Source: Pantoea cypripedii (GTDB lineage Bacteria > Pseudomonadota > Gammaproteobacteria > Enterobacterales > Enterobacteriaceae). From it: a stretch of 64,000 bases of DNA. Below the pieces are notes generated by a model that ran no database searches, was not told the origin of the DNA, and saw only the letters and a list, made by a program, of their open reading frames with translations. Every line of letters begins with the position of its first letter. Positions within the stretch are counted from its first letter, which is position 1. The DNA lies in contig NZ_MLJI01000002.1 of the NCBI RefSeq assembly GCF_002095535.1, positions 1,139,752 through 1,203,751 of the forward strand. The letters run 5' to 3'. Made by a program: the position numbers and the translations under genes. Below, one piece after another: positions 1 to 64,000 of this stretch.

Positions 1-534
1 GGAATGATGACGAACATCTGATGTTCAAAATTTATGAAATTCATGTTCTACTTTTTTGAATTAGCAGCCTTATTTTCCCTTTGTTGCCCATAAAAGCCGG
101 ATTCAATCGTGCCAAATGTGTTACCCACCGATAAGCATGCCATAGTATGAACAGACATCTTTCGCTCAAGTGCACATGAATGACTCAGAAAGGTGCTATT
201 AGCAGATTGAACGGGTAACAGAGATAATTGATTAAGGGAATAGAATGTAGACCTAGCTAGCTAGCAATAATAATAGCGCGAACTCTCTGTGTCTTTTTAA
301 TGATGAAAAAGCATCTGACGGTAAAAATTATTTTTTAATGGGAAGCGCGATACCAGTACATAATTAGATGACATTCTTATCTCCGAAAGGATATCTGATT
401 AGGGATTGGGGTCGGAAGAAATTTATCAATCTGTGACAGGGATGGAATTGTTAAATGTGTAATATAAAATTTGCATCACAGTGAATTGGGCGTTTTCTTA
501 AATGAATTTTCGTGTTATGTCTGTGTGGAAAAAA
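1..534. other. Non-coding stretch before the IS element
   Basis: I see no convincing gene here on either strand. The sequence is AT-rich with scattered stops. It is interrupted at 253-264 by the CTAGCTAGCTAG 12-mer described separately, so the pieces left and right of that point may not be natural neighbours. Confidence 0.6.
253..264. other. Six-frame stop 12-mer, probable contig linker (copy 1)
   Basis: The palindromic 12-mer CTAGCTAGCTAG holds a TAG in each of the three frames on both strands. CTAG is scarce in this window, yet this exact 12-mer occurs three times. Such six-frame stop linkers are used to concatenate contigs. That this is a linker is inference; no N run marks it. No gene is visibly cut here. 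Confidence 0.7.
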
Positions 535-638
535 GGTTGTTAGCGCCAGTGATATAAGACGGTAATTCACCATTAGCATTGTCCGCTCCACCCAACATGT
601 TGTTTCCTTAAGGTTCTCACACCAGAAAGGACATCAAC

Positions 639-1779
639 ATGCAGAGCAGAGAGGACTTTTACATGATAAAGCAAATGCGCCAGCAGGGTGCGTACATTGT
701 CGATATTGCGACTCAGGTGGGTTGCTCTGAACGGACTGTCAGACGCTATCTCAAATACCCTGAACCGCCAGCCAGAAAGACCCGCCACAAAATGGTTAAG
801 CTGAAACCATTTATGGATTACATCGACATGCGCCTGGCAGAGAATGTCTGGAATAGCGAGGTTATCCTCGCAGAGATAAAGGCAATGGGCTATATGGGCG
901 GGCGTTCCATGCTGCGTTACTACATCCAGCCCAAACGTAAAATGCGGACATCAAAAAGAACGGTCCGCTTTGAAACCCAGCCAGGGTATCAGCTCCAGCA
1001 CGACTGGGGCGAAGTCGAGGTGGAGGTTGCCGGGCAGCGGTGCAAAGTTAACTTCGCGGTTAATACGCTGGGGTTCTCCCGCCGCTTCCATGTCTTCGCC
1101 GCGCCAAAACAGGATGCTGAGCACACCTACGAGTCACTGGTTCGCGCCTTCCGCTACTTCGGTGGCAGTGTGAAAACGGTGCTGGTTGATAACCAGAAAG
1201 CCGCGGTGCTGAAGAATAACAACGGGAAAGTGGTGTTCAACTCCGGGTTCCTGTTGCTGGCCGACCACTATGACTTCCTGCCCCGGGCCTGCCGTCCGCG
1301 CAGGGCCAGAACCAAAGGCAAAGTTCTTCGTCCGGTACCGCAGGTTCGACAGCGTCACCCATGTAAACCAGCAACTGGAGCAGTGGATGGCTGATGTTGC
1401 TGATCAACGGGAGCTTCGCCAGTTCAGACAAACACCAGAGCAGCGCTTCGCGCTGGAACAGGAGCATCTGCAGCCGTTGCCGGATACGGACTTCGATACC
1501 AGCTACTTCGATATCCGCCATGTGTCCTGGGACAGCTATATCGAGGTTGGCGGCAATCGTTACAGTGTTCCCGAAACGCTGTGTGGTCAGCCGGTCTCGA
1601 TACGAATATCGCTGGATGATGAGTTGCGGATCTACAGTAATGAGCTACAGGTGGCATCACACCGCCTCTGTTCAGCATCATCAGGCTGGCAGACAGTGCC
1701 GGAACATCATGCCCCGCTCTGGCAACAGGTCAGCATGGTGGAGCATCGTCCACTGAGTGCGTATGAGGAGTTGCTGTAA
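639..1779 (+). pseudogene. istA: IS21-family transposase IstA, broken by internal deletion
   Basis: IstA is the DDE transposase of IS21 elements. The N-terminal part (639 to about 1328) shows a helix-turn-helix (VDIATQVGCSERTVRRYL), then the catalytic region with HDWGEVEVEV and LVDNQKAAV. The C-terminal part continues in another frame up to 1779 (from FVRYRRFDSV). The junction lies at about 1320-1332, right after RRARTKGK. In intact relatives this place reads KGKVER and carries the third catalytic acidic residue, so a deletion of roughly 30 bases seems to have removed that Glu and shifted the frame. The size of the deletion is inferred from memory of the family. The product should be inactive. 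Confidence 0.85.
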
Positions 1780-2540
1780 TGCATGAACTTGAAGCACTGC
1801 TGAGCCGCCTGAAAATGGAGCTGAGCTATCACGTTGAAAGCCTGCTGGAGCAGGCGGCTAAAAAAGAGCTGAACTACCGGGAGTTCCTGTGTATGGCGCT
1901 GCAGCAGGAATGGAACGGCAGGCATCAGCGTGGCATGGAGTCCCGGCTGAAACAGGCTCGTCTGCCGTGGGTCAAAACGCTGGAGCAGTTCGACTTTACC
2001 TTCCAGCCGGGCATCGATCGTAAAGTTGTCCGGGAGCTGGCCGGTCTGGCGTTCGTGGAACGCAGCGAAAACGTGATCCTGCTGGGACCTCCAGGCGTCG
2101 GAAAAACCCATCTGGCCGTTGCTCTCGGCGTGAAAGCGGCGGATGCAGGGCATCGGGTACTGTTCATGCCACTGGACAGGCTGATCGCAACGCTGATGAA
2201 AGCGAAACAGGAAAACCGACTGGAGCGTCAGCTACAGCAACTGAGTTATGCCCGGGTACTGATCCTGGATGAAATAGGCTATCTGCCAGTGACCAGAGAG
2301 GAAGCCAGCCTGTTCTTCCGGCTACTGAACCGTCGATATGAAAAAGCGAGCATTATCCTGACGTCAAACAAAGACTTCGCAGACTGGGGAGAGATGTTCG
2401 GAGATAACGTACTGGCAACGGCGATCCTGGATCGGCTGCTGCATCACTCAACCACGCTGAATATAAAAAGGAGAAAGTTACCGGTTAAAGGAGAAACGCA
2501 AAGCTGGAGTGCTGACCAAAAACGCAACGCCAATCAGTGA
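1779..2540 (+). CDS. istB: IS21-family helper ATPase IstB
   Basis: IstB is the DnaA/DnaC-like AAA+ ATPase that helps IstA choose and engage target DNA. The 253-residue protein has a Walker A motif (GPPGVGKTHLAVALG, around residue 104) and a Walker B region (RVLILDEIGYLPVT), followed by an LTSNKDF sensor-like stretch. The start ATG overlaps the istA stop (TAATG), which implies translational coupling. The length is normal for the family, so the gene looks intact although its partner is broken. Confidence 0.95.
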   Translation: MHELEALLSRLKMELSYHVESLLEQAAKKELNYREFLCMALQQEWNGRHQRGMESRLKQARLPWVKTLEQFDFTFQPGIDRKVVRELAGLAFVERSENVILLGPPGVGKTHLAVALGVKAADAGHRVLFMPLDRLIATLMKAKQENRLERQLQQLSYARVLILDEIGYLPVTREEASLFFRLLNRRYEKASIILTSNKDFADWGEMFGDNVLATAILDRLLHHSTTLNIKRRKLPVKGETQSWSADQKRNANQ

Positions 2541-2669
2541 CGATGAAATGGTGAAAAGCGGACAGCATCAGTAACGAAAGTATCTGGCGGGCATGAAAAT
2601 GGCAAATAACGGTCAAAGATCGTGGCGTTGAAAAGGTAGAATAAAATTTTGACTGGCAGGATGGAGTCT

Positions 2670-3596
2670 ATGGCTATTGCAGGGCACCTAATCAGCAACA
2701 ATCTTCCCAGCGTCAAACAGCTTCAGTGTTTTCTTGCCGTGGCGCATGAGCTGAACTTTCGCAGAGCGGCCGAACGGCTCAGAATGACCCAGCCTCCGCT
2801 AACCCGTCAGATCAAGTGTCTGGAAGCCGTTCTTGATCAGCAGCTGTTCAGCCGCAATACACATGATGTTAGTCTGACAGAAGCAGGCCGCTTGCTGGTA
2901 ATAAAAGCAGAGAAGCTCCTTCAGGTGCTCAGTGAACTGAAAACAGATTCACTTTCATCAGAAAAGAGCCTGCGCATCGGGCTTACCGGGACCCTCAATT
3001 TTGAACTGATCGAACCCGTTAACAGGCTGCTGGGTACGCTGGAGGCTGGTGACGATGTTGAAACACCGTATCTGACGTCTGCACAACTGCTTCGGAGCCT
3101 GTCGAAAAACACGTTTGACCTCGTGCTTACCGGGGAAAAGGGTATCGGCCATGAAGACATCGTTCAGTATCGCTGGGTCTGCCGCGAGCCTCTGCTGATG
3201 GCAATGCCGGCCATGCACCCTGCAAGCCTTAAAGATAAAGTATCGCTGGAAGACGTCAGTGACTTACCGCTCTTCTGGTTTGCAAGAAGCGCCAACCCGT
3301 CATTCTATGACAAATGTGAAAGCTATTTTGATTTGCTTAACTTCCCCCTTAAAAAGGTTAAAGAGCCGGATGACTCACTCGTCATGCTCACCCACATAGC
3401 GCGGGGAAAGGGATTTGCCCTGATGCCTCAGTCAAAATGTACGTTTAATCTGGAGGGGCTGTGCTACCGCGAGCTGGCAGACCGGGAATCTCAGAAGCTA
3501 AATATAGATATCTACGCCGCAACCCGCCTCAATGAAAAGCGGGAGGCCGTCCTGAATGCTCAGGAAGTGTTATGTAATAACGGTTTTTCTTATTGA
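2670..3596 (+). CDS. LysR-type transcriptional regulator
   Basis: The protein of about 308 residues begins with the winged helix-turn-helix typical of LysR regulators (FLAVAHELNFRRAAERLRM, then TQPPLTRQIKCLE). The rest fits the two-lobed inducer-binding domain. I chose ATG 2670 because GGATGGAG precedes it at good spacing; TTG 2649 and ATG 2661 are alternatives in the same frame. LysR proteins usually control a divergent neighbour, but the upstream side is occupied by the IS21 remnant, so the natural target may have been displaced. The ligand is unknown. Confidence 0.9.
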   Translation: MAIAGHLISNNLPSVKQLQCFLAVAHELNFRRAAERLRMTQPPLTRQIKCLEAVLDQQLFSRNTHDVSLTEAGRLLVIKAEKLLQVLSELKTDSLSSEKSLRIGLTGTLNFELIEPVNRLLGTLEAGDDVETPYLTSAQLLRSLSKNTFDLVLTGEKGIGHEDIVQYRWVCREPLLMAMPAMHPASLKDKVSLEDVSDLPLFWFARSANPSFYDKCESYFDLLNFPLKKVKEPDDSLVMLTHIARGKGFALMPQSKCTFNLEGLCYRELADRESQKLNIDIYAATRLNEKREAVLNAQEVLCNNGFSY

Positions 3597-3999
3597 AGAA
3601 TGTGTTGCTGCATGCCCCTTTTCAAAGACAGCCTCCGCCCTCTTGGCTGAGATTTTTCAAGTGCTTACTGCCACCACCACCTGTCAGAGGGCCGGCTCCG
3701 GTTAGAGGCCCCCATTATCTACATAGCGACTGTATTTTTCGTTTGTCTTTTTTCATTTTAGCTGGTTAGCTTTGAGGATTAATGCCTGATTCATGCTGCT
3801 CCACGCCCTTACTCTCTTTTCTGCTTTCTGTTTTTGTTGTATTTAGCACATATCGTGCTTGTTAAATCTGAGAGATCCGGAAAAAGGTAGAGTCGGAAAT
3901 ACGCCTCCGACTGACGGAACACGACTGGTGGTGACATTTTTGAATTGATTGCTTTAATCTTCCGGTTAAACCATAACTTTCTGGGCTGGCAGTTTATTT
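3597..3999. other. Intergenic stretch without a supported gene
   Basis: About 400 bases between the LysR gene and the next reading frame. I find no open frame with a plausible ribosome binding site. CTGACGG and TCGGAAATACGCCTCCGACTG contain a short inverted repeat (TCGGA/TCCGA near 3892-3911) that could be a hairpin, but nothing decisive. Confidence 0.5.
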
Positions 4000-4326
4000 A
4001 TGAGAATACAGGTTAGGGAGTTTGCGTCGGATAAGAACCCCCTGCGCTATCTGGTCAGCGTTGATAAGCCGGGAGGACTACAGAGTGAGTACGTTGTCGA
4101 ATTCAAGGGAGGAGCTGTTCTTGTCCCCTATCTGGACAGTTACTACACCGAGGCAGAACTGAGCGAGAACACCTTGATGGTGGATTTTTTTGATATTCAG
4201 GCTCTCTATTCAATCAGTGGCCTTCAGAAATTTGAACGGTACACCGATATGCATTACGACGAGGAAGAGCTTGAAAGACTTTTTGTTGAGGGCATCGCTG
4301 TAGCCATTTTAGATCTAGCTAGCTAG
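4000..4326 (+). pseudogene. Hypothetical protein, truncated at the stop 12-mer
   Basis: An open frame of 108 codons begins MRIQVREFASDK and is rich in acidic and aromatic residues toward its end (YTDMHYDEEELERLF). I do not recognise the family. The last residues (LAS, stop) are encoded by the CTAGCTAGCTAG sequence, so the natural C-terminus is missing. No clear Shine-Dalgarno is seen before the ATG (GGGCTGGCAG is the nearest purine-rich run). Confidence 0.6.
4315..4326. other. Six-frame stop 12-mer, probable contig linker (copy 2)
   Basis: Identical to the 12-mer at 253 and 16185. It supplies the stop codon of the reading frame that starts at 4000, and sequence style changes directly after it. 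Taken with the other copies, an artificial join is the simplest explanation. Confidence 0.75.
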
Positions 4327-4453
4327 AGCAACCATCGTGTTCGCCGCTCCCTATAAGGAGACGCTGGCGCGCTACTACCATCGACTGTTGAAGAAATATG
4401 CGGCTAATGTAAACTATACATATAGAGAAGACATTCGAGAGGAGGTAAATTTT

Positions 4454-4660
4454 ATGTACTCGAAACCGACAAACGGTAAAGTTACGCGTCTTACTCCGCG
4501 TCTGCTTACCTCTCAGGAAATGTCACGCAATCAGTCAATTCATGAGGCTCTGAGGGCAGAGCTCGTTACCGAACTGAAGCAGACAGGTACGCTTGGTCGC
4601 AAGGGACGTATAGTCACGACTTCTGAGTCAAGACTGAAAGCACGATTAGTCCGTTCCTAA
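4454..4660 (+). CDS. Small hypothetical protein
   Basis: A 68-residue basic protein (MYSKPTNGKVTRLTPRLL at the start, KARLVRS at the end). The ATG at 4454 follows a strong GAGGAGG ribosome binding site at 4438-4444. The same frame is open upstream back to the stop 12-mer at 4315, so it could instead be the tail of a longer truncated protein (KETLARYYHRLLKKYAANV lies upstream in frame). I favour the start at 4454 because of the binding site. Function unknown. Confidence 0.5.
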   Translation: MYSKPTNGKVTRLTPRLLTSQEMSRNQSIHEALRAELVTELKQTGTLGRKGRIVTTSESRLKARLVRS

Positions 4661-4680
4661 GCAGTCCAGCATATTAACCA

Positions 4681-4707
4681 CTGAGACCAGTATTAAGCTG
4701 GTCTCAG
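4681..4707 (+). terminator. Hairpin, possible terminator
   Basis: A perfect 10-base stem CTGAGACCAG / CTGGTCTCAG with a seven-base loop lies 20 bases after the gene ending at 4660. A run of T does not follow it on the plus strand (TCTAAAAAAG follows), so it is a hairpin with only weak support as an intrinsic terminator. Confidence 0.4.
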
Positions 4708-4788
4708 TCTAAAAAAGTCCTGCGCTGCCCCAGTCAACGTATATCTTTCCCGGTACATTCTTAAATTACTGAGAATGGCCTGAGGCGC

Positions 4789-6162
4789 TCATCTTTTCAG
4801 GGACTTGCTGTCTAAGCTGCGAAACAGAAACCAGGAAGGGTGGCGGGTGATTTCCCTGTGATTACGGTACGCCCCCTGGGTTGCCTGGAGAAGACTGATC
4901 GCACCGGTGGCCAGTGTGGAAACTGCCGGGGCTCCCGTGTACCCCAGAACGGCAGGTAAGGTGAGCAGGGCTGTATCCAGCATGCTCTGCCGTTTCCAGG
5001 CGCTCAGTTTCTGTCGCAGATCCTCCAGTCCCTCATCGGCAATACGCTCCCGGAAACGCAGCTGCAGCAGGCGGATTGCATCGGCACCGGACGCCTGCTC
5101 CATTTCCAGAGCCGCGTCGCGCAACGAGCGTCTGAACGCAGTCACACTCGGCTCGTAATCTGTGCGGATCCGGAAGATGTCCCCGAGCGACAGGTTCTGC
5201 AGAAACGGAATGTCAACCTCCAGCATCCGGCGAGAGAGTCGCCCCGGCGCATCAAGCTTCGCCAGTATTTTTCCCTGAAGCGGACATCGTGTGACCAGTG
5301 ATGCGCCAGTCTGTGCTGACTGGCTGAGATCGGTCAGAAGGCCACGGTAATGAAAATAGATGCTCCGGTTCATGGCCCCGCGCACCCATCTGTCATACCC
5401 TTTACGGCTTTCGTGTTTCCCGCCGGTGATCCTTACTGTGAACGTTCCGTCTTCATTTACCTGGATCGGCTGTAGCTCCTGGTAAATATAGGCATTTGTG
5501 AATGGACTGAGGCAGTCCCGCAGTTCCAGCATAATTTCACCCGGCAGGGTTTTACCTGATACAAAACGATAATGCCCTTCGTCGCTGACCCGCCTTATGC
5601 CCCGTACGGTGAGACTGCGCTCGTAGAGCTGAACCACTGCCGGAGGCATCACACCGTTAAGGAAATGCCGATCGGGATTATCCTGCAGGAGCTGCATCCT
5701 GCGCTGCTGATCCTGCCTTGCTGATTCACAGGGCGTGAAGGCAATAAACCCGGCCCGGATCAGCAGAAAATTATCCTTAGCAAAACGGATGAACTGTGCC
5801 ACGCCGGTCTTGATATCTGCCAGTCTGTCGGTATCACGCTTCTGTACCAGAAGGTCAGTGGCGGAGGCCATCTCCACGCTGTCCAGCCGTAACGCCGCCT
5901 CTTCCAAGGCATCGGTCAGTATAATGCGTTCGGCAGACAGTAATCCCGGGCGGTACAGTGCCAACTGATCGTGGCGGGCGATCCACAGGCTGAGTGGCGA
6001 CGCTTCCGGGGCATGCCACTCACCCCGAAGCACTTTAACCGCCTGAAGATAATTCTCCAGGGCACCCCGTAGCGCATCCTCATTCAGCGCAGCATAATCG
6101 GCTGACAGAAGCCTTTCATCCCAGAGAATGCTTTCCGTCAGGGCTGGCAGGTTATTGTACAT
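4789..6162 (-). CDS. Large hypothetical protein, second gene of a two-gene module
   Basis: A 457-residue protein I cannot assign to a family. It starts MYNNLPALTESILWDERL and appears mostly helical and charged. Residues about 395-425 (LDTALLTLPAVLGYTGAPAV and ISLLQ) are the only markedly hydrophobic segment and could touch a membrane. No catalytic motif is obvious. It begins 10 bases after the stop of the ribbon-helix-helix gene at 6173 and is surely co-transcribed with it. A function together with that protein is inferred from context; no toxin, nuclease or helicase signature is visible. Confidence 0.8.
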   Translation of the reverse strand: MYNNLPALTESILWDERLLSADYAALNEDALRGALENYLQAVKVLRGEWHAPEASPLSLWIARHDQLALYRPGLLSAERIILTDALEEAALRLDSVEMASATDLLVQKRDTDRLADIKTGVAQFIRFAKDNFLLIRAGFIAFTPCESARQDQQRRMQLLQDNPDRHFLNGVMPPAVVQLYERSLTVRGIRRVSDEGHYRFVSGKTLPGEIMLELRDCLSPFTNAYIYQELQPIQVNEDGTFTVRITGGKHESRKGYDRWVRGAMNRSIYFHYRGLLTDLSQSAQTGASLVTRCPLQGKILAKLDAPGRLSRRMLEVDIPFLQNLSLGDIFRIRTDYEPSVTAFRRSLRDAALEMEQASGADAIRLLQLRFRERIADEGLEDLRQKLSAWKRQSMLDTALLTLPAVLGYTGAPAVSTLATGAISLLQATQGAYRNHREITRHPSWFLFRSLDSKSLKR

Positions 6163-6172
6163 ATGTGTCTCC

Positions 6173-7258
6173 TCACAGATCCCCGTACAGGGCGCGAAGC
6201 TCTGCCAATACCGGTGCCGTGTCAGGCGTGGCCACCACCGTCAATAGAGCCGCCTCCAGCTGCAGGTATTCGTCCAGCGTCATGGCGATGTGGGTTCCGT
6301 CCAGACCCAGTATCACACTTTCCCCTTCGCCACGGGGGATATACAGCGACACCAGGCTGTCCCGGGCGTTCCACTCGTGCGTGGCTCCCAGCCACGCACG
6401 GGCCTGCATATAGCGAACCAGCGCACTGAACACGTCCCAGCCCAGAGCGAGTGACACCCGGCCGGCGCTCACGAACAGGCTGAATGCCGGTGCCTGCCAC
6501 GCGGTACCTGGCAGTTGCGGATAGCGGTTGCCCCGGACCTGCAGATGCAGACAGATGTCCGACACCGTTGCCGTCCGGCTGAGATCATCCGTCACCAATC
6601 CGGTTGCTGCCGCCCACCCTTGCATCGTGTTCTGGTCCAGGTTCTGCGCCCGAATGACCAGCGGGAAGATGAGTTTCAGTCGTGCCGGCGTGCAGATCCG
6701 CGACAGCACTTCATCCGGAAAGGCCGCGAGGTTCAGCGCGCCGGAAGAGAGGGGGCGCAGCAGGAATTCAGCCCAGCCCGAGTCCACGTTATGCGGCATG
6801 GCCGCCATGAACCTTTCCGTCTCTTCCCGGTAGTTCTGCCCGGTGAGATCAAAGGCCCGGTTGATGTAGGGCGTGTCCACGGCAATTCCGTTTTCCGAGG
6901 CGTGAACCAGCGCCCCGAAGGTGATGTTCAGCAGCGCCTCCATGACCGGCCAGCTCATGAACGCACTGCCGGTCTGGCAGGCGGCATGTGCCCGGGTAAA
7001 CAGCCAGCGCAGCTCTGCGGTTTTCAGGGACTGACGCCCGAAGGTTTCTCCCCGGATCACCTTCCGGTAGAGTGACTCCAGTGTTCCACCGGGATCGGCC
7101 TGCAGGGCAAAATAGGCGTCATCGGGTGAGGTGGTCCTGAGCGCGCCATCGAGGAGTTTTTCGGTCAGGGCGTTTACCGAGGTGTCTTCCGCAGAGGCGC
7201 GGGACTTGAGACCCTCAATCAGTTTTTTCGGGAACCGTAATGTCAGCTGGCTAAGCAT
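6173..7258 (-). CDS. Protein with N-terminal ribbon-helix-helix-like segment, first gene of a two-gene module
   Basis: A 361-residue protein. Residues 1-40 (LTLRFPKKLIEGLKSRASAE then DTSVNALTEKLLDGAL) look like a ribbon-helix-helix DNA-binding domain of the Arc/MetJ type. The remaining 320 residues are of unknown family and contain no motif I recognise. The following gene starts only 10 bases downstream. A palindrome around 7334-7354 sits about 75 bases before the start codon and is a credible operator for self-repression. Fusion of a short repressor domain to a long body is unusual, since such domains usually stand alone. Confidence 0.8.
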   Translation of the reverse strand: MLSQLTLRFPKKLIEGLKSRASAEDTSVNALTEKLLDGALRTTSPDDAYFALQADPGGTLESLYRKVIRGETFGRQSLKTAELRWLFTRAHAACQTGSAFMSWPVMEALLNITFGALVHASENGIAVDTPYINRAFDLTGQNYREETERFMAAMPHNVDSGWAEFLLRPLSSGALNLAAFPDEVLSRICTPARLKLIFPLVIRAQNLDQNTMQGWAAATGLVTDDLSRTATVSDICLHLQVRGNRYPQLPGTAWQAPAFSLFVSAGRVSLALGWDVFSALVRYMQARAWLGATHEWNARDSLVSLYIPRGEGESVILGLDGTHIAMTLDEYLQLEAALLTVVATPDTAPVLAELRALYGDL

Positions 7259-7333
7259 GATGCTGTTTTCTCGCAGATGGTAATTATTATGAATAAGAAT
7301 GCATCAATAAAAATAATTTTGCACTCAAATATT

Positions 7334-7354
7334 ATAATGACATGATGTCATTAT
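7334..7354 (-). promoter_or_regulatory. Palindromic operator candidate upstream of the two-gene module
   Basis: Two ten-base arms, ATAATGACAT and ATGTCATTAT, are perfect inverted repeats around a central G. The site lies in AT-rich DNA 75-95 bases upstream of the start codon at 7258, where a promoter is expected. Ribbon-helix-helix proteins bind such palindromes as dimers of dimers, so it fits autoregulation by the product of the gene at 6173. Confidence 0.6.
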
Positions 7355-7727
7355 TAAGTGACGAATGTGCCGTTTCCCTTTTCTCCGCACTGAAGATCCG
7401 AAAACTCCCGGTTCCGGATCTTCTTCAGATGCACCGGCGCGCAGCGGCGCAGAAACACAATATGTGCCACGCTGTCAGATGTATATTCTTCAACATGTTG
7501 TGTTTATCCCTCGCTCCGTGACCGCACGCCCACCACCGGAAAAGGGCGCTTTGCTTATTCCGTGTGCGTGGTACACTTCCGGAAACTGTGAAATAACAGA
7601 AAAACCGGATCAATCCGTGACCGGCTTCCGGTAATTTAATTCTGTGGCTATACCCATGCTTATTATCAGGTGGGTGATTATCACTAAGTGCGATAATGCG
7701 AAAGGAAAGGATGGCGTCAGGGGGCTA
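7355..7727. other. Intergenic stretch
   Basis: About 370 bases between the divergent module and the next plus-strand gene. Short open frames exist (for example 7365-7634) but lack a ribosome binding site and read like random sequence. TATAATTCTG-like promoter elements for the following gene could not be fixed. Confidence 0.4.
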
Positions 7728-8081
7728 ATGATTTCAGAGCGGGACTATTTAACTGCACACATTGATATTCTATTGGGAGATAAAGTGGAAGCGGACGAAC
7801 TAATTGATGTCCTGATTGCAGACGAATATACCCACGCGTGGATTTACTGGGCAGATCTTCCAACAGACGATGATGATACCTGGATGACAGAACGGCTGAT
7901 TCTGGATGCAGATGGAAACATCATTGCTCGCCAGATTTGTCCGCCATTATGTTATGGCTGGTCTCAAGTAACCTGGTCGCTGAGGCCCCCCTTATTCCCG
8001 ATACCCAACAACGTCATGGAGCTCGATCTTAATGACAGAGACGAAGCCATCAGTACGGTTTTGTTTTTCGGGAACATATGA
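7728..8081 (+). CDS. Hypothetical acidic protein
   Basis: A protein of 117 residues starting MISERDYLTAHIDILLGDKV. It is acidic and aspartate-rich (LPTDDDDTWMTERL) with several tryptophans. I do not recognise it. A longer in-frame start exists at 7644 (GTG), but the sequence before 7728 reads poorly as protein. AGGGGGCT lies six bases before the ATG. Confidence 0.55.
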   Translation: MISERDYLTAHIDILLGDKVEADELIDVLIADEYTHAWIYWADLPTDDDDTWMTERLILDADGNIIARQICPPLCYGWSQVTWSLRPPLFPIPNNVMELDLNDRDEAISTVLFFGNI

Positions 8082-8120
8082 AAACGGGTGGCGGGATTTC
8101 TCATCAATAAAGGAACAACT

Positions 8121-8825
8121 ATGGCTGACTGGTTTATTGCCACTGAAGGGGTGAAAGTCGTGAAGGACAGCGCCAGCCTGTGGCCACAGATCATCACGGC
8201 GGTTTCCTCCGCCGGCGCTGCGCTTATTGGTGTGTGGTACGGGCAGTGGCTGATTACCCGGAGGGAAGCAAAAACAGCAGCAGCCAAAAAAGACAGTGAA
8301 CGTCTGTTTATTACCACCGAACTGGTTTTTATCCTCGAAGAATTTGCTGAGGGCTGTGCCCGCGCGGCAACCGACACCGGACATGCTGATAACGAGGGCA
8401 TATTGAGAGTCTCAGCAGAGCGCCCTGACATTGATTTGACGCAGGTTGCCGGCGACTGGCGTGTCCTTCCCGCTGCATTGATGTACCGTATCCGTGAACT
8501 TCCGATTCTCGTGAATGAAGCGGATAAATATGTTGCCAGTGTCTGGGAGCATGACTGGCCACCGGATTATTCACGCACGTTCGAAGAGAGGCAGTACCGG
8601 TATGCCCGGGCAGGACTGAAAGCTCTCTTCTCTGCAATACGTCTGCGAAGGCTGGTCGGCCTCCCCGGTACGCGCCTTAATGCCACGCCCTGGTCTGCAC
8701 AGCCTAAGCTGTGGAATGCCTGGAAGGAGGAGTGCAGACGTCGTTCAGTGACCAGCAGGCCGGCGCCAGAATTGGCCGTCCTTTCAAATATCCAGAGTCA
8801 GCCCCCTTCCGGAGAGCAGATATGA
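8121..8825 (+). CDS. Hypothetical membrane-anchored protein
   Basis: A 234-residue protein with one membrane segment near the N-terminus (IITAVSSAGAALIGVWYGQW, about residues 21-40) followed by a basic, cytoplasmic-looking region. The start at 8121 follows AAAGGAACAACT; an in-frame start at 8088 is weaker. Its last codons overlap the start of resD at 8822, which suggests the two are co-transcribed. No known domain is visible. Confidence 0.7.
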   Translation: MADWFIATEGVKVVKDSASLWPQIITAVSSAGAALIGVWYGQWLITRREAKTAAAKKDSERLFITTELVFILEEFAEGCARAATDTGHADNEGILRVSAERPDIDLTQVAGDWRVLPAALMYRIRELPILVNEADKYVASVWEHDWPPDYSRTFEERQYRYARAGLKALFSAIRLRRLVGLPGTRLNATPWSAQPKLWNAWKEECRRRSVTSRPAPELAVLSNIQSQPPSGEQI

Positions 8826-9595
8826 CATTTACGGCCGTACCCGCGCAACACACACCGGTTTCACTCCCGGTATCCATCGACTATCCGGCTGCGCTGGCGC
8901 TGCGCCAGATGGCTCTGGTGCATGATGAGCTGCCGAAATACCTGCTTGCACCGGAGGTGAGCGCCCTGCTCCACTATGTCCCGGATCTGCACCGCAGGAT
9001 GCTGCTGGCCACACTCTGGAATACCGGCGCCCGCATCAACGAAGCGCTGGCCCTGACGCGGGGGGATTTTTCACTGGCGCCGCCGTACCCGTTCGTGCAG
9101 CTGGCCACGCTGAAACAGCGCGCGGAAAAAGCCGCCAGAACGGCCGGCCGTGCGCCGGCCGGCAGTCAGGCGCACCGTCTGGTTCCGCTGTCCGACAGCC
9201 AGTACGTCAGCCAGCTGGAGATGATGGTGGCCACCCTGAAAATTCCGCTGGAAAGGAAAAACAGACGCACCGGCAGGACGGAAAAGGCCCGTCTGTGGGA
9301 GATCACCGACCGGACGGCACGGACGTGGATCAATGAAGCCGTGGTCGCCGCTGCGGCCGATGGCGTCAGGTTCTCGGTGCCGGTGACGCCGCACACCTTC
9401 CGCCACTCCTATGCCATGCACATGCTGTACGCCGGGATTCCGCTCAAGGTACTGCAGAGCCTGATGGGGCATAAAAGTATCAGCTCGACAGAAGTGTACA
9501 CGAAGGTGTTTGCGCTCGATGTCGCCGCGCGGCACCGGGTACAGTTCCAGATGCCCGGCGCGGAGGCCGTGGCCCTGCTGAAAGGTCACTTATAG
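8822..9595 (+). CDS. resD: ResD-like site-specific tyrosine recombinase
   Basis: A 257-residue tyrosine recombinase. The catalytic residues are visible: the first Arg in NTGARINEALALTRG, H-x-x-R in PHTFRHSYAMHML, His in SLMGHKSISS and the nucleophile Tyr in STEVYTKV. The sequence closely resembles the resolvase D of the F plasmid, which resolves plasmid multimers at rfsF and so supports stable inheritance. Its place near the partition genes fits that role. I did not locate an rfsF-like site. The ATG at 8822 overlaps the preceding gene. Confidence 0.9.
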   Translation: MTFTAVPAQHTPVSLPVSIDYPAALALRQMALVHDELPKYLLAPEVSALLHYVPDLHRRMLLATLWNTGARINEALALTRGDFSLAPPYPFVQLATLKQRAEKAARTAGRAPAGSQAHRLVPLSDSQYVSQLEMMVATLKIPLERKNRRTGRTEKARLWEITDRTARTWINEAVVAAAADGVRFSVPVTPHTFRHSYAMHMLYAGIPLKVLQSLMGHKSISSTEVYTKVFALDVAARHRVQFQMPGAEAVALLKGHL

Positions 9596-9863
9596 TGTCT
9601 GTAGTTGGCCGAACATTATTCGATTACATATGGACATAATTACCTGAACGTTCAGGCTGGCGTGGTTTTTAGCTGTAATGACTCTGTTTGAGCTGAAAGT
9701 GGTTCAGATTGGTCATGGTATGGCGATATTTGGTCCCATATTTCTGAAAACTGGTTCAAGTGGCATAATAATCAGAAAGTTCACTATGAAGGATAGTTTG
9801 AAGCAAAAAGTTGGAATGTGCGGGCGAACATCCTGCTCGCCAGATTTATTTTATGCGGGGTTC

Positions 9864-10121
9864 TTACCTGGCCCACTCACGCGGAATACAGAAGTGAAAA
9901 TCAGGAAACTCTTCATAAATAGCGTTCTGTAGCATTCTTACCCGTTCTGACAGTCTGCGTGAATCAGACATATGCCGCCACTCGCCCTCGATCGAATTTT
10001 TGTCAGCATCAGGGAAATTCAACGTGATATAGACTTTACCATCACGAAAAATGGCACCATTTGTAAATGTACCTAAACCCTCATTAACTACATTATTTAT
10101 CTGATTTTCATCAAGTTTCAT
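9864..10121 (-). CDS. 85-residue hypothetical protein, copy 1 of a duplicated pair
   Basis: A small protein starting MKLDENQINNVVNEGLGTF and ending FHFCIPREWAR. It is about three quarters identical to the protein at 15027-15284, and the DNA downstream of both (around 9820-9863 and 14975-15026) is also similar. GAGAGG lies before the ATG at 10121; the longer frame back to 10241 has no such site. Family unknown. The two copies bracket the partition and SOS genes. Confidence 0.7.
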   Translation of the reverse strand: MKLDENQINNVVNEGLGTFTNGAIFRDGKVYITLNFPDADKNSIEGEWRHMSDSRRLSERVRMLQNAIYEEFPDFHFCIPREWAR

Positions 10122-10448
10122 AATCTTGCATCCTCTCATTTGACTAGACATCTGATCATACCAGTGACCAGTATTTACTGAAACTGAGAATGAAAAAACG
10201 ATTGTTGGTATCTGACAATTCATCACTACCAGTTGCTGCACGGGGATTAACAGTCCCCGTGTTTATTCAAGTCACCACTTCTTTCTGATGCCATCCACAC
10301 AGTAGCTGTTTGTGAAATTCCTGCGGTGTATTCAATCACCTCAATAGCCATGTACACAGCTCCATCAACTTATACCGCTACAGCGTGGCAACAAAACTGA
10401 CCGTAGATGGTTGTTGCTATCGCGCCTCTCTGTATTTTTTACGCACAA

Positions 10449-10526
10449 CTTTGCAATTTTACATTCACTTTGCAATTTTGGTGTTGCTTTGCATTATTTT
10501 TCAAGATTTAATGTTTTTATGCAAAG
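10449..10526 (+). promoter_or_regulatory. SopA-binding boxes in the sopAB promoter
   Basis: Three direct copies of CTTTGC (10449-10454, 10468-10473, 10487-10492) spaced 19 bases apart and one inverted copy, GCAAAG (10521-10526), precede sopA. In F plasmid, SopA represses its own promoter by binding CTTTGC repeats. The arrangement here strongly suggests the same autoregulation. Confidence 0.8.
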
Positions 10527-10543
10527 TTAACTATTTGGGGTGA

Positions 10544-11713
10544 ATGATGGGATTGATGGACACGCTTGACCAATGCATTAAGGCCGGACATGAAATGACC
10601 AGAGCTATAGCCATAGCTCAGTTCAATGATGATAGTCCGGAAGCGCGAAGGATTACCCGTCGATGGAGAGTAGGAGAAGCGGCAGATTTAATTGGTGTCT
10701 CGTCTCAGGCAATAAGAGACGCTGAAAAGGCAGGCCGTCTTCCACATCCGGATATGGAAACAAGAGGACGAGTAGAGCAACGCGCTGGCTATACGATCGA
10801 ACAAATCAATCATATGCGGGATGTTTTTGGTACCCGCTTACGACGCCCTAAGGATGCTTTACCGCCGGTCGTTGGTGTCGCTGCTCATAAAGGTGGGGTA
10901 TATAAAACGTCAGTATCTGTGCATCTGGCTCAGGACCTCGCTTTAAAAGGATTGCGGGTACTACTTGTAGAAGGAAACGACCCCCAGGGGACGGCGTCGA
11001 TGTATCATGGATGGGTACCTGACCTGCATATCCATGCGCAAGACACACTTCTTCCTTTTTATCTGGGTGAAAAAGACGACGCCAGCTATGCGATAAAACC
11101 GACTTGCTGGCCTGGACTTGACATTATTCCGTCTTGTCTTGCTCTGCACCGCATTGAAACAGAGTTGATGGGTAAATTCGATGAAGGAAAATTACCAACA
11201 GAGCCGCATTTGATGTTGCGTCTGGCTATTGAGACTGTGGCCCATGATTACGATGTCATTATCATCGACAGTGCACCAAATCTCGGTATTGGCACCATCA
11301 ACGTTGTATGTGCTGCTGATGTTCTGATCGTCCCGACTCCAGCAGAGTTGTTCGATTATACGTCTGCCCTGCAATTTTTTGACATGCTGCGCGATCTGAT
11401 GAAAAACGTTGATCTTCAGGGTTTTGAACCTGATGTCAGAATTCTGCTTACCAAGTACAGTAACAATAATGGATCACAGTCACCCTGGATGGAAGAGCAG
11501 ATCCGCGATGCTTGGGGAAGTATGGTTCTCAAAAATGTTGTACGTGAGACCGATGAAGTCGGTAAAGGGCAAATACGCATGAGAACTGTATTTGAGCAAG
11601 CGATTGATCAGCGCTCTTCAACAGGAGCATGGAGAAATGCCCTTTCAATATGGGACGCAGTATGTAATGAAATTTTTGACCGTCTCATAAAACCTCGCTG
11701 GGAGATTAAGTAA
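10544..11713 (+). CDS. sopA: Plasmid partition ATPase SopA (ParA, type Ia)
   Basis: A 389-residue protein very close to F plasmid SopA. The N-terminal helix-turn-helix region ([20 protein letters not shown]) binds the operator. The ATPase core shows the deviant Walker [19 protein letters not shown], a Walker A' region ([13 protein letters not shown]) and Walker B ([14 protein letters not shown]). SopA forms dynamic ATP-dependent structures on the nucleoid that move SopB-bound plasmids apart. The start can be ATG 10544 or 10547. The gene overlaps sopB by one base (TAATG), so the two are translated together. Confidence 0.97.
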
Positions 11714-12687
11714 TGAAACGGGCTCCAGTCATTCCCAAAACTTCTGTCAAAACGACCGCAAATGTTTCCGAACAGGCTACCACTGGACCCGCAGCACCGA
11801 TGGTTGACTCGTTAATTACACGGGTCGGTGCTATGACCAGAGGAAATTCTATTAGTCTTCCAGTATGTGGGCGCGATGTTAAATTTATCCTTGAATGTAT
11901 TTCAGGTGATAAAGTTGCGGAGCTTTCTAAAGTATGGGGCGGCAATGAGCGTGATCAGGAACTTCTTACAGAAGAAGCGCTCGATGATTTAATACCCTCC
12001 TTTTTGCTTTCTGGTCAGCAGACACCAGCGTTTGGTCGGAAAGTCTCAGGCCATATTGAAGTTGCCGATGGTAGCCGTCGTAGAATGGCTGCAATCCTGA
12101 CATCCAGCGACTACCGTGTGCTTGTAGGTGATCTGGATGACGAGCAAATGATGGCACTTTCCCGGCTCGGAAATGACTATCGCCCTACCAGTGCATTTGA
12201 GAGAGGCAAACGCTACATATCTCGTCTCGAAAATGAGTTTTCTGGAAATATTTCTGCTCTATCAGATGCAGAAACTATCTCACGTAAGATTATTACTCGT
12301 TGCATTAATACAGCAAAATTACCTAAATCCCTGATGTCTATTTTTGCTCATCCAGGTGAACTCTCGGCAAGGGCGGGAGATAGTTTATATAAATCATTTT
12401 CTGATAAAGAGCAGTTGTTACAGGAGTCGATTGAAAATTTGCGCGCCAGAAAAAAAATGGGGGCAATCTTCGAATCTGAAGAGATTATTGAGTTCTTAAT
12501 GTCGGTTTTGAAAGATAAGTCGAATACTCAATCTCCACAGACTTCGCGCCATCAATATGCTCCTGGAGCTACCGCTTTATATAAAGGACAGAAAATTATA
12601 TTGAATCTCGACAAAGATAAACTCCCCGCTAAGTTGATTCAGAAAATTGAGGAGATTTTAAAAGGGTTGGAAAAGAATGGCGAATAA
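11713..12687 (+). CDS. sopB: Centromere-binding partition protein SopB (ParB)
   Basis: A 324-residue ParB-family protein like F SopB. A ParB N-terminal nucleotide-binding motif is visible ([12 protein letters not shown]), then the helix-turn-helix region ([17 protein letters not shown]) and a C-terminal dimerisation part. SopB binds the sopC repeats just downstream and stimulates SopA. Length agrees with the F protein (323 residues). It is expressed from the sopA promoter through the overlapping start. Confidence 0.96.
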
Positions 12688-12700
12688 AGGGTTCCTCTAC

Positions 12701-12903
12701 TGGAACCATGGTCCCATCTGCCACCTGATATCAAAATAAGGAGTGGTGGGACCGTGGTCCCACCTGCTAACCAGATACCAAAATCGTACGTGCTGGGACC
12801 GTGGTCCCACCTGTCAACCTGATACCAAAATCGTACGTGCTGGGACCGTGGTCCCACCTGCCAACCTGATACCAAAATCGTATATGCTGGGACCATGGTC
12901 CCA
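12701..12903 (+). repeat. sopC-type centromere, five 47-bp repeats
   Basis: Five copies of the palindrome TGGGACCRTGGTCCCA lie at 12701, 12747, 12794, 12841 and 12888, so the spacing is 46-47 bases. Copy 1 has one mismatch (TGGAACC). The DNA between them is also repeated (CCAACCTGATACCAAAATCG). In F, sopC has twelve 43-bp repeats with the same SopB-binding inverted repeat, so this centromere is shorter in copy number and longer in period. Confidence 0.93.
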
Positions 12904-12941
12904 CAGGCCAACCTGACTACAAATCACATAAGCACAGCAAG

Positions 12942-14222
12942 TCAGTATACGCGGGCTACAGGAATATCAGTCCAGCGGGTTGTATAGGCCGGCGATAACA
13001 TATTCCGCTTCATCTGCCACCCCGTGTTCATACCCTGCCCCGCAAACCCGATGTTACCCAGCCCGGACTGGTTGATGCCATCAATTGCTCTCATCAGTTT
13101 TGCACTGTCCGGCCGTGGGCGCTCCTCGCTGAACAAACTCAGCTGACTGATGCCATGCGGGATAAAGTCATCCAGCATGATCCCAGCCTTCATGTAGCGG
13201 TGTCCCTCTTTCCAGATACGGTCCAGCGAGCGCATGGCCACTGCGATGATGTCCCGGGTATCCTGTGTGGCCAGCGCCAGTTTTTCGCCGGCGCTGTTTC
13301 CGTAGAAGATTTCATTCACCGCGTGGGGGAAGTGCGGATGAACACGCTGACGTGCCGGCAGAACTGCCGTTCACCACGTAGTTTCTCTGCCGCCCGGGTG
13401 GCATACTGGCACAGTGCCTGCTGCATGGACGTCTTCGTGGTGATGCGTTCCCCGAAGGAACGGCTGCAGACTATCTGCTGCTTTGATGGCGGTAATTCTT
13501 CCAGCGGAATGCAGGACTCACCATTCAGTTCGCGTACCGTTCTCTCGAGGACAACTGAAAAGTTTTTGCGGACAAACGACGGATGAGTGCGCGCCAGCTG
13601 CAGGGCCGTTTCGATACCCATCGTGTTCAGCTTTTTCCCGATACGGCGCCCGACGCCCCAGATCTCCTCCACTGGCTGACGGGCAAGCAGGGCTTCCGTT
13701 CTTTTCGGATTGCCCGGTGTCAGCGCCAGTACGCCCCGGAACTGTGGCCACTCTTTCGATGCCCATTGGGCACTTTTAGCAAGCGTTTTGGTTGGCCCCA
13801 TGCCCACTCCGATCGTCAGACCAGTCGTGTTCAGTACATGTTCACGCAGGCGCTGGCCGAAGTGCTCAAAATCCTCACAGCCGTCAATGCCGGTCAGGTC
13901 CAGGAACATCTCGTCAATGCTGTACTGCTCCACTTTCGGCGTCATTTCTTCCAGGGCGGTCATCACTCTCACGGAGATCGAATGATACAGCCCGTAATTT
14001 GAACTGAAGGCGTACACTTTCTCAGGAAAATCAGTGTGTTTCATCTGGAACCACGGGACTCCCATTCGTATGGCCGATTTTTTTTGCGGCTGCGCTGCGG
14101 GCAATAACGCAGGAATCGTTGTTACTGAGCACTACTACAGGTTTACCCCGGAGGTCGGGACGAAAAAGAGCCTCGCAGCTGGCATAGAAGGAGTTAACGT
14201 CTGCCAAACCAAACATGGGCAT
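12942..14222 (-). pseudogene. umuC: UmuC-like translesion polymerase subunit, two frameshifts
   Basis: Read right to left, the coding sequence begins at 14222 (MPMFGLADVNSFYASCEALF), shifts frame near 14065-14075 beside a run of eight T, continues from IRMGVPWFQMKHTDFPEKVY to about 13328, shifts again at a C run (top strand GGGGG near 13324-13328), and ends at 12942. All Y-family landmarks are present: the DVNSFYASCE metal site, QYSIDEMFLDLTG and the thumb/little-finger region. With both shifts corrected the protein would be about 424 residues, normal for UmuC, MucB, ImpB or SamB. Both shifts sit at or beside homopolymers, so sequencing error is a real alternative to gene decay. Confidence 0.88.
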
Positions 14223-14224
14223 GG

Positions 14225-14650
14225 TTACCTCCTGCGTGCACGCGTGCTGTTGAAAAACCAGGTGACGACGCCGAACAACTGCAGCGACTCCGGATAAATG
14301 GTCGCATAGTCCGGATTCATCGGCAGCAAGGCGAGGCGAGGCTGCAGTTGCAGGCGTTTGACCGTGAATTCACCGTTCACCTCGGCGATGACGATGTCGC
14401 CGTGCGAGGCCTCTTCGGCCCGGTCTACAATCATGATATCCCCATCAAACAGGCCCAGATCCTGCATGCTGCTGCCGCTGGCCCGCACGAAAAAAGTGGC
14501 GGCCGGGTGACGAATACAAAGCTCATTGAGATCCAGTTCGCTCTCAATATAGTCCTGGGCCGGGCTGGGAAAACCGGCAGGACAAAGATCGCTGAACAGT
14601 GGAATGGCAGATAACTTAGGGCTGGATGCCGGGGTAAGAATTTTTAACAT
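14225..14650 (-). CDS. umuD: UmuD-like SOS mutagenesis protein
   Basis: A 141-residue LexA-like self-cleaving protein. The cleavage site is Ala25-Gly26 ([11 protein letters not shown]). The catalytic serine is Ser61 in ASGSSMQD and the lysine is Lys98 in FTVKRL. RecA filaments trigger its cleavage, after which two shortened copies join UmuC to form polymerase V. The stop lies three bases before the umuC start, as in umuDC, mucAB, impAB and samAB operons. A LexA box lies just upstream. Confidence 0.92.
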
Positions 14651-15026
14651 GTAGACCTCAATAATGCTGTATATGCAAACAGTATTATTTCTTGGTTTTC
14701 ACATGTTTCAAGCCCAATCTTTGCTTCGCTCTCTAATGAGTTGAAAAACCGCCATAAATAATTCGGAGTTAGTAACCGCAGGTAGTGGACTTTTTTTCCG
14801 GGGAGCGGGAAGGGGAGTCGGTGACGGCTGTGGTGCGGGCACAAGATATGATGTGCCGGTCAGCTGCGGTCGATACCAGATGTTGATTATCCACAGAAAC
14901 GGGGGATAACAATGTGGGTAAGGGGCAGAATTATCTGAGTATCTAACGGGAAGGGTAATATGCAGGATAGAAGCAGGTTTGTACGGGCGAACGTCCTGCT
15001 CGCCGGATTTACTTTATGAGGTGCCA
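14651..15026. other. Intergenic region with a DnaA-box match
   Basis: About 375 bases between umuD and the next gene. Apart from the LexA box, the only clear site is TTATCCACA at 14887-14895, a perfect DnaA box. No iterons or initiator gene adjoin it, so it may be a relic of an origin or a coincidence. The last 50 bases are shared with the region after the gene at 9864. Confidence 0.5.
14667..14682 (-). promoter_or_regulatory. LexA box (SOS operator) of umuDC
   Basis: CTGTATATGCAAACAG matches the LexA consensus CTGT-N8-ACAG exactly in its arms. It sits 17 bases upstream of the umuD start codon, the usual position for tight SOS repression. Confidence 0.88.
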
Positions 15027-15284
15027 CTACCTGGCCCATTCGCGCGGAATACAGAAGTGAAAATCGGAAAACTCTTCATAAATAATGTTCTGTAGCATCT
15101 TCACCCGTTCGAACAGAGTGCGTGAATCAGACATATGCCGCCACTCGCCCTCGATAGACTCTTTTTCACCATCCGGGAAATTCAGCGTGATATAAACTTT
15201 ACTATCACGAAAAATCACACCGTTTGTAAATACACTCAAACTGTCACTGACCAATTGCTGTATCTCATTTTCATTAAGTTTCAT
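15027..15284 (-). CDS. 85-residue hypothetical protein, copy 2 of a duplicated pair
   Basis: The protein begins MKLNENEIQQLVSDSLSVF and ends FHFCIPREWAR. It shares length, ends and most of its middle (FRDSKVYITLNFPDG, IEGEWRHMSDSR) with the gene at 9864-10121. AGGAG lies at proper distance before the ATG at 15284. The family is unknown to me; its presence twice on one plasmid suggests either a duplication of a useful gene or the two ends of a moved segment. Confidence 0.7.
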   Translation of the reverse strand: MKLNENEIQQLVSDSLSVFTNGVIFRDSKVYITLNFPDGEKESIEGEWRHMSDSRTLFERVKMLQNIIYEEFSDFHFCIPREWAR

Positions 15285-15638
15285 ACCATTACAGCCTCTC
15301 CTTTACTGGATATCTGATCATACCAGCGACTTGGTCTGGCTGAAAAGGATGTCGCTTCGCTCCGCTGATTTGTTATCTGAGACTTTCCCCGGATGCAATA
15401 ACCAGAATTCTGTCGGTCTCCTTATTCACTGTGCCGTGAGCTAACTTTAGCCGGGCCGCATCGTGTTCAAGGGAAGCGATGCCGTTCAGTCACCCGTTCG
15501 CACACGTTGTGGCGCATTCAGCCCACAACGTGCTTGCGCTGCGGCTTCCTGTCACGCCCTTGTCCCCTCCGCTTTTCGCCCGTCTGCGTTTTGCTCACGG
15601 CACAACACCGTGCCGCATCTGTGAATGAGGAGACGCTC
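15285..15638 (+). promoter_or_regulatory. Non-coding leading-region block, possible single-strand promoter
   Basis: This 350-base block holds no gene. Its second half contains an inverted repeat (CACGTTGTGG near 15511 and CCACAACGTG near 15530) and the words CCCGTTCGCAC and CTTGCGCTGCGGC, followed by TC, a short gap and ACGCCC. The same words recur in the same order at about 17708-17765, again directly before a leading-region gene. In F, structured single-strand promoters (Frpo/ssi) precede leading-region genes; a similar role here is inference. Confidence 0.4.
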
Positions 15639-16196
15639 ATGCCGAACTGGTGTGCAAACCGGTTATATTTCCGCGGTCAGTCTGACCGTATTGATGATAT
15701 TCGCCGTCTGCTGGAAGGACAGATAGTCCCCTGGTATCGCCGCGCACAGAGGGAAGGGATCCAGTTATTTCTGGCGGGATGCGCCGGTATTTTACAACCC
15801 CCGGAGACCGTAGCGTTTTCACTGTACCCGTCTCTTACGGCCAGCGGCAGCGGCATTATGTCCCCGGAAGGAATGGCTTATGCCCGCTGGCTCAGAATGT
15901 TACAGGACGGTGTAATGCTGGATATGGATAACAGCCAGCTGTTGCATGAACTTTGGCTGGCCTGCGGTATTCAGGAACGTCGATGGCAGACCCTGACAGA
16001 GGCGCAAAAAACAGTGATTGAAGCGCTGTACCGGCAGAAGATCCATGACTGGGGATCGCTCTTGCGACGGAAGAGTATGGCTGAGTGGTGGGACGGCCTG
16101 TGTGATGGTGGGGATGAGGAAAGGACTGAGGAACTGGATATGCTGCTGATCCTTCCAACCCGGCTGGACGTAGAAATCAATGGCCTAGCTAGCTAG
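15639..16196 (+). pseudogene. yubB: YubB-like leading-region protein, truncated
   Basis: The 185 visible residues begin MPNWCANRLYFRGQSDRIDD and match the N-terminal part of the YubB/DUF1281 proteins carried in the leading regions of F-like plasmids, which are about 300 residues long from memory. The reading frame ends with Leu-Ala-Ser-stop encoded by the CTAGCTAGCTAG 12-mer, directly after the conserved PTRLDVEINGL. GAGGAGA precedes the ATG at 15639. The truncation is therefore at the probable contig join and may be artificial. The function of YubB is not known. Confidence 0.8.
16185..16196. other. Six-frame stop 12-mer, probable contig linker (copy 3)
   Basis: Third exact copy of CTAGCTAGCTAG. 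Left of it yubB is cut in mid-domain; right of it lies the apparent tail of another gene. This is the strongest case that the 12-mer marks an artificial join. Confidence 0.82.
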
Positions 16197-16268
16197 CGGC
16201 CCATGCCATTCCGTCTGTGGCCGCAGTTTATGCAGTGCGTACATACCCTGATGGAGGCAAAAGCATGA
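16197..16268 (+). pseudogene. C-terminal remnant of a truncated gene
   Basis: Directly after the 12-mer one frame reads RPMPFRLWPQFMQCVHTLME, then AKA and stop. Its TGA overlaps the ATG of the next gene (ATGA at 16265), a typical operon junction, which suggests a real gene end whose beginning is missing. Too short to identify. Confidence 0.4.
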
Positions 16269-16831
16269 GTACGGGAATCCTTCAGAATGCAGCATCAGCG
16301 CTGACGCCGGTCACCCAGGCCGATATCACCCGCGTGATGCGTGAATACTGCTTTATCCGCCTCGATAACGGCGATGAGGCGTTTTTTCATAACGGCCACT
16401 GGCTGGACGGCGCTGACGCCGCCAGCGGCGAACCTTCTGTTCTTGGCCTGGCACAGCGTGCGGCGCGGGCAGGGGGAAAATTCCTGCACTGCATGGAGCT
16501 GCCGGTGCCGGAGGGGGAGTGGTGCTGGAGCGACGTCGCGGAGCAGCTGGCGCGCAGCGCCGTCACGCTGAGCGTGCGCATGGAGCCTGTCGTCACCGGC
16601 TGTGAAACACGGCAGGGCCGGGGCGTGCACTTCTGTAGTGACCCGCTGCTGAGCGGCATCAACAGCAACCTGTGGTTTCCGGTGCGCCCGGATGAGGACT
16701 GGTTTACGGGGATTGAGCAGATTCTGGTGATGAACGGCGTGGCGGAGAACGTGGTCAGCCTGACGCCATTGCAGGACAGCCCGTCATATACCGACTGGAA
16801 AGTTATCTGTAACCGGAAAATTATCGCCTGA
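16265..16831 (+). CDS. Conserved leading-region hypothetical protein
   Basis: A 188-residue acidic protein starting MSTGILQNAASALTPVTQAD. GATGGAGG lies before the ATG, and the start overlaps the stop of the truncated upstream frame. No motif points to a function. Position in the leading region suggests a role early after entry into the recipient, but this is only context. Confidence 0.65.
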   Translation: MSTGILQNAASALTPVTQADITRVMREYCFIRLDNGDEAFFHNGHWLDGADAASGEPSVLGLAQRAARAGGKFLHCMELPVPEGEWCWSDVAEQLARSAVTLSVRMEPVVTGCETRQGRGVHFCSDPLLSGINSNLWFPVRPDEDWFTGIEQILVMNGVAENVVSLTPLQDSPSYTDWKVICNRKIIA

Positions 16832-16840
16832 CAGAAAAAA

Positions 16841-16861
16841 GGCAGGGGGTGTGCCCCTGCC
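16841..16861 (+). terminator. GC-rich hairpin after the gene at 16265
   Basis: GGCAGGGG and CCCCTGCC form an eight-base stem with a five-base loop, ten bases after the stop codon. No T run follows, so termination is plausible but not certain. Confidence 0.5.
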
Positions 16862-16921
16862 TGATTCCGTTACCAGTCCGGTAAAACCGGCAACATTACC
16901 TGAACCTCGGAGAAGCCGTCC

Positions 16922-17212
16922 ATGTCTTCATCAGTAACTGTAGCAGCTGCCTGTTATCCTGCTTATCACGAACTCTGTTTTGCGGACCTGGTCACCCTGG
17001 CCGGGGAGGAGGGCGGGATGCTGCCCTTCGATGCTGATAACGCAGACCGCGTCAGCGCCGCCGCTGCGGCGCGGGTTGCCTTTGCAGAACGGACCGGTCC
17101 GGACCATGACGGTGAACCGGCCGACACCGCCGGGATGGCATTTGATGGTCTGCTGGCGACTGCCCGGATGTATCACGAAGCAGAGACGGAAAACGGAGAA
17201 GAAGGGCGGTAA
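16922..17212 (+). CDS. Small acidic hypothetical protein
   Basis: A 96-residue protein starting MSSSVTVAAACYPAYHELCF, rich in Ala, Asp and Glu. CCTCGGAG lies before the ATG. I recognise no domain. Small acidic proteins are common in F-type leading regions and some act as inhibitors of host systems, but nothing specific is visible here. Confidence 0.55.
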   Translation: MSSSVTVAAACYPAYHELCFADLVTLAGEEGGMLPFDADNADRVSAAAAARVAFAERTGPDHDGEPADTAGMAFDGLLATARMYHEAETENGEEGR

Positions 17213-17845
17213 AAGCAGGAGCGGCCCGGTGCTGACGCACCGGCCGGTCTCCTCCGCCTGCGTCCGTCCCGGTGCAGCGTTCACGCTTTCCTCCTGCTGA
17301 TTTTCCCCACGCTGTGCTTTTTCGCCGGTTGTTTTCCGGCATTTTTCCGCGCCAGAACCACAGAGGGAAAGGACATGGCCCCCTGGCGGCTCCCCGGCGA
17401 TGCCGGGTCGTCAGCCCCGCTCCGCTAACCGGCACAGCCGGTAAGCTCCACCGGACCACGCGGGGCGTGTTCCGGGCCTCCCGGCCAGGGTCTGATGGCT
17501 AAGGTCAAGGGGCTGCAACCGGCTGTCGCCGGTGCGTTCACCGGGCGCGCTGCGCCCTTTAATGCCGCCACGCCGTTCCGTCGTGTCGGATGTGTTCCTG
17601 CTCATCTCCCCCGATCGTGCAGCCTGTTCCGGTGTGCTCCCCGCGGAGGGCTGTTCGTAGCACCGTTCTCCGTCTGCCCTGAAGGGTACGCTTCGCCGTT
17701 CCTCGCCCGTTCGCACTCGCTCTGCTCGCTTGCGCTGCGGCCTCCGGTGACGCCCTTCGTGCATCCCTCGCCCGTCGCTACTCTGCCCTTCGCCGCGAGG
17801 AACTCACCGAAACAGGGTTAAAGCAACCGATAAGAGGAAACCAGC
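17213..17845 (+). promoter_or_regulatory. GC-rich non-coding block upstream of leading-region genes
   Basis: Over 600 bases without a convincing gene. A frame from 17495 to 17821 is open but has poor start context and biased composition, so I reject it. The block is dense in short inverted repeats (for example CCGGGCCTCCCGG at 17473-17485 and ACCGGCTGTCGCCGGT at 17518-17533). Its end shares several words with 15494-15570 before yubB. It may be a structured promoter used on single-stranded entering DNA. Confidence 0.4.
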
Positions 17846-18157
17846 ATGAACACACAGAACGTCAACACCGCCGCTTCAGAATCTACCGAAACACGGGGGA
17901 AGGGACAGGAAAACCGCGACCTGAGTCCGGCTCAGTTTGCGGACCTGTACCTCTGGATCCGTGCAAACGGTGAGTTTACCGGTGTGGCGGGCGTGCACCG
18001 GGCCGTACTGGCCGGACTGACGCTCATTGATGAGCCCACCCCGGAGCCGGAAGCCCTGAAGATTTATGTCCACAAAGGGTATCCCGTGGCCGTCCAGGAA
18101 TACGACACCGGATTTGTGGTCGTCCGGGCGTATTACGCCGCCGCTGCCGGGGAATGA
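17846..18157 (+). CDS. Small conserved hypothetical protein
   Basis: A 103-residue protein starting MNTQNVNTAASESTETRGKG, with a disordered polar N-terminus and a compact second half (AQFADLYLWIRANGEFTGVA). AAGAGGAAA precedes the ATG. It stands 56 bases before the DUF932 gene and is likely co-transcribed with it. Function unknown. Confidence 0.65.
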   Translation: MNTQNVNTAASESTETRGKGQENRDLSPAQFADLYLWIRANGEFTGVAGVHRAVLAGLTLIDEPTPEPEALKIYVHKGYPVAVQEYDTGFVVVRAYYAAAAGE

Positions 18158-18213
18158 TCCCGGCCGGAAAACACGTTGATTTGACCGTCTTTCTCAATAT
18201 AAGGAATTTTATT

Positions 18214-19035
18214 ATGGTCCGTTTTGCCACCCGCTACGCCGCTCCTACGTCTGTCCGTAAAAATAACCCGCTGACCAATGACGAGCTGATGCGCGTCGTG
18301 CCGAGCGCCTTTTCCGCTGAAAAACATGAGTCTCGATCAGAGCGTTATACCTATATCCCGACCATCACGCTGCTGGATAAATTACGTGAGGAAGGTTTCC
18401 AGCCTTATTACGCCAGTCAGTCACGCGTGCGCGATCCGGAGCGTCGCGACTTTACCAGACACATGATCCGCCTGCGCCGGGGAAATAATAATGGTGCCGG
18501 TGAAGTGCCGGAAATAGTTTTGCTGAACAGCCATGACGGGTCGAGCAGTTATAAAATGATCCCCGGTATTTTCCGCCAGGTGTGTACCAACGGACTGGTG
18601 TGCTGGAAATCATTTGGTGAAATCAGCGTGCCGCATAAAGGGGATATTGTGTCGCAGGTGATTGAGGGGGCTTATGAGGTGCTCGGGGTGTTCGATAAGG
18701 TTGAAAATAACATCGACACGATGAAAGCCATTCAGGTAAACAGCGAAGAACGCCGCCTGCTGGGACAACTGGCGCTGGAGTATAAATATGAGGGAAAGGA
18801 GCCGCCCGTATCGGCAGAACGAATTATTCAGCCGCGCGCCTGGTATGACAAAGGTACCGATTTGTGGACCGCGTTTAATATTGTCCAGGAGAATCTGATC
18901 AAGGGCGGTGTCCCCGGCAGAACGGCGAAAGGAAAAAGAACTACGACCCGGCCGGTAACGGGCATTGATGGCGATATAAAACTTAATCAGGCGCTGTGGA
19001 AAATGGCGGAGGAGTTCGCAAAACTCAAAGCATAG
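18214..19035 (+). CDS. DUF932-family plasmid protein
   Basis: A 273-residue protein of the DUF932 family, common in the leading regions of F-like plasmids and in phages. Typical stretches are TYIPTITLLDKLREEGFQPY, VLLNSHDGSSSYKMIPGIFR and CTNGLVCW. The ATG at 18214 follows AAGGAATTTT. The biochemical role of this family is not established. It is the last gene before the opposed transglycosylase gene. Confidence 0.85.
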   Translation: MVRFATRYAAPTSVRKNNPLTNDELMRVVPSAFSAEKHESRSERYTYIPTITLLDKLREEGFQPYYASQSRVRDPERRDFTRHMIRLRRGNNNGAGEVPEIVLLNSHDGSSSYKMIPGIFRQVCTNGLVCWKSFGEISVPHKGDIVSQVIEGAYEVLGVFDKVENNIDTMKAIQVNSEERRLLGQLALEYKYEGKEPPVSAERIIQPRAWYDKGTDLWTAFNIVQENLIKGGVPGRTAKGKRTTTRPVTGIDGDIKLNQALWKMAEEFAKLKA

Positions 19036-19057
19036 CGATTAAACCCGGTGTGCGGGG

Positions 19058-19591
19058 TTATTTTATGGGGGTGTAAACGTCTGCGCTGATAAAGGTTTCC
19101 GGCGCGGGCGTTTTTTTATTCTTCTGTGTCATGGTGGCGTAAACCTCATCGCGGGCGATAAGCACGCGATAGATACTTTTAATTATTGCCGCATACTCCC
19201 GTCGCTGCTTTATCAGCTTCGGACTGGGGCCGGTGTTATACATCCCGACGCTGTCCCAGTTTCTGCCGTACTGCCTGAAGTTACGCGCCTCGATCCATGC
19301 GCCGGTATAAATGCAGATGCACGGATCTTTCAGCAGCCTTTCCCGCGTAATATTAAACTTTTTCAGCTGACTGAAATGAGAGCTGTTGATCTGCATGTTG
19401 CAGACGTCATGTGTTCCCCCGCTGCTTCTGGTATTCAGCGCATTATTACGCATGTGCGATTCCTGAATGGAATGCGCCATCAGCAGGCGCGGATCAATAC
19501 CGAAATCCTTTCCGGCTTTCGTGAAGCACATTTCCGGTTCGGCCTGCACGCTGAATACAGCGGCGAGCCCGAGAACAGCAAACCATTTCAT
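19058..19591 (-). CDS. Orf169-type lytic transglycosylase
   Basis: A 177-residue periplasmic lysozyme-like enzyme of the slt/VirB1/Orf169 group. A signal peptide of about 17 residues (MKWFAVLGLAAVFSVQA) is followed by the transglycosylase fold with the catalytic Glu in HSIQESHMR and the motifs CNMQINSSHF and YNTGPSPKL. It opens peptidoglycan locally so the transfer apparatus can be assembled. In F the equivalent gene also lies just on the leading side of oriT and points away from traM, exactly as here. Confidence 0.92.
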   Translation of the reverse strand: MKWFAVLGLAAVFSVQAEPEMCFTKAGKDFGIDPRLLMAHSIQESHMRNNALNTRSSGGTHDVCNMQINSSHFSQLKKFNITRERLLKDPCICIYTGAWIEARNFRQYGRNWDSVGMYNTGPSPKLIKQRREYAAIIKSIYRVLIARDEVYATMTQKNKKTPAPETFISADVYTPIK

Positions 19592-20206
19592 TCTGATAAT
19601 CTCACGTGCATGCGCATAATGCGCCAGGCGGGTTCGTGTGAAAAATACGCGTTCAGATCATCGCTGGCAAGATAATTCGTTACAGACGCGCACGCGGCGC
19701 TTGAGGCAGTCTGATGAAGACCCTCCCGGATATAAAGAATTCATGAGGATGGCGTTATTTAACAAGCCGCTCTCCGGGGTTATCTTTCATCACACCCCAC
19801 GCAAGATTCTATCTTGCGGTTTTTTGTTTTAATATCATGTTGTTATGTTGTTTTTGAGATAGCATTGAGTCTGTATCTCATTAAAATGTCGTAGAAAGCT
19901 ACGATATTATGGTGTCGTCAGCTACGACATCATGTCGTAGCTTTCTGCTACCTGTTGTCGTAGCTTCCTGTGATATGGTGTCGAAGGATTGTAGATATTA
20001 CTATTTTTCATTGTTTTATATGTCGTACAGTGTCACACCCTACGATATGACAGTGTCGGATTGTACTACCTGTATAAGCGGTGTAATATCGCCGGCATAC
20101 GTGGTTCTGTGTCTGTACGCCCGGTGAAAACGCTGACGGACCCCCGCGCACACATCATCAAAAGAATATTGCTGAGGGTTTATTACCCCGCCATACGGAG
20201 AAAATC
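19592..20206 (-). other. oriT: Origin of transfer (oriT) region
   Basis: The region between the transglycosylase gene and traM is the oriT of F-like plasmids. On the minus strand the nic site reads GCGTGGGGTGT^GATG, matching F's GCGTGGGGTGT^GGTG, with the cut between 19792 and 19791. A 7-base inverted repeat GCAAGAT/ATCTTGC (19801-19817) adjoins it, as in F. Toward traM lie inverted repeats of TCGTAGC: 19889-19904 and 19921-19941, with further copies near 19957 and 20021, likely sites for TraM or another relaxosome protein. The 5' end runs leftward, so the leading genes enter the recipient first. Confidence 0.9.
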
Positions 20207-20611
20207 ATGGGAAGAATGGGGATTTACGTTAAGGATAAAATTGAAAAAGAAATCAGGGATATTTATCAGCTTGAAATCCAGAATGGAGCACATCCGGGAG
20301 AAGTCAGCATATCTTCGACGTGTAATGAGCTTCTGAGACTCGGACTGATTATGCATAAGGCCAAGAACGCAGAAGACAGTTTCTCCCAGCGGGAATGGAA
20401 CCGAGAAGTTATCAGGAAAGTCAGTGGAACACGGGAGGGGATTATGCTTCTGCTTTCGATGGTCACTGAAATTTACCTGCATACAACGGGAGAGAAGGGG
20501 AATGACCGGATTGAGGAACTGTTAGGAGGCTATCTTGCTGAAATCGGAAAAGCAGAAGATGATGCTGAGAACCGGCACTTTGTAAAACCTGATGCATCAG
20601 GGAAAGAGTAA
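20207..20611 (+). CDS. traM: Relaxosome protein TraM
   Basis: A 134-residue protein starting MGRMGIYVKDKIEKEIRDIY. It has TraM's plan: a short N-terminal DNA-binding ribbon-helix-helix region and a helical C-terminal tetramer part, at the position TraM always holds beside oriT. TraM binds oriT and contacts the coupling protein TraD to start transfer. The sequence is well diverged from F TraM, and the neighbouring TCGTAGC inverted repeats are probably its sites. GGAGAAAATC precedes the ATG. Confidence 0.85.
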   Translation: MGRMGIYVKDKIEKEIRDIYQLEIQNGAHPGEVSISSTCNELLRLGLIMHKAKNAEDSFSQREWNREVIRKVSGTREGIMLLLSMVTEIYLHTTGEKGNDRIEELLGGYLAEIGKAEDDAENRHFVKPDASGKE

Positions 20612-20617
20612 ATTTTT

Positions 20618-20806
20618 ATGTGTGCAGGTCCGTGTCCGGGATGCGGGAAGGTATTCATCATTCGTGATAAAAATATCCCAAAATCATCCGTTTTTTTCCC
20701 GGGGCGCGAAAGGACGGGCGTTAAATACCTTCCCGTTAACATGCCGGGGTACTGTTTTTTTCACTTATCGCATTCCTGCCCTGCATGCCGTTGTATCAGG
20801 AGATAA
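20618..20806 (+). CDS. Possible small cysteine-rich protein in the traJ slot
   Basis: A 62-codon frame starts seven bases after the traM stop. It carries cysteines in zinc-ribbon-like spacing: CAGPCPGCGK at the start and HSCPACRCI at the end. GGGAAAGAG lies about ten bases before the ATG. Against it, codon use is not clearly that of a gene. If real it would sit where traJ stands in F but has no similarity to TraJ. Confidence 0.35.
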   Translation: MCAGPCPGCGKVFIIRDKNIPKSSVFFPGRERTGVKYLPVNMPGYCFFHLSHSCPACRCIRR

Positions 20807-21165
20807 TTACCGTCCTCCGCATTGACTCAGCATTTTTGTTACAAAACGCGCACTGTTGCCTCACCCAGAATTCTTACTCAGTCTGTGTTATAAATAATCA
20901 TACTGCGTCGGGATAATAATTCGGTATGGGAACTGCGCCCCGGTTAGCCTGGGGGAGATACCACTCCGTTACGGACGGTATTTTTCCTGCCGGAAAACAA
21001 ACAACATAAACCCGTCGGCCGCAGATTTCCACCGCGCATGTTAATGTCGGTTATTATGAAATCAGACATTATTTATTGCAGACGGATTTGACAGGCATCT
21101 GGCAGGTGGAGGTTTGGTGACGGGAAGGAGAATTACGACGCCGTATGTTAATTACCCGGAAATAT
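20807..21165. other. Gene-poor stretch where F carries traJ
   Basis: No traJ-like gene is present on either strand between traM and the opposed gene at 21203. The sequence holds short inverted repeats such as CCCCGGTTAGCCTGGGG (20938-20954) but no clear promoter. Confidence 0.6.
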
Positions 21166-21190
21166 AAAAAAGCCGGGCATCCTGCCCGGC
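21166..21190 (-). terminator. Intrinsic terminator of the ribbon-helix-helix gene
   Basis: Read on the minus strand, the perfect stem GCCGGGC / GCCCGGC with a five-base loop is followed by TTTTTT. It lies 13 bases beyond the stop of the gene at 21203 and is a textbook rho-independent terminator. Confidence 0.85.
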
Positions 21191-21202
21191 CTGAAGACTG
21201 CC

Positions 21203-21823
21203 TTACTGCTTTTCTTTTTTTTCTTCCCCGGTGTTATTCGTCAGCGGGTTTTCCGCCATTGCCACTTTTTCCGCAATAAATTCATCAAAGAGAATGGCCA
21301 GTTCACGCAGGCGCCTGACTTCTTCGTTCTCCGGCAGCTGCTGCTCCGTGAAATAATTCAGGGAATCCAGCAGGCGCTCCATAATTTCCTGATTCACGCT
21401 GCGCTGATTAAATCGCGCACTGATTTCCATATCGCGGCGTAAATTAAGGGGAAAACTGCTGCTGAACGCCCGGTTCTTTCCCGGCACGAACGTTTTCCTG
21501 TCCGCCCCGTTATTTTCCTGTACCGCATACTCCCGGCGGATAATATCCAGCCGTGACTGGAGGAACTCATCAAATAATCTTGCCAGCGCAACCATCCGCT
21601 GACCCTCATCGGTTTTAATCACCGGCCTGCGCGGCGTGAACCGCAGGGAACTGACCAGGCGACTGATGACCTCATCATTCGTCGTGTACCCCCTGACGCG
21701 GGCGGCGACCCGCAGCTCCATCAGCAGGTTCTCCGGCAGCCACAGCTTGCGGTACTGCATTTCTCCCTGTGCGTACTTCCGGGGGCGTCCGCGACCGTCG
21801 CCCAGCTTTTCTTTTACTTTCAT
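21203..21823 (-). CDS. Tandem ribbon-helix-helix protein, TraY-like regulator candidate
   Basis: A 206-residue protein with two related ribbon-helix-helix segments: one near residues 23-65 (YRKLWLPENLLMELRVAARV) and one near residues 120-155 (SSSFPLNLRRDMEISARFNQ). F TraY is also a tandem ribbon-helix-helix protein and both activates the tra promoter and helps nick oriT, but it is 131 residues long and encoded at the head of the tra operon. Here the gene points away from traA and has its own terminator. A TraY-like role is inferred from fold and place. AAGGAGG precedes the ATG. Confidence 0.7.
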   Translation of the reverse strand: MKVKEKLGDGRGRPRKYAQGEMQYRKLWLPENLLMELRVAARVRGYTTNDEVISRLVSSLRFTPRRPVIKTDEGQRMVALARLFDEFLQSRLDIIRREYAVQENNGADRKTFVPGKNRAFSSSFPLNLRRDMEISARFNQRSVNQEIMERLLDSLNYFTEQQLPENEEVRRLRELAILFDEFIAEKVAMAENPLTNNTGEEKKEKQ

Positions 21824-21924
21824 GTTTTTAAACCTCCTTAAGAGGCGTGCCCTGAGTAAGCGGAAAGCCTACGCGTCTGTCGTCCGGGAATAATCTTAAA
21901 AATCTTAAAGTGAAGGGTTAAAAG

Positions 21925-21940
21925 TGTGACATGAGTCACA
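21925..21940 (+). promoter_or_regulatory. CRP-binding site upstream of traA
   Basis: TGTGACATGAGTCACA matches the cAMP-CRP consensus TGTGA-N6-TCACA exactly and lies about 95 bases before traA and 100 bases before the divergent regulator gene. It could activate either or both promoters and would link transfer to carbon status. Function is inferred from sequence only. Confidence 0.7.
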
Positions 21941-22033
21941 GATTTTTTTTTTTTGAGAAAATGTACACTTACGTCGCGTTACGTCTGTTTACGCGCAACG
22001 ACATTTCCTTAACTCAAACTGAGGGTTTTTTAC

Positions 22034-22426
22034 ATGAAAGTTGTCACAGGCAAACCCGCGCTGGCGGAGGGGGCTGCGGAAGCCTGCCCGGCGTTCCGGA
22101 CCGCACTACCATCCGGTTTTATCGGCACGCTTTACCGCAGCTTTAGTCTTCTCTGGCGTCACCGCGCTAACGTGCTGCTGATCGCCCTGGCGGTGCTGTT
22201 CTTCGCACTCCCGCATCTGGTGCGCGCCGAAGACCTGCTCTCCAGCCAGAAACAGGACGCGAAGGATACGTTCGGCCACGGCAGCACCATCGAGTGGGGG
22301 CTGTACATTGCCGAGGTACTCATCTCCATCGGCGCCTACATCAAAACCCGCAACCCGATGCTGTTCGTCGGCGGCCTCGGCTTCCTCATCGTCGTCACCC
22401 GCGTTCTCTTCAGCCTCGCCGGTTAA
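22034..22426 (+). CDS. traA: Pilin precursor TraA
   Basis: A 130-residue precursor of the conjugative pilus subunit. A long leader ends in FFALPHLVRA, giving a mature pilin of about 65 residues that starts EDLLSSQKQDAKDTFGHGS. Two hydrophobic segments follow (WGLYIAEVLISIGAYI and MLFVGGLGFLIVVTRVLFSL) separated by the basic turn KTRNP, as in F pilin. It is the first gene of the long tra operon. No traQ was identified with certainty. Confidence 0.9.
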   Translation: MKVVTGKPALAEGAAEACPAFRTALPSGFIGTLYRSFSLLWRHRANVLLIALAVLFFALPHLVRAEDLLSSQKQDAKDTFGHGSTIEWGLYIAEVLISIGAYIKTRNPMLFVGGLGFLIVVTRVLFSLAG

Positions 22427-22434
22427 TCCCCGTC

Positions 22435-22737
22435 ATGGACAGGGAATCGCTTCAGTACCAGTTCCCGGAAACCCTCAATCAGCAGAAACGCCTGCTCGGA
22501 CTCCCGCCAGAGGAGGCCGGCGTCATCGTTGCGTGCGCCGGCATTGGCCTGCTCTGCGACATGTTCATCGTGATGCTGGTTGTGGCTGGCGCGCTGTGGC
22601 TGTTAATCCGCCATCTGAAGAAAGGGCAGGGCACCTGGTGGCTCCTGAACCTCCTTTACTGGTATCTGCCGACCGCGCTGCTCCGGCTGCAGTTCAGGCG
22701 GGTGCCCGATTCGGGCAACCGGCACTGGATGCAGTAA
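22435..22737 (+). CDS. traL: Pilus assembly protein TraL
   Basis: A 100-residue inner-membrane protein (VirB3 counterpart) of the F-type secretion system. It has the QFPETLNQQKRLLGLPPEE opening and a hydrophobic hairpin (IVACAGIGLLCDMFIVMLVV) typical of TraL, ending with WYLPTALLRL. It starts eight bases after traA. Confidence 0.9.
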   Translation: MDRESLQYQFPETLNQQKRLLGLPPEEAGVIVACAGIGLLCDMFIVMLVVAGALWLLIRHLKKGQGTWWLLNLLYWYLPTALLRLQFRRVPDSGNRHWMQ

Positions 22738-22788
22738 CCCGTGCGCCACCTCCGGGTGGCGCATATTACCGACAGAAGGAAAACCGAT

Positions 22789-23388
22789 ATGAAGTACAAG
22801 GTCCGGGAGGGGCGCAACCGTGTGACGGTACTGGCGCTGGCGGGGCTGGGTTCGCTTCTGGCCCTGAGCCTTGCCGCGAACGGCATCACCGGCGCCCTCG
22901 CGTGGCACTTCGCCCGCACCCAGAAAACCATCACCGTTCCGATGCTGTTTGACCGGCCGTTTGTCTCCACCGCCGCCTCCGGAGACGACGCCCTGAACGG
23001 ACTGCTGGTCCGCTCGTTTATCAATCTCCGCCTGTCCGTCACGCCCGAGACCGTGGACAGCCAGCACGCCGCCCTGCTGCGCTTTGTTCCGCCGGAAGAC
23101 CGTGACGCCATGAAAAAACAGCTTGCCGCCGAAGCTGAGTACATCAGAAAGAACGGCGTCTCCTCCGTGTTCCGCCTTGACGATGAAACCACCGACACCA
23201 CCACCGGTGACATCATCGTCCGGGGCACCCTGAGCGCCGGCACCACCAACGGCAACCTGAAACTTTCGCTGCCGGACACGAAAAAAGCCTGGCGACTCAG
23301 CGTGCACTACGTGGACGGCCTTATCCGCCTGACGGCCTTCACGGAAGTACCCTGGACGCAACCTGACCGCCGCCCGCAACAGGAATGA
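22789..23388 (+). CDS. traE: Pilus assembly protein TraE
   Basis: A 199-residue protein of the TraE/VirB5-like slot of F systems, with one membrane anchor near residues 14-38 (VTVLALAGLGSLLALSLAAN) and a periplasmic domain (SGDDALNGLLVRSFINLRLS; WRLSVHYVDGLIRLTAFTEV). It is part of the envelope channel through which pilin and DNA pass. AGAAGGAAAA precedes the start. Confidence 0.92.
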   Translation: MKYKVREGRNRVTVLALAGLGSLLALSLAANGITGALAWHFARTQKTITVPMLFDRPFVSTAASGDDALNGLLVRSFINLRLSVTPETVDSQHAALLRFVPPEDRDAMKKQLAAEAEYIRKNGVSSVFRLDDETTDTTTGDIIVRGTLSAGTTNGNLKLSLPDTKKAWRLSVHYVDGLIRLTAFTEVPWTQPDRRPQQE

Positions 23389-23391
23389 ACC

Positions 23392-24129
23392 ATGAAGAAA
23401 ACCGTTTCCGTGCTCACCGCCCTGGCAGCGCTCACGCTGATGCCCGCCGTGGCCTCTGCCGTGGTGCCCGGCCCGGCCGGCACCGTATTTGAGAATAACG
23501 CGCACCTGAAGGCGCAGATGAGCAACACCAGCCCGAATAAAATCGTCATTGACGGGGAGCTTATCACCGCCGTCACCGGTCCGGAGGGGGCCTATACGAA
23601 AGACAGCACCGCCGACGGCGCACTGCTCATCACCCCGCTGACCGGACAGGATTTCACCCTCTTTATCGAAACGGCCGGCGGGGTGAGCGTCTCGCTCGAC
23701 GTGTCCCCGAAACCCGGCAGCGGCCGCACGCTGGAGCTTATTCCGGCGGACGTGCCGCTGAAGCCGAACCCGGATGCGAAGGCGTGGGAGGAGAGCCAGC
23801 CGTTCCCGAAGACGCTGGTCAGCGTGGCGCGCACCGTGGCAAACGGCGGCGTGCCTGACGGCTATACCGACATGAAGGCCAGCCGGGCTCCGGCGTACAA
23901 CCCGCCTGCCGGCGTCCTGCTCACGCCGGAGCGACAGCTGGCAGGCTCGCACCTGCGGGTGGTGCGTTACCGGATGAAAAACACCGGTTACGTCACCCGC
24001 GCCCTCAGTGAAAAGCAGTTCTGGCAGAAAGGCGTGCGCGCGGTGATGCTCTCCACCCGCACCCTGTATGCGAACGGCGAAGGGTACGTGTGGGTGATTT
24101 TCTCCACGGATAAGGAGGGCGGGGCATGA
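23392..24129 (+). CDS. traK: Secretin-like outer-membrane complex protein TraK
   Basis: A 245-residue exported protein. The signal peptide (VLTALAALTLMPAVASA) is followed by a beta-rich body. TraK is the VirB9-like, secretin-related part of the F-type outer-membrane core complex with TraV and TraB. The start is three bases after the traE stop and its end overlaps traB by four bases. Confidence 0.92.
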   Translation: MKKTVSVLTALAALTLMPAVASAVVPGPAGTVFENNAHLKAQMSNTSPNKIVIDGELITAVTGPEGAYTKDSTADGALLITPLTGQDFTLFIETAGGVSVSLDVSPKPGSGRTLELIPADVPLKPNPDAKAWEESQPFPKTLVSVARTVANGGVPDGYTDMKASRAPAYNPPAGVLLTPERQLAGSHLRVVRYRMKNTGYVTRALSEKQFWQKGVRAVMLSTRTLYANGEGYVWVIFSTDKEGGA

Positions 24130-25508
24130 GCAGCATCAATACCCTGACCCGCCGCCGGCAGTGGATGATTGCAGGTACCGCGGCTGCGGTGATGCTCGCC
24201 ACCGGTGGCGGCATCTGGGCGTATTCACGCCACCAGGCTGAGCTGAACCATCCGGCACAGAAATCCGCGCCGGATATGACCGGCAGCCTGGTCAGCACGT
24301 CCTTCACCAGCAGCGTGGCCACCTCGGCGCTGCAGCAGCAGCAGAACAAAACCGCCGGGCTGGAGAAAGACCTCTCAACCCTTACCGGGACGCTGAAAAC
24401 GCAGAATGAGGACCTGAAGAAGCAGCTCAGTACGATGGCAGATGCCATCACTCAGCTGCAGAAGCAGCAGATGCAGGAAGACAGCAAACCGCCTGCCGGG
24501 CCGGGACAGGGCAGCACACCGCCGTCCGGTCCCGCTGCGAATGCCCCGGTGGCCACCGGGCCGGCGGGACCGGCACAGTGGCGTGTGGGTGATGCGACCG
24601 GCGGTCCGGCTGCGGGGCAGGGTAACCGTTTTTATCCGGCGCAGGGCTTTTACCCCGGCACCGGCACGGTACGCGGCGGTCTGCAGCGGGACACCTTCAC
24701 CTACGCCTCGCTCGCGGCGAAAAAAACGAACCTGCCGTGGATACCGTCGGGTTCGTTCTCCGAGGCGGTCATGATTGAGGGGGCAGACGCCAACGCCAGC
24801 GTGACCGGTCAGCAGAATACCTCGCCCGTGGTCATCACCCTTATCGGCGATGTCTCCCTGCCCAACGGCAAAACGTACAGCCTCGACCAGTGCCGCGTCA
24901 CCGGGGAAATCTACGGTGATATTTCCAGCGAGCGCGGCGAAGTCCGCACGAAAAACATCAGCTGCATCCTGAAAAACGGTAAACACATCGATATGCCGTT
25001 TGACGGGCATGTGGCCTACCAGGGCAAGCAGGGTATCCGCGGCAAGCCGGTTATGCGCAACGGGGCCATCATCGCCAATGCCGGTGCGGCCGGCCTGCTG
25101 TCCGGTTTCGGTGAGGGTATCAAATCGGCCGCCACGCCGACCGTGGGTCTGGGGGCCTCGGCGTCTGTGGGCGCGGGCGATATCCTCAAGCAGGGACTCG
25201 GCGGCGGGGCCAGCAAGGCCGCTGACACGCTGAGTCAGTACTGGATCAAGCGTGCCGAGCAGTACCACCCGGTGATTGATATCGGCGCCGGTAACGCCGT
25301 CACCGTGGTGTTCCAGCAGGGCTTCCGGCTGGAGACCATTGAGGATGCGGACGCGGAGAAAGAGAAGAAAGCCGCGCCACAGGCCAGCGCGCAGCAGACT
25401 GCCGCGGTCACGCCGGCAAACAGTGGTGGCGGCAATGCCCCGGTACTGAACCCCGACGAAGTGCTGCGTCAGGCCAGCCAGCTGCGCCTGGGTGACACCA
25501 TCAACTGA
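24126..25508 (+). CDS. traB: Envelope-spanning channel protein TraB
   Basis: A 460-residue VirB10/TrbI-type protein. An N-terminal membrane anchor (residues about 13-33, IAGTAAAVMLATGGGIWAYS) precedes a coiled-coil stretch (about 75-115, LSTLTGTLKTQNEDLKKQLS), a Pro/Gly-rich linker, and the beta-barrel domain (EAVMIEGADANASVTGQQNT; LSGFGEGIKSAATPT). It bridges inner and outer membranes. ATGA overlap with traK shows coupling. Confidence 0.95.
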   Translation: MSSINTLTRRRQWMIAGTAAAVMLATGGGIWAYSRHQAELNHPAQKSAPDMTGSLVSTSFTSSVATSALQQQQNKTAGLEKDLSTLTGTLKTQNEDLKKQLSTMADAITQLQKQQMQEDSKPPAGPGQGSTPPSGPAANAPVATGPAGPAQWRVGDATGGPAAGQGNRFYPAQGFYPGTGTVRGGLQRDTFTYASLAAKKTNLPWIPSGSFSEAVMIEGADANASVTGQQNTSPVVITLIGDVSLPNGKTYSLDQCRVTGEIYGDISSERGEVRTKNISCILKNGKHIDMPFDGHVAYQGKQGIRGKPVMRNGAIIANAGAAGLLSGFGEGIKSAATPTVGLGASASVGAGDILKQGLGGGASKAADTLSQYWIKRAEQYHPVIDIGAGNAVTVVFQQGFRLETIEDADAEKEKKAAPQASAQQTAAVTPANSGGGNAPVLNPDEVLRQASQLRLGDTIN

Positions 25509-25526
25509 CAGGAACAGGAGACGGCT

Positions 25527-26039
25527 ATGGAAAACTGGTACGTGGCGCAGACGAAGTACGCGCAGGAGAAGCGGGCGCAGCAGCAGCTGCAGAGTCAGGG
25601 AGTGACCTGCCTGCTCCCGGTCTTCTCCGAGGTCCGGCTGCAGAACGGGGGCATCCGGCGCATCGCCGAGCAGCCGCTGTTCCCGAACTATATTTTTGTG
25701 CGTTTTGACCCGGAGGTGGTGCATACCACGGCCATCAAGGCCACGCGGGGTGTCTCAACGCTTATCAGCTTCGGCGGCCTGCCGTCCGTGGTACCGGACA
25801 GCGTGATAACCCGCCTCATTCAGGGGTGGGAGCGCGCGCCGCTTACCACGGACGCACCGGCGCACGGCGACCGGGTGGTTATCCGCGACGGCGTTTTCGA
25901 AGGGCTGGAGGCGGTGTGGTACGAGCCGGACGGGATAAAGCGGGCGATGCTGCTCCTGACCCTGATGAACCGCCAGGTGCCCGTGCCGGTGAAAAGCCAT
26001 ATGCGCTTTCATATCACCGCGCGGGAGGCCGCCGCATGA
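25527..26039 (+). CDS. RfaH/NusG-like transcription elongation factor within the tra operon
   Basis: A 170-residue NusG paralogue. The NGN domain is clear (MENWYVAQTKYAQEKRAQQQ at the start, QPLFPNYIFVRFDPE in the middle) and a KOW-type C-terminal domain follows (HGDRVVIRDGVFEGLEAVWY). RfaH relieves polarity in long operons, including F tra, after loading at an ops signal; plasmid-encoded relatives (ActX type) exist. Here it lies between traB and traV, where F has traP/trbD/trbG. It probably lets this plasmid antiterminate its own 35-kb operon independently of the host. I saw no obvious ops sequence. Confidence 0.88.
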   Translation: MENWYVAQTKYAQEKRAQQQLQSQGVTCLLPVFSEVRLQNGGIRRIAEQPLFPNYIFVRFDPEVVHTTAIKATRGVSTLISFGGLPSVVPDSVITRLIQGWERAPLTTDAPAHGDRVVIRDGVFEGLEAVWYEPDGIKRAMLLLTLMNRQVPVPVKSHMRFHITAREAAA

Positions 26040-26431
26040 ACAGGGAAAGCGTAAAAGTGTTTTTCAGCAGTGCCGGCTTTGAGGTACTGGTTACAGCGCT
26101 GCTGATGGTGGTGAACGAAACTACGCTGGCGCTTCTGATCCGTACCGGAAATATGCCGGACGGACTGGATTCATGGCCGCTCTGGCGGCTGTCCCTGCTG
26201 GTTGCTGCCGGGATCGTGGTGCTGAGTCAAAGGATGGGTAACTCCCTGGGCTGGACCGTGCCGTTATTACTGCTCTTTGCCTGGCTGTTACTTGCGGGAT
26301 GGTATGCCGGCATTGCGTTCTGGTACTGGCAGATCCCCGTCGTTGACATGCGGGATTTGTGCGTTCCACCTTTATTCGGGATGTTCCTGGCGGGTGGTGC
26401 ACTTTTTATGCACGGCATGTACGGCATATGA
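26036..26431 (+). CDS. Hypothetical membrane protein
   Basis: A 131-residue protein with about four hydrophobic segments (VLVTALLMVVNETTLALLI; LLVAAGIVVLSQ; TVPLLLLFAWLLLAGWYAGI; LFGMFLAGGALFMHGMYGI). The ATG overlaps the stop of the NusG-like gene (ATGA), so it belongs to the same transcript. It has no counterpart that I know of in F. Confidence 0.75.
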   Translation: MNRESVKVFFSSAGFEVLVTALLMVVNETTLALLIRTGNMPDGLDSWPLWRLSLLVAAGIVVLSQRMGNSLGWTVPLLLLFAWLLLAGWYAGIAFWYWQIPVVDMRDLCVPPLFGMFLAGGALFMHGMYGI

Positions 26432-26445
26432 GGGCTTAAAAAATT

Positions 26446-26925
26446 ATGAACAGAAATCAGAGTCCGGCTGCCCGTAAACAGTGGGCACAATACTGCCGAA
26501 TCCGCCGGATGGTGGCGCTGTGGTCTGCCGGTCATGAACCCTTTACGCCGACCTGGATTGTCTGGGGAGTGACGACAGCCCTGACAATGGCAAGGGTGGG
26601 AGGACACATGATCGGACAGGATGCCACGGTACTGAATCTGGCTTCACTGACCGGGTGGTTACTGTCAGCGATCCTGTTTTACCGCTGGCAGGGCCGTCCT
26701 CACAACTGGTCAGATATCATAGATGAAGAACTCAGGACTTACCGCCCCGCAGACCGGGCAGCATACGGAGAGCTGCAACGCGATACGGCGGAAACGGGAC
26801 ATCTCACGGCCTGCATGCTGTCATACTGGCTGGGAAAAGAACGGAGTGCGCTGACCCGGCGGGAATACGCGTTTACATCCCGTCAGGTCAGCAATGATGA
26901 GACGGAGGATATTCCGTATGAATAA
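26446..26925 (+). CDS. Hypothetical protein with two membrane segments
   Basis: A 159-residue protein with hydrophobic segments around residues 36-53 (WIVWGVTTALTMARVGGHMI) and 64-79 (LASLTGWLLSAILFYRW), then a soluble polar tail. Aligned with its neighbours in one operon; the next gene overlaps its end by eight bases. Family unknown. Confidence 0.7.
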   Translation: MNRNQSPAARKQWAQYCRIRRMVALWSAGHEPFTPTWIVWGVTTALTMARVGGHMIGQDATVLNLASLTGWLLSAILFYRWQGRPHNWSDIIDEELRTYRPADRAAYGELQRDTAETGHLTACMLSYWLGKERSALTRREYAFTSRQVSNDETEDIPYE

Positions 26926-27100
26926 CCACACCCGTCGTGAGCAGCTTATCCGGTTATGTGCCCTTCGCGTCCGTTACCGGCAGGCCTGGCAGTCAAAGGC
27001 ATCTGCCTGTCAGCTGGCGGCACTGCTGACGGAGACGGAACATCAGCAGAAGATATTCGCGGAAGCAGGCAGAGCACAGGAGAAAACCGGTGAGTGTTAA
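26918..27100 (+). CDS. Small basic hypothetical protein
   Basis: A 60-residue protein (MNNHTRREQLIRLCALRVRY at the start), basic and probably helical. Its start overlaps the preceding gene and its stop overlaps the next GTG start. A GACGGAGG site lies upstream. Nothing indicates a function. Confidence 0.6.
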   Translation: MNNHTRREQLIRLCALRVRYRQAWQSKASACQLAALLTETEHQQKIFAEAGRAQEKTGEC

Positions 27101-27455
27101 TCCGTCTGATGCCCGGGTCGTTATCTGGTTTTCAGTCTCGTATCTGGCACCGGCAGTGATAACACTGACTGCAGGGGGGATATTTTTCAGCCGGAAAATG
27201 CTGACGGCCAATGTGCTGATCATTACGCTTATCAATACGTTGTGTTTTTATGTTTCACCCGCTGAATCTGAACCCACTTTCAGGCCTCTCTCCATCGGCG
27301 CGTTCAGCATGTATTTTGCGATGATTGGCCCGGGACTGAGCTATAACATCAAAACCGGGCAACCCCGGTTCAGATTCGCCGGACGGGCAGTGGCAGGAAT
27401 TGTCACGCCATGCCTCTGCGTCGGGGTACTCTGGTGGGCTGCATTAGCGGGGTAG
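27090..27455 (+). CDS. Hypothetical membrane protein (GTG start)
   Basis: A 121-residue protein with about four hydrophobic segments (VIWFSVSYLAPAVITLTAGG; LIITLINTLCFYV; FSMYFAMIGPGLSY; VTPCLCVGVLWWAALAG). The GTG at 27090 follows AGGAGAAAACCG and overlaps the previous stop. It ends an accessory block of five genes inserted between traB and traV. Confidence 0.65.
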   Translation: MSVNPSDARVVIWFSVSYLAPAVITLTAGGIFFSRKMLTANVLIITLINTLCFYVSPAESEPTFRPLSIGAFSMYFAMIGPGLSYNIKTGQPRFRFAGRAVAGIVTPCLCVGVLWWAALAG

Positions 27456-27598
27456 CCGTGTCCGAGAAAAGATTTTCCGTAACCAGTATATTCCGGCCCA
27501 AACGGATCACTGATTCCGATGTCGCCCGATCTCACCTTCCGATTTAATTCAACCATCAACACATCCTGCGCGGTATAGCCGCCACTGAGGACTCCATC

Positions 27599-28147
27599 AT
27601 GCAAAAACTCTTTGCGTGCGCACTGCTGTGCGCTGCGCTCACCGGCTGCGCCGGCATGAACTCCGACTTTGACTGCAACAAAACCGCCACCGACCAGTGC
27701 CTCTCGATGTCGGACGCCAGCCACCTGGCGTCAAAACACCAGAGCCTCGACGACCTGAGTGCGGCGAAGGACAGCGGCCCAAAGCCTGCGGCTGAGGCGC
27801 TGGCGACGCCCGGCAACCAGAAGCCCGCCGTGAATCCAGACCGCACCGTCAGTGTGGCTGCGCCCGCACCCCGCCCCGTGGCGGGACAACCGCTCAGCCC
27901 CGCTGTGCTCCGGACCTCCACGGTGCCGGTGCACACCGCTGCCGTCTCCGCCGGCAGCATCACGCCGGCAGATTACAGTGGACCGGGGAAGGTTGATGCC
28001 ACACGTATCCCGGACGCCACACAGCGCCTGTGGATTGCGCCCTGGGTGGATGAGCAGGACAGCTTCCATCAGCCTGCTGTCGTGGAGTTCGTGAAGCAGA
28101 AGTCCCGCTGGGACGAAGACTTTCGCGTGATAAGCGAGGGAGAGTAA
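27599..28147 (+). CDS. traV: Outer-membrane lipoprotein TraV
   Basis: A 182-residue lipoprotein with lipobox LTGC (Cys17) and the cysteine pair in FDCNKTATDQCLSM found in TraV proteins. The middle is Ala/Pro-rich and the C-terminus (QRLWIAPWVDEQDSFHQPAV) is the TraV signature. TraV is the VirB7-like anchor of the TraK/TraB core complex. The 140 bases before it are non-coding and may hold a secondary promoter. Confidence 0.93.
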   Translation: MQKLFACALLCAALTGCAGMNSDFDCNKTATDQCLSMSDASHLASKHQSLDDLSAAKDSGPKPAAEALATPGNQKPAVNPDRTVSVAAPAPRPVAGQPLSPAVLRTSTVPVHTAAVSAGSITPADYSGPGKVDATRIPDATQRLWIAPWVDEQDSFHQPAVVEFVKQKSRWDEDFRVISEGE

Positions 28148-28434
28148 TGAAGACGCATGTTCACTGTAGTGAGGAGACGGCGTTATGGCCGTCACGACCC
28201 GGTAGCGGGACGGGCAGGGCGGCTTACCTGACTGCACATATGCCCGGCACGCTGGCATCGGCTTTCGCGCTGCATCACGCCATTCAGTCCGGTGCCGGTG
28301 TCAGGGGGGCGGGAACGCTTTGCCGGCATGTCCTTTACCACGGTACTACCGGCCGGGGTAAGAGTAGCGCCCTGCCAGAGAACGTCATGCAGGCGCTGAT
28401 GACAACACAGACGGGAGGTCGTGATGCTCAGTAA
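28147..28434 (+). CDS. Small protein with a Walker A-like motif
   Basis: A 95-residue protein starting MKTHVHCSEETALWPSRPGS. It contains YHGTTGRGKSSALPE, which fits the Walker A pattern GxxxxGKS, but the protein is far too short for a full ATPase. The start overlaps the traV stop (TAATG) and the end overlaps traC by 11 bases. F has traR here, but this protein lacks the TraR/DksA zinc finger. It may be a remnant of a larger ATPase or a nucleotide-binding regulator. Confidence 0.6.
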   Translation: MKTHVHCSEETALWPSRPGSGTGRAAYLTAHMPGTLASAFALHHAIQSGAGVRGAGTLCRHVLYHGTTGRGKSSALPENVMQALMTTQTGGRDAQ

Positions 28435-31069
28435 CGTTATCGATCACCTCGCCGGTATTCTGAGCAGCAGCCGGGACGAGGGCGGGGCAAAAGCCGCCTC
28501 AAAAATGCTGCGAGAAAACTTCAGCTACCCCTCGCTGACCAGCCTGCTGCCTTACCGTGAGTACGATGAGAAATCCGACCTGTTTATCAACGGCCGGTCC
28601 GTCGGTTTCATCATGGAGGTGGCACCGCTCGCCGGCGCTAACCAGCAGGTGGTGCAGGCACTGGACGACCTGCTGCGCAAAAAACTCCCCCGTAAAACAC
28701 CGGTCACCGTGCTGATGGTCGCCAGCAAGTGCGTGGGGGACATGCTGGAGAACGGGCTGAGCCGCGACATGTGGAAAGGCAGCATGGCACCGCGCCTCAA
28801 CGCCATCACCAGAGCCTACTGGGAACGCTCAGCGCTGAAAGGGCTGGTGAATAACCGCGAGTATCCGCTCTATCTGCGTAACTACCGCGTGTTTCTGGTG
28901 TATGCCCACCCGGGTACCGGCGGCATCCGGGTCATGGATGAGGTGGCGCAGATCCGCGAAACCCTGCGCGTGTCGATGATGGCCGCGCACATGGACACCC
29001 GGCGGGTGGCGGCGGCCGAATTCCTGACGGTCATTCGTGAGCAGCTCAACTACCGTCCTGGGCAGGTGAATGCCGGTACGGAAAACTGGAATCCGGAGCA
29101 GGAGCTGCACCGCCAGTGCGTGGACCACAGTACCGAGCTGGAGGTACACCCGGGTTACCTGCGCCTCACCACGGCGCGCCAGCCCGGTGACAGGCGCATA
29201 GAGGATGAGGCGGATACCGCCGTTGCCAGCACGCGCATCGTCAATATGCAGCTGACAAAGGTACCGAAGAAGTTTGCCCTCTGGCAGGCGGCGGACAACC
29301 TGCAGAACATGCGCTTTCCGGACCTTGGCATCCCCTGTCCGTTTCTGCTGAGCTGGACCATCTGCGTCGAGGAGCAGGTCAGCAGCCAGAACGAAGCGTT
29401 CCGTAAGGAACAGGACATGGGTAAAAAGGCCAACTCCTCCTACGGAAAACTCTTCCCCAACACGCAGCGCACCTATGAGGAGTGGCGTGACCTGCGCATG
29501 GGGCTGGCCAGCAACGAAATCGCCATGTGCAGTTTCAGCATGAACCTGACGCTGTTCTGCCCGGATGACGACAGTGAACAGCAGGCCTGTGAGCTCGCCG
29601 CCATCAACGTGTTCCGCAAGAATGATCTGGAGATGTCTGCGCCGCGCTACCAGCAGCTGCGCAACTGGCTCACCACCTTCCCCTTCCTGATGCAGGAGGG
29701 GCTGTGGGACGACATGAAGCACATGAATGCCACCCTGCGCTGCAAGAGCTTCAATGCGGTGAACCTGATGCCGGTGGTCGCCGAGCGGCAGATGGCCCCT
29801 TCGGGCAGCCCGCTGCCGACCTACCGCAACGCGCTGGCGTTTTTTGACATGTTCAGCGAGAGCAACGGGGCAACGAACTTCAACATCGCGGTCACCGGCA
29901 CCACCGGTGCCGGCAAAAGCTTCTTTATCCAGGAGATCCTGCGTCAGGTACTGAATTCCGGCGGGTTTGGCTGGGTTATCGATATGGGGGGCAGCTACCG
30001 CAACTTCTGCCGACAGGCGGGGGGCGCCTATCTCGATGGGGCCACGCTGCGCTTTAACCCGTTTGCCAACGTGCGCGATATTAAGGAATCGGCCGAGGGA
30101 ATACAGGGGCTGCTGACCGTGCTGGCCAGTCCGAACGATGCGCTGGACAAGGTCAGTGAGACCATCCTGCTCAAGGGCGTCGTGGCTGCCTGGGAGGCGA
30201 AGCAGAACCGGGCGCGTATCGATGACGTGGTGCTGTACATGAAATCGCCGGATGTCCGGTCAGAGTACGGCGACCAGCCGACCATCATGAACCGCATCAA
30301 CGAGCTGGTGCTGCTGCTGGATCGCTGGTGCACCTGGGGAGCCAACGGTGATTACTTCAACTCGGACAAACCGACGCTTGACGGTGACACCCGCTTTGCG
30401 GTGCTGGAGCTGCTGAGTCTGGAAAACCAGCCGCACCTGCTGTCCGCCATCCTGTACTCACTCATTCTGGCGATTCAGGAAAAGATGTACCACTCGCCAC
30501 GCAGCCTGAAGAAGGTGGCCATCATCGACGAAGCGTGGCGTCTGTTCAGCGGCTCCAACCCGCACGCGGCGCGCTTTATCGAAACCGGCTACCGCACGGT
30601 GCGCCGCCATCGCGGGGCGTTCATCACCATCACGCAGGGTATCAAAGACTTCACCGGTACCAAAGACCAGGCGGCACCGCCGGCAGCGGCGGCAGCGTGG
30701 GACTGTTCCGGTACCAAAGTCACACTGCTGCAGGATGCCAAAGCGTTCAAAACCTACCTCAATGCCAATCCGGATCAGTTCAGCGAAATGGAGACACAGG
30801 TTATCCGCGGTTTCCAGCCCGCCCGCGATACGGGGTTCAGTTCGGTGATGATTTCCAGCGGGGAATACAGTTCCTTCCACCGGGTGTTTGTGGACCCGGT
30901 GACGCGCGCGATGTTCAGTACCCGCGGGGAAGACTATCAGTATATGAGCGATGCGCAGGAGGCGGGGGCAACCAGCGAGGAGGCCGCGTACCTGCTGGCC
31001 TGTGAGCCGCACATGTATCAGGCCGAAATGCAGGAGCTTGAGCGCTGGGCCGGGCTGCCGGCCGCGTAA
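28424..31069 (+). CDS. traC: Secretion ATPase TraC (VirB4 type)
   Basis: An 881-residue cytoplasmic ATPase needed for pilus assembly. Walker A is GTTGAGKSFFIQ at about residue 492; Walker B is KKVAIIDEAWRLF, followed by the conserved FITITQGIKDF. Length matches F TraC (about 875). One short Ala/Pro-rich stretch (AAPPAAAAAWDCSG) near residue 755 is a variable surface loop. It overlaps the preceding small gene, so translation is likely coupled. Confidence 0.97.
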   Translation: MLSNVIDHLAGILSSSRDEGGAKAASKMLRENFSYPSLTSLLPYREYDEKSDLFINGRSVGFIMEVAPLAGANQQVVQALDDLLRKKLPRKTPVTVLMVASKCVGDMLENGLSRDMWKGSMAPRLNAITRAYWERSALKGLVNNREYPLYLRNYRVFLVYAHPGTGGIRVMDEVAQIRETLRVSMMAAHMDTRRVAAAEFLTVIREQLNYRPGQVNAGTENWNPEQELHRQCVDHSTELEVHPGYLRLTTARQPGDRRIEDEADTAVASTRIVNMQLTKVPKKFALWQAADNLQNMRFPDLGIPCPFLLSWTICVEEQVSSQNEAFRKEQDMGKKANSSYGKLFPNTQRTYEEWRDLRMGLASNEIAMCSFSMNLTLFCPDDDSEQQACELAAINVFRKNDLEMSAPRYQQLRNWLTTFPFLMQEGLWDDMKHMNATLRCKSFNAVNLMPVVAERQMAPSGSPLPTYRNALAFFDMFSESNGATNFNIAVTGTTGAGKSFFIQEILRQVLNSGGFGWVIDMGGSYRNFCRQAGGAYLDGATLRFNPFANVRDIKESAEGIQGLLTVLASPNDALDKVSETILLKGVVAAWEAKQNRARIDDVVLYMKSPDVRSEYGDQPTIMNRINELVLLLDRWCTWGANGDYFNSDKPTLDGDTRFAVLELLSLENQPHLLSAILYSLILAIQEKMYHSPRSLKKVAIIDEAWRLFSGSNPHAARFIETGYRTVRRHRGAFITITQGIKDFTGTKDQAAPPAAAAAWDCSGTKVTLLQDAKAFKTYLNANPDQFSEMETQVIRGFQPARDTGFSSVMISSGEYSSFHRVFVDPVTRAMFSTRGEDYQYMSDAQEAGATSEEAAYLLACEPHMYQAEMQELERWAGLPAA

Positions 31070-31084
31070 ACAGAGGACATAACG

Positions 31085-31531
31085 ATGCAGGAAGAGAAAC
31101 ATCCGCCCGCAGGGCCGGACAGTGAAACGGCCGATGACAGCACGCTGCGTGATGCCATCGGTAAAAAGTCAGAAGTATCGACAGGGCGCGGTCGGGTGGC
31201 CCGTATTGCCGCCCTCACCACCGTGGTCATCGTACTCAGCGCCGGTATCAGTGCCCTGGTTGCCCGGGCGATGCAGCCGGCATACGTGGTGTTTGATATG
31301 AAAGGCACCCTCGACACCTTCCGGCAGCAGACGGCGCAGACGCCGCTGACGCAGGATGCGCAGGCCGCCCTGACCACGCGCTTCGGGACGGCGCTGAATG
31401 CCAGCCTGACCGGCTGGCAGGCGGAGCACGGTGGCGTCATCCTGGTGAAGGGGGCCGTTGTCAGCGGTGCGCCCGATATCACGCCGGAGATACAGGCGGA
31501 CATTGCGCGGCAGATGCAGGGGGCACCATGA
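31085..31531 (+). CDS. trbI: F-type TrbI protein
   Basis: A 148-residue protein with one membrane segment (about residues 40-58, IAALTTVVIVLSAGISALVA) and a periplasmic C-terminus containing VVFDMKGTLDTF, typical of TrbI of F, which affects pilus outgrowth and retraction. It lies between traC and traW as in F and overlaps traW by four bases. Confidence 0.88.
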   Translation: MQEEKHPPAGPDSETADDSTLRDAIGKKSEVSTGRGRVARIAALTTVVIVLSAGISALVARAMQPAYVVFDMKGTLDTFRQQTAQTPLTQDAQAALTTRFGTALNASLTGWQAEHGGVILVKGAVVSGAPDITPEIQADIARQMQGAP

Positions 31532-32169
31532 GGCCGCGGGCGGCGGTAACGCTGCTCGCGGCAGTGGTTTCGTTACTCGCTACCGCGGTTGTTCAGCCCG
31601 CACAGGCTAAAGACCTCGGCACTATCGGGCATCTGTTCCCGATTGCAGAACCTGACCTGCTGACCTTTATCGGTCAGCGGCTGCAGGGGATGAGGGAGAG
31701 CGGGGAGCTGGACAGGCTGCAGCGTGAGGCCGAAGCGCGGGTGAAAGCCCACGCAGTGCGGCCGGAGCCGGTCGCGGGGCTGACGCCGGCGGTGAAAGAC
31801 CGGACGTTCCGCTATGACCCGACCTTTACCGTGCAGGAAACGGTCCGGGACATGCAGGGTAACGTGATTGCCCGCGCAGGTGACCGGGTGAACCCGCTGG
31901 ATAAGGTGCCGTACAGCGAGACGCTGTACTTCATCGACGGCGATAATCCGGTACAGATGGCGTGGGTCAGGAAGCAGCTGACCGGTCAGCAGAACTTTAA
32001 GGTCATTCTGGTGAAGGGCAACATCCGCGACAGCAGCCTGGCGCTGGATGAGCCGGTGTACTTCGACCAGTACGGCACGTTAACAACAAAATTCGGCTTT
32101 GAGCACACGCCGGTGCGCGTCACGCGCGATGACCGCTGGCTCAGGGTGGAGGAGGTAGCGCTGAAATGA
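31528..32169 (+). CDS. traW: Pilus assembly protein TraW
   Basis: A 213-residue periplasmic protein. The signal peptide ends PAQA before KDLGTIGHLFPIAEPDLL, the TraW start signature. The C-terminal half (LYFIDGDNPVQMAWVRKQL; VYFDQYGTLTTKFGFEHTPV) is well conserved. TraW works with TrbC, TraU and others in pilus assembly. Confidence 0.95.
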   Translation: MRPRAAVTLLAAVVSLLATAVVQPAQAKDLGTIGHLFPIAEPDLLTFIGQRLQGMRESGELDRLQREAEARVKAHAVRPEPVAGLTPAVKDRTFRYDPTFTVQETVRDMQGNVIARAGDRVNPLDKVPYSETLYFIDGDNPVQMAWVRKQLTGQQNFKVILVKGNIRDSSLALDEPVYFDQYGTLTTKFGFEHTPVRVTRDDRWLRVEEVALK

Positions 32170-32456
32170 GTCACAACGCACAGGGGCAGACGGCCCCGCA
32201 GAAAGTAAAACGGCATAACGCGCAGGTGCGCCTGGACGACGATGATAAATCCGGGCTTCGCCGGATGACCGCCGAATTTCCGCTGTACTCGGAGTCGGTT
32301 ATTCTGCGCGCGGCGCTGCAGACCCTGCTGGCCTGCAATGGTGAGGTCCGGTCGGCCATCGTGCTGGCCTCGCTGACGGACAAAGACATTGGTGAAGTCA
32401 TGCGTCGCCACGGCATGCAGCCGGCACCTGAAGGAAAGGTGACGCATGCAGAGTGA
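32166..32456 (+). CDS. Small hypothetical protein
   Basis: A 96-residue protein (MSHNAQGQTAPQKVKRHNAQ at the start) with RVRLDDDD-like acidic patch and a helical remainder that weakly recalls small DNA-binding proteins (YSESVILRAALQTLL). Overlaps traW by four bases and the next gene by 11. No firm assignment. Confidence 0.6.
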   Translation: MSHNAQGQTAPQKVKRHNAQVRLDDDDKSGLRRMTAEFPLYSESVILRAALQTLLACNGEVRSAIVLASLTDKDIGEVMRRHGMQPAPEGKVTHAE

Positions 32457-33144
32457 CCGGGTGACACGACTGCTGAATGACGGGCAGTCTGCTGATTCAT
32501 CCCCGGCTCAGCTGCACCCTGAAGGCGTCCCGGAGGCAGTGTGGTCAGGTCCCTTACCATCGCCGTCGTGCCGGGCGGAAATCCCGCTGTCACCGGACAG
32601 CATCCGTGCGGCCGGTGACCTGGCAGACCATCTGCCGGCGGCGGGGCTTTTTGTGATGTTGCTGACCCTGTCAGTGGTTATCGTCCGCCTGGGGCGCGTG
32701 TTTGCAGCTACGCGCCGCAGCAGCCCGGAGGCACCGAGCGTCAGGTATGGTACCCCGGCTTTCGCGCCAGCGCCTTTCGGCAGCCGGGCAATGGCTGAAC
32801 GGGCGGCTGCACACGAAAATACCGCGTACTGGCAGCACCTGCTGGCGGCGTTCGGGGCGGCGCTCGAAGACGAAGGCTATGCGCTGAGTAATGATCCGCG
32901 TGGAGAGGTGAAACTGCCTGAGAGTACGCGTCTTCGTGTGGGATGCGCAGTCATCCGGGCACGTCAGCGCTGTATTTCACCGCTGCAGCATGAAGCCTCG
33001 CGGGAAGCATTTCTGCAGCAGGCGGCGGAAGATGGCTACGCCGGCAGCTGGGCAGACTGGTGTCAGCGGGGAGCAGAAGCGGCTGGCTGGTATGTGGTCA
33101 GACAGAACGTGGATCGTGACGCTGACAGCGCGGCAACAGACTGA
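32446..33144 (+). CDS. Hypothetical membrane-anchored protein
   Basis: A 232-residue protein with one membrane segment (about residues 66-85, AAGLFVMLLTLSVVIVRLGR) and a soluble C-terminal domain rich in Ala and Trp (AEDGYAGSWADWCQRGAEAA). Start overlaps the previous gene. Unknown family, no F counterpart. Confidence 0.65.
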   Translation: MQSDRVTRLLNDGQSADSSPAQLHPEGVPEAVWSGPLPSPSCRAEIPLSPDSIRAAGDLADHLPAAGLFVMLLTLSVVIVRLGRVFAATRRSSPEAPSVRYGTPAFAPAPFGSRAMAERAAAHENTAYWQHLLAAFGAALEDEGYALSNDPRGEVKLPESTRLRVGCAVIRARQRCISPLQHEASREAFLQQAAEDGYAGSWADWCQRGAEAAGWYVVRQNVDRDADSAATD

Positions 33145-33154
33145 GGAGCAGAAA

Positions 33155-33475
33155 ATGACACACACTGGCATGTTCATTGCTGCCTTAATGGCGTTTGTCT
33201 GGGGCTGGCTTGTTTACCTCCGGAACCGAAATCATCAGGAGGCGCTGCGCCGGCGGGAAGATGAACGTAAAAGAAATCAGCTAATCCGCCTGCGCGTGCT
33301 GGAAAACGCAAAACAGGAATACACCGCGCTGTTGCGCAGGCTGGGCGTGAGTGACAGGTGGTTCCGCCACGCGTGGCCGCTGACGCAGCTGAGCATTATA
33401 GGGGCCGCCCGACTGGTTCGCTCTGCACCGCCATACCTGCCGCATTGCGCAATGCATCAGCCGATCTCTCACTGA
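33155..33475 (+). CDS. Hypothetical membrane-anchored coiled-coil protein
   Basis: A 106-residue protein. An N-terminal membrane segment (MFIAALMAFVWGWLVYL) precedes a highly charged helix (EALRRREDERKRNQLIRLRV). GAGGAGCAG lies before the ATG at 33155. No family recognised. Confidence 0.6.
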   Translation: MTHTGMFIAALMAFVWGWLVYLRNRNHQEALRRREDERKRNQLIRLRVLENAKQEYTALLRRLGVSDRWFRHAWPLTQLSIIGAARLVRSAPPYLPHCAMHQPISH

Positions 33476-33540
33476 ACGGCGTGGACAATTTCAGCTGTGG
33501 CGGTATCGGGGACGCAGTGCCCCCTCTGCCGCCGGGTCTT

Positions 33541-33849
33541 ATGTTGCATATGACATCCAGGGGCACAGAAACGTGTCCATCCTTTTTTATTGATGGATGC
33601 GGCGAAAAAACACGCCCCGGATTATGGCACAGCGAATTCAGGCGCGTTCTGATGCCGACAGGTCAGGAACGCGTTGAAATCCTTCTGCAGGGCACCCGCC
33701 ATACCCCGGCAGAGACGCTTTCATACTACCTGTGTGAGATTGCAGGCCTGCTGGAGAATGGCAAAGCAGACGGGGTAGAGCACGATGACGACAGCGGCTG
33801 GGCCTTCCGCACTTTTACCAACGCGGTGGCTTCAGCTGGGCATAACTAA
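33541..33849 (+). CDS. Hypothetical protein
   Basis: A frame open from about 33358; the protein-like part starts around MLHMTSRGTETCPSFFIDGC. The second half (ERVEILLQGTRHTPAETLSY; DDDSGWAFRTFTNAVASAG) looks like a compact conserved small protein. The start is uncertain: ATG 33541, ATG 33550 and GTG 33481 are all possible and none has a strong binding site. Confidence 0.5.
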   Translation: MLHMTSRGTETCPSFFIDGCGEKTRPGLWHSEFRRVLMPTGQERVEILLQGTRHTPAETLSYYLCEIAGLLENGKADGVEHDDDSGWAFRTFTNAVASAGHN

Positions 33850-33867
33850 GGCTACAGGATCACACTG

Positions 33868-34626
33868 ATGAAAAATTACCCTGACATGACGCCGCGACTC
33901 TGGCCGCCGACGGAAGAACAGTTGGTTTTCTGGCGTGACCAGACCGGCAGAGAGGGATGTTACGAGGAAGCGTATGCACAATGGCTGCAGGAGAAATGCG
34001 GCGGCACCGTGTTTGAAAAGAATGCTTCGGGTGGATTTTCGGATACCGGCTGCGCCCTGCTGAATGGCCTGCTGGCGCTGTCGGTGCAGTCGGTGCACCA
34101 GTACCGGCTGATTATCTCCACACCGCCCGATCCTGAGCGGAATATGATGCGGGAGGCGATAAGCGACATCGGAGCGCGTTATATGCCGTGGGAAGTTCCG
34201 GATTATGACCGGCGCCGTGCGCTTCAGGACAAAGTGAACAGCCTGCTGAATTCGCCCGTGAGATACACTGACTGGCTGGAAAGCCGGGGTGAGGCGGAGC
34301 GGGCACAGTGGGTGATGTGGGAAAAGGCCCTCGACCCTCATCAGTGGCCGGACTGCGTGTGGAAATTTCGCGATGAGTACACGCGGACAACGACCGCCCG
34401 CACCTGGCTCCGCGTGTTTCATGATTTCCGGCCCGACCCGGGGCGCAGTTATCTCGCGGTGATGATGCAGACGCTGGGCCAGCCTGAACACCTGGATCTC
34501 CACAAGCTGCTGAGGAGAGTGGCGAACGAAACCTGCTACGGCGATCTGTATGGGGGTGCCACGCTGATCCCGGACCTAGGTTTAACGTACTGTATTTACC
34601 CGGCGTTATCGGGCGCAGTGGCGTAG
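33868..34626 (+). CDS. Hypothetical protein, tryptophan- and arginine-rich
   Basis: A 252-residue soluble protein starting MKNYPDMTPRLWPPTEEQLV. It carries many Trp, Arg and Asp residues and appears helical. Parts (YTDWLESRGEAERAQW) resemble repeat-companion short proteins, but this is a weak impression. It starts 18 bases after the previous gene. Confidence 0.6.
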   Translation: MKNYPDMTPRLWPPTEEQLVFWRDQTGREGCYEEAYAQWLQEKCGGTVFEKNASGGFSDTGCALLNGLLALSVQSVHQYRLIISTPPDPERNMMREAISDIGARYMPWEVPDYDRRRALQDKVNSLLNSPVRYTDWLESRGEAERAQWVMWEKALDPHQWPDCVWKFRDEYTRTTTARTWLRVFHDFRPDPGRSYLAVMMQTLGQPEHLDLHKLLRRVANETCYGDLYGGATLIPDLGLTYCIYPALSGAVA

Positions 34627-34667
34627 AATATCGCTCAGATGCTGGCGTGACGGTTAAGGATAAGAAT

Positions 34668-34955
34668 ATGCAGGAAACACACTGGCACCCGGAGCAGAGC
34701 GTTACGCTGACAGATAGCATGCTGCTCGCCGTGCTGGGTCTCGTGGTGGCCACGCTGTGGTGGCGAGCGGTGGCGGATTGCCGCAGTCTGCGCCGCAAAG
34801 AGAGGCGCAACGCCGCCATGCAGAACGGTGACGCTGCATTCTGGCACGCACGGTGGCGGAAAGCGCGCGTTAACGTGGTACTGGAATTTACCATGGCCGT
34901 TATCGTTACCCTGGCATCCGCCTGCGTACTGGCGTTTCTGTATCCTTATTACTGA
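34668..34955 (+). CDS. Small hypothetical membrane protein
   Basis: A 95-residue protein with two hydrophobic segments (SMLLAVLGLVVATLWWRAVA and FTMAVIVTLASACVLAFLYP) separated by a basic loop. AAGGATAAGAAT precedes ATG 34668; a GTG at 34647 is in frame. Last of the accessory genes between traW and traU before the repeat element. Confidence 0.6.
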   Translation: MQETHWHPEQSVTLTDSMLLAVLGLVVATLWWRAVADCRSLRRKERRNAAMQNGDAAFWHARWRKARVNVVLEFTMAVIVTLASACVLAFLYPYY

Positions 34956-34989
34956 CCGTTATTCACCCCCGTTTCCTCCCCGCGGGGCG

Positions 34990-35033
34990 CAGGCTGTTCG
35001 TTCCTCGCCTGCGCTGCGGTACGCCTCAGCCTG
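34990..35033. repeat. 44-bp GC-rich dispersed repeat (copy 1)
   Basis: CAGGCTGTTCGTTCC at one end and GGTACGCCTCAGCCTG at the other enclose a short GC-rich core. The ends are themselves an inverted repeat (CAGGCTG/CAGCCTG). A second copy lies at 58153-58195, upstream of repA. Role unknown. Confidence 0.7.
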
Positions 35034-35105
35034 CACCCCGCAGGCAGGCCTGATTAATCTCTGATCCTCCGGCAGTTCCGCTGCCGCCACTACGGAAAAC
35101 CCTTT

Positions 35106-35447
35106 ATGACACACCCTGCTGAATTATCGGCCCAGCCGGTCGTGCGCGATCGCTGGGGCGGCTGGACACACCCTGATTTTTTTACGCCTGCAGACAACCG
35201 CGAATATCCGCTGCCGGGCGAGTTTGAAGCCTGGCTGGCGGCACATCATCTGACATCCGCCACGACCTGGATGGATAACGACGTGCCGGAACACATGTCT
35301 GTCCGCTTCGGTAAAACGGGCGACTGCAGTGACTGGCAGCCCTCACGCCCGGCCGGTGAAGGCTGGTTTATGGGCAGTATTCACGACACGGAAGACGGTG
35401 CGGTCTGCATCTGGCTGCGCCGGCGGGAGGAGGGCGGGACAGCATGA
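35106..35447 (+). CDS. Small hypothetical protein
   Basis: A 113-residue soluble protein starting MTHPAELSAQPVVRDRWGGW with several Trp and acidic residues. It overlaps the traU start by four bases (ATGA), so it is part of the tra transcript. It resembles nothing I know in F. Confidence 0.65.
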   Translation: MTHPAELSAQPVVRDRWGGWTHPDFFTPADNREYPLPGEFEAWLAAHHLTSATTWMDNDVPEHMSVRFGKTGDCSDWQPSRPAGEGWFMGSIHDTEDGAVCIWLRRREEGGTA

Positions 35448-36436
35448 AACGGTTCTTTCTTGTTGCCTGCCTGCTGCTCTCAGCCATTCTGGCAAAGCCG
35501 GTCATGGCGGCGGCCAGTAATGCCGGCGACGGTCGCTGGGTGAACCCCATCAGCGACGTCTGCTGGAAGTGTCTGTTTCCGATGACGCTCGGCAGCATTC
35601 AGCTGGCTTCCGGTTCGCATCCGGACACGCCGAACCCGGGCTCCCCCATTCAGCTCTGCCCGGTGGGCATACTTTACCGGCTGGGGCTGGCCATCGGATT
35701 CTGGGAGCCGATGGCGATGACTGACGTGACCCGTGAACCCGGGGTGATGGTCAACATGGGCGGCTTTAAAATCGATCTCGGACGGACCGGGACCGGCACC
35801 GGCGGGCAGAGTGACCGTCCCGTCGCCGGCGCGTTCTATCACGTTCACTGGTACAAGTACCCGCTTATCTGGTGGCTGAACATCATCACCAGCGTTGGCT
35901 GCATGCAGACCGGGGACATGGACATTGCTTACCTCTCCGAGGTAGACCCGCTCTGGAACGACAGCACACTGTCCATGATCATTAACCCGGAGGTGGCGCT
36001 GTTCAGTAACCTGGTGGCGCAGGGGGCCTGTGCGGCCGATGCACTGGCGTCCGTCACGGGGATGCCGCTGGACCCGCTGTTCTGGTGTGCCGGTGCGCAG
36101 GGGTCGATGTATCCCTTTACCGGCTATACCAGCAACGAGTTTTCCCCGCTGGAGGCTTCGCTGCTGGTCACTGAGCGCATGGCCTTCAAGCTGCACCGTG
36201 AGGGACTGGTGATGGAAACGGTGGGGGCGGACACCGCCGTCTGTAATGAGTATCCGTCCCCGATCATGCCGAAATCACGCTGGCGCTATCAGATGGTGAA
36301 CATGTACCCGGAACCCTCGGACTGTCACCCGTTCGGCACCACCACCCAGCGGTGGGGCAGTACACACAACTCCCCGACGTCGAAAAAGAACTTCGGTTAT
36401 CTCCTGTGGCGCAAACGTAACTGCGTTTTCCTGTAA
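35444..36436 (+). CDS. traU: Transfer protein TraU
   Basis: A 330-residue exported, cysteine-rich periplasmic protein. Signal peptide LVACLLLSAILAKPVMA; then conserved ISDVCWKCLFPMTLGSIQLA. TraU supports DNA transfer and mating-pair stability more than pilus formation. Its cysteines need disulfide bonds, which links it to TrbB and the DsbA-like protein encoded nearby. Confidence 0.95.
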   Translation: MKRFFLVACLLLSAILAKPVMAAASNAGDGRWVNPISDVCWKCLFPMTLGSIQLASGSHPDTPNPGSPIQLCPVGILYRLGLAIGFWEPMAMTDVTREPGVMVNMGGFKIDLGRTGTGTGGQSDRPVAGAFYHVHWYKYPLIWWLNIITSVGCMQTGDMDIAYLSEVDPLWNDSTLSMIINPEVALFSNLVAQGACAADALASVTGMPLDPLFWCAGAQGSMYPFTGYTSNEFSPLEASLLVTERMAFKLHREGLVMETVGADTAVCNEYPSPIMPKSRWRYQMVNMYPEPSDCHPFGTTTQRWGSTHNSPTSKKNFGYLLWRKRNCVFL

Positions 36437-36445
36437 GGACCCTGT

Positions 36446-37069
36446 ATGAAAACCTTTCTGATGACGGCGCTGATGCTCAGCGCCGTGTTCCCGTGCGCGG
36501 CCCGGGCCGCGGTGCAACCTGTCGTGTCCGGCGACGATATGGCCTACATGAAACAGCAGCAGCGCGACCTTGAACTGTTCAAAAGCCAGCTGCAGGGCAT
36601 GAGTATCACCCTGCCGGCGGCACAGGAGGGACGCGTGGCGCAGCTGCAGAATGACATCGCCGCGTCACAGGCGGACCAGAACAGCGCCAGCCGGACCACA
36701 CCGGCGGCCGTTTACTTTGTGAGTCTGGGCATCCCGGAGGAAGGGCTGCTGCTGATGCTCGCAGACGCCCGCCGGTTCGGTATCCCGTCCACGCTGCGCG
36801 GGCTGCTGGATAATGACTTCCGCAAAACGGCGTCGGCCATGTTTGAACTGTCAAAAAAAGATAAGCAGGCCGGGGTGCAGATTGACCCGACGCTGTATCA
36901 GCAGTTCGGCATTAAAGCGGTGCCGGCGCTGGTTGTCACCTGTGGCGGAAAGTTCGACGTGCTCTACGGCAGCCTGCCGGTGAAGCAGGCGCTGGAGGAA
37001 GTAAAACAGCGCGGTGACTGTGCCGCAACGGCGGCACGGCTGCTGAAAAACGGGGAGGCAGCCCGATGA
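36446..37069 (+). CDS. trbC: Pilus assembly protein TrbC
   Basis: A 207-residue periplasmic protein with signal peptide ending PCAARA and the F-type TrbC domain (AAVYFVSLGIPEEGLLLMLA; FGIKAVPALVVTCGGKFDVL). TrbC interacts with TraW in pilus assembly. It overlaps traN by four bases. Confidence 0.93.
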   Translation: MKTFLMTALMLSAVFPCAARAAVQPVVSGDDMAYMKQQQRDLELFKSQLQGMSITLPAAQEGRVAQLQNDIAASQADQNSASRTTPAAVYFVSLGIPEEGLLLMLADARRFGIPSTLRGLLDNDFRKTASAMFELSKKDKQAGVQIDPTLYQQFGIKAVPALVVTCGGKFDVLYGSLPVKQALEEVKQRGDCAATAARLLKNGEAAR

Positions 37070-38910
37070 AACGACTGCTTCCTTTTCTGCTGCTGGCTGT
37101 TGTGCAGTGTGCCGTCGCGGACGACGTCAGTGATGCTTACAACGCCGGGGCGGCGGTTGCCGGCAGCAGTAAAAGTCAGGGGACGTCGGCGGCGACCGGG
37201 ACCGACCCGTCCTCGGTTATTCCCGGCTACACGGCCAGCCCGTCGCAGAGCAGTTATTACGGCGGTGTGCAGGGCGGAGACGGAGACATCAGCTCAAAGG
37301 GCCAGTCAGCGCTCGGGCAGAATGATGCCGGTCAGAGCATCATCAGCGCCGGCACCACCAACCCGGCGACAACCATCGACCCGACGGCGGATTTTATTCA
37401 GAACGGGAAAAATGCCGAGGCAAACAGCGCCAGCATCACGGACGGGACGAATACGCAGTGTACCACCAACACCGTGTCAAAATCGGTGTTTGAGAACTAC
37501 AGCTGCGACCGGGATGTGAACCAGGTACAGACCTGCGCCCGGACAGCCACACCGACGTTAAGTTATTCGACAGAGACGCATGACTCGACCCTCACCTTCA
37601 CGCTGACTGACGGGAGCAGCAACGGGACGGTGGTGACCTATCAGGTGGTGGCCACCTCGTCAGGGGTGATTTCGGCGGGAACGGTGAGCTATACCCAGCC
37701 GGCTAACCCCACCAACCATTCCGGCTGGGCGGCGATTATTTCGGGTTTCGGGCAGACGGCGACGCTTTACCGTAACAACTCGGCCCCCTTTAACGTGTCG
37801 CCGCAGACGATAAACAAAGGCGACACGCTGACCTTCACCGTTGGCTCAAATGCCACCGGCCACGTCGGGGACTTTGTCGCAGGGATCGCAACGGCAACCC
37901 GGGCAGGAACAGAGGTGATCACGCTGACGTTTCCCATCCGGGAGACGGTGACGACGGCAACGCCCGGCATCAGCTGGAGCACATCGTGTGGGTTTGATCA
38001 GAGTACGGCGATTGCCTCAGACGGCAGCGTCTGCACAGAGGCTGGCGGCACCCGGTCCGTGACGGGGTCAGACGGTCAGTCTTATCAGGTCAGCAGTGAC
38101 TGCTGGCAGTATTCGGACGCCTACATTGTGCCGGTGAACTCCACCGGCAACTGCGCGACGCTGATGGCGGACCGTAACTGCACGGTGTCCGGGCGCAGCT
38201 GCACCGCATCGGAAGGCAGTACCTGCCTGCATGAGGCGGATACGTATCAGTGCCAGACCACGTACAGCTCGCAGGGGCTGCTGTGCGCCGGGCAGTATTT
38301 CTGCCAGAGCGGGGACTGCAGTGAGACTGACGGGGCCGGTGACAGCGGCTTTGATACGGCGGTGGCCAAACTCGCGGGCCTGGCCTCGGCGGGCGAAGAC
38401 GTCAGGGATGATCAGGTCAACATAAAGGCCTTTACCGGGCAGGCGCTGTACTGCCGCAAGGCGATGGCGGGCTTTTCCAACTGCTGCGTGGATACCGGCT
38501 GGGGCAACAGCGCGGGGCTGGCGAACTGTAACAGCGACGAGATGGCCATCGGTAAAGCCAAAGCGAAAAAGGTGACGGTGCTGGTCGGTGAAGCCTGCAA
38601 TGTTTCTGTGATGGGGGTCTGCGTGCAGAAGAAGCAGGCGTACTGCGTTTTTCAGGGCAAGCTCGCGCGCATCATTCAGGAGCAGGGCCGCCGTGACCAG
38701 CTGCACATCAGCTTCGGCAGCGGTGACTCACCGGACTGCCGGGGCATCACGGTACCGGAGCTGCAGAGCATCAACTTCGACCTGATTAACTTCCAGGACT
38801 TCTACAGCGACCTGATGGCCAACCAGAAAATACCGGATTCGGCGACGATGGTGCAGCAGGCAAAAGACCGCATTGCCGCGCAGGTGGCGGCGCAGACGGG
38901 AGGTAAATGA
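37066..38910 (+). CDS. traN: Mating-pair stabilisation adhesin TraN
   Basis: A 614-residue outer-membrane, cysteine-rich protein with a signal peptide (LPFLLLAVVQCAVA). The middle variable part (about residues 155-305) is the region that contacts the recipient's outer-membrane protein in F-like plasmids, and the C-terminal cysteine-rich part is conserved (CTVSGRSCTASEGSTCL; FSNCCVDTGWGNSAGLANC). Receptor specificity cannot be read off by eye. Overlaps trbC and traF. Confidence 0.95.
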   Translation: MKRLLPFLLLAVVQCAVADDVSDAYNAGAAVAGSSKSQGTSAATGTDPSSVIPGYTASPSQSSYYGGVQGGDGDISSKGQSALGQNDAGQSIISAGTTNPATTIDPTADFIQNGKNAEANSASITDGTNTQCTTNTVSKSVFENYSCDRDVNQVQTCARTATPTLSYSTETHDSTLTFTLTDGSSNGTVVTYQVVATSSGVISAGTVSYTQPANPTNHSGWAAIISGFGQTATLYRNNSAPFNVSPQTINKGDTLTFTVGSNATGHVGDFVAGIATATRAGTEVITLTFPIRETVTTATPGISWSTSCGFDQSTAIASDGSVCTEAGGTRSVTGSDGQSYQVSSDCWQYSDAYIVPVNSTGNCATLMADRNCTVSGRSCTASEGSTCLHEADTYQCQTTYSSQGLLCAGQYFCQSGDCSETDGAGDSGFDTAVAKLAGLASAGEDVRDDQVNIKAFTGQALYCRKAMAGFSNCCVDTGWGNSAGLANCNSDEMAIGKAKAKKVTVLVGEACNVSVMGVCVQKKQAYCVFQGKLARIIQEQGRRDQLHISFGSGDSPDCRGITVPELQSINFDLINFQDFYSDLMANQKIPDSATMVQQAKDRIAAQVAAQTGGK

Positions 38911-39708
38911 TGAAAAAGTGGTTGCCTGGCCTGCTGCTCCTGGTCTGTGTGACCGGCGCACAGGCGGATGAAACGCCGCCGCCCGCTGATGCGGTGGTGA
39001 CGCCTGCCGACCCGTTTACCGGCTGGCACTGGTACAACGAGCCGAAGAAAAAACCGGACACCCCGGCGCCGGAACCGCCGGCACCGCGCGTGCCGGACTT
39101 CAGTCAGCTTTCACCGGAGAAGCAGGCGGAGGTGCTGAAGGGCTACACAAAACAGGCGCTGGACCGCGCCATTCTCTACCCCTCGGCGGAAAACACGGCC
39201 ACGTTCCTGCGCTGGCAGAAGTTCTGGACCGACCGCGCCTCGATGTTCAGCCAGTCGTTTGCGGTGGCGCAGCTGGATCATCCTGACCTCGACTACAACC
39301 TGGAGCACCCGCACTACAACAGCACGGCCCCGCTCCAGCAGGCCCGTGTACCAGGAGGAGCAGACACGGGCCATCAGCGAACTGGCCGGGCAGTACGGGC
39401 TCTTCTATTTCTACCGGGGCAGCGACCCGATTGATGCGCAGATGGCGGGCGTGGTGGCGGATTTTGCGCGTCTGCGCCACATCTCCCTCATCCCGGTCAG
39501 CGTTGACGGCACCGTGTCGCCGCAGGTGCCGGACAGCCGTCAGGACAGCGGGCAGAGCGCGCGCATGGGGATCAGCCACTTCCCTGCGCTGTTCCTGGTG
39601 GACCCGGCCACGAAGGATTACCGGCCGCTGGCCTACGGCTTCATGACCCAGGATGACCTGGCGAAGCGCTTTCTTAACGTGGCCACCGGTTTTAAACCCA
39701 ACTTCTGA
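38907..39708 (+). pseudogene. traF: Pilus assembly protein TraF, one-base frameshift
   Basis: TraF is a periplasmic thioredoxin-fold protein required for pilus assembly. The first frame gives the signal peptide and N-terminal domain (FTGWHWYNEPKKK; YPSAENTATFLRWQKFW) up to about 39341. The second frame continues PVYQEEQTRAISELAGQYGL to FPALFLVDPATKDYRP and the stop at 39708. CAGCAGGCCCGTGTACC at 39335-39351 seems to carry one extra G; without it the protein would be continuous at about 266 residues. Either traF is dead, which should block mating, or this is a sequencing error. Confidence 0.88.
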
Positions 39709-39718
39709 GGATTCTGTA

Positions 39719-40189
39719 ATGCTGACACTTTCACCGGCCTGGCACGGGCGCCTGCGCGCTGCGGACCGGGTGCGTAATCTGCTGCTGCAGACGCTGGTTA
39801 TCCATCCTGCGCTGCTGTTTTTTCTGCTGTTTGTGCTGGCCGCGCATAACACCGGCAGTGCCGGGCTGATGCTGCTGAACGAAGCCGAAAAGCTGGTGCG
39901 GGACGCGCCGGCCGGACAGGTGTGGGGCTGTGCACCGCAGACCACGCGCGAGGCGGATTTTCCTCCCGCCTCCCTCCGGACGCTTCGTGACGGCACACCG
40001 GTTCCTGCTGATTTGAAGACAGCGCCGCCGCCATTCACCTGCGTGAAGGCACCGGAAAGTCGCGAGGCCTGGATAAACGAGACAAACGGCACGCTGCTGA
40101 TGTTCTATAAGACCGGGGTGCTGTTTTCGATCCTCGCCAGTCTGGTGATGTGGGGCATCCGCCGTCTGGCACAGGGAGCATGCGCATGA
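39719..40189 (+). CDS. Hypothetical inner-membrane protein after traF
   Basis: A 156-residue protein with two membrane segments (LVIHPALLFFLLFVLAAHNT and FYKTGVLFSILASLVMWGIR) enclosing a periplasmic loop with two cysteines. It holds the place of trbA in F but similarity is not evident to me. Overlaps the next gene. Confidence 0.65.
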   Translation: MLTLSPAWHGRLRAADRVRNLLLQTLVIHPALLFFLLFVLAAHNTGSAGLMLLNEAEKLVRDAPAGQVWGCAPQTTREADFPPASLRTLRDGTPVPADLKTAPPPFTCVKAPESREAWINETNGTLLMFYKTGVLFSILASLVMWGIRRLAQGACA

Positions 40190-40398
40190 GCCGACTGCCT
40201 CTTATCGCCACGCTGTTTATGGCCGGCATCATTTTTAACTGCCTGCGCCAGCTGATGAACTATTCGCTGACGCTGACGCATCAGGTTCTGGTCACCGGGG
40301 CTGTGGCCGGATTTGTGCTGGCCGCGTTGGTGCTGGCTGTCGAGATTATTGCATACCGGCGTGCGCGCCGCAGCCGGGGGACGCACCATGAGGCGTAG
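40186..40398 (+). CDS. Small two-segment membrane protein, possible TraQ counterpart
   Basis: A 70-residue protein with two hydrophobic segments (LPLIATLFMAGIIFNCLRQL and LVTGAVAGFVLAALVLAVEI). In F the pilin chaperone TraQ, also small and double-spanning, lies here between traF and trbB. The likeness is in size and place only. The start can be 40186 (ATGA overlap) or 40180. Confidence 0.55.
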   Translation: MSRLPLIATLFMAGIIFNCLRQLMNYSLTLTHQVLVTGAVAGFVLAALVLAVEIIAYRRARRSRGTHHEA

Positions 40399-41014
40399 TG
40401 CACTCCTTACTGCCCTGATACTGCTCAGTCCGCTCGCGGCCCGGGCGACGGTGGCCGATGAGATAGCCATCCTTGACCAGGCCAAAGCGCAGCACGGTGC
40501 ACCGCTGCCGGATTTTGGTATCCCGGGTTCACAGCCGGTGCGGCGGATACCGGCAAAGCCGGCGCACATGATGACGCTCACGGACGGGCGCGCGGTGAAC
40601 CTGAATGATTACGCCATCGTGGTGTTCATGCAGCGCAGCTGCCCCCACAGCGCGAAATTCGATCCCCTGCTGCGGGCCTGGACCGATCAGGAGGGAATAA
40701 AGGTATATCCCTACACGCTGGACGGCTACGGTGACGCCTCTTTCCCGGTGGCGCTGATCCCGCGTAAAGCCGCAGCCAATGAGCCGATAGCCGGTGAGAT
40801 CCTCACCTTCTTCGGCAACGGGCTGCCGATTGCGACGCCCACCACTTTTCTGGTGAACGTCAATACCAACGTGGCGTATCCGCTCTATCAGGGTGAAACC
40901 GACATGAACACCCTGAGTCAGCGCGTCGGTCAGATGATTGAGGCCGACATTGATCACCTCGCACCGGATACGCTCGGCCCGGTGCCCTCCAGCGCGGAAG
41001 TGACCCCACAGTAA
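40388..41014 (+). CDS. trbB: Thioredoxin-fold protein TrbB, atypical active site
   Basis: A 208-residue periplasmic thioredoxin-fold protein with signal peptide (LLTALILLSPLAARA). In F TrbB the active site is a CxxC pair that isomerises disulfides. Here the site reads FMQRSCPHSAKFDP: Cys85 is kept but the second Cys is Ser88. The cis-proline region (IATPTTFLVN) is intact. A one-cysteine site can reduce mixed disulfides or isomerise but cannot oxidise on its own. Overlaps the preceding gene. Confidence 0.85.
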   Translation: MRRSALLTALILLSPLAARATVADEIAILDQAKAQHGAPLPDFGIPGSQPVRRIPAKPAHMMTLTDGRAVNLNDYAIVVFMQRSCPHSAKFDPLLRAWTDQEGIKVYPYTLDGYGDASFPVALIPRKAAANEPIAGEILTFFGNGLPIATPTTFLVNVNTNVAYPLYQGETDMNTLSQRVGQMIEADIDHLAPDTLGPVPSSAEVTPQ

Positions 41015-41029
41015 CCGGACGGAAAAACC

Positions 41030-41335
41030 ATGTACGAGACACCTTTAACCTTCTCGCGGCTGGAGACGGCGCTGCTGCTCGTCTGCGCGTCGCTGCTGGC
41101 GGCGGCCGGACTGTATGCCTGGCTGGCCGGTGAGCTGATGAACCACATCATCATGGCGGCGGCGGCGGGGCCTGACGGACTGCTCATGCGCGGCCTGCAG
41201 GTCTTCCCGCTGCTGTTTCTTTTTGCCCTTGCCGGCGGCTTCGGCTGCGGCGCGCTGGTCAGCCTCACGCTGCGCCGGCACGGATTCATGACTGACCGCG
41301 GCCCTTACCGCCCCGGCAACACGCACCTTCACTGA
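41030..41335 (+). CDS. Hypothetical membrane protein
   Basis: A 101-residue protein with two membrane segments (ALLLVCASLLAAAGLYAWLA and VFPLLFLFALAGGFGCGALV). It occupies the place of trbJ/trbF in F. The next gene, an ATPase, begins 11 bases downstream. Confidence 0.6.
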   Translation: MYETPLTFSRLETALLLVCASLLAAAGLYAWLAGELMNHIIMAAAAGPDGLLMRGLQVFPLLFLFALAGGFGCGALVSLTLRRHGFMTDRGPYRPGNTHLH

Positions 41336-41346
41336 GACTGAATGAA

Positions 41347-41862
41347 ATGACAAAAAACCTGCATCCCCCTTTCAAGGCCCTTGCGCCGGAAAAAATGCTG
41401 CAGCTGAACGTGGAAAAACATGCCAGGGCGCTGACTGAGCTCTGGCGCACGCGCGGTGGACACGTTTATGTGCAGGGCGCGACCGGAACCGGCAAATCGA
41501 CCGTTGCCCGTATGCTGGCCACACAGCTTAAAGCGGACTGGTTCAGCTACGAGCGGCTGTCGCCGGCAGAGTTTAAAGCGGAACGGGATGACATCATCGC
41601 GCGGCTGGCCGCCAGCGGGAAAAAGGTCCTCATCCTTGATGGCTTTTTTCCGCAGTATGCGGGCGGTGCATTCAGCACGCTGCTCAGTGAACGCCGGGAT
41701 AAGGGCGTCAGCCTGTTTATCTTCTCGCAGGAATCACCCTTCCCGAAAGATAACGCCCTGCGTGAGGGAGGGGAATTTCACCCCGGTGCCTTTGAGACGA
41801 TCGCTGAATTTCGCTACGGTACCCGGGCCCGCTATCCCATTACCTTTCATCAGGTGAAGTAA
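41347..41862 (+). CDS. P-loop ATPase of unknown role inside the tra operon
   Basis: A 171-residue cytoplasmic protein with a clear Walker A (VQGATGTGKSTVARML, from residue 43) and Walker B (GKKVLILDGFFPQY). After it comes a sensor-like stretch, GVSLFIFSQESPFPKD, as in small AAA/ABC-type ATPases. F has no such gene between trbB and traH. It lacks secretion signals, so it would act in the cytoplasm; pilus dynamics, substrate delivery or an unrelated accessory function are all possible. Confidence 0.75.
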   Translation: MTKNLHPPFKALAPEKMLQLNVEKHARALTELWRTRGGHVYVQGATGTGKSTVARMLATQLKADWFSYERLSPAEFKAERDDIIARLAASGKKVLILDGFFPQYAGGAFSTLLSERRDKGVSLFIFSQESPFPKDNALREGGEFHPGAFETIAEFRYGTRARYPITFHQVK

Positions 41863-41930
41863 ATCACCCTGCCACGTATTTAACCCCGGGACAGGTTTCA
41901 CATACCTGGCCCGTTACGGAGCTTTATCAC

Positions 41931-43298
41931 ATGAAACTCAGGCAGTTCCTTCTTTCCGTTGCCACGGCCCTGGTCATCAGTGCACCGGCGCTGGCCGACG
42001 TACAGGGCGACCTGAACGGCTATTTTGGCAGCCTCGGCTTTGACGGCAACGTATCAAAAGCCCAGGCGTGGCAGGGGCAGGCGGCCGGTTACGTGACCGG
42101 CGGCTCGGTCTATCTGCGTAATCCGGTCAAGCAGGTGCAGCTTATCTCGATGCAGGTACCGTCGCTCAATGCCGGCTGCGGCGGGATTGATGCCTATCTG
42201 GGGGCCTTTTCCTTCATCAACGGTGCTGAACTGCAGCGATTCGTGAAGCAGATCATGAGTAATGCCGCCGGTTATGCCTTTGACCTGGCGCTGCAGACGA
42301 TGGTCCCGGAGCTCAAGCAGGCTAAAGACTTCCTGCAGAAGCTGGCCTCGGATGTGAACTCCATGAACATGAGTTCCTGTCAGGCCGCACAGGGGATCAT
42401 CGGCGGCCTGTGGCCGGTCTCGCAGGTATCGAACCAGAAAATCTGTCAGGACATTGCCGGTGAGAGCAATATTTTCTCGGACTGGGCGGCATCGCGGCAG
42501 GGCTGTACGGTGGGCGGGCAGGGTGACAGCGTCACCAGTCAGGCCTCTGACGCTGAAAAAGACCAGGTACTGAAAAACAAAAATCTTATCTGGGATGCGC
42601 TGGGACGTAACCACCTGTTTGACGGTAACCGGCAGCTGAAAGAGCTGGTCATGAGCGTGGTGGGCTCCATCATCTTCAACAAGGACGGGCAGGTCACCAT
42701 CCTCTCGCCGCTGGTTGATAACCGCGACATCATCACCGTGCTGATGCGCGGGGGAACCGCAAAAATCTATGGCTGCGATGAACCGGATCTCTGCCTGGGC
42801 CCGACCGTCGAAGACGTCACCGTCAGCAGTGACGTCGCACTGGTCACCCAGGTACGTAACCTGATGATTTCCATCGACAGCAAACTCAGCGCGGATACCG
42901 GCCTGTCGGATAAAGAGAAGGGCTTCATCAACACCACCTCGGTGCCGGTGCTGAAGTACCTGACCAACTCGCGCAGCATGGGCATGAGCCCGACCTACCT
43001 GATACAGGTGGCGGACTTCATCGCGCAGGACATGATGATCCAGTACCTGCAGGAACTGGTGAAGCAGGCCAGCCAGTCACTGGCGGGCAAAAACTTCCCG
43101 GAGCAGGCGGCAGGCGAGCTGCGCAACAACGTCATGGCCGCGACCTCGCTGCTGGCGCAGATGAAGCTGCAGTCCACCGCAGACCAGAACGCGCTGGACG
43201 GTATCGACCGCAACATGCAGTACCTGCAACAGCAGGTCTCAACAATCATCTCAACGTCTTATCAGGGCAACTACCAGTGGGGGACCGGCAATGACTGA
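41931..43298 (+). CDS. traH: Pilus assembly protein TraH
   Basis: A 455-residue periplasmic protein with signal peptide (LLSVATALVISAPALA). Conserved parts include DVQGDLNGYFGSLGFDGNVS and the C-terminal coiled coil (LDGIDRNMQYLQQQVSTII). TraH acts with TraF, TraU, TraW and TrbI in pilus extension and retraction. It overlaps traG by eight bases. Confidence 0.95.
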   Translation: MKLRQFLLSVATALVISAPALADVQGDLNGYFGSLGFDGNVSKAQAWQGQAAGYVTGGSVYLRNPVKQVQLISMQVPSLNAGCGGIDAYLGAFSFINGAELQRFVKQIMSNAAGYAFDLALQTMVPELKQAKDFLQKLASDVNSMNMSSCQAAQGIIGGLWPVSQVSNQKICQDIAGESNIFSDWAASRQGCTVGGQGDSVTSQASDAEKDQVLKNKNLIWDALGRNHLFDGNRQLKELVMSVVGSIIFNKDGQVTILSPLVDNRDIITVLMRGGTAKIYGCDEPDLCLGPTVEDVTVSSDVALVTQVRNLMISIDSKLSADTGLSDKEKGFINTTSVPVLKYLTNSRSMGMSPTYLIQVADFIAQDMMIQYLQELVKQASQSLAGKNFPEQAAGELRNNVMAATSLLAQMKLQSTADQNALDGIDRNMQYLQQQVSTIISTSYQGNYQWGTGND

Positions 43299-46200
43299 AG
43301 TCTGGACCATTTACGGCGGGGACATGTGGCGGCAGGTGTTTAACGGCGTGGTCACCATCATCGGCTCGGATACGTTCAGCACGCTGAAGCGCATCGTCGG
43401 GCTGTTCGGCGTGCTGGGCGTGATGTTCAGTTTTATCAAATCACGCAACCCGATGGTGTTTCTGCACTGGTTTGCCATCTTTTTTGTCATCACGTCCGTG
43501 CTGCTGGTACCGAAGCGCAGCGTGCAGATTATTGATATCACGGACCCGGCGGCGGTGTACGAAGTGGATAACGTGCCGGCAGGGCTGGCGGCTATCGCCG
43601 GACTGGCGACGGGGGCCGGTTTCGGGGTGGCGCAGCTGTATGACTATGCGCTGGCCCGCCCGGACTCCCTGACCTACACGAAGTCGGGCATGCTGTTTGG
43701 CTCGCAGGTTGTGGCGCAGTCGTCTGACTTCCGCACGCAGAACCCGCAGCTGGCGCAGATGCTCACCGACTACGTGGAAAACTGCGTGGTGGGCGATATT
43801 CTGCTGAACAACAAATACACCGTGGCGCAGCTGCTGAACAGCACCGACCCGCTGACGCTCATCACCAGCAATCCGAGTCCGCTGCGCGGTCTGTACCAGG
43901 ATGCGGGCGGCGGGCGCCAGTTCATCACCTGCCAGCAGGCGGCGGTAGTCATTCAGAACCTGATCGGGTCCGATATCAGCATCGGCGGTACCACCTGGCA
44001 CGCGCTGGCCACGCGTCTGTTCGGCAGCCGGGTAGACGCGAACGCGCTGCTGAGCAGCGCGATGGATGACAGCTATAACTTTTTTTACGCCGGCGGACTG
44101 AGTGCCTCGCAGATTATGCGTAATAACGTTACCAATGCAGCCATCCGGGACGGCTGGAAAGGGTTTGCGGCGCGCTCGTCTGACACGGCCAACCTGCTCA
44201 ACCTGGCCACGGAGTCCAGCCTGACCAAACAGCGCATCAGCTGGGGGGCAGGCGGCGTGATAGCGGCCCGCACCCTGCCGATGTTCCAGTCGCTGATGAT
44301 GCTGGTGCTGATTGGCCTGTTTCCGCTGGTGATTGCGCTGTCGCTGGTCAACCACAGCATTTTCGGGCTGAACACGCTGAAACTCTACGCCGGGGGGTTC
44401 CTGTACTTCCAGATGTGGCCGGTGATGTTTGCCATCCTGAACTCGCTGGCCAACTTCTACCTGCAGTCGAAGACCGGCGGCACGGCGCTGGTGCTGGCGA
44501 ATCAGGACCAGGTGGCGCTGCAGCATTCGGATGCGGCGAACATCGCGGGCTACCTCAGCATGTCGATACCGGTGCTGGCGTTTTTCCTGACGAAAGGCGC
44601 AGCATCGGTGGCGTCGCAGGCAGTGGGTGGCATTATGAGTTCGGCGGCGTTTGCTACCGGCGGGCAGGCGTCCACCACGGCAGACGGCAACTGGTCGTTC
44701 AACAACATGTCGATGGATAACGTCAACGCCAACAAGTTCGACACCAACATGACCCGCCGGTCCGGGCAGCAGGCGTTCCAGACCGGTAACGGCTCGATGC
44801 ACACGCAGACGGCTGACGGACACAGCGTCTATGACACCAGCGGGGCGATATCGAACCTGCCGGTGAATATGCGGCTCAGCGCCCTGGCCAGCAGCGGCTT
44901 CTCCGAGCAGGCGCGCCAGGCGCAGCAGCAGGCGCAGAGCTCGCTGGACGGGTATAATCACAGCGTGACCAGCGGCTTCCAGCAGATGAACCAGCTGACG
45001 CACCAGAGCGGGAACAGCGACAGCGTGACGCAGGGCAGCGACAGCAGCGTGGCCACCAGTGTCAGCCGCGGGGCCAGCAGAATGCAGTCGGCAGTGGAGA
45101 GCTACGCGAAATCGCATAATGTCTCGGAGCAGCAGGCGTATAACCAGCTGATGGATATCACCAACCAGGGGGGGGCGGGTGCCAGAGGCTATGTCAAATT
45201 TGACTCCGGCGACCAGCTGGCCGGTAAGCTCGGTAAGTGGGCCACCGGACTCAGCGCAGGTGGTGAAGGCAGCGTTGACTGGCGTCATACTTCCGGCAGC
45301 TCACACGGTACGCAGGACAGCCATGCCGAGGGCCGCGACAACCGCCACGACCGGAGCAGTCAGGAAGCCCGCGACTTCCGCGAAGGTATGGACATGGTGA
45401 CATCTGCGCGCCTGACCGAGTCGGGCAGCCATACCGACAACCAGTCAGCCTCGCAGGCGCAGCAGTTTGCGGCGACGCTCAACGATGCGAAGAGTCAGTA
45501 CCACCAGTACACGGAGAGCAGTACGCGCAGCCAGGAGTTCAGCCGCATGGCCACGCTGTCGCAGACGCAGAGCGCCAGCCTGGACGCCAACTACAACCAG
45601 GAGTTTGTGGACTGGACGACCGCGAAGTACGGCAGCGACGCACAGAACATCCTGACCAACGTCAGAAGCGCGCAGGGCGCGGCCACCGAGTTTATGCACG
45701 AACGGCTTGAGCCGGAAATCATGCGAAACTACGGTGCGCGGACTGACCAGGTCAGTGGCCAGCCGCTGCAGCCGGCTCAGTCACTGGACGTTCCGGGGGG
45801 AGCGCGGAGTGGTGATGTCGAGAGGGACGGCGTGCCGGAAGCTGTCAGCGGCGGTGCTGTCCGCACGGCGTCTCATCCCAGCCAGCATTCGTCTGTGGAG
45901 AGACACGGCAGCGGCGTCACAGAGGAAAGTGTGCAGGCACGAGAACGTAACCTGACCGCGCCGGGAGGTGCCCCGTCGAAGGCCATGAGCGAAGATTTTC
46001 GCAGTGGCTCACAACGCGTGGGTGAGAAGGCGTCGGGTGCCGGCATTGAAAGTAACGTGGCCAACAAGGTTGCAGCACAAAGATCTGGCCTGATGGAAAC
46101 TGTCAGGGAAAATGACGGCAAAATCGCTGAAAATAAAACCACTGTTCAGACGTCCAGTGATATACTCAGAAATGAGCATCAGGGTGCGGTTAAGAGTCAG

Positions 46201-46320
46201 CAGATAGGCCGGACGGAAGAAGACTTGAGGCAGACTAAGCCTAAAATTGATGATGCTGAAACTGAGCAATTCAAGCTTAAGCTGGAGAAGTTAAGAGCTG
46301 AGCAGAAAAAAGCTTCTTAA
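43291..46320 (+). CDS. traG: Mating-pair stabilisation and entry-exclusion target TraG
   Basis: A 1009-residue inner-membrane protein, longer than F TraG (938). N-terminal membrane segments surround residues about 30-60 and 325-450 (MLVLIGLFPLVIALSLVNHS; YLSMSIPVLAFFLTKGAASV). The long periplasmic C-terminus is Gln/Ser-rich and coiled. In F the C-terminal part both stabilises mating pairs and is recognised by TraS of the recipient. From about 46060 the codon use becomes AT-rich and Lys/Glu-rich, like the following traS gene, which points to joint exchange of the exclusion specificity parts. Confidence 0.94.
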   Translation: MTEVWTIYGGDMWRQVFNGVVTIIGSDTFSTLKRIVGLFGVLGVMFSFIKSRNPMVFLHWFAIFFVITSVLLVPKRSVQIIDITDPAAVYEVDNVPAGLAAIAGLATGAGFGVAQLYDYALARPDSLTYTKSGMLFGSQVVAQSSDFRTQNPQLAQMLTDYVENCVVGDILLNNKYTVAQLLNSTDPLTLITSNPSPLRGLYQDAGGGRQFITCQQAAVVIQNLIGSDISIGGTTWHALATRLFGSRVDANALLSSAMDDSYNFFYAGGLSASQIMRNNVTNAAIRDGWKGFAARSSDTANLLNLATESSLTKQRISWGAGGVIAARTLPMFQSLMMLVLIGLFPLVIALSLVNHSIFGLNTLKLYAGGFLYFQMWPVMFAILNSLANFYLQSKTGGTALVLANQDQVALQHSDAANIAGYLSMSIPVLAFFLTKGAASVASQAVGGIMSSAAFATGGQASTTADGNWSFNNMSMDNVNANKFDTNMTRRSGQQAFQTGNGSMHTQTADGHSVYDTSGAISNLPVNMRLSALASSGFSEQARQAQQQAQSSLDGYNHSVTSGFQQMNQLTHQSGNSDSVTQGSDSSVATSVSRGASRMQSAVESYAKSHNVSEQQAYNQLMDITNQGGAGARGYVKFDSGDQLAGKLGKWATGLSAGGEGSVDWRHTSGSSHGTQDSHAEGRDNRHDRSSQEARDFREGMDMVTSARLTESGSHTDNQSASQAQQFAATLNDAKSQYHQYTESSTRSQEFSRMATLSQTQSASLDANYNQEFVDWTTAKYGSDAQNILTNVRSAQGAATEFMHERLEPEIMRNYGARTDQVSGQPLQPAQSLDVPGGARSGDVERDGVPEAVSGGAVRTASHPSQHSSVERHGSGVTEESVQARERNLTAPGGAPSKAMSEDFRSGSQRVGEKASGAGIESNVANKVAAQRSGLMETVRENDGKIAENKTTVQTSSDILRNEHQGAVKSQQIGRTEEDLRQTKPKIDDAETEQFKLKLEKLRAEQKKAS

Positions 46321-46344
46321 TTAAACTATTTAATGTGAGGGAAT

Positions 46345-46914
46345 ATGAGTAATTTCACAATGACTAAGGTCGATGATGATGTTTCCATGCTCATTGAGAG
46401 TTTGAGTTCAAGCAATCGCTTGATTCCCTCATCATTACGGTTGTTAAAACTGAGCTTTGTAGTACCGGCAATTGCTTTAATTGCAGCATTCATGAGTGAT
46501 GTTATTGGCTACGCGAGTTTGTCTGATTCACAGTTTTCACTACAAGGGTACTATTTTTACTTTCTAAGTGATGGTTGGGCTGTAGTTGTCCCAACCCTAT
46601 TGATTGGACTACTTTTTGCTTTTATGACTTACAATAATCTCATGCTGTACATGGCCGTACCTGAAAATGCTCGGCGTAATTCATTAGTTCTTAGCCATCT
46701 ACGTAAAATTGCCAAACGAACAGTGAATGTTTTTCTGCTTCTTATGTTTGTTTCAGCAATCTTATCCGTATTTAAAGCTTGGGCCGCACTTGCGATCCCA
46801 GCTTTAGAGTTCGCCTTATTATTTGCAGTGAATATGATTGTTGGTGCTGAAATCAATCGCCTCGGAGCAGGTCTGGCTCTGGAAAAAATCAGCAATCTAA
46901 TCAAAAAGATTTAA
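46345..46914 (+). CDS. traS: TraS-like entry-exclusion protein
   Basis: A 189-residue inner-membrane protein with about four hydrophobic segments (LSFVVPAIALIAAFMSDVIG; WAVVVPTLLIGLLFAFMTYN; VNVFLLLMFVSAILSVF; ALEFALLFAVNMIVGAEINR). Place between traG and traT, size and topology match TraS, which in a recipient blocks DNA entry by recognising TraG. Sequence identity to F TraS is not evident, as expected for a specificity gene. The gene is clearly richer in A and T than its neighbours. GTGAGGGAAT precedes the ATG. Confidence 0.8.
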   Translation: MSNFTMTKVDDDVSMLIESLSSSNRLIPSSLRLLKLSFVVPAIALIAAFMSDVIGYASLSDSQFSLQGYYFYFLSDGWAVVVPTLLIGLLFAFMTYNNLMLYMAVPENARRNSLVLSHLRKIAKRTVNVFLLLMFVSAILSVFKAWAALAIPALEFALLFAVNMIVGAEINRLGAGLALEKISNLIKKI

Positions 46915-47043
46915 GTTCTCACAGCATCTGCCGATATTCCCTTCCGGCACTCTGACGGAAGGGTTCTCTCCGTAAACTCCCATTAAATCAGCGTGCCCCG
47001 GGGCGTGCCTGTCCCGCTTTTCCCGTTCAACAAGGATACGTAA

Positions 47044-47775
47044 ATGAAAAAACGCAATGTATTTGTGGCGGCCATTGCTGCTGCCTCCCTGTTACTGTCC
47101 GGCTGTGGTGCCATGAGCACTGCCATCAAAAAGCGCAATCTCGAAGTCAAAACTCAGATGAGCCAGACCGTCTGGCTGGAGCCGTCCAGTCAGAAAACGG
47201 TTTATCTGCAGGTGCGTAATACCTCCGATAAAGACATGAGCGATCTGCAGACCCTGCTGGCGCAGGATCTTCAGGCGAAAGGCTATACCGTGACGTCTTC
47301 TCCGGATGCCGCGTACTACTGGATTCAGGCCAACGTGCTGAAGGCGGATAAAATGGACCTGCGTGAGTCACAGGGCTTCCTCTCCAGCGGGTATGAAGGG
47401 GCCGCAATGGGCGCGGCGCTGGGCAGCGGCATTACTGCTTACAACAGTAACTCCGGCGGTGCCATCCTCGGCGTCGGACTGGCAGCCGGTCTGGCCGGTA
47501 TGGCAGCTGATGCGATGGTCGAGGACGTGAACTACACAATGGTGACCGATCTGCAGATTTCAGAGCGCAGCAAAGCGTCCGTGACCACCGATAACGTGGC
47601 GGCGCTGCGGCAGGGAACGTCCGGTATCAAGCTGCAGACCAGCAGCGAGGAGGGTAACCGTATGAAATACCAGACCCGCGTCGTGTCAAACGCCAACAAG
47701 GTCAACCTGAAGTTTGAGGAAGCGAAGCCGGTGCTGGAAGCCCAGCTGGCGAAGTCGGTTGCCGGGATTATGTAA
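47044..47775 (+). CDS. traT: Surface-exclusion lipoprotein TraT
   Basis: A 243-residue outer-membrane lipoprotein. Lipobox LLSGC with Cys21. It is very close to F TraT ([20 protein letters not shown]; the glycine-rich [19 protein letters not shown]). TraT reduces mating with cells that already carry the plasmid and also gives serum resistance. An intergenic gap of 129 bases before it suggests an own promoter, as known in F. Confidence 0.97.
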
Positions 47776-47856
47776 GTCACCCTGAGCGGCACCCCGGTGC
47801 CGTTTCTATGATTATATATGGTACTGTTTCACGACATTCACTCACAGGGATCAGCA

Positions 47857-48156
47857 ATGCACAGGAAGGCCGGAACACTGAAAGAGTTACTGCCCCCGTG
47901 GTTTACCTGCGTACTGCTGAGTATTCCCTTTACGGTGCTGATTCTGGCTGTCACGCAGGAGCATGCGCCCGGGATCTTCCTGTCCATTGTGCAGAAGGCA
48001 GTGGCTCAGGACGCTATGCCGGTAGACGTGCATTTCGTGGTGGTTCTCATGCTGGCCTTTTTGCTGTATGTGCTGCTGGCGTGCATCGCCGGGCTGGTCA
48101 TCGGAATGTTACTTAACGTTGTACTCCGGTTTATCTGGCGTCTTGCAGAGCACTGA
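47857..48156 (+). CDS. Hypothetical membrane protein
   Basis: A 99-residue protein with two membrane segments (WFTCVLLSIPFTVLILAVTQ and FVVVLMLAFLLYVLLACIAG). ATG 47857 is preceded by ACAGGGATC; a longer start at 47818 is in frame. Between traT and traD F has few genes, so this is an accessory insertion. Confidence 0.6.
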   Translation: MHRKAGTLKELLPPWFTCVLLSIPFTVLILAVTQEHAPGIFLSIVQKAVAQDAMPVDVHFVVVLMLAFLLYVLLACIAGLVIGMLLNVVLRFIWRLAEH

Positions 48157-48517
48157 AAAATGGATTATTACTTTTCAGCCGGGCCCACCACACCGGCCAC
48201 AGGTGTCTTCCTGTAAGAGGGGTACACGCTTCTCACCGGATAACTGACGACCTGTACTCCCCCTGTCCGCCCCCTGTACTGCGGACAAAACAGGACGGCA
48301 CCCACACCACAGGTGCCGTCCTCCTCCCGTTTCCGGGGATCATCACGCTTTTTCTGACCGCATCAGCCTGCCCGGGCGGTGCGTAAGTGCCGTATGTCTT
48401 ATCCGTGACGTTTCGCCTCCTCGCACAGGTGCCGCCGGCGCCTGTGACTGTGGCGGGCGTTACGGGTGTGATTAACGTCAGTCTGTTCCTGTATTCATCA
48501 TCCATTAAGGAGTTTTT
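48157..48517 (+). terminator. Non-coding stretch with a strong hairpin at 48292-48322
   Basis: No gene is supported here. AGGACGGCACC (48292-48302) and GGTGCCGTCCT (48312-48322) form a perfect 11-base stem with a nine-base loop. CCTCCCGTTT follows, so it may be a terminator or an RNA-processing barrier between the traT and traD units. Confidence 0.55.
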
Positions 48518-48826
48518 ATGCTGCAGAATCACGGTGCGGTCCGCACCCTCATTGCCTGGTTTACCCTGTTTTTCGCGTGGAGTGCCTCTGTACTCTGGTT
48601 TCACGGTGTGATGCTGATGAAATTTATGATGAGCAACAGCAGCCTGTTTGCGTATGACCTTGCGCTGCGCAGTACCGGTACCCTGTTACCGGACGGTATC
48701 CCGCTGCTGCTGCTGACCTTTATGGTGCTCGCCGCCGGCGCGGTGCTGGCCACGGGGTCACTGGCGGCGGTTTCACTCCTCCGGCCCTCCCGCCGTCAGG
48801 CTGCTCATTTTTCCCGCGCTGCATAA
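48518..48826 (+). CDS. Hypothetical membrane protein before traD
   Basis: A 102-residue protein with two or three hydrophobic segments (LIAWFTLFFAWSASVLWFHG; GIPLLLLTFMVLAAGAVLAT). TAAGGAG precedes the ATG. Unknown family; likely in the traD transcript. Confidence 0.6.
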   Translation: MLQNHGAVRTLIAWFTLFFAWSASVLWFHGVMLMKFMMSNSSLFAYDLALRSTGTLLPDGIPLLLLTFMVLAAGAVLATGSLAAVSLLRPSRRQAAHFSRAA

Positions 48827-48947
48827 CGTACCCGCGACCTTTTTCATCCCTGACGGGCCCGGCTGCGGCCCGCCTCTCACGTTTTATCCGTAACGACAGT
48901 CTGCCCTGAACCGGGCGGACTGCACCTGCGCGTTATCCGGAGTTTTT

Positions 48948-51455
48948 ATGAGCTTTACCCCGAAAAACCTCACGCAGGGCGGTCAGATGACGGCCTACCG
49001 CCTGCGCATGTTTGGTCAGGTCAGCAACTGGATATTTCACTGGATACTGCTGCTGTTCATTGCCGCCGTGGCGCTGCTGTTCTGGCTGACCACGCCCGAC
49101 GACGTGCTGCGAAACGGCTTCTGGTACTGGGCCGCGTGGCCGTCACATTCGCTGCTGGGGCTCGCCCCCGGCACAACCACGGCCACCTGGGACATCCTCT
49201 GGCATTGCGGTGACGGGACGTCGGTGTGCACCACGAAAATGACCCCGGTACAGCTGCTGGCCGACCCGTGGATGCAGGCAATGGGGGACGCGTTTGTGGC
49301 CAGCCTGAAATTTCTGGCGACGGTCTGCGGCATCACGGCCTTTGCCCTGTGGTGCCTGATCGCCTGGTTCGTGGGGCGCATCGGGAAAAAGGAGAGCGAG
49401 GACGAGTTCATCTCCGGCATGACGCTGACCGACCAGCCAAAAGAAGTGAACCGTCTGCTGAAGAAGGCGGGAGAGAAGTCCGACCTGCAGATTGGCGGGC
49501 TGCATATGGTGAAGAACGCCGAGGTGATGAACTTCCTCATCCACGGCACCATCGGTGTCGGTAAGTCCACGCTCATCCGCTGGCTGCTGGACTACATCCG
49601 TCGCCGCGGTGACCGCGCCATTATCTACGACTCCGGCGGCACCTTCATTGAAACGCACTACAACCCGCGCCGCGACAAAATCCTCAACCCGCACGACAGC
49701 CGCTGTGAAAACTGGGTGCTGTGGCGCGAGTGTCGGGAAGTGGTTGATTACGAGAACCTGACGGCGGCGCTGATGCCGGTGGAGGGGGACTCTGATCCGT
49801 TCTGGGTGTCTTCCTCTCGCACCATCTTCAGCGACGGTGCGATGCAGTTCGCGGCCGACCCGGCGCGCAGCATTGAGACGTTCCTGAAGACCCTGCTCTC
49901 CATCGACCTGAAAAGCCTGCGCGAATTTCTGAAGAACACGCCGTCGGCCAACCTGGTCGAGGAAAAAATCGAGAAGACGGCCATCTCCATTCGTTCGGTG
50001 CTCACCAACTACGCCAAATCGCTGCGTTATCTGCAGGGGCTGGATAAAGAGGGCAAGCCGGAGTTCAGCATCCGGGAATGGATGACCAGTCCGCAGTACG
50101 ACAGCAGCTGGCTGTTTATCTCCACCACGGCCCGCCACCGCAGGGCGGTGCGTCCGCTGATTTCCATGTGGCTGTCGCTGGCCACGCTGCTGCTGCAGAG
50201 CATGGGCGAGAACAGCGAGCGCCGCGTGTGGTTCGTCGGTGATGAAATCGCCAGCCTGCAGAAAATCCCCGAGCTCAACGAAACGCTGGCGGAGGCGCGC
50301 AAGTTCGGCGGCTGTTTCGTGCTGGGCGTCCAGAACATCCCGCAGCTGGTGCACATCTACGGCCGCGAGATGGCCAAAGCCATTTTCGACCTGCTGAACA
50401 CCCGCGCTTACGGGCGCTCACCGAGTGCGGAGGTGGCGAAGATGGTGGAGGAGGAACTGGGTCATCAGCGCCGGCGCGAGGCGCGTGAGCAGAACAGTTA
50501 CGGTCTGGATCAGGTGCGTGACGGTATCTCCATCAGCAAAGACAAGGTCAATGACCCCGTCGTGGACTACGACCTGATCATGAAAATGCCGAACCTGCGC
50601 TTTTACGTGCGCCTGCCGGGTGAGTATCCGGTGGTGAAGCTCAGCCTGAAATACCGGAAGCAGAAAAAGTCTCATCGGGCGCTCATTGAGCGCGACTTCC
50701 GCGACCGCCTCAGCCCGGAACTTGAAGCGATTATTACCGGCAACGAACGTGCGACCACCGCGGCGCATATCCGCTTCCCGACCGGCGAGGAAATTCTGGA
50801 GGGCAGCCACAGTCAGGCAGCAGAGAATAAAACCTCCGCTGTCAGCCGTTCTGAGAAACCTTCCTCTCACTCACGCACAGACAAACCCGCCGGGGCACCT
50901 TTGACACCTGCATCACTGTCTGCTGCAGGGAAACCCGTCATGGCAGCCAGCCCGGCCGCTGAAGACAGGGCAGTTACGGTATCTCCGGAGAGCCCCGGGG
51001 GACCGGTCATTCATGCAGATAACGACGCCGGCGGAAGCAGTGCGACCGTTTTGCCGGCCAATGTCCGCCGTCTCACTCCCCGTTTGCCTCCTGCCAGAAC
51101 TCCTGCTGTCGCTACGCCAGTGCCGGCAGCAGGAATGCCTGCACTGGACCGTATTCGCCGTCTTCAGGATCGCAACAGCACCGGAGGCAGTGAGGAGGAC
51201 AGCAGCACGCCAGCAGGTGAAACCCCCGAACTGCACATGCTGGCGGATAAAGACGAAGCGGGTCAGCTGACAGTCCGCACCGCCGGTTACAGGAAAACAG
51301 ACCCGGAGAGCCGTGAAGAAGCGTATGCCGCGCAGTACGGCAGGGCAAATCAGCAGATGGCGGATGAGGAGCTGAACATCCTGCGCCATCGCGAAGATGA
51401 CGAAACGTATCAGGCCATGAGCCAGCATCATGAACCCGGAGGACATGAGCGATGA
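48948..51455 (+). CDS. traD: Conjugative coupling protein TraD
   Basis: An 835-residue hexameric ATPase that delivers the relaxosome to the secretion channel. Two N-terminal membrane segments (WIFHWILLLFIAAVALLFWL and FLATVCGITAFALWCLIAWF) frame a periplasmic loop. Walker A is HGTIGVGKSTLIRWL (G at residue 200); Walker B is RRVWFVGDEIASLQ. The C-terminal tail from about residue 600 is Pro/Ser-rich and makes this protein about 120 residues longer than F TraD (717). The last residues contact TraM in F. Overlaps traI by four bases. Confidence 0.96.
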   Translation: MSFTPKNLTQGGQMTAYRLRMFGQVSNWIFHWILLLFIAAVALLFWLTTPDDVLRNGFWYWAAWPSHSLLGLAPGTTTATWDILWHCGDGTSVCTTKMTPVQLLADPWMQAMGDAFVASLKFLATVCGITAFALWCLIAWFVGRIGKKESEDEFISGMTLTDQPKEVNRLLKKAGEKSDLQIGGLHMVKNAEVMNFLIHGTIGVGKSTLIRWLLDYIRRRGDRAIIYDSGGTFIETHYNPRRDKILNPHDSRCENWVLWRECREVVDYENLTAALMPVEGDSDPFWVSSSRTIFSDGAMQFAADPARSIETFLKTLLSIDLKSLREFLKNTPSANLVEEKIEKTAISIRSVLTNYAKSLRYLQGLDKEGKPEFSIREWMTSPQYDSSWLFISTTARHRRAVRPLISMWLSLATLLLQSMGENSERRVWFVGDEIASLQKIPELNETLAEARKFGGCFVLGVQNIPQLVHIYGREMAKAIFDLLNTRAYGRSPSAEVAKMVEEELGHQRRREAREQNSYGLDQVRDGISISKDKVNDPVVDYDLIMKMPNLRFYVRLPGEYPVVKLSLKYRKQKKSHRALIERDFRDRLSPELEAIITGNERATTAAHIRFPTGEEILEGSHSQAAENKTSAVSRSEKPSSHSRTDKPAGAPLTPASLSAAGKPVMAASPAAEDRAVTVSPESPGGPVIHADNDAGGSSATVLPANVRRLTPRLPPARTPAVATPVPAAGMPALDRIRRLQDRNSTGGSEEDSSTPAGETPELHMLADKDEAGQLTVRTAGYRKTDPESREEAYAAQYGRANQQMADEELNILRHREDDETYQAMSQHHEPGGHER

Positions 51456-54400
51456 TGACCGTTGCACCGGTTGCGTCCGCCGCGGACGCGGCCGGTTACT
51501 ACAGCAGCAAGGATAACTACTATTTCCTGGACGATCTGCAGAGCCAGTGGCTGGGCGAAGGTGCCCGTGAACTGGGTCTGGAAGGCCCGGTGGACCTGGA
51601 CACCTTTACCGCCGTACTGCACGGAAAGCTGCCCAACGGGGTGGAAATGGGTAAGGAAGTGCAGGGCAGTCACGTTCACCGCCCCGGACATGACCTGACG
51701 TTTTCGGCCCCGAAAAGCATCTCCATGCTCATTCTGGCCGGAGGGGATAAACGTCTGCTGGCCGCCCACCATGAGGCGGTAAAGGAAACGCTGGCTCTGG
51801 TTGAGCAGATGGTCAGCGCCCGTGACACCCGGGACGGGGTGACCCGCATCGCGGCGACCGGGAAAATGGTGGCCGCCCTGTTCACGCACGACACCTCACG
51901 TAATCTTGACCCGCAGATCCACACCCATGCGGTGCTGGCCAACGTGACAGAGCTGGAGGGGAAGTGGAAGGCGCTGGCCACGGACACCATTCACGGGGCC
52001 GGGTTTATCGAAACCCTTTACCGCTATCAGGTGTCATTCGGGAAGCTGTACCGCACCGCGCTGAAGGGCAAAACCGAGGCGCTGGGGTATGAGACGGAAC
52101 TCACCGGCGGAAAGCATGAGCTGTGGGAAGTGAAAGGTTTCACCGACGCTGTACTGGAGGAGTTTTCCTCCCGGCACCGCGAAATCAGCGCGCGCGTGGG
52201 TGATGAAGCTTCACTGAAAAGCCGCGACGTGGCGGCGCTTGACACCCGGCGGCCCAAACAGGATATCAGCCGCCTGGATGACGGCCCGTCTGCCCCGAAG
52301 GGGGAACAACCGGCTTCTGCCCCGGCAGAATACGACCGGTCTCCGGATACGGTGACAACCGGCGGAGTGGTGCAGCCGGATGCGGTCAGCCGTTCCGGTT
52401 CACCCGGAAAGAGCGCGTCAGACGTGGCTGACGGTCGTGAAGCCGTCCCCTCCGGTCAGCCGGCGAAAACGTTGTCAGCGGAGGAGGGTCCGGCACAGGA
52501 GACGCCGTCGTCCGGGGAGCATCCGGGCGGCCCCGGCGGTATGGATGAGCAGGGCCGTTCTGCCCCCGCTGCTGAGCAGGAACCTCCCATCGAAAAACCG
52601 GAAACCCCGGACGGTCGTGCCCGCCTGAAAGCGCGCTGGCAGCGTCAGATGGACAGCGTGGATTTTGATATTCAGGGGGTGATGCGTGATGCCCGTGAAC
52701 GCGAGGCGGCACGGACGGAGCCCGGAGAGGAACCGCCCCTGCCGGGGGAAGTGATGGACGCCGTGCGCACCGCCATTTCGGTACTGAGTGACAGCCGGAC
52801 GCGCTTTACTTACGGTGACCTGCTGCTGACGGCCCACCAGGCCGGTGAGCAGCAGCACAGTATCCCGGAGTTGCGCCGTGCGCTGGACCGGGCCATCAGT
52901 GACAACCTGCTGGCCCCGCTGGACGGGGATAAAGGCGTGTTCACCTCCCACATTCACCTGCTGGATGAGCTGTCCGTGCAGTCACTGGCGGCCGATATCA
53001 TAAAGGAGAACCGCGTGGTGCGTTTCCGCGAGCCGGATACCGCCACGCCAGACCACCTGAAGCAGGCGGAAAGGGCAACCATCGCTATCCTGAGCGCCCC
53101 GGCGTCGGTACAGCGCCTGCGTGATACGGTGGAGGAACTGGTGACAATGTCACGGGATAACGGCCGGGAAGTCAGCGTCCTGGCCTCGGGTGCCGAACGC
53201 GCCCTGACCCTCGGCAAATCGGCGCTGCTGAAAGATACCCTTCTGCAGCGCAGCCGCGTGACGGAGAAAACCTTCAGCCTGGCGCCCCGGAGCACGCTGA
53301 TTATTGAGGGAGCGGAGAAGCTGGGGCTGAAGGAGATGCTGGTCCTGACCGGCGAGGCGCGGGAGAAGAACGCCCAGCTGCTGTTTCTCGACAGCGCCGG
53401 CCGCCAGTCGAACACGAATGCCCTGTCGGTGCTGGCCTCGGCCGGTGTTGAACGCCTCAGCCTGACGGCCCCCGGACCGGGGCTGGAGGCGCGCGTTTTC
53501 AGCATTCAGGACAAACGTGACCGCTACCGTGCGCTGGCAGAGCGCTTTACCGACCTGAGCGGCCCGGACAATACGGTTACGGCGGCCGTGACCGGCGCGC
53601 GTGAACAGCAGCAGCTGACGGGGTACATCCGCGATGCGCTGCAGAATGCCGGGAAGCTCGGCCGGGACACCGTGCAGGTGGAGGCGCGCACGCCGGTCTT
53701 CATCACGGCGAAGGAGCGGAAGCTGCCGGCGTCGTACCGGCCGGGAATGGTGCTGGAAGACCGCAGCGACCGTCAGGAAATCCGTCACTACATGATTGAC
53801 CGGGTACATGACGACACCCGCATGCTGTCGCTTATCGACGGCGACGGCGTGCTGAGCCGGGTAAAACTCAGCACGCTCACCGCCGACTGGCGTCTGTTCA
53901 CCCGGGAACAGCTGAGTATCGCGCAGGGTGAGCAGCTGTTCGCCCTCGCCGCAGACCGGTCTGCCGGGCTGAAAGCGCGTGACCGTCTGACCGTCACGGC
54001 GCTGGAGAACGGGGGGATGACGGTGATGCGGGAGGGGCAGCAGAAGCCGCTGCGCATCGCCACGGACCGTCCCCTGTACGTCACCCACGGATACGTCAGC
54101 GCGCCGGGCGCGCGGGATAACGAACGGGGCACGGTGCTGGCGAGCCTGAGCAGCCGGGAGCTGTCAGTCAACATGATGAACGCCCTGGCACAGTCCGGCA
54201 CTGAGGCCGAAATTTTTACCGGAGAGGCGCTGAACCGGGCGGAGGAGAAGATGATGCGGCTGCGCACCGGCCGTTCCCCGGTGGCGCTGGTCAGACAGGC
54301 CAGCGGCCGGGAGGAGGTCAGCGACGCGCTGGAGACGCTGAACGCGAACCTGCTGACGGATGCGGAGAAGGCCGTATCCCGCGCCGTGGCGCAGATGCGC

Positions 54401-57091
54401 CATGTGTCCTTTCCCGAGGTCAAGCTTCTGGAGGAGGCTGAGAACTTTCTTGGCAACGTCCCGGTGCTCCGGACCGAAATTGCCCGTCAGGTGAAGGCCG
54501 GTGAGCTGATGCCGGTGAAGGTCAGCGGCGAGCCGCGCTTTGTCTCCCGCGCAACGTGGGAAATGGAAAAGGCGATTATCGGGGAGATTGCGGCCGGCAA
54601 GAATGCGGTCGTGCCGCTGATGGCCACCGTCGGTCCGGCGCTTCTGACCGGGCTTACCGCCGGGCAACAGGCGGCCACCACGCTCATTCTGCAGAGTCCC
54701 GACCGCTTTACGGCGGTACAGGGGTACGCCGGGACGGGTAAAACCACGCAGTTTAAGGCGGTGAAGGCGGCCATTGAAACCCTGCCGGAGAGCGGGCGTC
54801 CGCTGATTATCGGCCTGGCCCCCACGCATCGCGCGGTAAAGGAAATGCGGGATACCGGCATAGAGGCGCAGACGCTGAAGTCGTTCGTGCTGGACTGGCA
54901 GCAGCGCACCGCTGCCGGTGAAGAGGTCCGCTACGGCAATACCCTGTTTCTCATCGATGAGTCCTCGATGCTGGGCAACCAGGACACCGCGGCAGCGTAC
55001 CGCGCGATTGCGGCCGGTGACGGGCGCGCCGTGCCGGTCGGGGACGTGGCGCAGCTGGAGTCCCCGGAGAGCGGGGCCCCGTTCCGGCTGATGCAGGAGC
55101 GCAGCCCCATCGATGTCGCCGTGATGAAAGAGATTGTGCGCCAGCGCGACGCAAACCTGAAGTCCGCCGTCTACAGCGTTATCGAAAACAAAGCGGCGGC
55201 GGCGCTGGAGAAAATCAACCGGGTGTCGCCGGGGACGGTACCGCGGGAAGCCGGTGAGGTGGTCCCGTCACGCTCGGTGACGGAGACAACGTCACCGGTC
55301 AGCAACATCGTGGCGGATTATATCGGCCGCACGAAAGCCGCCCGGGAGCAGACGATGATTGTGGTGCAGTTGCATGAGGACCGTCGCGCCATCAATGAGG
55401 GTATCCACGCCAGCATGGTACAGCGAAAAGAGCTGGGCGGGAAAGCCGTCATGGTGCCGGTACTGGACCGCATCACCGGCGGCCGCCACGACTTTAACCG
55501 CATCAGGGACTGGAAGGCCGGTCAGGTGGTGCTGGCAAATGAACGCTACCTGACCGTGACCGGCGTTGATCGGGGAACAGAGCATGTGCTGCTGCGGGAT
55601 GAAAGCGGGCGGATGCAGTACTGGTCGCCGGCGGAGCTCAACGCCACCGAAATCGAGGTGTTTGAGCGGCGGGAAATTGAGCTGAGGGAAGGCGACAGCG
55701 TGCGCCTGAACAAAACGCAGAAACAGGCAGGTCATGCCGCGCACGAGCAGTACCGCGTGGCGGCGCTGCGGGAGAACGGTGAGATTGTGCTGCAGAACCG
55801 GGAGGGTGAAAAGGTCATCGACCCGAAGGCCGTCACGGCGGACCGGCATGTGGACTATGCCTGGGCGGTAACCGGCTACGGTGCCCAGGGGGCGAGTACC
55901 GACTACGTGATAGCGCTGGAAGGGACGGAGGGGGCCCGCGCGAACATGAGCGGAATGCGGGCCTTTTACATCAGCGCCTCGCGCGCGAAGGACCATGTGC
56001 AGATTTACACCGACGGACTGAAAGACTGGCTGGGCACGCTGCAGGGCAGGGAAAACGGTCCGGCAACCGCGCACGATGCCCTGTCACCGGAGCCGGAGCG
56101 GGCACAGGCCCGGGCCATCTGGGCGATGGGGCAGCCGCTGTCGAAAACGGCGCTCGGGCGCGCCTTCCTGCGCGGGCAGGGGCTGAAGGGGGCACCGCTC
56201 ACCGCCCGGATTATCCCGCCGACGAAGAAATACCCGGACGCGCATCTGGCGCTGCCGGTGTATGACGGCAACGGCAGGGCGGCGGGGCTGACGCTGGTTC
56301 CGCTGACGGCGGAAGCCGGTCAGCCACAGCCGGGTGAGGTGCGTCAGCTTATCACCGGCGGGGCACAGGCTGCGCTGTTCCGGAAAAGCCGGAACGGTGA
56401 AACGCGGGTGACGGAGAGTCTTGCTGAGGCGTTGCGTACAGCCCGCGATTATCCCGACTCAGGGATACTGATGAAGACCGGAGATGAGGAACCCTCGCGT
56501 CAGCTGCTGAAAGTGTCAGGAGGTCAGATACCGGAGCCGGAGAGCACTGTCCGGGACGTGGTGCAGGCCGCTGAAACTGCGGAGATCGTACCGGAGGAAC
56601 CGGCGTCTTCCGGCAGTACGGTTATTCGTGATGAACAGGTCCGTGAACTGGCCGCCCGTGACGGGAAGATGCCGGATGTTCTGCCGGAGCAGGAAGATCG
56701 CACCACCGGGATGGAGATCCCTGATGTGAATGAACGTGGGCTTGCGGAAACCCTGACAGGTAATGAAATGAAGGAGCAGGCTACTGAAGAGCCATCCGTC
56801 CCGGGTAAGGAACGCACGGTATCGAAGGATGCCGACGCATATAAACATCTGCAACGGCAGGATACGGGTGACCCCTTACCCGGTGATATCCCTCTGCCGA
56901 CGGGGCCGGAAAAAGTACTTTCTGCCGATGACCGGACCGAGCAGCAGCTTGCCGCCGGGCTCAGCGCTGGGTTGCCGGAGGACCGGCAGCTGGCAGCAGA
57001 CACACGGGCTGAGCAGCAGAGAGCTGAACAGGAGAAAAACCTGCAGGAACCGGCACCCGGACACAGCCGCAACATCCAGAAAGAGCGTTAG
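51452..57091 (+). CDS. traI: Relaxase/helicase TraI
   Basis: A 1879-residue multidomain protein (F TraI 1756). The relaxase domain has catalytic tyrosines 16, 17, 23 and 24 (GYYSSKDNYYFL), Asp81, and the metal-binding His146, His157 and His159 (LFTHDTSR; PQIHTHAV), identical in position to F. A Pro/Glu/Ser-rich segment (residues about 271-390) absent from F follows KSRDVAALDTRRPKQ. Next come a vestigial helicase-like domain, then the active RecD-like helicase with Walker A GYAGTGKTTQF (residue 1091) and LFLIDESSMLGN. The C-terminal tail from about 1690 is acidic and probably disordered. Confidence 0.96.
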   Translation: MMTVAPVASAADAAGYYSSKDNYYFLDDLQSQWLGEGARELGLEGPVDLDTFTAVLHGKLPNGVEMGKEVQGSHVHRPGHDLTFSAPKSISMLILAGGDKRLLAAHHEAVKETLALVEQMVSARDTRDGVTRIAATGKMVAALFTHDTSRNLDPQIHTHAVLANVTELEGKWKALATDTIHGAGFIETLYRYQVSFGKLYRTALKGKTEALGYETELTGGKHELWEVKGFTDAVLEEFSSRHREISARVGDEASLKSRDVAALDTRRPKQDISRLDDGPSAPKGEQPASAPAEYDRSPDTVTTGGVVQPDAVSRSGSPGKSASDVADGREAVPSGQPAKTLSAEEGPAQETPSSGEHPGGPGGMDEQGRSAPAAEQEPPIEKPETPDGRARLKARWQRQMDSVDFDIQGVMRDAREREAARTEPGEEPPLPGEVMDAVRTAISVLSDSRTRFTYGDLLLTAHQAGEQQHSIPELRRALDRAISDNLLAPLDGDKGVFTSHIHLLDELSVQSLAADIIKENRVVRFREPDTATPDHLKQAERATIAILSAPASVQRLRDTVEELVTMSRDNGREVSVLASGAERALTLGKSALLKDTLLQRSRVTEKTFSLAPRSTLIIEGAEKLGLKEMLVLTGEAREKNAQLLFLDSAGRQSNTNALSVLASAGVERLSLTAPGPGLEARVFSIQDKRDRYRALAERFTDLSGPDNTVTAAVTGAREQQQLTGYIRDALQNAGKLGRDTVQVEARTPVFITAKERKLPASYRPGMVLEDRSDRQEIRHYMIDRVHDDTRMLSLIDGDGVLSRVKLSTLTADWRLFTREQLSIAQGEQLFALAADRSAGLKARDRLTVTALENGGMTVMREGQQKPLRIATDRPLYVTHGYVSAPGARDNERGTVLASLSSRELSVNMMNALAQSGTEAEIFTGEALNRAEEKMMRLRTGRSPVALVRQASGREEVSDALETLNANLLTDAEKAVSRAVAQMRHVSFPEVKLLEEAENFLGNVPVLRTEIARQVKAGELMPVKVSGEPRFVSRATWEMEKAIIGEIAAGKNAVVPLMATVGPALLTGLTAGQQAATTLILQSPDRFTAVQGYAGTGKTTQFKAVKAAIETLPESGRPLIIGLAPTHRAVKEMRDTGIEAQTLKSFVLDWQQRTAAGEEVRYGNTLFLIDESSMLGNQDTAAAYRAIAAGDGRAVPVGDVAQLESPESGAPFRLMQERSPIDVAVMKEIVRQRDANLKSAVYSVIENKAAAALEKINRVSPGTVPREAGEVVPSRSVTETTSPVSNIVADYIGRTKAAREQTMIVVQLHEDRRAINEGIHASMVQRKELGGKAVMVPVLDRITGGRHDFNRIRDWKAGQVVLANERYLTVTGVDRGTEHVLLRDESGRMQYWSPAELNATEIEVFERREIELREGDSVRLNKTQKQAGHAAHEQYRVAALRENGEIVLQNREGEKVIDPKAVTADRHVDYAWAVTGYGAQGASTDYVIALEGTEGARANMSGMRAFYISASRAKDHVQIYTDGLKDWLGTLQGRENGPATAHDALSPEPERAQARAIWAMGQPLSKTALGRAFLRGQGLKGAPLTARIIPPTKKYPDAHLALPVYDGNGRAAGLTLVPLTAEAGQPQPGEVRQLITGGAQAALFRKSRNGETRVTESLAEALRTARDYPDSGILMKTGDEEPSRQLLKVSGGQIPEPESTVRDVVQAAETAEIVPEEPASSGSTVIRDEQVRELAARDGKMPDVLPEQEDRTTGMEIPDVNERGLAETLTGNEMKEQATEEPSVPGKERTVSKDADAYKHLQRQDTGDPLPGDIPLPTGPEKVLSADDRTEQQLAAGLSAGLPEDRQLAADTRAEQQRAEQEKNLQEPAPGHSRNIQKER

Positions 57092-57221
57092 TGCCTGACA
57101 CCTTCTGCCGGGCACGTCCGGCAGAATATGCCTGCTGTATTGCGTGAATGCCGCGGTGAGAACCCTGTTGTTCATGCTGTGCGGCTTCAGATATTTCCCC
57201 TCATACAGAGCTGAAAATACG

Positions 57222-58019
57222 ATGAATAATTATCTCAGGATGGCCTCAGTTATGCTGGCCATCAGCACCGCATTGCCCTCCGTTTCTGCCTCAGCGGCAG
57301 ACAACGCTGACTTTACCCCCGCCCAGCAGGCCCGCATCGGGGAAATTGCCGCGGATTACCTGGTTTCTCATCCCGGGGTGCTTATCGAGGTGAGCAAAAA
57401 GCTGCAGGCCCGTCAGGCCGAACTGCAGCGGCAGGCCCTGACGGCATCGGCACTGCGCGGCCACCGGCTGCTGATGCAGCTCAATGGCGTACCGGTAAAG
57501 GGACCTGCCGGTTCAAAGGTGATTGTGACAGAGTTTTTTGACTACGAGTGCAGCGTGTGCAGCGCGATGGCGCCGGTGATGGAAAAAGTCATGGCTGCCC
57601 GACCGGAAGTACGCTTCGTCTTCCGTGACTGGACCATCTTTGCCGGCCGTTATCAGGAGTCCACAGCGGCGTCCCGTCGCGGGCTGGATATCTGGCGGCA
57701 GAAGGGGGCGGGGGCGTATATGACCTATCACAACGGGATTTACCGCACCGGTCACAATGAGGGACACCTGACGGTACAGGACATTGAGCAGGTGGCCACC
57801 GCGGCCGGTGCCGGACCGGAGAACGTGACCGGCTACAGTCAGTCTGATGCGCTGATAAAAGGCAATGATGAGCTGGCAGAGATGCTGGGGCTGACCGGTA
57901 CGCCGGGTATCATCGTGATGCCGGCAGAAAATGCCACGGCGGAAAACACCACCGTCTTTCCGGGAATGGCCGGCGAACAGGCGATGCTGCAGGCCTTAGA
58001 CCGCGCAGCGAAAGGCTGA
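57222..58019 (+). CDS. DsbA-family periplasmic disulfide oxidoreductase
   Basis: A 265-residue exported protein. Signal peptide LPSVSASAA; an N-terminal helical region (residues 30-80, FTPAQQARIGEIAADYLVSH) like that of oligomerising ScsC/DsbA relatives; then a thioredoxin fold with active site Cys110-Ser-Val-Cys113 (DYECSVCSAM) and cis-proline TGTPGIIVM. It stands where F has traX and finO. It probably forms disulfides in TraN, TraU and other cysteine-rich transfer proteins. ATG 57222 is chosen because the signal peptide starts there. Confidence 0.9.
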   Translation: MNNYLRMASVMLAISTALPSVSASAADNADFTPAQQARIGEIAADYLVSHPGVLIEVSKKLQARQAELQRQALTASALRGHRLLMQLNGVPVKGPAGSKVIVTEFFDYECSVCSAMAPVMEKVMAARPEVRFVFRDWTIFAGRYQESTAASRRGLDIWRQKGAGAYMTYHNGIYRTGHNEGHLTVQDIEQVATAAGAGPENVTGYSQSDALIKGNDELAEMLGLTGTPGIIVMPAENATAENTTVFPGMAGEQAMLQALDRAAKG

Positions 58020-58024
58020 AAAAA

Positions 58025-58047
58025 GCCCGGGGGGCACATACCCGGGC
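58025..58047. terminator. Hairpin after the oxidoreductase gene
   Basis: GCCCGGG and CCCGGGC form a perfect seven-base stem directly after the stop codon. An A run precedes it, so on the minus strand it has the T tail of an intrinsic terminator; on the plus strand it may mark the end of the transfer transcript. Confidence 0.6.
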
Positions 58048-58636
58048 AAACCAGCAGCGCCGGCTTTTATGTCATGGGGTACACCGGCCGGTCGCGGGGA
58101 GACTATCGGCTAACCGTCTGAGAACTTTACCCCTTTAAACGGACAGGCCCTTCAGGCTGTTCGTTCCCCGCGCTGCTGTGGTACGCCTCAGCCTGAAGGG
58201 TCTGCCCGTTGCCTGTTAAACGCGATCGTCAGCGATCATGTCACCCGCCCGCAGTTCACATTTAACCGTCTTTAATGGTCTGTTTTTTCCTGACTGAATT
58301 CCGTTCACCGCACCGCCATGCGCGTGATTTCGGTTAAGTCAGAATAAAGATATGAAGCAGGTCACGGCATTTCCGGACGGTGAACTTTTTTTATCCATAC
58401 GATTCGTGCCATGTGTAATCTGTGCTGGATTTAACCGGTTGAGATGAGTATTCTTTTCAGAATTCGCCGGGCGGCGATCCTTTTTTAGATCCTTGTCGAA
58501 TACTGTGGTGGTTGACGATGAGGATGTGCGAAAACCTGTGGCCGGACATGCGCGGCGCGGGAAAGATTTAACCGGATGGGACGTATCCGTAAAAACGTCC
58601 AGGGTACGGAGCGCGGGATTGACCGGGCTCTGAATG
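58048..58636. other. Non-coding region before the repA control elements
   Basis: About 590 bases without a supported gene. It holds the second copy of the 44-bp repeat (58153-58195: CAGGCTGTTCGTTCCCCG and GGTACGCCTCAGCCTG at its ends) and AT-rich DNA near 58380-58500 that may include the rep mRNA promoter. finO is not here. Confidence 0.5.
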
Positions 58637-58711
58637 CAAAAACCCCCCGATTCTGCTCAACTTTGGCGGGCTGACAGAAATCAGGGGGTTCAAAAGCAGG
58701 CGCTGCGCCTG
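58637..58711 (-). ncRNA. Antisense RNA controlling repA (RNAI type)
   Basis: On the minus strand a promoter is visible: TTGTCT (58745-58740), a 16-base gap, TATAAT (58723-58718). Transcription would start near 58711 and run left through a long stem-loop (arms around 58643-58655 and 58673-58687, loop containing CCGCCA opposite TTGGCGG) and end at a TTTTTG run at 58637-58642. That gives an RNA of about 75 bases, the size of the antisense RNA of IncB, IncI1 and IncL/M replicons. Confidence 0.75.
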
Positions 58712-58758
58712 TGAAGGATTATAACGCATGCTATTCATAAGACAACCCCTGTCCGCCA
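58664..58758 (+). promoter_or_regulatory. Pseudoknot pair in the repA leader
   Basis: The loop sequence TGGCGG (58664-58669) in the first stem-loop can pair perfectly with CCGCCA (58753-58758), which lies in a second stem-loop (CCCTGTC/GACAGGG, around 58747-58774) covering the repA start. IncB, IncI1 and IncL/M plasmids use exactly this kind of distant loop pairing to activate rep translation, and the antisense RNA blocks it. Confidence 0.7.
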
Positions 58759-58781
58759 TAAGTTCGGGACAGGGTGAATGA
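58728..58781 (+). CDS. repB: Leader peptide translated for repA expression
   Basis: A 17-codon frame, MLFIRQPLSAISSGQGE, starts at ATG 58728 after GTGAAGGATT and ends at TGA 58779-58781, overlapping the repA GTG start at 58774. Its translation would pass through the second stem-loop and expose both the pseudoknot site and the repA start. This is the same arrangement as the repB/repY leader peptides of IncL/M and IncI1/IncB plasmids. Confidence 0.7.
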   Translation: MLFIRQPLSAISSGQGE

Positions 58782-59715
58782 CCAGATTTTAATCGGGTTA
58801 AACGGCCCGAACCTCAGAAAAGACGGACGCCGTCGTGGCGATCACTCCGTTGTCTGTAAGTGTTCAAACCCTGAATGGTTTGCACCCGCTAATTTCCGGC
58901 GTCTGCCCGGACAGATGGGACATGCCATGAGCCGGCTTGTCATGAAGGACAGGCGCACCGGAAAAATGGTGCTGCGCCAGCGCATGTCCCGCCACCCGTA
59001 TTTTGTGCAGCTGCGCGATGCGGCCGGACGCAAACGTGATTTCCGGCCGGAAAAGCAGGCGCTGTATGATGCGATATGGCCGCTGCTGATCCAGCGCGCC
59101 GATCTGGCCACGTCTGTCGTCACGTTCAACTGCAGCAAACTGGCTGACGAGCTCAGTCCCCGGGATGAGAACGGTAAGGTCATTCCTGAAACCCGCGTTG
59201 AACCCTCCCGGCTTTCCCGCCTCTTCGAAGAGTGGGAACGCTTCGGCCTGACTGAACGGCCGGACCTGGAAACGGACCCGGTGACGGGATACTGCATGCC
59301 GCGTCACATTGTGCTGACTGACCGGTTCTGGCAGCTGTGCGGCATCGACATGGATAAATTCCTGGCAGAACGTAACGCCCGCCTTGCGGCGGAGGCTGAC
59401 GGCATCACTGAACCCGGCACGCATGATTCGGTCCGCGCCGCCCGCCGGCGCTGGTACGAAAACATGCGCATGGCCACGCTGCTGAGTCGCCGGGAAAAAG
59501 CCTCAAAACTGAAGCGTCGTAAGCGTCTGAGTAAGCTGCCGATCGATGACCGGCGTAATGCGATGGCAAGGCTGCTGCGCGCCCGTCCGGCGCATGAGTG
59601 GATGCACCTTCCCCCGGAGGAGTTTGACCGTCAGGTCTGGAATCGTCTCAGGCAGCTGGACCTGGGGCTGGATTATGAAGCCAGCCCACACCCTATACCC
59701 GATATCGTGCATTAG
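58774..59715 (+). CDS. repA: Replication initiator RepA (IncFII/IncB/IncL-M superfamily)
   Basis: A 313-residue initiator starting at GTG (NDQILIGLNGPNLRKDGRRR follows). It is basic, with the conserved FRPEKQALYDAIWPLLIQRA and the region PSRLSRLFEEWERFGL. It does not look like RepA1 of R1/R100; its control elements resemble IncL/M and IncB replicons more. It initiates at an origin expected just downstream. No ribosome binding site is free in front of the GTG, consistent with coupling to the leader peptide. Confidence 0.85.
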   Translation: MNDQILIGLNGPNLRKDGRRRGDHSVVCKCSNPEWFAPANFRRLPGQMGHAMSRLVMKDRRTGKMVLRQRMSRHPYFVQLRDAAGRKRDFRPEKQALYDAIWPLLIQRADLATSVVTFNCSKLADELSPRDENGKVIPETRVEPSRLSRLFEEWERFGLTERPDLETDPVTGYCMPRHIVLTDRFWQLCGIDMDKFLAERNARLAAEADGITEPGTHDSVRAARRRWYENMRMATLLSRREKASKLKRRKRLSKLPIDDRRNAMARLLRARPAHEWMHLPPEEFDRQVWNRLRQLDLGLDYEASPHPIPDIVH

Positions 59716-60578
59716 CGCTTTCCCCCTTTCTTTAACCGCCTTAACTGGCGGTAAAGGCATTTGTGCCGATCGCAAAATGGCCGGTGCAGGGACTCCGCCG
59801 CGCCGGCATTTTCCCCCGGAAAACAGAAAAAGTGGCCATAACAGATGCCACTTCTTTTTTCTTCACAGTTACCCGCAATCAGTATCCGGCTTTTACCCGT
59901 AAACACAGTCAGCACTACCTGCAAGATATTCCTGACTTTCGTCAGAAGAGATCTTCATAAAGATAAATAGTTTTTCATGCAGGCATTCTGCGTGGATAAG
60001 TAAGGCCTTCGCCTGCAGCGGCCGCAAGCGTCCGCGCAGCTCAGAATATAAAAGTAGCTCCCGCTGACGCGGGCCCCTGGGTGCAATATTAGTTACAACA
60101 AACATTTACGCACAGAAATAACCTGGTTCTGAAGCCCCGCGCCCCTCCCGGACCAGACCTGCGCCACATCTGAAACCCGGTTGCCCCCACTGAACAGCCC
60201 CCGCCACCGGCCCAAAGGGCCGGAACTGCAGTGGCTGATAAATGAATGCTGTAACTACATAAAATGAGTCGCTGTCAGCGATTTTGCTTCACGCTCTGGT
60301 GAACACGCCCGTAAGCGGCCCTGACGGCCCGCTAACGCGGAGATACGCCCCGGCTGCGGCTCCGCCTTGCCGTGACCACTCCGACGGCGTACAGTGGCTT
60401 TCACAGTGCTGAAAGCGGATATGGCTCTGGCAGGGCGAAGGGATGGATTGGCAGAAACTATCAGACCGGTACCGGCTTCGCCGGGTCACGGCGTCCCTTA
60501 CCGTCAGCAATACATGTTCGTTCTGCTGACGCCTCCATGCGCGTTGCGCATAAAAAAATCAGTACAGGAGATATCCTG
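59716..60578 (+). other. oriV: Probable origin of replication downstream of repA
   Basis: In this initiator group the origin lies directly 3' of repA. The region holds a DnaA-box match TTATCCACG (minus strand, 59991-59999) preceded by AT-rich DNA (59935-59985). No gene is supported; the frames present are short and lack binding sites. The last part (60240-60560) is GC-rich with short inverted repeats (GGCCCTGACGGCC near 60316). Confidence 0.55.
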
Positions 60579-60806
60579 ATGACAGACTCTCAGAACGAAG
60601 ACGAACTGATAAAATCCACTTACTGGGAAGCGTGCCGGCTCACCGGTATGGTCTGCCTGAGCAAAGCGGGTAATGGAGAGGAAATCAGTCGCGAAGAGAT
60701 TAAACGCGATTTGTTGCTGTTGCTCAGAGAACAGGTGAATAAGACAGATGAGGCTGAACCTGCGCTTATTTTTGCTATTGAGCAGTTGATGGAGCCACCG
60801 CTATAA
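60579..60806 (+). CDS. Small acidic hypothetical protein, perhaps AriR/YmgB-like
   Basis: A 75-residue acidic, helical protein (MTDSQNEDELIKSTYWEACR at the start). Size, composition and the helical second half (REEIKRDLLLLLREQVNKTD) recall the AriR/YmgB connector proteins, but the likeness is weak. CAGGAGATATCCTG precedes the ATG. It sits between the two replicons and could belong to either's regulatory neighbourhood. Confidence 0.6.
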   Translation: MTDSQNEDELIKSTYWEACRLTGMVCLSKAGNGEEISREEIKRDLLLLLREQVNKTDEAEPALIFAIEQLMEPPL

Positions 60807-60838
60807 CTATGAGACAGTAGTGGCGTGTAGACACATTA

Positions 60839-61019
60839 AAAAGTTCCCGCATGTATGAAATCACAAGACAGAACGAGGTTCCTGCTTTCATGCTCAGTGA
60901 CAAGAAACCTATTGACTGTCCATCAAATTGAGATGCTTCAACTGATTAAAAGGGGGCATAAAAGCGGACGGCTCTTCATTCGCATACATTGAGGAACTTT
61001 TCATGTAAGCAGGAACCTT
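60839..61019 (+). repeat. Iterons downstream of the RepFIB-like gene
   Basis: Four matches to the iteron CATGNAAGCAGGAACYTT: two inverted (60839-60855 and 60878-60894) and two direct (60983-61000 and 61002-61019). RepFIB also carries iterons beyond the rep gene, where they help control copy number by binding initiator. Confidence 0.75.
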
Positions 61020-61957
61020 CAGGCACCAACATTCCTGGTCCTACTTATGGATTCACCCAGGTCAGGATCACGTTTGTTTATAGTGAAGTAAAACTCTCGT
61101 TTACCATTAATACGTTTGAAACTTTCCTGATAAGACAGGTAACCGATTTCTTCTAATGTTTTTAGTCCCTTACGAATAATAAACATTTGCTTTTTAGGCT
61201 CTGATTTCAGATCAAGTCTTGCCATCAGCCGGTTGGCCGACACAATCTGGACCTCACCAGGTTTATTGGGTAATCCTTCAAGAAAGGTATAAATGGCTTT
61301 GGCCACTTCGTTCCTTTTTAAGTTGTTCAATACTTTCAGCTTCAAAATACGTTTGATATCCAACTTGTAAAAGTCAGCTAAGAGAGTGTCATAAGCTAAT
61401 TTGACAACGTCTGCTTCCGGATCGGCTATGGAGGATCCTATAAGGTGTGTTGTCGCAATTGCATCACCTTCAGGTGTTGGCTTTGAAAAGCGTATAGACG
61501 TGGAACTCAGCTTTGATAACGAACGAGCAAGACGTTCTTTGAGGCGTCTATTTACTTGCCGTGAATCTATATCACAGAGCCTGGCTAAATCTGCAAAACT
61601 CATTGTAATAACGCCATTTTGTGACGAAAAATGGGTAAAGGCTGATATGACCCCAATCCAGACTTTGAAATCAGTTTCTATATCAAGTTTGGGACCAGTT
61701 ATAACAGCAGATGAGTACCCTTCTCTCTCAACGATTTCAAGCTGACGAAAGTCGTTGATGGCATCAATCGGAGTACGTGAACCAGCATCCTTGATTTTGC
61801 CTTTTTCCACAGCCTGCATGGGTGTAAAAACACTTAATCTCAGTAGTGAAAGAGGCTGTATGCTTTTAGTGGATGTGGAAATTATGTGTTCAACCTGCCC
61901 GGTAGACTGGTTCTTTGTTTCAATATGGAGATTTAAGTCACTGTCATAATTAGACAT
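61019..61957 (-). CDS. repA: RepFIB-like replication initiator (Rep_3 family)
   Basis: A protein of 312 residues (317 if started at the GTG at 61972) with the two winged-helix domains of Rep_3 initiators. The segment STSTKSIQPLSLLRLSVFTP and VITGPKLDIETDFKVWIGVI parallel RepFIB RepA. The C-terminal domain (NRLMARLDLKSEPKKQMFII) would contact the iterons. It binds the 21-bp repeats at 62006-62152 to open the origin and represses itself through them. Neither start has a strong ribosome binding site; I prefer ATG 61957. Confidence 0.88.
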   Translation of the reverse strand: MSNYDSDLNLHIETKNQSTGQVEHIISTSTKSIQPLSLLRLSVFTPMQAVEKGKIKDAGSRTPIDAINDFRQLEIVEREGYSSAVITGPKLDIETDFKVWIGVISAFTHFSSQNGVITMSFADLARLCDIDSRQVNRRLKERLARSLSKLSSTSIRFSKPTPEGDAIATTHLIGSSIADPEADVVKLAYDTLLADFYKLDIKRILKLKVLNNLKRNEVAKAIYTFLEGLPNKPGEVQIVSANRLMARLDLKSEPKKQMFIIRKGLKTLEEIGYLSYQESFKRINGKREFYFTINKRDPDLGESISRTRNVGA

Positions 61958-62005
61958 TTTTATAAAATCCACAAAAGTAGGTCATGTGAGTATTGCAAAA
62001 CTTGT

Positions 62006-62152
62006 CATACAAGTAGGAACTTTTTTTACATGATAGTAGGAACCTTTTAGCATGAAAGCAAGAACCATTAGCATTTAAGCAGGAACTTTGTGCATGAAAG
62101 CAAGAACCTCTAACATGAAACAAAGAACTTTAAGCATGTAAGCAGGAACTTT
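62006..62152 (-). repeat. Seven iterons of the RepFIB-like origin
   Basis: Repeats of the form CATGNAAGCAGGAACYTT begin at 62006, 62029, 62051, 62072, 62093, 62114 and 62135. The last five are exactly 21 bases apart, two helical turns, so bound initiators line up on one face of the DNA. They lie 50-200 bases upstream of the rep gene, where they serve as origin and operator. Confidence 0.9.
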
Positions 62153-62159
62153 AATCTAT

Positions 62160-62300
62160 GTAACTAGATGAAATATATAATAAAAAAAGAACTTAGATCC
62201 TTTCAGTATCTTTCATAGATCCAAATAAGATCCCTTTAAAGATCCTCATAGGTACTAAATAATTAGATCTATCCTGTGAATAAATTCAATAAAAGGCAAT
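62160..62300. other. oriV: AT-rich opening region with clustered GATC sites
   Basis: Next to the iterons is a very AT-rich segment with five GATC sites in about 85 bases (62196, 62218, 62229, 62241, 62276), several within AGATCC repeats. Such clusters of Dam sites beside iterons mark the duplex-opening element of iteron-controlled origins. Confidence 0.65.
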
Positions 62301-62654
62301 TTGAACAACATTTAGGTGCGTAATTGCAATATGCACGCCCTGCGAAATTGCGCTTCCTCGCCTGTTCGCGGGCCATTGGCCCGGTCACAGGACTGTGGCG
62401 AGCACTACAGGGTCAAGATGCATTTCATCACCTACCCTGCTTTCGTTATTACTCCATTAAAATCATGGCTATAAATTCATAAACTGAGAATTACAGGAAG
62501 TAGCGGAGACGGCTGAAAAAATCCTGCTTCCTGTTCTGCTGATATAGGGTTCTGAATGACCTGCTCCCCGTTGATTAATTGGCCGTCATACAAATCAACA
62601 TGTTAATTTGTGAACGTGGTTTTCCGCACGGTTATTCTCCGAACCCGGAGATGC
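62301..62654. other. Intergenic stretch
   Basis: About 350 bases with no supported gene. A GC-rich hairpin-like sequence (CTCGCCTGTTCGCGGGCCATTGGCCCG, read as two arms GGGCC/GGCCC near 62369-62382) is visible. Confidence 0.5.
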
Positions 62655-63776
62655 TCAGTCCGGACCGGGCGTGACGACGATTTCAGCTTCGCGCCCGTAT
62701 ATGGGAGGAATGTGACCTCTGAGAGCCAGTACCGCCGCTGTCAGCCAGGTCAGCTTTCGTGGAAACAGTAGTGGAAGATTGGTACGGATGTGGCATGACA
62801 TCCCTGCTGCTGTAAGTTCTCTTACCAGTCTATTTCGCCAGCGCGGTAAACAAAGCAGGTGTGAACGGATGATAAGGGGATCGGCTCTGGAACATCTCTC
62901 CTTCACGACGTATTCTGCAAGGGCATGTATCCATTTTGCTGACTGAGCCGGTTTTAAATCAGCCGTCAGCCTGATGCCAATATAACGCCCGGGTCTGTAC
63001 GCCCTTGGTGAAAATTTTTTTATCAGAAAATGATCTGCCCTGCCTGTGGAATAAGGCTTTCCTGAACGTGTTGTTCTCTCTGCAAGTACGTGAAACAGAA
63101 ATACACCTCCGAGTAACAGAGCAAAATACACAGCCAGCGAGGCAACAGCATTCTTCACCGCAGTACCGGCAGGCAGCGTAAATAACTGTGAAATGCTGAC
63201 AAGTATTATTAATAATACCGGTGTGCTATATAAAATAAAGACATTACGGCGCAGGATGGCCTGACTTATTTTCTCCGTTTTTTCTGAACACAAACAGTCT
63301 GATATATCTGGAACTTCAGGATCAGGCAGGTTGTTCAGCGCTTCACACATATCATTATCCTCATTAGCATCATTGTCTTCCATTCGGGCCGGGGCAGATA
63401 CTGGCGGCATAATATTTTCCGGTTCGGGGGCCTCCACGCTGTTATTTCGTTCAGGAGTGGTGCTGTCATCCCGGACTGACCCGGACATGATCTGCGTATA
63501 CATGAGGTAATCATCCTGTGACTGCCGGCGATAATCCGGAACGGTTCTGTCATGCCGGAGGTTTTCCTCATAACCACCACGTCGTTCACGGGCCGACTGC
63601 GTGAGCGTCTGCTGCACCCACAGCCAGAACGCGCGTCCGGTGTGTGATGGCACGCTGTAACCGGCCTTTTTCATTATCTTACGCGCGATATTTTCCGGCC
63701 AGTCACGGATTAATGCAAATGCGCCTTTAATATCCCCGCGGGATGTCATCGTATTCAGTTCGTGAAATGAATTCAT
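62655..63776 (-). CDS. Hypothetical inner-membrane protein with acidic linker
   Basis: A 373-residue protein. The first 120 residues are soluble (FALIRDWPENIARKIMKKAG; HTGRAFWLWVQQTLTQSARE). An acidic linker follows (residues about 130-165, EDNDANEDNDMCEALNNLPD), then two membrane segments (VFILYSTPVLLIILVSISQL and AVASLAVYFALLLGGVFLFH) and a basic C-terminal domain. CGGAGGAAAAAAT precedes the ATG at 63776. Unknown family. Confidence 0.7.
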   Translation of the reverse strand: MNSFHELNTMTSRGDIKGAFALIRDWPENIARKIMKKAGYSVPSHTGRAFWLWVQQTLTQSARERRGGYEENLRHDRTVPDYRRQSQDDYLMYTQIMSGSVRDDSTTPERNNSVEAPEPENIMPPVSAPARMEDNDANEDNDMCEALNNLPDPEVPDISDCLCSEKTEKISQAILRRNVFILYSTPVLLIILVSISQLFTLPAGTAVKNAVASLAVYFALLLGGVFLFHVLAERTTRSGKPYSTGRADHFLIKKFSPRAYRPGRYIGIRLTADLKPAQSAKWIHALAEYVVKERCSRADPLIIRSHLLCLPRWRNRLVRELTAAGMSCHIRTNLPLLFPRKLTWLTAAVLALRGHIPPIYGREAEIVVTPGPD

Positions 63777-63938
63777 ATTTTTTCCTCCGCTGTTATTTTT
63801 ATTATCGGAAATCAGAAAGGAAGCTTTAGTAAAATTATTAAGTGATTTATGGAATAGTCACCTCTGACTGAATAACAGTCGGTGTATTGAAGGGGGTTAT
63901 TGTGTAATATTAAAATCATGATATTTACTGCGTGGCGC

Positions 63939-64000
63939 ATGATGAAAAAATATATATTCGCATTTATTTTACTGCTGCTGAATCAGCCCGGCGTTTATGC
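63939..64000 (+). CDS. Start of an exported protein (cut by the window end)
   Basis: The frame begins MMKKYIFAFILLLLNQPGVY and runs off the window. Two lysines and a hydrophobic core look like a signal peptide ending near VYA. No further sequence is available to name it, and no clear binding site precedes it. Confidence 0.45.
   Translation, partial: MMKKYIFAFILLLLNQPGVY

Follow-up and report, generated by a model that had tools for sequence, protein, structure and literature searches.

A repeated six-frame stop 12-mer as a probable separator between concatenated contigs in a Pantoea cypripedii genome record

The window analyzed here, a stretch of 64,000 nucleotides, corresponds to C2:1139752-1203751 of an assembly of 6,553,825 bases (6.55 Mb) that is deposited as three records (C1, C2 and C3). 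Three copies of the 12-mer CTAGCTAGCTAG, located at positions 253-264, 4315-4326 and 16185-16196 and without further copies in the window, part it into four segments, which we regard as contigs A to D. Contig A (C2:992796-1140003; 147,208 bp) contributes only its right end (window positions 1-252). Contig B (265-4314; 4,050 bp) holds an IS21-type element, recognizable by its IstB_IS21 and rve domains and by IS21 matches in plasmids; its istA region (639-1756) contains ORFs of 251 and 120 amino acids, and istA is annotated in the matching plasmids. According to Pfam matches and annotated relatives, contig C (4327-16184; 11,858 bp) carries genes for an integrase, a ParA-type (SopA-like) protein, SopB and umuD/umuC-type proteins, followed by a cut DUF1281 (YubB-type) gene. 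The umuC-type gene of this contig (12942-14104) is represented by two ORFs of 262 and 125 amino acids, compared with one ORF of 426 amino acids in contig D, and is either a pseudogene or the product of a sequencing error; a direct repeat of about 380 bp with 81% identity is found at positions 9788-10168 and 14950-15330. The remaining 47.8 kb of the window (16197-64000) constitute the first part of contig D (C2:1155948-1228635; 72,688 bp), an F-type conjugative plasmid.

The 12-mer reads identically on both strands and, as judged by inspection, carries TAG in all six reading frames. The initial annotation of this DNA considered its threefold occurrence to be beyond chance, and indeed none of 100 dinucleotide shuffles of the window contains it. 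The accompanying remark that CTAG is otherwise rare holds as well, given that nine of the 12 CTAG tetramers in the window lie within the three 12-mers and only three outside, while about 138 would be expected from the shuffles. The entire assembly harbors 56 identical copies (20 in C1, 34 in C2 and two in C3), and the pattern read backwards occurs nowhere in it. CTAGCTAG is found exactly 112 times, i.e., two times per 12-mer (2 x 56); hence, there is neither a stray copy outside the 12-mers nor a longer tract. The flanks of the 56 sites are unrelated to each other: each of the 40 flanking columns contains at most 0.11 bit of information, the CTAG tract is never extended by the flank, and a genome-wide search for a conserved flank or for partial copies of the 12-mer returned none. 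Target-site duplications were sought at the 56 sites as well; equal flanking 4-, 5- and 6-mers are present at none of them (0/56), an equal 3-mer at one, and a single equal 8-mer was detected (1/56).

The identical 12-mer is known from published genome assembly practice. Five reports (PMC5399434, PMC4195474, PMC3464603, PMC3082526 and PMC5383966) place CTAGCTAGCTAG between concatenated contigs and name the stops that it provides in six frames; PMC4475827 describes the same placement and terms the sequence a linker only. These six reports deal with organisms other than the one considered here. In PMC2793016, the same 12-mer serves as a stop tag for gene prediction on both extremities of each contig, and thus as a contig-end tag rather than as a separator. 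A literature search for a publication on the present genome found none; its depositor would, we infer, have followed the published recipe. The 56 copies in the genome, the published practice, and the true contig neighbors traced below lead us to view the 12-mer, with a probability of about 0.98, as an artificial separator between contigs and not as a natural feature. Fifty-nine assembly contigs would have been concatenated into the three records with CTAGCTAGCTAG placed between neighbors, and the TAG codons in its six frames would keep gene-finding programs from calling genes across the joins. The proposal of the initial annotation that the 12-mers are probable artificial joins is borne out by these same three lines of evidence. 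In this capacity, the 12-mer reflects an ordinary, documented way of handling assemblies and, as an artefact, carries no biological information itself.

A natural dispersed element, that is, a short palindromic repeat or a protein-binding site scattered in the genome, is a highly improbable explanation, although a palindromic 12-mer that is identical at 56 places is what one would anticipate for it. Its natural occurrence is possible, as 16 of the 394 genomes in a sample of the order contain CTAGCTAGCTAG, with one to six copies in 15 of the 393 genomes other than that of the window, and naturally occurring CTAG repeats are described in PMC6735867 for the nod regions of Frankia. However, the sites lack conserved flanks, CTAGCTAG never occurs outside the 12-mer, the copies cut genes and adjoin rRNA operons, and none of the other 39 genomes in a search among 40 relatives carries the 12-mer. 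In a sample of 398 genomes from the phylum, six possess it, five of the 397 others with one copy each. The maximum in any other genome over the three surveys is therefore six copies, as compared with 56 in the assembly containing the window, and counting CTAGCTAGCTAG provides a simple screen for records that have been concatenated in such a way.

The second spacer (4315-4326) cuts a gene whose left part is found at positions 4000-4326 of the plus strand; as the initial annotation had noticed, the stop codon of this ORF lies within the 12-mer. When positions 3915-4714 were compared with plasmid records, all eight matching records proved collinear and continued in one piece through 4315. The 12-mer is absent from all eight, a finding that also speaks against a natural element; about 17 bp separate the positions that correspond to the two contig ends. 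Each of these plasmids has one annotated coding sequence of 152-163 amino acids across the place at which the window contains two shortened ORFs. From this collinearity and from the single coding sequence, contigs B and C are probably true neighbors between which a few bases have been lost, and a separator thus need not mark a false join. In a sample of 60 genomes from the genus, 23 of the 59 other genomes match contig B, all of them within positions 2700-3587, and, as a point against this adjacency, among the matches listed none crosses 4315; the adjacency of B and C therefore rests on plasmids of other genera. A homopolymer at window positions 4400-4460 differs by one base in length from two aligned plasmids, which may suggest homopolymer-prone sequencing.

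At the third spacer (16185-16196), the initial annotation correctly recognized a YubB-type gene that ends in mid-domain. The N-terminal part of this DUF1281 gene, approximately residues 1-194, occupies positions 15639-16184 of the plus strand and is cut at the end of contig C; the ORF containing it (15507-16196) derives its stop codon from the 12-mer. The DUF1281 match of the cut gene ends at profile position 154 of 177 and a DUF1281_C match is missing, whereas a full copy of the gene in the same assembly matches both DUF1281 and DUF1281_C. Residues from about position 212 onward find a match (49-57% identity to two query proteins) at C2:1391963-1392293 on the minus strand, at the right terminus of a further segment, contig F (C2:1382706-1392298). 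This displaced half of the gene lies 236 kb from the cut gene and in reversed orientation. When contig F is read in reverse, the DUF1281 part is followed by genes for a DNA methylase, an antirestriction protein, ArdA and PsiB, an arrangement resembling the order DUF1281, methyltransferase and antirestriction gene in plasmid pPAT9B05 of Pantoea sp. At-9b. Because of the DUF1281 remainder at the terminus of F and of this gene order, contig C is most likely followed by reversed F and not by D. Matches to positions 15585-16784 were obtained in 3,088 plasmid records, none of which covers 80% of this segment in one place. Judged from these sequence comparisons, the join between C and D at 16185 is false.

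Contig D itself appears to form a circular molecule of 72,642 bp. The first 46 bases of the contig (16197-16242) are identical to its last 46, and the matches of its head and tail are contiguous, with the same offset, in two plasmids of Pantoea sp. At-9b, pPAT9B05 (NC_014842) and pPAT9B02 (NC_014839); it is the exact terminal repeat together with this contiguity across the closure point that argues for circularity. The tra region of both plasmids is like that of contig D, as the first 13.8 kb of D match their annotated tra region at the DNA level with 82-96% identity. Contig D differs in size from both, since it would close at 72,642 bp, while pPAT9B05 comprises 116,877 bp and pPAT9B02 394,054 bp. 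The gene tail to the right of the third 12-mer, to which the initial annotation had drawn attention, is that of a small ORF (16197-16268, plus strand) whose head is present from C2:1228512 onward; if D is circular, the tail belongs to the ORF that starts at the other end of the contig. In pPAT9B05, no stop codon interrupts this small ORF where D closes; the open stretch in pPAT9B02 comprises only 39 codons. The view that the window consists of joined segments with missing pieces stands in general; it does not apply to D, which appears to be a closed circle and not a fragment lacking its flanks. In a search for a replication initiator, a Rep3_N match at positions 61019-61972 scored 20.9 bits as compared with a cut-off of 22.4. 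Two further ORFs of contig D (locus L049, 2629-7468) are perhaps phage-defence genes; one, of 893 amino acids, matches SMC_N/AAA_21, and the other, of 318 amino acids, matches Abi_2.

The initial annotation had named ssb and psiAB as examples of genes missing on account of the joins, and one ssb and two psiB matches are indeed located on other segments of the same record. Five matches to the ssb profile PF00436 were obtained in the assembly, one of them in C2 (at C2:1377448, on contig E), and two to the PsiB profile PF06290, on contigs E and F; neither search returned a match within contig D. Since D appears to be closed, the absence of ssb and psiB from it is probably real. The psiB gene on contig F lies on what is apparently the continuation of contig C beyond the cut DUF1281 gene. 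It is fairly likely that the joins conceal a second plasmid related to F, complete or in part, which coexists with the 72.6-kb plasmid D. Its contigs would include B, C and reversed F, and it would possess SopA/SopB-type partition genes, its own umuDC-type genes, the DUF1281 gene, a DNA methylase, antirestriction genes and psiB. Such a second plasmid, if truly present, would be nothing new in kind.

The first spacer (253-264), like the others one of the 56 copies in the assembly, stands between contigs A and B. The last 20 bases of A are identical to the first 20 bases of contig E (C2:1357652-1382693), which is located 218 kb away. The last bases of A match a site in record C3 of another genome (G006) and another near 410 kb in C2 of the window's own assembly, and the first 85 bases of E have matches at the same two places with 71-72% identity. 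By their coordinates, the A and E matches meet at both places with the same overlap; a direct comparison with these two stretches did not recover the start of E. A search for records with A next to B gave one match, which covers 31% of the query and lies within B only, and a further comparison for the true left neighbor of B, which was not found, gave one 24-bp match. We hold with moderate confidence that the A-B join at 253 is probably false; that A and E are true neighbors is suggested with moderate to low confidence by their shared ends and is the weakest of the proposed links.

Taken across the three joins, the contig order that we infer is A-E, B-C-F (with F reversed), and D as a circle. 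That the separators represent scaffold gaps only, with the order of the record being right throughout, agrees with the situation at 4315 and is nevertheless extremely improbable, because the recorded order is false at 16185 and probably false at 253. The warning of the initial annotation that the segment order cannot be trusted is hence justified at 16185 and probably at 253, but order and orientation appear correct at 4315. Six-frame stop oligonucleotides serve in mutagenesis and the copies do interrupt genes, but the probability of mobile-element scars or of a stop linker introduced by laboratory mutagenesis is negligible in view of the equal flanking 5- or 6-mers at 0/56 sites and the equal 8-mer at only one, the replacement of about 17 bp at 4315 by the 12-mer instead of its addition, the linear insert with perfect 46-bp ends that D would become, and the remainder of the DUF1281 gene, which would not sit 236 kb off. 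On the basis of the flanks, the CTAGCTAG count and the plasmids at 4315, we reject the readings of the 12-mer as a natural repeat or binding site, as an insertion scar and as a product of stop-linker mutagenesis.

With the 12-mer understood as an artificial separator, the window combines at least two replicons, and the assembly, which looks like three long replicons, consists of 59 pieces. Gene order across the 12-mers should therefore not be taken as biology, and conclusions on synteny, gene truncation, gene loss and replicon size drawn from this record may be wrong. The SopAB segment, for instance, is falsely fused to the tra region, the YubB-type gene is seemingly truncated, psiB is placed far from the gene upstream of it, and fragments of 16S and 23S genes stand side by side.

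A scan of the segment ends of the assembly for overlaps of at least 12 bases found seven, one of which is trivial (a 328-bp segment with itself). Five controls with shifted ends gave 14 overlaps in sum: five with the presumed rRNA contig, eight of segments about 1 kb long with themselves, and one of 13 bp. Many of the joins coincide with repeats, at which assemblies break. For eight of the 20 joins in C1, a 5S rRNA gene is found no more than 0.5 kb away (19 loci covering all 20 joins were inspected), and two of these eight put a 16S beside a 23S fragment, so that rRNA operons are incomplete in the record. Short segments are found in a run at the end of C2, as if unplaced contigs had been appended there. 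The last segment of C2 (5,420 bp) has overlaps of 122-143 bp, consisting of 16S-leader sequence, with four segment ends of C1 and would represent a collapsed rRNA operon.
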